A stretch of DNA of 33,110 bases from NCBI GenBank assembly GCA_028823035.1, contig JAPKCI010000050.1, positions 1 to 33,110 on the forward strand, written 5' to 3'. Position numbers and translations under genes: made by a program. Below are positions 1-33,110 of the stretch, piece by piece (within the stretch, counting starts at the first letter, position 1; each line of letters opens with the position of its first letter). The DNA is from Rubripirellula sp. GTDB lineage: Bacteria; Planctomycetota; Planctomycetia; Pirellulales; Pirellulaceae. The notes under the pieces were generated by a model. It was given only the letters and a program-made list of their open reading frames with translations, did not search any database and had not been told where the DNA came from.

Positions 1-95
1 CTTGTTTTATTGCTTGTCCGAACCTCTGCGTTGCATCCCCGTTTCGAATCAACATGGCTCTCAGCGGCCAACCATCGCGTGGGTTCCCGGTTCGC

Positions 96-314
96 TCAGG
101 CTGCCCGTCGCATGGTGGCAGCACCGCCGATGGATTCGATGGCTAATTCAAAACGCCCGTATTCAGCAACTAACAATTGAAATCGACGCGATGTACTGAC
201 GTCATCTGCCATTCCAAGTTCGCCCAATAACTCTTGAACATCAGCGATCGACATAGCACCCACGACCTGCTCGGGTGTTACCGGGCAAGGATTATCTAAA
301 GTTTTATCTTCCAC
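96..314 (-). CDS. Small hypothetical protein, 72 aa
   Basis: I do not recognise this protein. It is an acidic, mostly helical-looking 72-residue polypeptide without a signal peptide or membrane segment, so it is probably cytoplasmic. The start is a GTG at 312-314. A purine-rich run reading AGGGGG lies about 4 bases upstream on the minus strand and works as a ribosome binding site, which supports this start. The middle (roughly residues 20-60) has regular hydrophobic spacing around Leu/Val/Ala, as expected of two or three amphipathic helices. No enzyme motif is visible. It stands alone, with more than 1 kb of gene-poor DNA upstream. Codon use looks genuinely coding, but a short spurious ORF cannot be excluded. 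Confidence 0.5.
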   Translation of the reverse strand: MEDKTLDNPCPVTPEQVVGAMSIADVQELLGELGMADDVSTSRRFQLLVAEYGRFELAIESIGGAATMRRAA

Positions 315-497
315 GTTGCCCCCTGGACCCTGATTCGAGCCATCCGCTGAAAACCACGGATGCTCCGAGTCTGCGTTTGATGAACAAAACGCAAGTAGTT
401 ATCGAACAGGACAGGCGTCAAGATTAAAGGAATTCACCGACCACGGCAAAAGAGTTGCAAGATTGGAACGATTCTGACGTCACGACGAAGTTGGCTG

Positions 498-700
498 CTA
501 GAAACAGCCTGATTCAGGCGTCAGTTCATCGCGACACTTGTAGCTGATGCCTCGCACCGTTTCGATCAAATCAGCCACACCACGCATCTATTCCACAGTG
601 CTCGGACGTGCATATCAATGGTCCGATCAAGCACCATCGTGTCTTCCCCGCGGGCAGCATCGATCAATTCGGTCCGTCTGAGCGCATCGCCCACCACTGT
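498..700 (-). pseudogene. Decayed C-terminal end of an OmpR/PhoB-type response regulator
   Basis: On the minus strand this stretch encodes the winged-helix DNA-binding end of an OmpR-family response regulator in two frames. The first frame (about 682-588) reads LRRTELIDAARGEDTMVLDR and continues TIDMHVRAL. This matches the family pattern of an 'R..LI.A..G.D..V.DRTIDVHI..LR' recognition helix. The second frame (about 574-498) reads ADLIETVRGISYKCRDEL and ends at a TAG, matching the usual 'LIETVRGVGYR' wing and C-terminus. Inserting a single base near 583 would join the frames across the Lys-rich turn. In-frame stops lie just upstream, and I found no receiver domain in the following 600 bases. 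I infer a frameshifted, truncated remnant of a signalling gene. Confidence 0.7.
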
Positions 701-1392
701 CCATACTGCGACCAATTACCGTTATCGGGCATTAGCAATGGCTAATCCTCAGCGTTACTATTCAGTCCATCGTCCATGAGGCAATGTTGCCAAAAGAGCA
801 GTTACAGCAGGGAACCAGCCATTCTCAACATCCTCACCTGAAAGGCATTGGCAGAGTCTTCCTACGGTCAACGATGCAGCAATCGAATGACTACCATTCC
901 AGGTTGAGTTCAGTTCACTCGGGGCAGGTTCCACCCTCACCTCACAAGCCGTTGAGGACATTGAGACGATCGGACCACGGACCACAGGTTTTGGAAGGTC
1001 CCTCACCGGGGACTTGCCTTCGCATTGGACCCTCGGATGCCCGGACCGCTTTTCACCGGTCGCTCTCCTGACGCCGTTTGTTAGCACCGCCGCGACTGAT
1101 CACATGGTGAGTGCCGCGAACGTCCAAGCAACGAGCTGTCGGAGATATTCAGGTTTCTGCTGTACCGTTTCTGCTGCACCGTTTCTGCTAACACAGCAGA
1201 ATCACCAAAGCACAGGATGCGTATCCACGCGGCGCCATTAGGCAAAAATTCGGCACGAAGCGTGACCTCGCCGCTTCGCTATCAGGAACGTACAATCTAG
1301 CAATCTTCCCGGCGCCGGGACCTGATGTCGACATCAACGGTCTCGCCCGGCTTGCCCTGGCTCACGGTTGATTTCGCTTTCCCAAATTGCCC
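701..1392. other. Gene-poor stretch upstream of ileS
   Basis: No convincing gene is seen. The ORFs of about 100 codons on both strands between 758 and 1087 overlap each other, have arginine- and proline-rich composition and match no family I know. A 14-bp tandem repeat lies at 1153-1190. The ileS promoter should lie in the last part of this stretch, but I could not identify a clear -35/-10 pair. The stretch may contain further decayed remains of the response-regulator gene at 498-700. Confidence 0.5.
1153..1190. repeat. 14-bp tandem repeat, 2.7 copies
   Basis: The unit gtttctgctgtacc at 1153 is followed by gtttctgctgcacc at 1167 and a partial copy gtttctgct at 1181. The two full copies differ at one base. 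It lies about 200 bp upstream of ileS, outside any recognised gene. Confidence 0.9.
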
Positions 1393-4300
1393 ATGTCTGT
1401 TTTCCACGCTTTGGCTGGTAGCCCCAGTTTCCCGAAACTCGAACAAGACATCCTTGAGTTCTGGGATGAAAATGACATCTACCGCAAATCCTTGCAGCAG
1501 CGTCAGAACGCTCCCTCCTTTGTTTTTTACGAAGGCCCGCCCACGGCTAACGGGATGCCCCATCCAGGACATTGCCTGACACGAAGTATCAAGGACGTTT
1601 TCCCGCGATACAAAACGATGCGTGGCTATCGCTGCGAGCGTAAAGCCGGTTGGGACACGCACGGTTTGCCGGTCGAAGTCGAAGTCGCCAAGGAACTGGG
1701 GATCCACAGCAAAGAAGAAATCGAAGCCTACGGCGAGGAACCATTCATCCAAAAGTGCCAGCAGAGCGTCTGGCGGTACATGCAGGAATGGCAGCAACTG
1801 ACACGTCGGCTCGGTTTCTGGGTCAACTTGGAAGAAGCCTACGTGACCTATCACCAAAGCTACGTTGAGAGCGTCTGGTGGAGTCTAAAAAACCTGTTTG
1901 ATCGCGGCCTCTTGTATCAAGGCCACAAAATTGTCTGGTGGTGGGCACAGGGTGGCACCGCACTATCGGCCGGTGAAGTGGGACAAGGCTATCGCGAGAT
2001 TGCAGACCCCAGTGTTTACGTGCTGTTCCCCTTACGGGATCAACCCAACCGTTCGCTGGTAGTTTGGACTACCACCCCATGGACTCTGCCCAGCAACATG
2101 TATGCAGCGGTCCATCCCACCGGAATTGAATACGCAGTGGTCCGCGATACAGAAACGGGCAACGAGCTGATTCTGGCTAAAGCTCTGATCGAAACAATCT
2201 CGTTGAAATTGAAGCGTGATCTTGAATTCATCGAGGACATCGCTGCCAGTGATCTGATCGGCCAGCGTTACATTCCTCCGTTTAATGACTACCTGAACTC
2301 CACCGGCGATCCGGACGGTACGCTGCTGTCTGGTGAAAAAACCAGTCATTACTGGCGTGTCGTTGCAGCCGATTTTGTCACAACCAGTTCCGGTAGTGGT
2401 TTGGTGCACCAGGCCCCAGCCTTTGGTGAGGTTGACCACGATGTTCTGGTCGATGAACAAAAGCGGTTTGCTGAAGACGAGCGACCTGAATTGCTCTGCG
2501 CCGTTGGCCCGGACGGGAAATTCACCGCAGACTTTCCATCCATGGAAGGAACCTGGGTCAAAGACGCTGACAAACCTCTGACGCGTGTGCTGCGTGATTC
2601 AGGCAAGCTCTTGCATCAAGAGCAGTACCTGCACGAGTACCCCTTCTGTTGGCGGGCCTCCGAAGACCCACTGATCCAATATCCGCGACGTAGCTGGTTC
2701 ATCCGCACCACCAAGTTTCGCGATCTGATGCTCAAGAATAATGCACAGATCGGCTGGTCCCCCGAGCATATCCGGGATGGCCGATTCGGAAATTTCTTGG
2801 AATCCAACGTCGATTGGGCGATCTCGCGTGAGCGTTACTGGGGTACGCCGCTGCCCATCTGGGTGTGCGATCAAACAGGTCGCATGGAAGCCATTTGCAA
2901 CTACGAAGAAATCCTTGCCAAACCCGATTTGCAAGGGACCGAAGTCTGGCTGGAAGCCAAAGCGGCGAACCCGGAATTGGTTGACGACCTCCGCGTGCAC
3001 AAACCTTACATCGATGCTCTGACTTACGCCTCTCCGTATGCCGAAGGCGGCCGGATGAAACGAGTCACCGAGGTGATCGACTGTTGGTATGACAGTGGTG
3101 CCATGCCGTTCGCCCAATGGGGTTGGCCGCACAAAAATGACGATTCTTTCCAGGATCAGTTTCCAGCTGACTTTATCAGCGAAGCCCTCGATCAGACTCG
3201 AGGTTGGTTCTACAGCCAGTTGGCAATCAGCACGATGTTGTTCGGCGAAGGATCAGGCATACAGGAAGAGGGCTGTCGCGGCACCGACGACCAAGGACCG
3301 CTGCGACCAGACGATCCTTACCCTCATCCCTACCGCAACTGCGTTGTGCTTGGGCTGATGATGGGCGAAGACGGTAACAAAATGAGCAAGAGGTTGCGGA
3401 ATTATCGCGAGCCGAACGAAATCTTCGAAAAGTACGGAGCCGACGCGCTTCGATGGTTCTTCTTCGCCGGACAACCACCTTGGACCTCCATTCGATACCG
3501 CGAACAATCAATCAAGGAGTCGATCCCCGAATTCCTGTTGCGCCTTTGGAACGTTGCCAGTTTCTTTTCAATCTATGCCGAAATCGATGGTTTTGATCCC
3601 ACCACTGCAACCGGAGCCGATCAACAACTGAGTCAGGAATCACTGGCAACCGCTGCCACCTATCGGCCGGCTGCTGAACGCAGTGAAATCGACCGCTGGA
3701 TCCTATCCGAATTGAATTCCACCATCAAAACCGTCACCGAACGGATGGACGCGTTTGATAACTACAACGCCTGCCAGGCCATCAATGCTCTGGTTGATGG
3801 GTTGAGCAATTGGTACGTCCGCCGCAGCCGCAGCCGTTTCTGGGCAAACGCTGACGAGACTAGCAATACAAACGACAAATCCGATGCCTACTGGACCCTG
3901 TACGAAACTCTGCTGGAAGTCAGCAAACTAGTGGCTCCCTTCGTTCCTTTCCTGGCTGAAACTTTTTGGCAAAATTTGACTGCTCCCTTTGCTGGGGCAA
4001 CACTCAAAAGCGTGCATCTATGCGACTACCCCGAAGCCGATCCCGATCGCATCGATACCGAACTCTCTGACTCAATGAAGCTGCTCAGAGAGATCGCATC
4101 ACTGGGACGGGCCGCCCGCGCCGAGGCCAAACTGAAGGTTCGTCTGCCCCTTAATCGCGTCGAAGTCGTCCTGACCGACAACTCCCGAATTGCATGGCTT
4201 GAAAATCACAATGCTCTGGTCCGAGAAGAACTGAACGTCAAGACAGTTGAATACACCACCGATGGAGACCAGTACGTCCAATACACCGTCGTGCCCAATT

Positions 4301-4803
4301 TCAAGCGTCTCGGCCCCAAAGTTGGCAAACAAGTACCAGCGGTCAAGAAAGCATTGCAAGAAGCTGATGGCAACGCTTTGTTGAACGCTCTGCAAGCGGA
4401 GGGAGTCGTCAGCATTGAATTGCCCGACGGCAAGCTCGAACTTGACACCGATGACATCGAAGTGCGACTTCAGGCACGCGAAGGCTGGGCCGCTGCTCAG
4501 GGACCAAACTGCGTCGTCGTGTTGAATACAGAAGTCACCGACGAACTCAGACGCGAAGGTGTCGCCAAAGACGTGATCCGAACCATTCAAAACCAACGCA
4601 AGGAAATCGGTTGCGAGTATGAAGACCGCATCGAAGTCAGTGTGGTCGCTCTCGACGAAATGGTCAGCACCGCGTTGGAAGAACATCGGGAAATGATCTG
4701 TCAGGAAACCCTGGCAATCAGCCTTGCCACCTCGAAACTGGATAATGTTGCCCCTGTCGAAACAGAAGTTGGCCAGGTGTTTGTTCGAAAGTCACAGTCA
4801 TGA
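1393..4803 (+). CDS. ileS: Isoleucyl-tRNA synthetase, IleRS2-like
   Basis: This enzyme charges tRNA-Ile with isoleucine in the cytoplasm. The 1136-residue protein is a class I synthetase. The HIGH-type motif is HPGH at residues 57-60, preceded by the GPPTANG loop. The KMSKS loop is KMSKR at 663-667. Between them lies a large CP1 editing domain containing [10 protein letters not shown], and an anticodon-binding region follows. The C-terminus has no CxxC zinc cluster such as ends the common bacterial IleRS1. The [11 protein letters not shown] context is that of the eukaryote-like IleRS2 class, whose members are often insensitive to mupirocin. I prefer the ATG at 1393 over a TTG two codons upstream. 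No Shine-Dalgarno site is obvious. The stop overlaps the start of purN by 4 bp, so the two genes are probably co-transcribed and translationally coupled. Confidence 0.97.
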
Positions 4804-5399
4804 CAGCCCCACTATCATCGTTTTCCGTCGCAGTGTTTCTCAGCGGTGGCGGTCGTTCATTGCAAAACCTGATCGACTGCAAGCAGCGTGGTGAACTCGA
4901 TGAGATTGACTTTCGGATCGTCCTCAGCAGCAGCAAGGTCCGTGGAGTCGAAGTCGCTCGCAAGGCCGGCATCGAGACCATGGTGGTGCCTCAATCGACA
5001 TATACCGACGCCAATGCTTACACCGAAGCAATGTTCGGCCCCTGTCGACAACACGGTGTCAACCTTGTTGTCATGGCGGGATTTCTGAAACACGTGCTGA
5101 TCCCCGACGATTTCGCGGGTCGCGTGATCAACATTCATCCTTCCTTATTGCCCAGCTTTGGAGGTGAGGGCATGTATGGAAATCGCGTTCATCAGGCTGC
5201 ACTTGATCACGGAGTCAAAGTCAGCGGCTGCACCGTTCATTTTGTCGACAACGAATACGACAATGGGCCGATTCTGTTACAACGCTGCTGCGATGTGGCA
5301 GACGATGATACCGCGGCATCGCTTGCCGCACGTGTGTTCGAACTGGAATGCAAAGCCCTGCCAGACGCCGTTCGCTGTTGCGCCCAAGCCCGCACCTGA
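4800..5399 (+). CDS. purN: Phosphoribosylglycinamide formyltransferase (PurN)
   Basis: PurN transfers a formyl group from 10-formyltetrahydrofolate to glycinamide ribonucleotide, the third step of purine synthesis, in the cytoplasm. The 199-residue length is normal for the family. The glycine-rich phosphate loop reads [11 protein letters not shown] (residues 15-25). The formyl-folate and catalytic segment [11 protein letters not shown] holds the expected Asn111 and His113. The catalytic Asp is most likely Asp154 in the segment [11 protein letters not shown]. The start codon lies inside the ileS stop (ATGA overlap at 4800-4803), so expression is tied to ileS. Pairing a tRNA synthetase with a purine gene is not a standard operon; I see no other purine genes here. 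The C-terminus ends shortly before a 22-bp tandem repeat. Confidence 0.95.
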
Positions 5400-5420
5400 A
5401 CAGGAACGACGGTACCGCTA

Positions 5421-5469
5421 TCCCTCGTTTCGTTCACCGCAATCCCTTGTTTCGTTCACCGCAATCCCT
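5421..5469. repeat. 22-bp tandem repeat, about 2.2 copies, downstream of purN
   Basis: The 20-base core tttcgttcaccgcaatccct occurs at 5428 and again at 5450, a period of 22 bp, with a partial copy in front from 5421. It lies between the converging purN and rhomboid-like genes. I see no hairpin that would make it a conventional terminator. Confidence 0.9.
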
Positions 5470-5511
5470 CAGCAGGCGTAAACCGAACGTAGCACCAGCC
5501 ATGGGCGTTTG

Positions 5512-6318
5512 TCAGTCTGGCGAACTCGTCCCCGCTGCTTCTTCCACCACGTGCTGATGATCGCGAAGGTGAGCTTCGCAGTAAGCATGCTCGCCCGCAC
5601 ATTGTGAACAGTAACGAAAATCCATGTTTGGATCGCCAAGACTGTTCACACCACACGTGCGGCAGACATGCCTGGGTGTGGCATCGGCTTGAGACTGGCG
5701 CTTATCCCACTGGACACGCCGATGGGTACTTCGAACCCGGGAGAACAATTCTGGAGCAAAGAAAATCAGATAATTCCCAAACGAGGCCAGCACCACCACC
5801 TTTGTCGACCATGGTCCTATAATCAACGCCAGGCCATAGCCAATTCCCTGAATCATCGCCAGCCACTTAACCTTGACAGGCAGAACAAAGAACAATCGTA
5901 ATTCGAAATCGGGATTGATCGTGGCAAACGCAAGAAACACTGTCCCCTGCAGAAATGATCCGGAAACACCTTGATCATGACAAATGCCGGCCGCGGCAAT
6001 GGTCATGATCGCACCCAGCCACAGAAACGAGTTGTAACGCACCACGCCCCAATAGGCTTCCAGAGCGTTACCCATCATGTAGAAAATCAGATAGGCAAAG
6101 ATCAGAAAGATCACGTCCGTTGTCGGCGGGACAAAGAAGAACGTCAACAAACGCCACACCTCTCCTTCAAGGACCTTATCCCACACAAGCAGCGATCGCT
6201 CAAGCAAGGTATCGTCACCGAACGCCGCGAAAAACATCAGCAACTGTCCAACGATGATGCACATCGTGAGATTTGGAACGGCGATGGGTCTCACAAGTCG
6301 GTCGAGTCGGTCAAGCAC
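5512..6318 (-). CDS. Rhomboid-fold membrane protein, probably inactive, with zinc-ribbon tail
   Basis: The first 195 residues form about six hydrophobic segments with rhomboid landmarks. These include the GEVWRLLTF segment (residues 52-60) after the first helix, a long amphipathic loop, and a GVSG at 117-120 that could mimic the catalytic GxSG of helix 4. Active rhomboids need a His in the sixth helix; here that helix reads KVVVLASFGNYLIFF and has no His. Catalysis is therefore unlikely. The conserved-looking FVLPVKVKWLA segment (144-154) resembles non-proteolytic rhomboid relatives. After a basic linker, the cytoplasmic tail carries C219/C222 and C237/C240, typical of a zinc ribbon, then C247, H244, H250, H254 and H256, which could form a second site. 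The start is a GTG and is uncertain by a few residues. It converges with purN and its function is unknown. Confidence 0.75.
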   Translation of the reverse strand: MLDRLDRLVRPIAVPNLTMCIIVGQLLMFFAAFGDDTLLERSLLVWDKVLEGEVWRLLTFFFVPPTTDVIFLIFAYLIFYMMGNALEAYWGVVRYNSFLWLGAIMTIAAAGICHDQGVSGSFLQGTVFLAFATINPDFELRLFFVLPVKVKWLAMIQGIGYGLALIIGPWSTKVVVLASFGNYLIFFAPELFSRVRSTHRRVQWDKRQSQADATPRHVCRTCGVNSLGDPNMDFRYCSQCAGEHAYCEAHLRDHQHVVEEAAGTSSPD

Positions 6319-6523
6319 GTCTAAAGCACCATGATTACGGCTGAGGTTTGCAAATCACACAAACAGTATTTTTGAAGCACACAAAGAGTAACGGTTCTCA
6401 GACTCAAAAACGATGGGACGCAGCACGATCTGCCGATAGCCGGGGAGCCATCTTCAGCATCCGCAAAGATCCACTGCAAGCGAATCACTGAGCCGACGGA
6501 CTGCTGAACCATTCATCGCGAAC

Positions 6524-9064
6524 TCAGGTGCCAGCCAGTACCTGCCCCAGGTATTTGCCGGTGGCGTTACCCGCCAACTGCACAATCTGCTCGGGAGTCC
6601 CTTCCGCCAGAATCTGCCCACCGTCAACGCCACCCGTCGGCCCAAGATCAATCATCCAATCACACGCAGCCAACAAGTCTAAATTATGCTCAATCACTAC
6701 CACCGTATTCCCTGCGTCCACTAAACGCTGCAATACACCGGTCAACCGTTGTACGTCGGCAAAATGCAAGCCGGTCGTCGGCTCATCCAGCATGTACAGC
6801 GTTTTGCCAGTGGCTACACGCGCCAATTCGGTCCCGAGTTTAATACGCTGTGCTTCGCCTCCGCTGAGTGTGGTACTGGATTGACCCAGCCGCAGGTAAC
6901 CCAAACCGACATCCTGTAACAGGCCAAGCAAACGCGATATTTTACTGACGTTCTCAAAAAATCCAGACGCTTCGTCGATTGACATTGCCAGCACATCTGC
7001 AGCGTTTGCTCCTTTGAACCGCACCTGCAGGGTCTGCCGGTTGAATCGTTTTCCACCACACCGTGTGCATGGAACATGCAGATCGCTGAGGAAGTTCATC
7101 TCAATCTTTTCGACGCCTTGCCCTTTGCACAGTTCGCATCGTCCCGCCGCCGAATTAAAACTAAACCGGCTGGCAGTGAATCCGCGCGTCTTTGACTCCT
7201 TCGTTGCAGCAAACAGCTTTCGAATTTCGTCCAGCACGCCGGAGTAAGTGGCTGGGCAACTGCGTGGACTGCGGCCGATGGGGGTTTGATCAATGGGAAT
7301 CAGCTTGTCAATCAAACCGCCTCCAGTGAGGCTTCGGAATGGCCCTGGTTTGTGCGTGCTCAGACCAAGTTTCTGTGCTAGTGCTGGGTAAAGCGTATCA
7401 TTGATCAAAGAACTCTTGCCACTGCCGGACACCCCACTGACCCCAATCAGCATCCCGAGCGGAAAGGTGACGGTCACACTCTTAAGGTTATGCGTCGTCA
7501 CACTCTTGAGGACAATTTTTTGACCACGACGCAGTGCCCTGCGGGAACGTGGTTCGGAGACTCTCAGCGTTCCATTGAGATACTTGCCAGTAATGCTGGC
7601 TGGATCCTGCATGACATGGTCAGGCGATCCTTGGCTAATGATTTTCCCACCACCGTTCCCTGCTTCGGGACCGATGTCCACGAGGTAGTCAGCCGCACGC
7701 ATGGTAGCCTCATCGTGTTCGACGATGACCACCGTATTCCCTTTCGTCTGCAATTCCCGCAAGCAGTCGATCAAGCGATCATGATCGGCCGGATGCAGAC
7801 CAATTGACGGCTCGTCCAGTACGTAGCAGACACCAACCAACCCGCTGCCAATACTGGTTGCCAGTCGGACACGCTGAAGCTCTCCCCCGCTCAAGGTGTC
7901 GGCCTGTCGATCCAATGTCAAATAACAGACCCCTACACGTTGCAAAAACCGAAGCCGGCGGATGACTTCCCTCGTAATGGGAGCAGCAACCGCTCTCTGC
8001 AGGGCTGACAAATGCGAATCCACTGCATTGAACCACTGGATGACGTCTTCCAACGGCATCGCGGTCAGCTGATGTATTGGCAACCCGCCAATCGTGACGG
8101 CCAAGGCCTCTGAACGCAGTCGCCCACCGTGGCAGGATTCGCACAAATCTTTCCGGTCCCCAACGAACCCAAGTCCGTCACAACCATCGCAGGCGCCGTA
8201 GGGACTGTTGAAACTGAACGTCCGAGGTTCAATCTCTTCGAAACTCGCGCCGCAGTCCACGCAAGCCATGGCTGTGCTATAAATCGTTTCATTCGATGCT
8301 CCACCGGAACTCTGGATCGTAGTCGACATCAATCCGGAACCAAGCCGCAAAGCAAGGTCAACCGAGTCCCGTAATCGAAGTTCAATTCCGTCGCGAATCG
8401 CCAAGCGATCCACGACAGCCTCAACGGTGTGATTCTTACGGGGTGCGAGCGGCGGAACATCCTCAAGCAAATGTATTTCACCGTCAACGCGAGCTCTGAT
8501 CAGGCCGGCTTTGCGAATGTCTTCAAAGATTTCTCGATGCACGCCACGTCTACCGCGGACCATAGGCGCCATCAAGACAAGTTTGGTTTTCTCAGGCAGT
8601 CCGAGCAACGAATCCCGAATCGCGTCGGCTGATTGTTGTGCAATTGCAGAACCACAATCGCCGCAATGGGGCGTCCCAACCCTCGCGTACAACAACCTCA
8701 GGTAATCATAAATCTCCGTGATCGTGGCCACAGTGCTTCGAGCACCCGACGCGCCGGCCTTCTGGTCGATCGCAAGAGTGGGCGCCAAACCATCAATGGA
8801 ATCGACGTCAGGCCTTGGTATCTGGTCAAGAAACTGCCGTGCATACGTGGAGAGACTATCGATGTACTGTCGTTGACCTTCCGCATACAAAGTGTCAAAG
8901 GCCAGCGAACTTTTTCCGCTTCCTGACACTCCTGTGATCACAGTCATCGCATCGCGTGGCAGATCCAGATCGATGTTCTGCAGGTTATGGACACGCGCAC
9001 CCCGAATGCGAATTGCCTCACGTGAATGAGCCGGGGCCTTTCGATTTGTCTTTTTAGGAGGCAA
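6524..9064 (-). CDS. uvrA: Excinuclease ABC subunit A (UvrA) lacking the insertion domain
   Basis: UvrA recognises bulky DNA damage and loads UvrB in nucleotide excision repair. Both ABC modules are complete: Walker A at 45-53 and 543-552 (GVSGSGKSS), signatures LSGGELQR (391-398) and LSGGEAQR (733-740), and Walker B segments ending in LDEPS and LDEPT. The UvrB-binding region is present (about 131-250, including [20 protein letters not shown]). Zinc modules are visible at C268/C271/C292/C295 and C643/C646/C666/C669. From C295 the chain reaches the next CxxC (C308/C311) after 12 residues, whereas ordinary UvrA has an insertion domain of about 100 residues there. This explains the length of 846 against about 940. 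The start is a TTG with CAGGA upstream. It is not the UvrA2 type, which lacks the UvrB-binding domain. It may be a paralogue of a full-length copy elsewhere. Confidence 0.93.
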
Positions 9065-9200
9065 CGGCGTAATTGTCCTGACGCGGAGAATTTAGCAAGC
9101 GTGTCGTGTAGAATCATTACGTTTCCTTGATGTATCGACAACCGCGTGCTTTTTCGAACGCAACGTTGAGCGAAAGCCAACCTGAGACCAAATCCAAGTA

Positions 9201-10358
9201 ATGAACATCCCCTTGCGCCCATTTCAAAGCCATTTCTGCCATGTAAAACAGAATCAACTGAGCCTGAACTTGTTCATTGGGTTGGTCCTTGTCTCTGGTC
9301 AGGGTCAGGCTCAAACCCCATCCAACTCCGTTGCAGAAGTACTCAATCGAGCAGTGCAGCAGGGTTCGGTTGTTGGGGCACAAATATTGACAAGTTCAGG
9401 GCTTCAGAAACCGATACGAAGCACGAATTTGGGTTTTTTGGGTCCAGACGATCAGCGTCATGTTACCAGTGAATCCATGTTTTGCATTGCATCCTGCTCA
9501 AAGCCATTAATTTCAGCTGTCATTTTCGCTCTCGTGGACCAACAGAAACTCAACCTTGAGACCCCCGTGGGAAAGTGGATCCCAAACTTTAATCAACCGC
9601 GGCTTACGAATGGGACAGCCACCCGTTCACCGAACCTCAGGGAACTACTTTCGCACCGAGGGGGCATCTATTCACAGAAAGTAAAGCTCAATCAACTTCA
9701 GTTGAGAGCGATTCGGGATTTCCGTCTCACCTTGGAACAATCGGTCGATTTGATTAGCAGTCAGCCACTTATCTCTGCACCGGGGCAAAAGTTCGCCTAT
9801 AGCGGGGCCGGCTATTGCCTGGTGGGCGCCACCGCTGCAAACGCCACGGGAAAACCAATCGACACACTCCTGCAAGAGTACCTTTGCACGCCGGCAAAGA
9901 TGTCATCCACAACTTTCTTTCCCAACCTCAGAGAAGGTGCGTCAATTGCAACAGGTGGCTTTGAACAATCTCCCCCTCCGCACCTTTTAGGGAAAGAAAT
10001 GCGATTGCCACTCGTCGGTGGCAGCATCCACACAACCGCCGAAGATTTACAACGATTCGCCAGAATGATCATTGGCCATGGCGTCGCTGGCGGCCAGCGA
10101 GTTCTTAGCCCGCCTGCGTGGAAACAATACGTATCGCAACCATTCAAAGAACAACCTTACGGCTATGGCTGGACGCGAACGGTCGACAATCAGAAAACCA
10201 CGATTTCCCACAATGGATCGTTGCCGCCGGCGCAAGCGAGCATCCGAATCAACCTGACGACCGGCAATTATCAGATTGTATTATGGACGCTTGCAAACCC
10301 TGGCAACGCAACCCTTAGATCCAGCATCCGGCAACAAGTCAATTCAGCCTTGCGCTGA
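9201..10358 (+). CDS. Secreted serine hydrolase, beta-lactamase class C / PBP4*-like fold
   Basis: This is a 385-residue member of the beta-lactamase-related family (PF00144), which includes D-alanyl-D-alanine peptidases, esterases and class C beta-lactamases. A hydrophobic segment at residues 20-37 after a basic start looks like a signal peptide, so the protein is probably exported. The nucleophile motif SxxK is S98-C-S-K101. The second motif normally reads YxN; here it is Y200-S-G. The third motif is H337-N-G in place of KTG, as is common in esterase-like members. The conserved segment GGSIHTTAEDLQRFARMI is also present. No Shine-Dalgarno site is seen at the ATG. It diverges from uvrA and converges on the DUF1571 gene with only 26 bp between stops. 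The substrate cannot be named. Confidence 0.88.
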   Translation: MNIPLRPFQSHFCHVKQNQLSLNLFIGLVLVSGQGQAQTPSNSVAEVLNRAVQQGSVVGAQILTSSGLQKPIRSTNLGFLGPDDQRHVTSESMFCIASCSKPLISAVIFALVDQQKLNLETPVGKWIPNFNQPRLTNGTATRSPNLRELLSHRGGIYSQKVKLNQLQLRAIRDFRLTLEQSVDLISSQPLISAPGQKFAYSGAGYCLVGATAANATGKPIDTLLQEYLCTPAKMSSTTFFPNLREGASIATGGFEQSPPPHLLGKEMRLPLVGGSIHTTAEDLQRFARMIIGHGVAGGQRVLSPPAWKQYVSQPFKEQPYGYGWTRTVDNQKTTISHNGSLPPAQASIRINLTTGNYQIVLWTLANPGNATLRSSIRQQVNSALR

Positions 10359-10384
10359 AACACAACGGCAATGTGACAACAACA

Positions 10385-11233
10385 TCACTTCTCGTTGAAG
10401 TACTTTGTTTTCTCAAAAACATCATCCGGCAGAGTGACGTTAAGCTGCAGGTTCAGATAGTTGTATTCCTCGATAAGAGTCGGCTCGGAATCCCCGGTTG
10501 CGGGCCAATCGTAGACTACCACCCTGACCGGTACCTTCAATTCGTCATCAACGTAGAGGCTGGCCTTATGAAAGGACAGTGAATCGGATCGCTGCGGATG
10601 CACCACCTGAATATGCGTGCAAGTGCGATCTTTTAACTTTGCGTTGCGAAAATACTTTACGGTCGTGTTTCGCCCCTCCGGGTCCGCACGCAAATCATCA
10701 TTGGCATGATCAATCAGGCGTTGCATGATTTGTTCAAAACCAATCTGCGTGACGGGGTATCGGCTTTCGCGTTTTGCAGCGTCACCATACGGGTCGATTT
10801 GCAATTCGACATTTTTGAACAGACCGATGCCACCCATCCGCACCGAGGCAAGGTCGTCATTCATACCTTCAGTGTAAAGAACGATTCGGCCCTTCATTTT
10901 TGCCGGACCCAAGAACTTCATCAGAACCGACATCGGTTGAACAGATTCACCATCCTGCTGTCGCGAACACTGGACCATCACATCCGCATACTGGTAGGCT
11001 TGCATACGTCCGCCAATACGTTCGCGCTTTACCAACTGGCAACTGTAGCTCCGCACATGTTCGCGGATATAAGATTGACGCGTTTGAGCAAATTGAATGG
11101 TTGAAACAAGTGGATGTAGGGAGCCGCCGTCAGACTGACTTGGCAATCCTTCGCCACGGGCGTTTGTACAAAAACCCATGACCAGAATCACAGCACTGAA
11201 ATTCCAACGGTATGTCTTTGCTGTCTGCCACAT
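10385..11233 (-). CDS. DUF1571 family exported protein
   Basis: The 282-residue protein has an N-terminal hydrophobic stretch (about residues 10-27) typical of a signal peptide, so it is predicted to be exported. The mature part begins a characteristic DUF1571 (PF07608) pattern with VRSYSCQLVKRERIGG near residues 61-76. It continues with a beta-rich domain containing MKFLGPAKMKGRIVLYTEG and a C-terminal PVRVVVYDWP segment. DUF1571 proteins are common in planctomycetes and have no established function; the LolA-like look of the beta sheet suggests binding of a lipid or other hydrophobic ligand, which is inference only. The ATG has a good Shine-Dalgarno site (AGGGA, 8 bases upstream). The gene is monocistronic as far as can be seen. 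Confidence 0.88.
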   Translation of the reverse strand: MWQTAKTYRWNFSAVILVMGFCTNARGEGLPSQSDGGSLHPLVSTIQFAQTRQSYIREHVRSYSCQLVKRERIGGRMQAYQYADVMVQCSRQQDGESVQPMSVLMKFLGPAKMKGRIVLYTEGMNDDLASVRMGGIGLFKNVELQIDPYGDAAKRESRYPVTQIGFEQIMQRLIDHANDDLRADPEGRNTTVKYFRNAKLKDRTCTHIQVVHPQRSDSLSFHKASLYVDDELKVPVRVVVYDWPATGDSEPTLIEEYNYLNLQLNVTLPDDVFEKTKYFNEK

Positions 11234-11444
11234 CGGATATTCCCTGAAAACATTGGTTGTCCGCTCCGAAGCAACCCTGCCGTCTCACGCACTGCCTGTT
11301 GTGCACACAGCGGCCCGTACCCGACCAGCTTAATCCAACTGGACCTTACGAGCCGCCAAACAACAGATTTATGGCTTAGTTTGAGCCTACAGTAACGTCA
11401 CACCCGATCCTTGGTGGCATCGCCAATGATATCGCGTGCCATCA

Positions 11445-11597
11445 TTAAGACAAGTTTTTGCCGGGCGAATCGCGACACACTTCCGTGAATTCGAGTGGTC
11501 GCCCCGAACAGGCAAGATAAACCAGCAGTCTGCGTGAAACATCAGGTTCGGGCTGTACAACACGGGTATCCCCGTCTCCGACTCTCTCATTTTGCAC
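11445..11597 (-). CDS. Possible small protein or gene fragment, 50 aa
   Basis: This short ORF begins with GTG and ends with TAA. It reads as a mixed-charge sequence with a hydrophobic centre (VSRRLLVYLACSGRPLEFTE). Codon choice resembles that of the neighbouring real genes. I know no family for it. It could be a genuine small protein, the surviving end of a decayed gene, or chance; an in-frame stop precedes it by eleven codons. Confidence 0.22.
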   Translation of the reverse strand: MQNERVGDGDTRVVQPEPDVSRRLLVYLACSGRPLEFTEVCRDSPGKNLS

Positions 11598-11663
11598 CGA
11601 TTCGGAGTTGGTTTGCTAGATCAAAACTCATCGTTCAAAACTCGATATGAACCCCGTCGTGGG

Positions 11664-11804
11664 TTACATCACAGCGTCAGACAAAGGGTGAAACACACCC
11701 AACGTTGCCCCATAAGTTTCACTCAAGAGCGAACCGAGTAATACATCGGTGCTCTGCTGGACAGTCTGGATAGCCCACAACACATCATCCCGACTTACCT
11801 GCAT
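11664..11804 (-). CDS. Possible small protein, 46 aa
   Basis: An ATG-started ORF ending in TAA that encodes an amphipathic, largely helical-looking peptide (MQVSRDDVLWAIQTVQQSTD, then a Leu/Ser-rich second half). A weak AGG lies about 9 bases upstream of the start. It is 66 bp upstream of the other small ORF on the same strand, so the two might be pieces of one broken gene. No family is recognised. Confidence 0.27.
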   Translation of the reverse strand: MQVSRDDVLWAIQTVQQSTDVLLGSLLSETYGATLGVFHPLSDAVM

Positions 11805-12330
11805 CGACAGCCTAGCCAAAAATCCATTCTAACCTGTCCATGTAAAGAACCCGCAGCATCCTTTGCATCTTGCCTGTGCACAACCCGCGCCATCGCCATT
11901 GGGATTTCGATGGGATCGGAATGACTGCGTGCATTGTGTTGTTCCCTCCTCGTGGAGTGATCAGCGTATTATTTGTTCGATCACGGATGTGCCGGTCTTG
12001 ATCTCCGTCAGATTCGGGCTCATGTTTATCATCATTGGTAGCGTCTGTGCAGCAATAACTGGGTAGGACATTGCCAGCACTGCTGTCGTCCATTTTTTGA
12101 TTAACGACTTGAGTTCAGCGAATCCATTGAATTGTCTGGTCGTCAATCAAATCCGCCAACACAAGGAATGCAGGACACGTTCCCCGGTTGCAGACACAGC
12201 TTCAAAGGTTCTTTCTCTAAGGCCCTGTGAAACGTGCACGGAAAATTTCTGTGTCATGGTCCGACACTCCTCAGCAACAGTCGGTATTCTGTAACAGTCG
12301 GCATGCTTCCACACACGAACAATTCAGCTA

Positions 12331-15300
12331 ATGAACTATCACCTGACGATTTTCCTGATCCTGACCCTTCCGTCACTGACTTACGGACAGGACCTGGACA
12401 CTCCGCACGCAATCAACACACAAGCCCCTGACGAACATCCACCCACGCCACTGGCAGCGGCGTCCAAAATAGCTGTGCCCGACGGATTCACGGTGTCACT
12501 TTTTGCGGGTGACCCCGACGTCCACCAACCGATAGCGTTCGACATTGATGACCGCGGCAGGTTGTGGGTTGTGGAGTGCTATACCTACGAAGGCAACTAT
12601 GATTTGGAGCGTCGGGACCGCATTCTGATTTTGGAAGACAAAGACGGTGACGGCACCTTTGATACACGCAAGGTATTCTGGGATGAGGGTCAGCGTCTGA
12701 CGGGCATCGCCCTCGGTTTCGGAGGTGTCTGGATCACTTCTGCGCCCAATCTATTATTTCTTCCCGATCGCGATCAGAACGACAAGCCCGATTCCGAACC
12801 CAGCATCCTGCTTGATGGATTCAGCACGCGAGCCCGGCATAATATGGTCAACGGTTTGCGGTGGGGTCCAGACGGTTGGCTGTACGGTCGTCACGGGATC
12901 ACTGACACGTCCACGGTCGGAACTCCCGAAACACCAAGCGGCAAGCGGACCCGTTTGAACTGTTCAATTTGGCGATACCACCCGACACGGAAAACGTTTG
13001 AAGTCGTTACCCACGGCACAACCAACCCATGGGGACTGGACTACGATGATTACGGACAATGGTTTTTCACGAACAATGTGATCAACCATCTGTGGCATGT
13101 CGTACCCGGCGCTCACTATGAACGTATGTTTGGTGACGACTTCAACCCGCACCTGTATCAGTTGATCTCACCCACGGCCGATCATTTTCACTGGGACACT
13201 CTTGGCAAGGCTGGCGATACAGGAAATACAAACCGAAAGAAATACGACGGTCGCCACGATGTTCATGGCGGAGGACATTCGCATGCAGGCGGCATGATTT
13301 ACCTGGGCGGAAAATGGCCCGACGAATATCGAAACGCCATGTTCATGTGCAACACACACGGCAGGCGGGTAAACATGGATCATCTCGTCCGCCAGGGAAA
13401 CAGCTATACCGCACAGCATGGCCGCGATTTTCTAATTGCCAACGATCCGTGGTTTCGAGGCGTGGAACTTAAATATGGACCCGATGGCAACGTTTACATC
13501 ACAGACTGGTCTGATCTGGGCGAATGCCACGATCGAGACGGTGTGCACCGCACGAGCGGCCGCATCTACAAAATCAGCTTCGCAGGAAAACCAGAACAAA
13601 AGACCGAAACGGAACTCAACCTCGCAACCACGTCACCCGAGCGTCTCGTGCAGATGCAACTGCATCCCAATGACTGGTTCGTCCGTCACGCACGCCGTAA
13701 ACTTCAAGAACTGGCATTCGCCGGACGAGACCTCACGCCACAGGTACAGAGCCTTCAACAAATATTTTCGACCCACCCGGACATCACAAGAAAGCTGCGT
13801 GCAATGTGGTGCCTGTATTGCGTTAATGCCGCCCCGGAGTCATGGCTTCTGCAACAACTTGAGCATCCGAACGAACACATACGCATTTGGGCGAGTCGAT
13901 TTCTAGTGGACGATGGAACTCCCTCAACTCGCGTGATCGAAGGATTGACACGTTTGGCCCAAAGTGAACAATCTGGCCTGGTCCGATTGTATCTGGCGTC
14001 TGCGATGCAACGACTGCCACCTTCGCAACGCTGGCAAATGGCTCGACCGCTGACCAGATGCGCCGCTGACGTTGGTGATCGCGTCCAGCCACTCATGCTT
14101 TGGTATGGGATTGAACCCGCAGTTGCGATCGATCCTGATAACGCTCTCGCCCTCGCGCAAGACACAGTGTTCCCACTCATCAGAAGGCACATTGCCAGGC
14201 GGCTGACAAGTCAAATTGACGCTAATCCTACCGTTGTCACGCGACTGCTGGCGGTAGCTCAACAGGCGTCCGATGCCCAGGCAACCGACTACCTGCAGGG
14301 GATAGCCGCGGCCCTGCGAGGACGCCGCAAGATAGCCTCGGTGCCCGAGTGGCGGATAGCTGTCCAGCAATTTGTTAAGTCATCAAACAGCCAACTGAAA
14401 ACGCTGGCAGAAGAGATTCTCGTCGTACTTGGAGATGGCCGCACCATCAATTCGCTGCTTAAGATCGCACGAAACAAATCAGCTGATCCAGCGGCAAGGC
14501 AGCAAGCTTTGAAAGTGGTACTGGGTGCCGGCCCCGATGGCCTTCTGTCATCGTTGCTCGCATTGAAATCCGACAAAGTGGTCGGGGCAGCAGCAATCCG
14601 CGGTCTGGCGTTATACGAATCACCAACGGTTCCCAAACAGCTCATGAGCATGTTCGCCAATGCAAAGCATGATCACCGGCCTGCCATCATTGAAACGCTC
14701 GCATCTCGGGCGTCCTACGCCACCATCCTTCTAGAGGCATTGGCAGACGGATCCATTACGGCTGCCGACATCCCGGCGTCCACCGCCAGTCGAATTGCAA
14801 ATCTGGGCGATCCAAAACTCCAGACTTTACTGGAAAACCACTGGGGTACAATCCAGGCATCCACCGCTAGCAAACAGAATGCCATTGCTCAATACCGCAC
14901 GAGTCTCGAGCCAGAATCGTTGTTGGAAGCCAACATGAGCAATGGACGCAAAACGTTTACCAAACTCTGCGGCAACTGTCATATCATGTTTGGCAAAGGT
15001 AGTAAGGTGGGCCCCGACCTAACGGGATCAAACCGGGATAGCGTCGATTACCTGTTGGATAACATCATCGACCCCAGTCGCATTGTCCCTCTGGGCATGA
15101 GGCAATCGCTCTTTCTATTGAACGACGGGCGTGTCATCTCCGGTGTGCCTGTCCGCGAGGACACAAGCACCGTGACCGTGCAAACCGCAACCGACATTGT
15201 CACTCTGGATGTCAGCGAGATCGAAACGAAGAAACAGAAGCAGACGTCGCTGATGCCCGAAGGGCTGCTCAAGGACTTATCCAGCCAGGAAGTCCTCGAA

Positions 15301-15354
15301 TTGTTTGCCTACCTGCAAAGTTCCAGCCAGGTGGTTGAGCAACCGACACCCTAA
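12331..15354 (+). CDS. Secreted PVC-type propeller / HEAT-like / cytochrome c fusion protein
   Basis: This 1007-residue protein has a short signal peptide (about 1-20, cut near TYGQ). Residues 45-425 form a beta-propeller of the 'putative membrane-bound dehydrogenase' type seen in planctomycetes and verrucomicrobia (TIGR02604). It includes KDGDGTFD at 104-111 and NGLRWGPDGWLYGRHG. Residues 440-850 are mostly helical and repetitive, consistent with HEAT-like repeats. The C-terminus is a cytochrome c domain (TIGR02603 type) with heme attachment site C880-G-N-C883-H884, a KVGPDLTG segment and Met975 as the likely axial ligand. I infer an exported redox enzyme of carbohydrate or alcohol oxidation in which the heme domain takes electrons; the substrate is unknown. 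It starts at ATG without a clear ribosome site and converges on the HEAT-repeat gene. Confidence 0.9.
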   Translation: MNYHLTIFLILTLPSLTYGQDLDTPHAINTQAPDEHPPTPLAAASKIAVPDGFTVSLFAGDPDVHQPIAFDIDDRGRLWVVECYTYEGNYDLERRDRILILEDKDGDGTFDTRKVFWDEGQRLTGIALGFGGVWITSAPNLLFLPDRDQNDKPDSEPSILLDGFSTRARHNMVNGLRWGPDGWLYGRHGITDTSTVGTPETPSGKRTRLNCSIWRYHPTRKTFEVVTHGTTNPWGLDYDDYGQWFFTNNVINHLWHVVPGAHYERMFGDDFNPHLYQLISPTADHFHWDTLGKAGDTGNTNRKKYDGRHDVHGGGHSHAGGMIYLGGKWPDEYRNAMFMCNTHGRRVNMDHLVRQGNSYTAQHGRDFLIANDPWFRGVELKYGPDGNVYITDWSDLGECHDRDGVHRTSGRIYKISFAGKPEQKTETELNLATTSPERLVQMQLHPNDWFVRHARRKLQELAFAGRDLTPQVQSLQQIFSTHPDITRKLRAMWCLYCVNAAPESWLLQQLEHPNEHIRIWASRFLVDDGTPSTRVIEGLTRLAQSEQSGLVRLYLASAMQRLPPSQRWQMARPLTRCAADVGDRVQPLMLWYGIEPAVAIDPDNALALAQDTVFPLIRRHIARRLTSQIDANPTVVTRLLAVAQQASDAQATDYLQGIAAALRGRRKIASVPEWRIAVQQFVKSSNSQLKTLAEEILVVLGDGRTINSLLKIARNKSADPAARQQALKVVLGAGPDGLLSSLLALKSDKVVGAAAIRGLALYESPTVPKQLMSMFANAKHDHRPAIIETLASRASYATILLEALADGSITAADIPASTASRIANLGDPKLQTLLENHWGTIQASTASKQNAIAQYRTSLEPESLLEANMSNGRKTFTKLCGNCHIMFGKGSKVGPDLTGSNRDSVDYLLDNIIDPSRIVPLGMRQSLFLLNDGRVISGVPVREDTSTVTVQTATDIVTLDVSEIETKKQKQTSLMPEGLLKDLSSQEVLELFAYLQSSSQVVEQPTP

Positions 15355-15463
15355 CCGTCAACGAACACTCGAACTGACAACGGAATGCGGATCAACTCAG
15401 TGCATTTTCGCAGCCAGATGCGATCGCATACGAAAACGCAAACGAAGCACTACAGCCAACAAG

Positions 15464-17263
15464 CTACCTCGGATCGGCTGGCAAGGGTGTCAAAAACCAA
15501 TGGTCCTTCGTGTTTGTCGTTCGCCTCATACTTGGAACGGGGACGGGCGTGCCCGTGATCTGCTCTACAGACCAACGTGCAGCACTACCCACCAAATCCC
15601 CAAGTTCAACGTAGCCTTGAATTTCGTCGACAACGGTAGTCGCCTTCATGCGACCCAATGACACCGCTGACATCACCCGCACAAAAATCATCTCTGGAAA
15701 TTCTACCTCTTCATCGAGCAGACGCTCAGTCAGAAGCGGTACCAAATCAGAATCGGCATCTCCTTCGTGAAACATCCCGAGAGCCCAGATCGCAGCGGGG
15801 CGTGCAAACTCACCATACTCGTAGCTCTTCTCAATCATCTTACGTAATAGCGGTTCAGAGGGTGTGTACGCCTGGTCGCCAAAGGCAAGGTAAAGGTGGG
15901 CAAGATGCAAGGTGACACCCGGCATTCTGGCATTCAATTGATTTGAAGAAAGTCCCTGGTAAATGCTTTCCGCATGATCCAACATATCTGGCAAAACCTC
16001 AGCCACCCGCAATTGGGTTAAACCCCACGCAGCGGCAACTTGGACATCGCCCCGCGGATGCCCCAACAACTCAACCATACGTTGAGCGCTTGGGTCGTGA
16101 TCCAGTTTCGCCAACACAACACAGGCTTGCTCGCAACCGCGCCAACCATTTTTGGCAAGAACGTTCTGAACTTCCTTAATGACAATGGGTTTGAGATCCG
16201 CCGAGTCGCCGAACTGAACCAGCGAACTGCCAGCGAAACGCCTCAAGGTAGGATTCAGATCGTCCAGCAAACTGGCAAGCATGGCGACCCGTTTGCTATC
16301 CAGCCCATCCACCATAGTTTTCACGCACCACCAGCGTACGTTAACATCACGACTGCCGATCAACTGATCTACGAATGGTTCAACCAATTGGTAGTCAATC
16401 CGGTACAAATGCCGCAACGCTTCCGATTGCACGGCACTGTTCTCGTTGTTGACCAAACCGTTCAATACAGCGATTGAATTCTCCGAATCATCTGATTCGA
16501 TCGCTGCCAGCGCCAGCAGGGCGTTAAGAGCCTGCGGCCGTGATTTTTCAGCCAGAATATCTGTCGCGAGTTGAACCTGCCCGCTGGGATCAACTTTCCC
16601 CAAGGTTCGTGCCGCGGTGATGCGCAATTGCCTCAATGCACTGGCATTGCGTGCCAACCTTTGGAGAGCATTTTTCGGCTTCGTTGCTTTGATCGCGGCA
16701 ATCCCTTTCATGGCTAGAATCATCTGGCTGGCACTGGCTGACTGTTCCTCAACCCTTTCCACCCAATCTTGCTGCATGACAGTGGATCCCCATGCCGTCA
16801 AAGCGGGTTCAACGATTTCAGAAATCGCACGCCCCTTGACGACCGCCAACTTGGCGAACAATTCCTCGTGCTCACGTGGGTCAAGCAAAATCAGTGTTTG
16901 GACGGTTGCACGCAGCACATCCAAATCCTGATCGTCAGCCGAAGCCAGTTTCGCAAGCTCACCGACCGCAATTTCAAGGCCCTGCAAGTTCTCTTCGTAA
17001 GCCATTGCCATCGTATCTATGACGAGTCGTTGCAGTTCCGGATCGGGACGTTTCAACGCTCTCAACCAAAGCACCTTCAAACCGACAGGGAACTTTTCTT
17101 CGTCGCCGGGGATTAAGGCCAAATCTGGACGCACTTTCATCAGCAGGTCGTATTCCTGAAACCTTCCCGGCACTTCATCCCCGGGGTCGCCCTCCGCAGC
17201 GACAGCAACATGAAGCGTCCCCGCAGCCAGCAACATCAGTCCAGCAACCATCAGTCGTAACAT
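15464..17263 (-). CDS. Exported HEAT-repeat protein, last gene of the ABC cluster
   Basis: I take the ATG at 17261-17263 as the start. It begins a classic signal peptide (MLRLMVAGLMLLAAGTLHVA) and lies 2 bp after the stop of the upstream permease (TGAAAATG). The longer frame would add 27 residues inside the permease gene. The mature protein of about 575 residues is almost entirely helical, with repeated pairs of about 30-40 residues (for example EALRHLYRIDYQLVEPFVDQ and NPTLRRFAGSSLVQFGD). This is the HEAT/PBS-lyase repeat pattern and suggests a protein-binding scaffold outside the cytoplasmic membrane. No catalytic motif is seen. The tight spacing means it is translated with the ABC exporter. 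Either it works with that exporter or it only shares the transcript; the first is inference. Confidence 0.82.
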   Translation of the reverse strand: MLRLMVAGLMLLAAGTLHVAVAAEGDPGDEVPGRFQEYDLLMKVRPDLALIPGDEEKFPVGLKVLWLRALKRPDPELQRLVIDTMAMAYEENLQGLEIAVGELAKLASADDQDLDVLRATVQTLILLDPREHEELFAKLAVVKGRAISEIVEPALTAWGSTVMQQDWVERVEEQSASASQMILAMKGIAAIKATKPKNALQRLARNASALRQLRITAARTLGKVDPSGQVQLATDILAEKSRPQALNALLALAAIESDDSENSIAVLNGLVNNENSAVQSEALRHLYRIDYQLVEPFVDQLIGSRDVNVRWWCVKTMVDGLDSKRVAMLASLLDDLNPTLRRFAGSSLVQFGDSADLKPIVIKEVQNVLAKNGWRGCEQACVVLAKLDHDPSAQRMVELLGHPRGDVQVAAAWGLTQLRVAEVLPDMLDHAESIYQGLSSNQLNARMPGVTLHLAHLYLAFGDQAYTPSEPLLRKMIEKSYEYGEFARPAAIWALGMFHEGDADSDLVPLLTERLLDEEVEFPEMIFVRVMSAVSLGRMKATTVVDEIQGYVELGDLVGSAARWSVEQITGTPVPVPSMRRTTNTKDHWFLTPLPADPR

Positions 17264-17265
17264 TT

Positions 17266-18924
17266 TCAAACCGCGCGAGAGAGTCGCCACACTTGCACCC
17301 CTAGAACGAGAAACATGATGAACGAGAGAGCACCAGCGATCCACCAGGATAGAGGCAGCAGCTCGTACGATTCAAAACCAGGTGCCTGAATCACGCTCAA
17401 GGCGGCACCAACGGGAGTTGTCAATAACGCGGTCTCAACGGTCGAAAATCCGAATGGCGCATCCCGCCCGAGCCAAACCAAAACCGGAAACAGAAAGATC
17501 CCAATCACAACGACGTAAGTGACCGACGTCGAAACAGCCGTCGACTTGAATAAACTACCGACGGCAGAACTGATAGCCAAAGCATAAATGGAAATCCACA
17601 GTAGACAGACCAAAACCTGCTGCACTTGGTGGGTCATTTCAGGGGCAATCAGCACCATCATTACATAACCGGGCAAGGTCGCCATCAGCACCAATACGAG
17701 TGTCCAAACGACACTCATCAACTTGCCGAAAATCAACCGAAAGGATGAAATCGGCGTCATCCGAAGCAGTTCCCACCCACCGCTGTCACGTTCTCCGCTG
17801 ACCAGGCCAGATCCCAAACTCGGTGCCAGCACAACCACTAGCAATACCTGCAGCAGCACCAACAAAGCACCAATTGTTTCCACACCCCAAGACGTAATAC
17901 TGGCTGCTGCCATGTATGTCAGGACCATCGAAACAACAGCACAAACTGACACCAACCTCAGCAACCATTGTGATCGACCGAACCGCCGACAACGGAATTC
18001 CTTCACCATCACCGGATTCAGATACCAGGGAATCCCACGCTTGCGACGCTGGGGATCAACCACGTACATCAAACGCCGAAACAGTCTCGACATCCGATTC
18101 ATGTCGTTCGTGATCACGCCCTTGGACCGCGACTGGTCAAAAATGCGATGATTGAGCCGCAAAACACACCAGATTGCAAAACCAAACGCACTCGCCACAG
18201 CCAGCACAATGAAGCCACCCACACTGGGCAAGGACTTCAATCCGTAGGAAGCGACATCTGCTTGGCCAAGAATTTCCATGACAGCAGGTAATGGCGAAAC
18301 ATTCCTCAACCATGTCCCGACCATCACCGCGAAATCCCCCCCGACTCCGGTACCCCGAAAGAAGGCATGGGGCAACAGCGTCAGAAACAAAAGCCCGAGC
18401 ACGGTCGTGTACGTGATTCGTACCGCAGCATCACTTGACTGAACATAACTGCTAATCAGCATCCCCAGCGTCGCGTACTGCAGCGCCAACAAACTGAGCA
18501 CTAAGTACAACATCAGGAATTGGACACCATCGATTCCTCCCATCGCATAGCAGGCCGCGGACGCCGGTAAACTGCAGGTGAGAACCAATAGGCTGAACAA
18601 CAGAACGCCAGAAATTTTCCCGATATAGATCGACAAACCACTGAGGGGTGAATTCAGTAACAGAGCCAAGGTGCCACTCGTCTTTTCGTTGACCAGCGAG
18701 GTCGCTGGGAACGCAGGCACAAGAAAAATCACGCCCGCCATCAAACCGTAGGCAAAAATCCGAAAGACCTGTAACGATTGCACTCCTGACAGATCTACCG
18801 ATGCATCCGCCGGCCACCTCATCAACACGGCCAGCGAGAATACAACGGTCAGGCAGACGAGCATCCCAAACGCTTTGGGCGATCGAAGAATCCCGACAAA
18901 TTCACGACGAATCACTGGGTTCAT
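17266..18924 (-). CDS. ABC-2 type permease, two fused transmembrane halves
   Basis: The 552-residue integral membrane protein has two similar halves, each with about six hydrophobic segments. The first half (1-265) begins MNPVIRREFVGILRSPKAF and contains FPATSLVNEKTSGTLALLL. The second (about 300-552) begins NPVMVKEFRCRRFGRSQWLL and contains SLGSGLVSGERDSGGWELLR. Both have the 'E+..GT/GW+LL' motif of ABC-2 permeases, which couple to the ATPase. A single chain therefore supplies both membrane domains of a transporter, as in other duplicated ABC-2 permeases. The start codon overlaps the stop of the ATPase gene by 4 bp (18921-18924), and the HEAT-repeat gene follows after 2 bp. The transported substrate is not evident. 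Confidence 0.9.
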   Translation of the reverse strand: MNPVIRREFVGILRSPKAFGMLVCLTVVFSLAVLMRWPADASVDLSGVQSLQVFRIFAYGLMAGVIFLVPAFPATSLVNEKTSGTLALLLNSPLSGLSIYIGKISGVLLFSLLVLTCSLPASAACYAMGGIDGVQFLMLYLVLSLLALQYATLGMLISSYVQSSDAAVRITYTTVLGLLFLTLLPHAFFRGTGVGGDFAVMVGTWLRNVSPLPAVMEILGQADVASYGLKSLPSVGGFIVLAVASAFGFAIWCVLRLNHRIFDQSRSKGVITNDMNRMSRLFRRLMYVVDPQRRKRGIPWYLNPVMVKEFRCRRFGRSQWLLRLVSVCAVVSMVLTYMAAASITSWGVETIGALLVLLQVLLVVVLAPSLGSGLVSGERDSGGWELLRMTPISSFRLIFGKLMSVVWTLVLVLMATLPGYVMMVLIAPEMTHQVQQVLVCLLWISIYALAISSAVGSLFKSTAVSTSVTYVVVIGIFLFPVLVWLGRDAPFGFSTVETALLTTPVGAALSVIQAPGFESYELLPLSWWIAGALSFIMFLVLGVQVWRLSRAV

Positions 18925-19943
18925 GATGCGGTAACCTCCGCAGACTCAACACTGGGCCTCGCTGCCGACTCTTCATTCGCAACGTGCAAAAACGCGTCTT
19001 CAAGGTCTGTCGCTACTTCCCGAAACTGCGACACCGGTTCGCCTTGCTGCACCAACTGCGCCAACAAAGGAGCGACATCATCATCAGCCAGACTGGTGGA
19101 AAACCGCACCATCTGCTCGGCCTCTGCGTTGGTCGCCTGTCCAGTGCCTCCCTTCTCGCGTTCAGCCTGTCCATCAAGCCAGCCTTGCACGGTTGCTGTG
19201 ACGGATTTCACCCGATCACGATTTAGCAGTTGAATCTCAAATGTTCGACGCTGCTGAATGTCCTGCATGATACTGTCGACGGTCCCAAACGCTCTGAGTT
19301 TTCCTTTGGTGATCATAGCGACAACATCACACACGCGAGCCAACTCGGGAAGGATGTGACTGGTAACAATCAGTGTCTTGCCCATCTCACTAAGTTGCAG
19401 CAACAGCGTTCGCATGTCGATTCGCGCCTGTGGATCCAAACCGTTCGCGGGTTCATCAAGAACCAGAACCTCAGGGTCGTGCATCAGAGTCCTTGCCAAT
19501 CCAACACGCTGCTGCATGCCGCGACTCAAGGCATCCACGAAGAGATCCTTCATGTAGGTGGCGCCCGTGACTTCAAGTACTTCATCAATCCGTTTCATTC
19601 GTGGCTTACGCGAGATTCCGTACACCGCACCAAAGAAGTCCAGGTACTCGTTAACTCGCATGTTGTTGTACTTGCCAAACTCATCGGGCATGTAACCGAC
19701 CAACCGTTTGATCTTGCGGGATTCCGTCAGGCAGTTGGCACCAGCGATGCTGGCCGTTCCGCTGCTTGGCTTCAGCAGTCCAACAAGGATGCGAATGGTG
19801 GTCGTTTTCCCTGCACCATTGGGTCCAATGAAGCCCAGAATCTGGCCTTTCTCGACTTGCATGGACAGTGAATCCAATGCGGTGAATTCACCGTATTGTT
19901 TCGATAATTGATCAATTTGAATGACCGCGTTGCTAACACCCAC
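18921..19943 (-). CDS. ABC transporter ATP-binding protein (NatA/GldA-like)
   Basis: This 340-residue ATPase drives the ABC-2 permease encoded next to it. Walker A is GPNGAGKTT (40-48), the signature is LSRGMQQR (139-146), Walker B is VLVLDEP (159-165) and the switch His is H196. The Q-loop position reads GYMPDEFG. The 'LSRGMQQR' signature and the order ATPase-permease place it with drug/Na+ export and gliding-type (GldA) ABC-2 systems. A C-terminal extension after about residue 220 is typical of this group. The start is GTG, with GGAG about 7 bases upstream, which supports it. The upstream neighbour ends 40 bp away and the downstream permease overlaps by 4 bp, so the genes very likely share one transcript. 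Confidence 0.93.
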   Translation of the reverse strand: MGVSNAVIQIDQLSKQYGEFTALDSLSMQVEKGQILGFIGPNGAGKTTTIRILVGLLKPSSGTASIAGANCLTESRKIKRLVGYMPDEFGKYNNMRVNEYLDFFGAVYGISRKPRMKRIDEVLEVTGATYMKDLFVDALSRGMQQRVGLARTLMHDPEVLVLDEPANGLDPQARIDMRTLLLQLSEMGKTLIVTSHILPELARVCDVVAMITKGKLRAFGTVDSIMQDIQQRRTFEIQLLNRDRVKSVTATVQGWLDGQAEREKGGTGQATNAEAEQMVRFSTSLADDDVAPLLAQLVQQGEPVSQFREVATDLEDAFLHVANEESAARPSVESAEVTAS

Positions 19944-19983
19944 TTACTTCTCCGTTACCGTTTGCCGGTCGTATGTATGTCGT

Positions 19984-22587
19984 TCACTTCGCGGTGCCTT
20001 CCAGCCCGACCCGCAGATAATCAATTCCCCACGTTTTTCGGATTGGGGCCGTATCAGTAACCCTTGTGTCGTCCTTGGCATCCTTGTCGTCCTTGGCATC
20101 CCTGGCCATCGCGATTTGCTCATCGGATTCTGAAACCTCAATAGCGATTCGCAAGCCACCTTCCGCATCCAACTGGAGCGCCTCGATATCTTCAATCGAA
20201 AACTGAATCCTCTCAATGGGGCTGACCAGTTCTCGCAATGTCTTGAATTTTCCATTCACAAAACCCTTGATGAAGACGGTCCTGCCCGGTGCGTTCATTT
20301 TAAGATCGACGTTTACCCTTTTCAAATCGCATGGCATGACTGACTGCGGAACAGAGCAGCGAACTTCGGCCTGCCCTGGTTTCAAAAGACCATCAAGCCA
20401 TTTTCCTGTAGCGGCATTGAAAAACATCGAACCGACTTGTCCGAGCAATGGACCTTGACGAACAAAGGTGGCCGGAACCTTGAAATTCGTCGCTGACGGT
20501 GTCCGCTCGTATCGAACTGGCATGGACACAAGTGCCCAGCCAACATGCTCGTACCCATCCCCAAACTGAACCCCTGCATCAACCGGTTTGGTCCAGGTCA
20601 TCAAGACAGGTTCAGGAGTCAGAAAATTGCTTAGCGGGCGTGTAAGTTCGCGGAGCAATTCTTGCCGCATTTGCTTGACCTCGGACAAAAGGCTGTCGTC
20701 CATGAATCGATCGGGCGGCAACAACTCCTTGCCGCGATAGGTTGCTGAGGCTAAATCTACCTGTCCCAGAGACAAACTGGGTGCCGCCGCAGCGCACACC
20801 ACCAAATCTTCACAGGCCGCAGCATCAATCCCCTCGGTTCGCACCTCAAATCCTTCGGGTGTGAATGTCCCAATAGCGTTCCACGGAACTGGAAGTGGAA
20901 CCACTGCTTCGGTCTCGACATGCCGAACCACCCCCGGGGGTTGGTTGACAAAGTACCAACGTGAACCGCCAGTGTCGTCCCAGACAATGCGGGTCGCCGC
21001 TCCACCAACACTCTCGGACACCAAATGTGTGGTGCTGTTACCAGAGGAAACGATCGCCAATTCTCGCTGCTCCTGGCTGTAAACGGCGGAAACGGAATTG
21101 ACCCCAGCATTTGCGCTGTCAGGCGTGGTTCGCACGATTTGGCCAGTGGCAATGGTCGATGGGACTTGCGAGGTATTCAATTTCCCCATCGATATCAAGG
21201 TGACCGTTGCCAACAGTGCTGAGATGGGAACCAGCACAGCCAGATGCTGTAGTTTCTTGATCCGAGCCAACCACAGTCCCCCCAGTAAAACCGCCAACAT
21301 TTGCACGGTCAGTACCCAAGCAACGGAACTTCGACTGGGGATCGTGTATCCAATTTCGCTATTCAGTACTTGAGAGATCTCGGCGACATGCCGCGGTTCG
21401 TCCAGTTTGGTCACAAAGAAACGATTCGCAACTGTCTGTAGGGCTGGCGACATTTCGCCATTGGTCAGCCAACCGCGCGCACCCAGCGTAGTGAACAGCA
21501 CCTCACCCTTCCCAACCTGCTTCCAGAACGCGACGGGCCATCCATCGATATCGCAGACCACATCATTGGTATCAACTACCACCCGGGCAAAGGGAATCGG
21601 ATTCTCGAAACTCATGTCGGTAAAACTATCCTTACCCGACGAATGGAGAGCGAGAACACGAATCTGATATTCATTCAACTCAACTTTGTCAATGATGCTG
21701 TAGCAGGCCGCAGCTCCGATCAGCTTCTGAACCGATTCCGGTGTCATCTGATCTACCATCACCCAGAGCCGCCCACCTGAGTGCAGCCATGTACGAATCC
21801 GCTGCACGCCCACGGTGTCAGCAAGAACACCATCGTTGGCAACCACGATCTGATCGAGTGCATCCAGCGGCTTGGAGGTTGGAGGAATAAACCCGCCAGT
21901 CAGATCGATCATGCCAAGATCTTGTCCCCCAGACATTAGCGTGTCAGATGCAGCGTAAAGCATATTTCGAATCACGTCCGCCTTATAGTTACTCTCAAAT
22001 GACTGAACACGGGGTGACAGCAAGATCCCGGTACGAAACGAGTCCTGCGACATCAGCAGGGAACGCTTGCCCTTGGGCATTCCGACTTCATTCGCTTTGA
22101 ACTCTTCTCCATTCGCTGTTTCCGTCAACTGCATCATGGTCATCTCGACCTGAAGCTTATCGGGCAAGATGTCAGATGAAATCTGCAGCGGCAACCATGA
22201 CTGACGGCGGGACATCGCGGGAACCCAAAGCCGTCTCGCATATTGCAAGTCAGTGTCATCACCCACCGTAACAATGCTGATTTCCTCAGCGTCTTGAGCA
22301 GTCTTATTCAACCCATTGACGCCCACCGTTGACCATCGGCCAGCAACATTTCGCGACACGCCTGAGGGTGTCACGGTCAGCGTTGGTTCTGGCCGAGATG
22401 CCTTGACGCCAGAGGTCGAGTCGGCCTCTTGTGAGTTAGCAGCCCTCGGCCCCCACCCATGCGTCCAAGTCAACGCCACCGTCAACGCCAAGAGCATGAA
22501 CGCTGGCGAAAAGGATCTGATTGCAGCTATCAAAGTGAAGTCTGTGGGTTGGCTGGAAATGAGGTTGTGCCGCGGCGGAAAAAACAC
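19984..22587 (-). CDS. Large membrane-anchored protein of unknown function, GldG-like layout
   Basis: I do not recognise a named family with confidence. The chain begins with a hydrophobic signal or anchor near residues 25-45 (MLLALTVALTW). Residues about 90-410 form an alpha/beta domain whose segment LDALDQIVVANDGVLADTVG and following WLHSGGRLWVMVDQ resemble the class I glutamine-amidotransferase-like fold of DUF4350 and GldG-type proteins. Two hydrophobic segments lie at about 415-470, followed by a long extracytoplasmic beta-rich region. The tail is highly charged and carries an 18-bp tandem repeat (AKDDKDAKDDT). The start is a GTG; TTG at 22533 or ATG at codon 31 would also give a signal peptide. 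Its position immediately before the ABC ATPase suggests it is an accessory protein of that transporter. Confidence 0.75.
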   Translation of the reverse strand: MFFPPRHNLISSQPTDFTLIAAIRSFSPAFMLLALTVALTWTHGWGPRAANSQEADSTSGVKASRPEPTLTVTPSGVSRNVAGRWSTVGVNGLNKTAQDAEEISIVTVGDDTDLQYARRLWVPAMSRRQSWLPLQISSDILPDKLQVEMTMMQLTETANGEEFKANEVGMPKGKRSLLMSQDSFRTGILLSPRVQSFESNYKADVIRNMLYAASDTLMSGGQDLGMIDLTGGFIPPTSKPLDALDQIVVANDGVLADTVGVQRIRTWLHSGGRLWVMVDQMTPESVQKLIGAAACYSIIDKVELNEYQIRVLALHSSGKDSFTDMSFENPIPFARVVVDTNDVVCDIDGWPVAFWKQVGKGEVLFTTLGARGWLTNGEMSPALQTVANRFFVTKLDEPRHVAEISQVLNSEIGYTIPSRSSVAWVLTVQMLAVLLGGLWLARIKKLQHLAVLVPISALLATVTLISMGKLNTSQVPSTIATGQIVRTTPDSANAGVNSVSAVYSQEQRELAIVSSGNSTTHLVSESVGGAATRIVWDDTGGSRWYFVNQPPGVVRHVETEAVVPLPVPWNAIGTFTPEGFEVRTEGIDAAACEDLVVCAAAAPSLSLGQVDLASATYRGKELLPPDRFMDDSLLSEVKQMRQELLRELTRPLSNFLTPEPVLMTWTKPVDAGVQFGDGYEHVGWALVSMPVRYERTPSATNFKVPATFVRQGPLLGQVGSMFFNAATGKWLDGLLKPGQAEVRCSVPQSVMPCDLKRVNVDLKMNAPGRTVFIKGFVNGKFKTLRELVSPIERIQFSIEDIEALQLDAEGGLRIAIEVSESDEQIAMARDAKDDKDAKDDTRVTDTAPIRKTWGIDYLRVGLEGTAK
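20068..20103. repeat. 18-bp tandem repeat in coding DNA
   Basis: Two adjacent 18-base copies beginning gtcgtccttggcatcc, at 20068 and 20086, differ at the last base or so. They encode DAKDDK and DAKDDT in the charged tail of the large membrane-anchored protein on the minus strand. The length keeps the reading frame. Confidence 0.9.
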
Positions 22588-22923
22588 AGCGGCATTCTAC
22601 GGTAGTCGCGATACCCTAGCAATCACGCCCTCTCAACGATGCCGCAACAACCTAACAGCCTGACCCCGAGCGGACCTCGTCAACTCAGCCCCGTACTCAT
22701 GCGGTAACAGGCAAATGGTCCACGAACATGTCGAACCAAAAAATTGCGGTAGAGCCCATTTTCCAGAAGCCAATTTACTTATAGTCTCGTCGAGCGGTTG
22801 GCTCGATTCAGGACCGACGAACAGGGTCAAATCATCTCAGGAATCTCTCATTGCTGTACCACGGCGTCACTTTCTCACCGACTGCGGTGCTGACGTGCAA
22901 AAAGAGCATCATGTTCGCTCTGT
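22588..22923. other. Intergenic stretch of about 340 bp
   Basis: Between the flippase-like gene and the large membrane-anchored gene, both on the minus strand. It should hold the promoter of the four-gene cluster. I see no gene, strong hairpin or clear promoter pair in it. Confidence 0.5.
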
Positions 22924-24060
22924 CTAACTATCCGTCATGGACTCTTGAATCCCAAATTTAAGCCAGAGAGTTGAACTTAACGCCACGCAGCCCTCGACTA
23001 CAACAAACAGGATTCTGGCAGCGATTGCTGCAAGAATCGCATGCGTCGCCCCTAAAGCAACTGCCAAAACGGTGGTGACCACCAATTCACGGATGCCTGC
23101 TCCACCAGGCAACAGCGAAGCAAAGCCGATCACCACGGCCAAGCTGATCGCTGCAGTGCAGACGAGATACAGTTCCATCATCTCGGGCAGCGGCTGAACA
23201 CTGGGAATGGCAGTCACCAGTAGCGTGAAGGATGCACCGATCAATAGCCATGACAGTGTTGACCACGCCCACCCCGACGCGAACAACCCCCAGCCAATGT
23301 CGGCATCACTTGCCTCGGTGTCAGTCTTCATGAGCCGAGCCGCAACAATTTTCAACATCGGCGGAAAGGTTGGCACACTGGCTAAGACTGAAATACCGAC
23401 GGCCATCATCGCAATCCATCGAGGTACTGGGAGCCAAAGCACGACGATCCCGGCTACCGTTCCACCCACGGCCATCATCAGGAATGTTTCCAGAAAAACA
23501 CTCATAGTCGCCTGCACGGGTTTCACCCCATCCCGGGCCAACACACCCGCGCGGATCACGATCACCATCGCCTTGCCAGGAACGTATTTACCGATATGCC
23601 CTAGTAACTGCGCTGCGATCACCGTCATCAACCTCGGACGCTGACCAAGCGAAACCAATGCACGGCGCAGCAGGAACCCGGAGGGAATTAGTCCCAACGC
23701 ATAGAGTACCCCCGCCCCAACACAGCGTCCCCACCGAATGGTACGCCAACTGGGCAATGATGCCGCCATTGCATCGCGTTGTTCCAGCAGTTCGATTCGG
23801 TCACTGTTGTTGAGCCGGCTCAACTGCGCATCGATTTCGTCGATTTCAGACTGGACCTTCTGTTGTTCTTGTCGCCACTGCGTTAGAGCAGAACGCCCGG
23901 CGTACCCCAAGCCAACCACGACGATCACTGCGATCATCCATTTGGCGATGCGAATAAAATGGAGCCTCCACCCCACACCGGGTGTCGGCGTCTTTGATCC
24001 ATCTTCTTTCTGACTCAACCCGCTATCCTCAGTTGCGCAGGTGGTTGAATTGAGCAACAA
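22924..24060 (-). CDS. Lysylphosphatidylglycerol-synthase-like transmembrane protein
   Basis: The 378-residue protein belongs to the LPG synthase transmembrane / flippase-like group (PF03706, UPF0104). The signature segments are LLGHIGKYVPGKAMVIVIRAG (about 152-172) and SLLPGGAGIRELV near the C-terminus, with about eight membrane segments. The cytoplasmic aminoacyl-transferase domain of MprF is absent, so a role in flipping or transporting a lipid-linked molecule is more likely than lipid modification. It is unusual in having a soluble N-terminus of about 35 residues and a coiled-coil insert (residues 62-100, rich in Glu/Gln) between the first and second membrane helices. The start is TTG and is uncertain. 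It diverges from the AI-2E-type permease across about 130 bp. Confidence 0.82.
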   Translation of the reverse strand: MLLNSTTCATEDSGLSQKEDGSKTPTPGVGWRLHFIRIAKWMIAVIVVVGLGYAGRSALTQWRQEQQKVQSEIDEIDAQLSRLNNSDRIELLEQRDAMAASLPSWRTIRWGRCVGAGVLYALGLIPSGFLLRRALVSLGQRPRLMTVIAAQLLGHIGKYVPGKAMVIVIRAGVLARDGVKPVQATMSVFLETFLMMAVGGTVAGIVVLWLPVPRWIAMMAVGISVLASVPTFPPMLKIVAARLMKTDTEASDADIGWGLFASGWAWSTLSWLLIGASFTLLVTAIPSVQPLPEMMELYLVCTAAISLAVVIGFASLLPGGAGIRELVVTTVLAVALGATHAILAAIAARILFVVVEGCVALSSTLWLKFGIQESMTDS

Positions 24061-24189
24061 GCCCGGTTTTCAACGCCAGATCATCCAGAATTCGCCTGCG
24101 GCACTCTGGCACTAGCTTCGGGTTGTGCGACACTATAAACCTGATCATCACGTTCATCATCTTGATCTTTTTTTCCGAGTCCCACCCAG

Positions 24190-25923
24190 ATGTCGAAACG
24201 CAAAAACCAGAAGAAAACGCAACCCTCTGGAAACAGCCCCGCAAAACCAAAATCATCAGCCGCAAAAAGTGGCGGAGACACAACAATCGGCGGCACCGGT
24301 ACGGATCAGGCAAAGTTGGTCAGCAGCACCGACACAACGCAGCCAGCCGCCGGGCCTGTGCTACCGCCCCTGCCATCCCTGTCGCGGATCCTTTCCGTTG
24401 CCATGCTGATACTCGGGATCATAGCGGTCGGTGCTCTCTTTTACAAAGTCATGGCAAGTTTCTTTGTGCCGCTCTTTTTGGCAGCTCTGCTGGTGGTGAT
24501 CTTTCGCCCGGTCCATTTAAAACTTTTGACTCGGCTAGGGAATCGTCGACAAATCGCGTCCATGACAACCACCTTGTTGATCATGGGTATCGTATTGTTG
24601 CCGGTGTTTCTGCTGCTTTCCATTGCAGCTAGTCAATTCACCGCGATGGTGAGTCACGTCAACTTCAAGGACCTGTCATCCGCTTTGGACCGTGGTCGAG
24701 AACAACTGGGGATTTCTCTCCCCTATCCCGAACAGTTCCGCCGACTGGATGTTCTCTCTGACAACTTGGATGAACCCGAACGGCCTAGCGTCGAAGGTAC
24801 TCCCCTGCTTGGAACCGATTCCAAGATCGTAAAGGAACTGGTCGTAGCAAATATCACGGAGGCTCTGACGCTGGTTCGTTACTTGCAAACCAAAGTACCT
24901 GGGCCAGCAACTGCTGACGAAGCCGCCAGAATAGCCGAGCAAAGGCTGCTTGAATTTCGCGAATCCGTCAATCAGCATCGCGATAGCAGTCCCGATCCAA
25001 AATCCGATGAACTGATCGGAAATCTGAGTGACGAAGAACAATTCCACCGACAGAGCGTGATCGCATCAGCCGCCATTCGATCCTGGATGCGAATCCTGCT
25101 GGGAGGAACGTTTCGCAGCCAAGTCCGCTTATTGGCCAACCCAAGCACGGAGTCCTTCAAGGATCTTCTGAACCGTAGCCGCGAAGTACTACAACCCAGA
25201 TTCGTATCGGTGACCAGCGCGACGGGTGGCTTCTTGCTGCAATCCCTGATTGGCTCGTTGGTCCTTGTCATCGCAATCTATTTTTTCCTTCTCGACGGCG
25301 CAACAATGATCCGCACTCTGATGCGATTGAGCCCTCTGGATGACAATTACGAAGCCCGTTTGCTGCTGGAATTTGACAGAACCAGCCGAGCGGTCGTGTT
25401 GGCAAGTGTTTCCAGTGCACTTGCCCAGGGGATACTGGCCGCCATCGCGTTCTGGATACTCGGATTCAACTCGATCATCTTTCTGTTTCTGATCACCAGT
25501 CTGATGGCGCTGGTTCCCTTCCTAGGTGCAGCCTCTGTCTGGATCCCCTGCTTGATTTATCTGGGGGCTGTTGAACAACGATGGTACGCCGCGGTGTTCC
25601 TGCTGATCTACGGGGCCGGCGTCGTATCATCCATTGATAACGTAATCAAGATGTACGTCTTGCATGGGCGTTCAACGATGCATCCATTGTTCGCGTTACT
25701 GAGCGTTCTTGGCGGCGTCAAAGTGTTTGGTCCCATCGGAATTCTGATTGGCCCGATGGTGGTGGTATTCATGCAAACACTGTTGGAAATTCTGAATCAC
25801 GAACTGGCGGAACGCGATGCAAGTATGATCAATCCGCTGCTGAACGAACGGGAATCCGAAGCCCCCGACCAAGACGGGCCATCATCGCACACGAATGATA
25901 ACGATACGGTTCCAGCCATCTAA
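24190..25923 (+). CDS. AI-2E family transporter (PF01594)
   Basis: A 577-residue integral membrane protein of the TqsA/PerM group; despite the family name, many members are exporters or cation/proton antiporters with unknown substrates. Membrane segments start at about residue 66 (ILSVAMLILGIIAVGALFY). The C-terminal half carries the conserved pore region LMALVPFLGAASVWIPCLIY and the segment GGVKVFGPIGILIGPMVVV. Two features make it longer than the usual 350 residues. One is a 60-residue N-terminal Lys/Ser/Thr-rich cytoplasmic tail. The other is an expanded soluble loop (about residues 155-320) rich in charged residues between the second and third membrane groups. The last codons and the stop lie inside a 19-bp tandem repeat. 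The start ATG has no clear ribosome site. Confidence 0.88.
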   Translation: MSKRKNQKKTQPSGNSPAKPKSSAAKSGGDTTIGGTGTDQAKLVSSTDTTQPAAGPVLPPLPSLSRILSVAMLILGIIAVGALFYKVMASFFVPLFLAALLVVIFRPVHLKLLTRLGNRRQIASMTTTLLIMGIVLLPVFLLLSIAASQFTAMVSHVNFKDLSSALDRGREQLGISLPYPEQFRRLDVLSDNLDEPERPSVEGTPLLGTDSKIVKELVVANITEALTLVRYLQTKVPGPATADEAARIAEQRLLEFRESVNQHRDSSPDPKSDELIGNLSDEEQFHRQSVIASAAIRSWMRILLGGTFRSQVRLLANPSTESFKDLLNRSREVLQPRFVSVTSATGGFLLQSLIGSLVLVIAIYFFLLDGATMIRTLMRLSPLDDNYEARLLLEFDRTSRAVVLASVSSALAQGILAAIAFWILGFNSIIFLFLITSLMALVPFLGAASVWIPCLIYLGAVEQRWYAAVFLLIYGAGVVSSIDNVIKMYVLHGRSTMHPLFALLSVLGGVKVFGPIGILIGPMVVVFMQTLLEILNHELAERDASMINPLLNERESEAPDQDGPSSHTNDNDTVPAI

Positions 25924-25990
25924 TCGCAGATCGGCCATCTAATCGCAGATCGGCCATCTAATCGCAGATCGGCCATCTAATCGCAGATCG
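25915..25990. repeat. 19-bp perfect tandem repeat, 4 copies, containing a stop codon
   Basis: The unit gccatctaatcgcagatcg is repeated four times head to tail without spacers, starting at 25915, 25934, 25953 and 25972. The first copy forms the end of the AI-2E-type gene (Ala-Ile-stop); each copy carries the TAA. It fills most of the short gap before the converging oxidoreductase gene. Confidence 0.96.
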
Positions 25991-26020
25991 GCTACCCAGT
26001 GGTAAAACACAAACCACTGA

Positions 26021-27352
26021 TCACGAGTTCGTCATGCCGGGATACTGCCAGCCATTGTGATAAGGACGACGCAGTAATGCGTTCGCTTCATCATCGCCAA
26101 CGACCAATTCTTTTTCACCGTCCCATTGCACACTCCGCCCCAATTTCATTGAGAGCATTCCCAACAAACTCAAGTTCGTGGCATCATGCCCGATCTGAAC
26201 ATCGCAAGTTGGTCGACCACCCTGCTCAATAGCCTTGACGAAATCAGCCCAGAGCAGACCGATACTGTGACCATCAGGTTCCTTGTGTTGTGCATCCTCG
26301 TGGACCGGTGCCTTCTTTGAATCCGCGGGGTAGAACGTCCAGCCATCTCGCCAGCCCATGTGGAAGGTCCCCTTCGTCCCGTAGAAATGGCACCCCACCG
26401 ATGATTTCTGAGGGCCGGTTCCCGCGAACCGACGGTGTTCCCAGTAAGCCGTGAACGACTCAAACTGATACGTCGCGACTTGGTGATCGGGCGCGTCTGT
26501 CGTTTGATGCGTGTCAGTCAGAACAACAGGACCTTTGACAGGCCGTCCCCCAACGGAATGCACCTGCGTTGGATACTTTTCATCAGTCCACCACAAAATC
26601 TGATCGAGCCAGTGCACTCCCCAGTCGCCGAGCGTTCCGTTAGCAAAGTCGAGAAAATGGCGAAACCCACCGGGATGTATCTTTCGGTTGAACGGCCGCA
26701 TCGGAGCCGGCCCACAATACATTTCCCAATCCAGCTGCTCCGGGGGATCACTATTCGGCGTCGGCAGTTCTTGACCGCCGCGATTGTGCACGAACGCCTT
26801 GACCATACCGATATCGCCGGCACCACCATCTTTCAGAAACTTCATTCCCGATACGTAATGTGGCCCGATGCGGCGATGCATTCCAACTTGAACCACCCTG
26901 TCGTTAGCGCGTGCGGCTTCCAACATCGCCCGACTTTCAGCGATCGTGTGCCCGGTAGGCTTTTCCACAAAGATATGTGCTCCCGCATCAATCGCAGCAA
27001 TTGTGTTCAACGCATGCCAGTGATCAGGTGTCGCAACGATCGCGATTTCGACATCTTCCTTGTCCAGCAACTCCCGAAAGTCACCATATGTGCGTGGAAT
27101 ATCACCCGATAAATCTTCGACTTCCTCTGCAGCCAGTTCAAGCTTGTCGCTATCGACATCGCAAACCGCCACGACTTTAACATTCCCCGCGGCCATTGCC
27201 TCTTTGAGGATGTTCATTCCCCACCAACCTGAGCCTATCAACGCGGTGCGATATTTTTTCGCTTTGTTCTTTTGCGCATGAATCATCGGAGCACTGGCAA
27301 ACGCACCTGCCACTGCTGCCGACTGGATGAACTGTCTTCGCTTCATTGTCAT
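26021..27352 (-). CDS. Tat-exported Gfo/Idh/MocA family oxidoreductase
   Basis: This is an NAD(P)-dependent sugar- or polyol-type dehydrogenase of the Gfo/Idh/MocA family. I choose the ATG at 27350-27352, which has AGGA 8 bases upstream; it gives 443 residues. The N-terminus MTMKRRQFIQSAAVAGAFA is a twin-arginine signal, as is usual for planctomycete members. The nucleotide-binding loop is G40-S-G-W-W-G45. The family's catalytic EKP is at 130-132, and the second conserved segment is GDWGVHWLD (242-250) with His247. The C-terminal domain (about 150-440) forms the substrate sheet. The substrate is unknown. The PQQ-propeller gene upstream on the same strand ends 90 bp away, so co-transcription is possible. 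Confidence 0.92.
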   Translation of the reverse strand: MTMKRRQFIQSAAVAGAFASAPMIHAQKNKAKKYRTALIGSGWWGMNILKEAMAAGNVKVVAVCDVDSDKLELAAEEVEDLSGDIPRTYGDFRELLDKEDVEIAIVATPDHWHALNTIAAIDAGAHIFVEKPTGHTIAESRAMLEAARANDRVVQVGMHRRIGPHYVSGMKFLKDGGAGDIGMVKAFVHNRGGQELPTPNSDPPEQLDWEMYCGPAPMRPFNRKIHPGGFRHFLDFANGTLGDWGVHWLDQILWWTDEKYPTQVHSVGGRPVKGPVVLTDTHQTTDAPDHQVATYQFESFTAYWEHRRFAGTGPQKSSVGCHFYGTKGTFHMGWRDGWTFYPADSKKAPVHEDAQHKEPDGHSIGLLWADFVKAIEQGGRPTCDVQIGHDATNLSLLGMLSMKLGRSVQWDGEKELVVGDDEANALLRRPYHNGWQYPGMTNS

Positions 27353-27442
27353 GGAAATTATCCTGATAAAAAGTAACAGTCTACATTCTAGACGCCCGCC
27401 CCATGATTGGGGCCGCACTACCGTGACGCATTGCTCGGAATG

Positions 27443-28654
27443 TCACTGAAGAACCTGAACATCCACGCACACCAAAGCCCCGCCGGCCCCGCGACAATAA
27501 ATTCGACCGTTACAAAGCACTGGCATTGTCCAACACTGCTCGTCGAAAACTCGAAACTCACTGCGGATCACGGGACCTGCGTTTTCCGGCTCAACCACCC
27601 GCAAGACACCGTCGTCAGACATGGTGATCAATCGTTCCCCTGCAGCAATCAAGCCACCTATCTTGAACTGCTCAGCATCCCATAACAATTCTCCATCGGG
27701 AAGACCGAGGCACGCCAAACTTGCCCCTTCGGCCACTGACCCGTTCGCTCCGTACAACCTGCCACTGCACAAAACGCTGCTCGATAATTGGCTTTGAAAC
27801 TCCTTGTGTTTCCAAACCACCTGCGGCTTCCCACTGGCCACATCCAAAAGCGCCGAACCGCGGTTGTAACCTGAGGACAGAAACACTTGACCATCAACGA
27901 TCACTGGATCAGCAGCGTTGCAACCAAAGGTCGTCAACCAACGCTGCCGCCATTGCTCTTTTCCTGTTCGCGAGTCGATGCAGACATACGATCGTGCAGA
28001 TCCAAACACCAACCGTTCTTCAGAGTCCTGGCCCAACGGTACAAACGATGAATACCCTGAGTCCTTATCGGCTGATGCCCAGAGAACAGAACCGTCATCG
28101 ATGGACAGGCCAACACCCGCGTCGCCCACGTTAACGATCACGGCGCTATCAGTCACCCACGGAGAACCAGAAAACCCCCAACCAGGAATACGAATCGAAG
28201 TCATCTCAGGAACATTAACTGTCCAATTCACCTCACCAGTCATCGCATCAAGCCGAAACAGATCGCCGGTCCGACTAAGTGTAAAAACGCTTCCGCCGCG
28301 AACCGTCGGCGTAGCGGTCGGCCCACCATCGAACTCATTTGGATCAACAGGACTTGCATACGAACGTTTCCAAAGCAGTTTTCCAGTCGCTGCATCAAGG
28401 CAAAAAACGTTGTCGACGTCCTCTGAATTTCCAACCGTATAAAGTTTGCCATCACTGACCACGACGGAAGCATAGCCAGTGCCAACGTTGAATCGCCAAG
28501 CAACAGGCGGACCCTCGGGCGGCCATATTGAATTCCAATTCGTTTCGTTGGACACACCGTTATTGTTCGGACCTCGATAACAAGGCCAGTCTTCCGCGAC
28601 ACAATCAGCCGCGAAAAAAAGAACGAACGTTCCAGCAACCCTCAAACAACCCAT
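27443..28654 (-). CDS. Exported PQQ-like beta-propeller repeat protein
   Basis: I take the ATG at 28652-28654, which has AGGA 5 bases upstream and opens a good signal peptide (MGCLRVAGTFVLFFAADCVA); a GTG five codons upstream is less likely. The 403-residue protein starts its mature part with EDWPCYRGPNNNGVS, the WPxxRGPxxxG motif of planctomycete secreted propeller proteins. It then shows repeated blades of the PQQ/BamB type ('.G.LY..D..TGK..W', for example CLDAATGKLLWKRSY, RLDAMTGEVNWTVNV and CIDSRTGKEQWRQRW). The fold is a seven- or eight-bladed propeller. Binding of PQQ is not shown by the sequence; many such proteins are scaffolds. It lies between an oxidoreductase and a metal permease on the same strand. 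Confidence 0.88.
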   Translation of the reverse strand: MGCLRVAGTFVLFFAADCVAEDWPCYRGPNNNGVSNETNWNSIWPPEGPPVAWRFNVGTGYASVVVSDGKLYTVGNSEDVDNVFCLDAATGKLLWKRSYASPVDPNEFDGGPTATPTVRGGSVFTLSRTGDLFRLDAMTGEVNWTVNVPEMTSIRIPGWGFSGSPWVTDSAVIVNVGDAGVGLSIDDGSVLWASADKDSGYSSFVPLGQDSEERLVFGSARSYVCIDSRTGKEQWRQRWLTTFGCNAADPVIVDGQVFLSSGYNRGSALLDVASGKPQVVWKHKEFQSQLSSSVLCSGRLYGANGSVAEGASLACLGLPDGELLWDAEQFKIGGLIAAGERLITMSDDGVLRVVEPENAGPVIRSEFRVFDEQCWTMPVLCNGRIYCRGAGGALVCVDVQVLQ

Positions 28655-28683
28655 ATCTATCCTGTCCACCTATACAATCAAGC

Positions 28684-29796
28684 TCACTGGGACCGGGCAT
28701 CAACAATTATCCTGCGACGCCGCAAACGGTCTACCACAACACCCCGTTCTATTCCAAACAAGACGGCCACCAACAACTGCCCCGCTGCCACTACCACAAT
28801 GGCACCTGACGTGCGCACACTCTCGGGCCCTGGCAAACCGAGCGCAGAAGTGATTGGACCGGGCAATGTATTGGCCGCAATGTGTCCCAACACTGATGCT
28901 GACATAGCCGACAGCACTGAGACAACAATCATAGGCTTGAGTCGTCGTGTCACAAAAAATGCGGTCGAAGGGGGAATTACCAACATCCCTATCACCAAAA
29001 TGCTGCCAACCACTTCGAAAGCCGTCACAACGGTTGCTGTCGTGAACGCCATCAATCCGTAGTGTATCAATCTGGGCCGAAACCCATGGGAACGCGCCAA
29101 TTCCGGATCAAAGGTCGTGATCATCAATTCCTTGAACAGAATAAAAACCAACAACAAGTTTCCGGTCAACATGCAACCGCTCGCAATCGCCTCACCGGGA
29201 AACCCTCCTCGCAGCCCAACCGTTTCCAATTGGCCATACAAAACGCAGTCCAGATCCAAGTCACTCTTGTCCGCAAACTGCCGCAGCATGATCAAACCAA
29301 CAGCAAACAAAGTCGTGAACACGACCCCGAGCGCTGCGTCGCCCCGGACCCAACCGCTGTGCGTCACCCATTCGGTTAGAAAAGCAGTCAACAGTCCTGC
29401 AAGCATTGCTCCCACGAACATCAACAACTGACGCACGCTCCAGCCACCTTCGGCATCAATCCAACCCAACCCTTCCAAGTAACCGGCAGCCACAAAGGCA
29501 GCGACAACGCCTGGTAACGCTGCATGTGTGAGCGCATCCGCCAACATGCTTTGTTTGCGCAAAAACAGATAGCACCCCGGAATGGCGCACGAACCCGCAG
29601 CCAGACACGCTGTGAGCGTGATCCAAGTATCAAGCGGTGCCCAAACGAAGGAAGCAAACAACGAAGCAAACAACGACTTTACCGGGAAAAGCGTCAGGAA
29701 AACAAGCGAAACACACTTCCACTCACCATAACTGCATTCAACAAGCACGCCAACGGCAGACGCACCTTCCAGCAATCTCAGTCTATCCCAAATCAC
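28684..29796 (-). CDS. ABC-3 type metal (Zn/Mn/Fe) transporter permease
   Basis: This membrane protein is the permease of a ZnuB/TroC/MntB-type metal importer (PF00950). From about residue 52 it shows the family's eight or so membrane segments. The signature FLRKQSMLADALTHAALPG is near residues 78-96, and the late motifs EVVGSILVIGMLVIPPSTAF and LGHIAANTLPGP are present. The first 50 residues are unlike the family and include a 12-bp tandem repeat (LFASLFAS), so the true start may be inside; the listed start is GTG. The expected ATPase and binding-protein genes are not adjacent: upstream lies a 250-bp gap and then cutC. It must either work with subunits encoded elsewhere or be an orphan. Confidence 0.87.
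   Translation of the reverse strand: MIWDRLRLLEGASAVGVLVECSYGEWKCVSLVFLTLFPVKSLFASLFASFVWAPLDTWITLTACLAAGSCAIPGCYLFLRKQSMLADALTHAALPGVVAAFVAAGYLEGLGWIDAEGGWSVRQLLMFVGAMLAGLLTAFLTEWVTHSGWVRGDAALGVVFTTLFAVGLIMLRQFADKSDLDLDCVLYGQLETVGLRGGFPGEAIASGCMLTGNLLLVFILFKELMITTFDPELARSHGFRPRLIHYGLMAFTTATVVTAFEVVGSILVIGMLVIPPSTAFFVTRRLKPMIVVSVLSAMSASVLGHIAANTLPGPITSALGLPGPESVRTSGAIVVVAAGQLLVAVLFGIERGVVVDRLRRRRIIVDARSQ
29651..29674. repeat. 12-bp tandem repeat in the metal permease gene
   Basis: Two perfect copies of gaagcaaacaac at 29651 and 29663. On the minus strand they encode part of SLFASLFAS near the N-terminus of the metal permease, keeping the frame. Confidence 0.85.
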
Positions 29797-30042
29797 GCGT
29801 GGCGACGTGAAAATCTACTGCTGACTCAACCCTGTGGATCACCAAATCCCGGTTCGTGAGTTTGCCCCATGACCAACCCATCAGCCAATCGCAACTGCCG
29901 ACAAAAACCAAGCATCCTTGCCCATACCGCTAGTAACCTCGGATCCTACGGGGAACCCATTTGCTGGCGATCAGCGATGGACATTCACACAAACCTCGCT
30001 ACGCCCAGCTCAATAGCATGAGTCTCTTCACACGCCGCACTC

Positions 30043-30780
30043 TTATTCCCCGTTCGCCGTCCGGTCTAGTTCACTCCGCACCGCTCTGATGTGGTCAACC
30101 TTCAAGGCGGGATATGTCGAACAGCATACCGGCCCCGCGGGATCATGTTTCAGCACCTTGAACGACCCGTGTACCTGGCGACATCCGGTCAGCTGAATCA
30201 GTGACCTGACATTTTCTGCTGTAACGCCACCGCCCGGCAAAATTTCGAGTCGGTCATTTGCAAGTGTTTGCAACTCCGAAATCGCAGCACTACCCTCCAC
30301 TGCTGTCTTACAGCCTCCCGCGGTTAGCACGCGACAGACACCACAACGAACCATATCTTCGATCGCTGCCTCGCGGTCAGGCAATGAATCAAAGGCCATA
30401 TGAAAAACCAAATCCCGTGCGCCGCAAGCCACTTTCAGGTTTTGCATGAACCGTACATCAACGGTCCCCAACTGTGTCATGGCACCCACGACAATCCCGT
30501 CAGCACCATTTTTCAGCAGTGCATGTGCATCACGACGCATCAGCCGCTGCTCACCCGTTGAATACCGGAATCCACCAGCTCGGGGCCGAACCATTGCCAG
30601 CACTGGAACATCCACCGCTTCCTTCACTTGCTGAAGTAAACCAACTGTAGGAGTTAATCCCCCCAGTTCGATTGCAACATTCAACTCCAAACGGTCCGCT
30701 CCGTGCTCGACCGCCGACACTGCATCTGACACTGAGCAAACGCATGCTTCAAGCAAAATGTGTCGTGATTTTTCAGACAT
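30043..30780 (-). CDS. cutC: CutC family protein
   Basis: CutC is a cytoplasmic TIM-barrel protein first linked to copper tolerance in E. coli; its biochemical activity is still debated. The 245-residue length is normal. Family segments are clear: LLEACVCSVSDAVSAVEHGA (9-28) with DRLELN following, GGLTPTVGLL, the VRPRAGGFRYS loop and VLTAGG. The conserved His-Arg-Ala-Phe-Asp motif appears here as FHMAFD, so the Arg is replaced by Met. The ATG at 30780 has no obvious ribosome site. The gene diverges from the metallopeptidase across about 260 bp. Its nearness to a metal permease on the same strand is suggestive, but the 250-bp gap argues against one tight operon. Confidence 0.93.
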   Translation of the reverse strand: MSEKSRHILLEACVCSVSDAVSAVEHGADRLELNVAIELGGLTPTVGLLQQVKEAVDVPVLAMVRPRAGGFRYSTGEQRLMRRDAHALLKNGADGIVVGAMTQLGTVDVRFMQNLKVACGARDLVFHMAFDSLPDREAAIEDMVRCGVCRVLTAGGCKTAVEGSAAISELQTLANDRLEILPGGGVTAENVRSLIQLTGCRQVHGSFKVLKHDPAGPVCCSTYPALKVDHIRAVRSELDRTANGE

Positions 30781-30850
30781 GTGTTAAAATTCAATGAGGC
30801 GTGCGTAAAAAACCAAGATGATACCGTGACTGAGCATTTCCTTTCGCCCT

Positions 30851-30890
30851 GTTCTCGATGCTCGCGAATTGTCTTCGATGCTCGGAATAC
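30851..30890. repeat. 20-bp imperfect tandem repeat between divergent genes
   Basis: The copies gttctcgatgctcgcgaatt (30851) and gtcttcgatgctcggaatac (30871) share the core tcgatgctcg at a spacing of 20 bp. They lie in the control region between cutC and the metallopeptidase gene, where they could be operator half-sites or simply a decayed duplication. Confidence 0.6.
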
Positions 30891-31043
30891 AGACACAGCC
30901 TCATTGAACGGACTCCCAGCAGCTCTGCCGGCAATCGATTCAGTTACACTGATATCCGAATTCAAGATTCAGGGTTATCCATTCACCCAGAGTCTAACTG
31001 TCACCCATCTTCCGCTCTGCCCGTCTATCGCTGAGGTTATTTC

Positions 31044-32039
31044 ATGTTCCGACATGCCGCAATTCAAGGGATCTTTTTCGCTCTTGTGCTTGGACCGGTG
31101 CACGCCGCTCCACCCGCTTCCAAACCCGCGAAAATTGAGTTCCAGTTCGCTGATGTGGAGACATCGCGAGCGTTACTGGCAACGGAAGATATCTACACGA
31201 ACGCCATGAGCCCGTTCGATCGTAAAGTGCGGATGAGTGTGCAACAGGACCCCGGAACCAAGAACTACATGAAATTTGTCGCCAACCAGGCGCAAACATG
31301 GTCTCCCGAAGCCATCGAGGCTGTCAACCAAGCCATCGACGCCCTGAAGGAACCACTGGCATCACTCGGCATCAAATTGAACGCACCCGTCAGTCTGATC
31401 CATACGACCGGCCGGGAAGAAGCTGGAGCAGCCTACACACGAGGAAACGAAATCATACTGCCTCCGCAAGAAACAGGCACCAAGAGCAATCCGCCAACAC
31501 GATTACTCGCCCATGAACTCTTTCATGTCATCTCCAGACAACATCCTGAATTGCGAGATCAACTCTATGAGATGATCGGATTCAAAAAAACGAATCCAAT
31601 CCAGTTGCCCGCTAACATCACTCACCTTCGCATCACCAATCCCGATGCGCCCATCATCGAACACGTCATGCGACTGAAGCTGTCACCAGAAACAAGCGTA
31701 ACCGTAGCACCGATACTGATCGCAAAGACCGACTATCAAGCTGACCGAAAACAAGGACTGTTTGGTTACCTTTCCTTTAAATTGATGCAGGTAAAAGAAA
31801 CACCCGACGGCTGGATTGCTGAGTTTTCAGACCAAAGCCCCATCTACCACTCACCTCAAACACCAGATTTCAAACGTCAAATCGGCAGAAACACAGGTTA
31901 CATCATTCACCCGGAAGAGATTCTGGCGGACAATTTCACACTGCTTGTCACGAATGGCAAGATCACCGATCAATGGGTAACCGATCAAATGCGTGCCGAG
32001 ATAAAAACCTATTTTGACGACAGTACCAAGTCAAACTGA
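31044..32039 (+). CDS. Secreted HExxH zinc metallopeptidase of unknown specificity
   Basis: A 331-residue exported protein: the first 22 residues (MFRHAAIQGIFFALVLGPVHA) are a signal peptide, cut near Ala-Ala. The catalytic zinc motif is H157-E158-L-F-H161, in the segment LLAHELFHVISRQHPEL. A conserved-looking HPEEILADNF (289-298) lies near the C-terminus; Glu291 or Glu292 is the likely third zinc ligand, as in gluzincins. The segment NPDAPIIEH lies between them. I cannot assign a numbered peptidase family. The ATG has a good ribosome site (GAGG 8 bases upstream). The membrane-protein gene follows on the same strand after about 80 bp, so the pair may be an operon. Confidence 0.8.
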   Translation: MFRHAAIQGIFFALVLGPVHAAPPASKPAKIEFQFADVETSRALLATEDIYTNAMSPFDRKVRMSVQQDPGTKNYMKFVANQAQTWSPEAIEAVNQAIDALKEPLASLGIKLNAPVSLIHTTGREEAGAAYTRGNEIILPPQETGTKSNPPTRLLAHELFHVISRQHPELRDQLYEMIGFKKTNPIQLPANITHLRITNPDAPIIEHVMRLKLSPETSVTVAPILIAKTDYQADRKQGLFGYLSFKLMQVKETPDGWIAEFSDQSPIYHSPQTPDFKRQIGRNTGYIIHPEEILADNFTLLVTNGKITDQWVTDQMRAEIKTYFDDSTKSN

Positions 32040-32121
32040 GGGAAGTACCCCAGGTTTGCTACGGCGCATAAACACAGTTAATGAAACGCCAATCTCATAT
32101 TTCCCAACAAATAGTCAGGCC

Positions 32122-32895
32122 ATGAAAGAAAACCCTTACCAAACAACGCACAACACCGAGCAGGGCCATTTCAACACGGGTAGCATCAGCGCTACCCCTA
32201 TCGTCTACATGAAGCGGGGGTACAGCCTGATCGAAGAACAATATGCACTGGTTTGGGCGATTACTTTCGTTGGCTTAATAATCGGATCAGTTGCCCCTTT
32301 AAATCTTCTGTTGGGGCCTATGTTGGTCGGCATCATTATTTGTTTCATTGAGCGTGAAGAAGGTCAAACAGTACAATTCGCGACATTATTCAAAGGGATG
32401 AATCAATTCGTGGACTGCCTACTGGTCACCCTCGCAATGTTACTGCTCAATCTGGTTCTGACCGTGTGCGTCATAGTCCTTGCCATGCTCGCCATGGTCC
32501 TGATGTTATCGCTATCCAGCATGCAAAATCAGCAGCCCGAATTTTCCCCCGCTTGGATGGGCGTTGGCTTTGCCGTGTTCTTCCTATTCATTCTAGCCAG
32601 CATGTGTTTGTTTCTGCCGTTCCTGTTTAGTTTTCACCTAATCGCAGATCGCAAATTTCCAGCCAAACTTGCGGTCACGACAAGTGCGAGTGCCGTACTT
32701 AGAAATTTCTGGCCGCTGTTGGCAATTCTCATTTCATTTTACTTTTTTAGTATTCTGGCTGCGATGCTTTGCTTCATCCCATGGATCCTGCTGGTCCCGA
32801 TCCAGTTCGCAGCCTTGTTTACGATTTACAGGGATCTTTTTCCGAAGTTAGACGCCCCCCATATCCCCTCGGCACCAGCGCAAACCGGAACGTAA
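32122..32895 (+). CDS. Multi-pass membrane protein of unknown function
   Basis: I choose the ATG at 32122, which has AGG just upstream; the longer frame overlaps the metallopeptidase stop. The resulting 257-residue protein has a soluble N-terminus (about 30 residues), then five or six strongly hydrophobic segments. After the first two comes LLGPMLVGIIICFIEREEGQ followed by FATLFKGMNQFVDCLLVTL. The 'GP...G......+...G......LFKGF..F' pattern is common in small bacterial membrane proteins of the DUF975/DUF2189 type, but I am not sure of the family. No enzyme motif is visible. It follows the secreted metallopeptidase on the same strand and could anchor or regulate it. The end of the gene is followed by inverted repeats. 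Confidence 0.7.
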   Translation: MKENPYQTTHNTEQGHFNTGSISATPIVYMKRGYSLIEEQYALVWAITFVGLIIGSVAPLNLLLGPMLVGIIICFIEREEGQTVQFATLFKGMNQFVDCLLVTLAMLLLNLVLTVCVIVLAMLAMVLMLSLSSMQNQQPEFSPAWMGVGFAVFFLFILASMCLFLPFLFSFHLIADRKFPAKLAVTTSASAVLRNFWPLLAILISFYFFSILAAMLCFIPWILLVPIQFAALFTIYRDLFPKLDAPHIPSAPAQTGT

Positions 32896-32980
32896 CGCCG
32901 TCGGACTCTACAATGAACTTGACTAGGGATCAGGTGATGGGCAGCCATTGCAATTCGTGCCACCATCAGTCCACCGAACA

Positions 32981-33013
32981 GGACACTCTCTTAATTAGAA
33001 ACAATGAGTGTCC
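32981..33013. other. 8-bp inverted repeat with 17-base loop
   Basis: GGACACTC (32981-32988) pairs perfectly with GAGTGTCC (33006-33013). It follows the membrane-protein gene by about 85 bp and could end its transcript, but no T-run follows on the plus strand. Confidence 0.45.
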
Positions 33014-33023
33014 CAAGAAGAAC

Positions 33024-33054
33024 AAAAAAAGGCACAGGAATCGCTTCCTGCACC
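33024..33054 (-). terminator. Likely intrinsic terminator for a minus-strand gene beyond the right edge
   Basis: On the minus strand, CAGGAA and TTCCTG form a 6-bp stem around a four-base loop, extended by two outer G-C pairs across a small internal loop (33031-33054). A run of seven T residues follows directly (33024-33030). This points to a gene entering from the right end of the window. Confidence 0.6.
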
Positions 33055-33055
33055 T

Positions 33056-33110
33056 CTTGTAGCTATCGACTTGTAGCTATCGACTTGTAGCTATCGACTT
33101 GTAGCTATCG
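33056..33110. repeat. 14-bp perfect tandem repeat, at least 3.9 copies, running off the window
   Basis: The unit cttgtagctatcga starts at 33056, 33070, 33084 and 33098; the last copy is cut by the window end. Copies are identical. It lies directly beside the minus-strand terminator, so probably between two converging genes. Confidence 0.96.

Follow-up and report, generated by a model that had tools for sequence, protein, structure and literature searches.

Four adjacent genes on the minus strand of the window, as the whole 33,110-nt stretch of planctomycete DNA analysed here is called, constitute on the evidence of their sequences a real, conserved unit and probably build one envelope machine. 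Named A, B, C and D in the order of transcription, they encode a large exported protein anchored in the membrane, an ABC ATPase, a double ABC-2 permease and an exported HEAT-repeat protein (Table 1). The preliminary description had proposed a conserved envelope unit of four genes with an exported HEAT subunit, and this was upheld by the gene order and by the co-occurrence of A and D across the phylum. The four genes recurred in this order in relatives whose A and D are as little as 20-25% identical, and the cluster is therefore more than a chance arrangement. Planctomycetes have an unusual cell envelope.

Table 1. Position of the four genes and of their main features in the window, followed by two A-D pairs from other loci (coordinates of those loci).
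Feature	Coordinates	Strand	Evidence
Gene A, large exported membrane-anchored protein, 867 aa	19984..22587	-	Open frame, GTG start
Gene B, ABC ATPase, 340 aa	18921..19943	-	PF00005 (ABC_tran) 101.3 bits (cut-off 25)
Gene C, double ABC-2 permease, 552 aa	17266..18924	-	PF12679 (ABC2_membrane_2) 59 bits (cut-off 27.2); PF12730 (ABC2_membrane_4) 38.4 bits, second half; hydropathy
Gene D, exported HEAT-repeat protein, 599 aa	15464..17263	-	PF13646 (HEAT_2) 81 bits (cut-off 27.7); ATG at 17263
A, N-terminal hydrophobic segment (signal peptide or anchor), residues 17-39	22471..22539	-	Hydropathy
A, GATase-like/GIFT-fold domain, residues ~179-395	21403..22053	-	AlphaFold model, VIA-align, column conservation
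A, transmembrane hairpin, residues ~420-470	21178..21330	-	Hydropathy and two long model helices
A, C-terminal beta domain, BcsB-like (weak), residues ~698-867	19987..20496	-	VIA-align
D, signal-peptide-like segment, residues 1-24	17192..17263	-	Sole hydrophobic segment of D (hydropathy)
Adjacent A-D pair, locus L147	4592-8869		No ABC genes between or beside in the stretch read
Adjacent A-D pair, locus L148	5146-9680		No ABC genes between or beside in the stretch read

All four frames were open over the coordinates given, which together span 15464-22587. The exact start of A, placed at the GTG at 22587, is uncertain, and D was counted as 599 aa because its 626-aa open reading frame begins upstream of the likely ATG. 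The close packing that had been pointed out earlier, a 4-bp overlap of B and C and a 2-bp gap between C and D, was exact, and 40 bp separate A from B. No RNA element was matched in the window at the gathering threshold, and scans of the window for promoters and terminators gave nothing above chance.

Several other genes of the window were noted. A PVC-type haem-binding CxxCH protein with HEAT repeats of its own (12331-15354, plus strand) is convergent with D, and a 64-66% identical copy of it lies just 3' of D in four near relatives (G005, G006, G009 and G018). The remaining observations were a DUF1571 protein (10385-11233, minus strand) whose match to LolA is weak (23.8 bits, cut-off 30), a protein matching the eCIS core domain (31044-32039, plus strand; 32 bits, cut-off 22) and a class I tRNA synthetase with a DUF5915 C-terminus followed, with a 4-bp overlap, by a formyltransferase-like frame (1387-5399, plus strand).

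The assignment of B and C as an ABC ATPase and a double ABC-2 permease was confirmed by Pfam matches well over cut-off. The complete set of ABC ATPase motifs was found in B: among the 69 copies scoring above 450 bits, the Walker A pattern and the LSxGM signature were present in all 69, the switch His pattern in 68 and the Walker B pattern in 62. The best NCBIfam match of B was DrrA (229.9 bits, under the cut-off of 312.45) and the second-best GldA (TIGR03522, 226.4 bits, under 402.6). In C, the ABC-2 membrane domains PF12679, PF12730 and PF12698 all exceeded their cut-offs, about 12 hydrophobic segments were counted by hydropathy, and the identity to 19 relatives was 40-82%; its best NCBIfam match was GldF (TIGR03518, 58.2 bits, under 288.5). 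Permeases of the ABC-2 kind are typically exporters.

The reading of D as an exported HEAT protein was likewise sustained by the signal-like N-terminal segment, seen by hydropathy, and by HEAT_2, which was matched in five stretches of the protein and in 19/19 family members. The model of D (578 residues, pLDDT 94) is an alpha-solenoid, and its structure matches in the PDB were general HEAT/ARM solenoids such as importin and PP2A scaffolds, which are silent on function. Planctomycetes have been described as unusually rich in alpha-solenoid proteins, many of them uncharacterised (PMC3837014), and the cluster gives one such family a defined set of partners.

Protein A was less accessible to sequence searches. 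The window protein had no Pfam match and matched 0 NCBIfam families at E 0.1, the Pfam scan of 18 family members gave single, weak matches only, and the three matches of an 18-member profile in a PDB sequence search were all at chance level. Hydropathy placed a hydrophobic segment at the N-terminus and a pair of segments at residues 420-443 and 446-470; the frames of relatives of A and D also start with hydrophobic N-termini, as judged by eye. An AlphaFold model of residues 52-867, built with 59 sequences (pLDDT 87.4, pTM 0.83), showed, from the N-terminus on, a beta domain, the GATase-like domain, two long helices, a further beta region and, at the C-terminus, another beta domain. The long helices (368-391 and 395-423 in the numbering of the model) correspond to the hydrophobic pair. 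In this way A, a family with no Pfam or NCBIfam match, gains a predicted fold and a genomic context.

The GATase-like domain of the model was aligned by VIA-align with a GH42 enzyme domain (Z 15.4, 186 aligned residues, 3.0 A), with ThuA-like proteins (Z 14.3), with the N-terminal domain of IFT52 (Z 12.3, 179 aligned, 3.2 A) and with chain G of yeast oligosaccharyltransferase (Z 11.7). The N-terminal domain of IFT52 is a GIFT domain (PMC10191852), and so is a domain carried by Wbp1, one of the subunits of the yeast oligosaccharyltransferase; this domain type is named after GldG, and sugar binding has been proposed for it (PMC7226087). No GldG structure was among the structure matches listed for A. 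A Foldseek search with whole A returned long alignments across mixed domains, with a query TM of at most 0.18 among the matches listed. The C-terminal beta domain matched BcsB (9fmt_B and 9b8i; Z 9.2, 122-123 residues, 3.0 A), a weak match of model domains that serves as a lead only.

Active glutaminases rely on a Cys-His pair, and no conserved Cys or His column was found in the GATase-like domain over the 59 sequences, where the best Cys column reached at most 20% and the best His column at most 29%. Over the whole of A the best columns were 31% for Cys and 46% for His in the same 59 sequences. The model thus supports a non-catalytic domain of GIFT or class-I GATase-like fold, and the lack of a conserved Cys or His suggests that its role would be binding and not enzymatic. 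Of the amidotransferase-like domain originally seen in A, the predicted fold was retained and a sequence match was not obtained; the same division holds for the name "GldG-like", which fits A at the level of the GIFT/class-I-glutaminase-like fold and has no GldG sequence match behind it.

The gene order was analysed in relatives. Of 20 fetched loci, 18 had the order A-B-C-D found in the window, and the remaining two were the A-B-C and D pieces of a single genome's cluster at contig ends; in L046 and L056 the contig ended within A, and about 1.5 kb of extra sequence lay between A and B in L049. Among 240 relatives that a profile of C picked up in the genome collection, 80 loci were examined, all labelled as planctomycetes except two labelled merely bacterium. 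All four genes were present in 58/80 of these loci, always in the order A-B-C-D (58/58), when fragments at contig ends were scored as present; 10/80 were cut by contig ends and 12/80 lacked a member despite room. With stricter scores, 54 A-B-C-D loci were counted, plus one in which D was broken into frames. The conserved order expected from the preliminary description was therefore recovered in both sets.

The incomplete loci were of several kinds. D was missing, with room available, from L094, L099, L103, L114 and L144; A-C-D with no B in between was seen in L121, L128, L129 and L136, and in L128 and L129 B was found elsewhere on the opposite strand; C-D without A and B was seen in L100 and L104, and C alone in L091. 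The transcription order was C, A, B, D in L150 and L151. Taking the first ATG in reach as the start, C overlapped B by 4-8 bp in 41/66 loci and D started at the stop of C or within 31 bp of it in 47/67, while the spacing of A and B was looser, with the first ATG within 31 bp of the stop of A in merely 23/60.

Permeases related to C were used as controls. Neither A nor D was found (profile E 0.01) beside any of 22 paralogous C loci from cluster-bearing genomes, two of them (L165 and L166) from the window's own genome, a set in which G015 has A but no D match and several stretches are cut by contig ends. D was also beside 0/20 paralogous C loci in genomes without the cluster, a weak control, as these genomes lack A and D altogether. 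A fifth member gene was considered and rejected: the commonest flanking family, in single-linkage clusters, occurred in 13/59 loci of at least 12 kb, and the recurrent flanking families, by eye DUF1501-like, DUF1559-like and sulfatase-like among others, resemble paralogues that abound in planctomycetes.

In a set of 60 genomes, counting the window's own, A was found in 25, D in 25 and both in 23. The two genomes with A only (G004 and G015) and the two with D only (G010 and G014) have partial matches or matches near contig ends, judging by the listed coordinates. Every match of A or D in this set fell within the window's own family (37 genomes), and neither was found in the 23 genomes of other families of the same order. 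Both were also missing from five members of the genus (G001, G003, G012, G019 and G021), each at least 99% complete, and the four-gene unit thus has a patchy distribution within the genus. Stretches of about 20 kb from the first four of these genomes gave no match to A, C or D, and in them the upstream neighbours of the cluster (window 22924-25923) remain side by side; one of the four stretches holds an ATPase 34% like B, and the downstream neighbour (12331-15354) had no close match in any.

The wider search covered 393 genomes of this phylum, the window's own included, and speaks for this phylum only. The profile of A matched 42/393 genomes at E 0.001, 37 of them strongly (E 1e-80 or better), and the same 37 genomes carry D at E 1e-30. 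A and D lay within 8 kb on one strand in 32/37; they were on different contigs in G018, G381 and G422 and apart in G392 and G342. The HEAT protein and the large protein do not, then, occur mostly without the ABC genes, the A-D pairs being adjacent in these 32/37 genomes and the loci complete in 58/80. Copy numbers of A and D are lower bounds, the top two candidates for A and the top three for D having been scored per genome. Of the five genomes with weak A matches, two hold divergent full clusters (L170 and L171, with D at 38 and 62 bits), L168 and L169 have an A-like gene and an ATPase, and L167 has A-like genes alone; a frame of 1023 aa, lying about 1 kb beyond the A-like gene of L168, scored 28 bits with the D profile.

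Eleven of 46 D copies had no listed A match within 8 kb. Among these, L160 does have an A copy, which the 393-genome profile search missed, L154 sits with B and C, five (L153 and L156-L159) stand alone beside unrelated genes, and those of G018, G381, G422 and G400:C200 are on contigs other than that of A. Directly 5' of the lone D of L159 is a frame of 782 aa (8934-11282) that contains a flagellin hook IN motif. Adjacent A-D pairs without B and C were found in G437 and G417 (L147 and L148, with gaps of 58 and 207 bp); in each of these genomes a second A and D lie elsewhere, spaced as in a full cluster, and in G417 such a full cluster is L160. A full cluster was detected on a contig labelled Phycisphaera sp. 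(L107, 6173-13509), with a C 53% identical to that of the window; this closeness exceeds what would be expected for another class and makes the locus a candidate for transfer or for a binning error. Since the cluster is small and self-contained and is carried by named strains with chromosome records, K23_9 (L080), SV_7m_r (L085) and TBK1r (L087), it is amenable to direct testing.

The covariation of A, C and D was quantified in 52 of the 80 loci, those with all three proteins over the score thresholds. Pairwise distances correlated at 0.943 for A-D, 0.919 for A-C and 0.884 for C-D, and the A-D correlation was still 0.711 after regressing out C, against a maximum of 0.179 in 2000 label permutations. 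In FastTree trees, 25-28 of the 29-33 splits with support of at least 0.9 were shared, and 1-3 pairs were in conflict. Both A and D are exported and fast-evolving, and part of their correlation may come from shared shifts in rate.

The linkage and co-occurrence of the genes and the ATPase motifs can be read from the sequence, as can, through hydropathy and prediction, the signal-like and membrane segments and the folds; we infer from them that A, B, C and D would act as one physical complex. The reading ranked first, which we hold tentatively as possible, is an envelope machine of the ABC-2 kind whose periplasmic arm is formed by A and D as a pair and which exports or hands over an envelope component. 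Two copies of B would power the 12-helix ABC-2 core of C, giving motor and channel (B2-C). A would be clamped beside C in the inner membrane by its hairpin, placing its beta domains and its non-catalytic, GIFT-like binding domain in the periplasm, and the solenoid of D, also periplasmic, would dock on A as a flexible scaffold. Cycles of ATP hydrolysis in B-C would push the envelope component outwards to the A-D arm, which would hand it on. The cargo might be a glycan-bearing or lipid-linked molecule; the glycan, the softest step of the scheme, is a guess from the predicted GIFT fold of A and the weak match to BcsB. Several observations weigh against the scheme: no polysaccharide gene travelling with the cluster was seen by eye in its flanks, D is not strictly bound to A, as the D copies with no A nearby show, and 12/80 loci lack a member although they have room for it.

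Ranked second, and rather unlikely in our judgement, is mechanotransmission or maturation with no transport, in which A and D, moved by B-C, would assemble, strip or switch a partner in the periplasm. NosDFY is a system of this type. A mechanotransmission-type mechanism has been described for MacB and LolCDE, so that it exists in other ABC systems (PMC10094684), and the large periplasmic subunits, the GIFT domain of A with no conserved catalytic Cys or His and the A-D pairs that occur without B-C would all agree with it. However, C belongs to the ABC-2 permeases, which are typically exporters, and the large domains of MacB and LolC sit in the permease itself, whereas here they are separate proteins. 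It is unlikely that a single B-C motor is shared by a set of interchangeable heads in the periplasm, with a GIFT-fold protein matched to a HEAT solenoid in each, an arrangement suggested by the A-D pairs without motor genes in L147 and L148 and by the A-D covariation beyond that with C. If true, this pairing of a GIFT domain with an alpha-solenoid would be a bacterial parallel to IFT52, a GIFT-domain protein around whose central region the solenoids IFT88 and IFT70 are wrapped (PMC10191852).

An ordinary ABC-2 exporter of drugs or metabolites, with A and D as incidental neighbours, would accord with DrrA being the best NCBIfam match of B, also under its cut-off. This reading is improbable, as even deeply diverged genomes keep A and D together and next to each other and neither lies beside any of the 22 control permease loci of cluster-bearing genomes.

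The preliminary description had likened the gene order to GldA/F/G gliding modules. That the cluster is a planctomycete module of this kind, for gliding or protein secretion, is very improbable, although the GIFT-type fold of A is shared with GldG and although GldF is the best match of C and GldA the second-best of B. The scores missed the GldF and GldA cut-offs, the GldG equivalog (TIGR03521) had no match in A, and SprA (TIGR04189; gliding/T9SS), the one such component searched, had no match at E 1 in the window's own genome. GldG-like matches were found in that genome on other contigs, C391 (45.5 bits) and C337 (11.9 bits), also under the cut-off of 389.85; on the former (L206, 1-2052), an ABC ATPase precedes a permease-like frame that has a GldG-like part, is cut by the contig end and, by eye, opens as an ABC permease. 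Such matches, none over cut-off and mostly in frames of 700-1000 aa, occurred in 20/21 genomes searched, including the cluster-free G001, G003 and G012 and seven genomes of other families. Order and architecture differ as well. Compared with the topology of GldG, A has a central transmembrane hairpin and extra beta domains, and C is a double permease; we know of no HEAT partner for Gld. The gene gldG lies downstream of gldF (PMC5682007), whereas A stands first in the cluster. What the two share is an ABC ATPase, an ABC-2 permease and an anchored GIFT-type protein (PMC10191852, PMC7226087), and the proposed gliding link was not sustained.

A part in an anti-phage or stress defence island is scarcely credible. 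In its favour is the patchy presence of the cluster in the genus, with G001, G003, G012, G019 and G021 lacking it. Against it, PADLOC matched B alone, as generic ATPase parts, and gave no match for A, C or D. Most of the flanking genes scanned have housekeeping roles, no mobile-element family was among the Pfam matches of 18 window proteins, and near relatives (L070 and L083) have syntenic flanks.

Among other known families, proteins of DUF4350/arCOG01314 and DUF7408 resemble A in being exported and in having a GATase/GIFT-like domain. Neither family matched A of the window or was listed at E 1 for 18 A proteins; remote relatives of A approached DUF4350 (E 6.5e-4 in L169 and 0.04 in L168) and DUF7408 (E 0.027 in L171), all below cut-off. 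DUF7408, which distantly recalls A, was seen in 18/59 genomes of the phylum, mostly in frames of about 750-1200 aa, and in the window's own genome at G000:C297:8444-8644. DUF4350 proteins have been likened to GldG by HHpred, and in most of the operons described for them the companions are a vWA protein and an AAA ATPase instead of ABC genes and a HEAT protein (PMC5898192).

Another resemblance was found among the 20 paralogous C loci of genomes without the cluster. Sets named A'-B'-C' were detected in other planctomycetes in L192 (2411-7506) and L193 (2562-7891) and, by layout, in L191 (5224-10511). They share with the cluster a large protein (frame lengths of 826-878 aa), an ABC ATPase and a double ABC-2 permease in the order A-B-C. 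They differ in the low score of A' with the A profile, only about 20 bits in L192 and L193 and no match in L191, and in that the D profile has no match. A' is weakly DUF4350-like in L192 and L193, and in L191 an unclassified 861-aa open reading frame precedes B and C. The D-bearing unit looks like a variant of this wider class, from which it possibly arose.

NosDFY is an ABC-2 system that unites an ATPase, a permease and an exported partner, and the cluster is similar in bringing such components together. NosD is a beta-helix, whereas the model of A is mixed beta/alpha and multi-domain and that of D nearly all alpha, with no beta-helix in either. No published description of this cluster was found in the openly accessible literature, and it is apparently an undescribed variant of the ABC-2 systems with GIFT-type partners.
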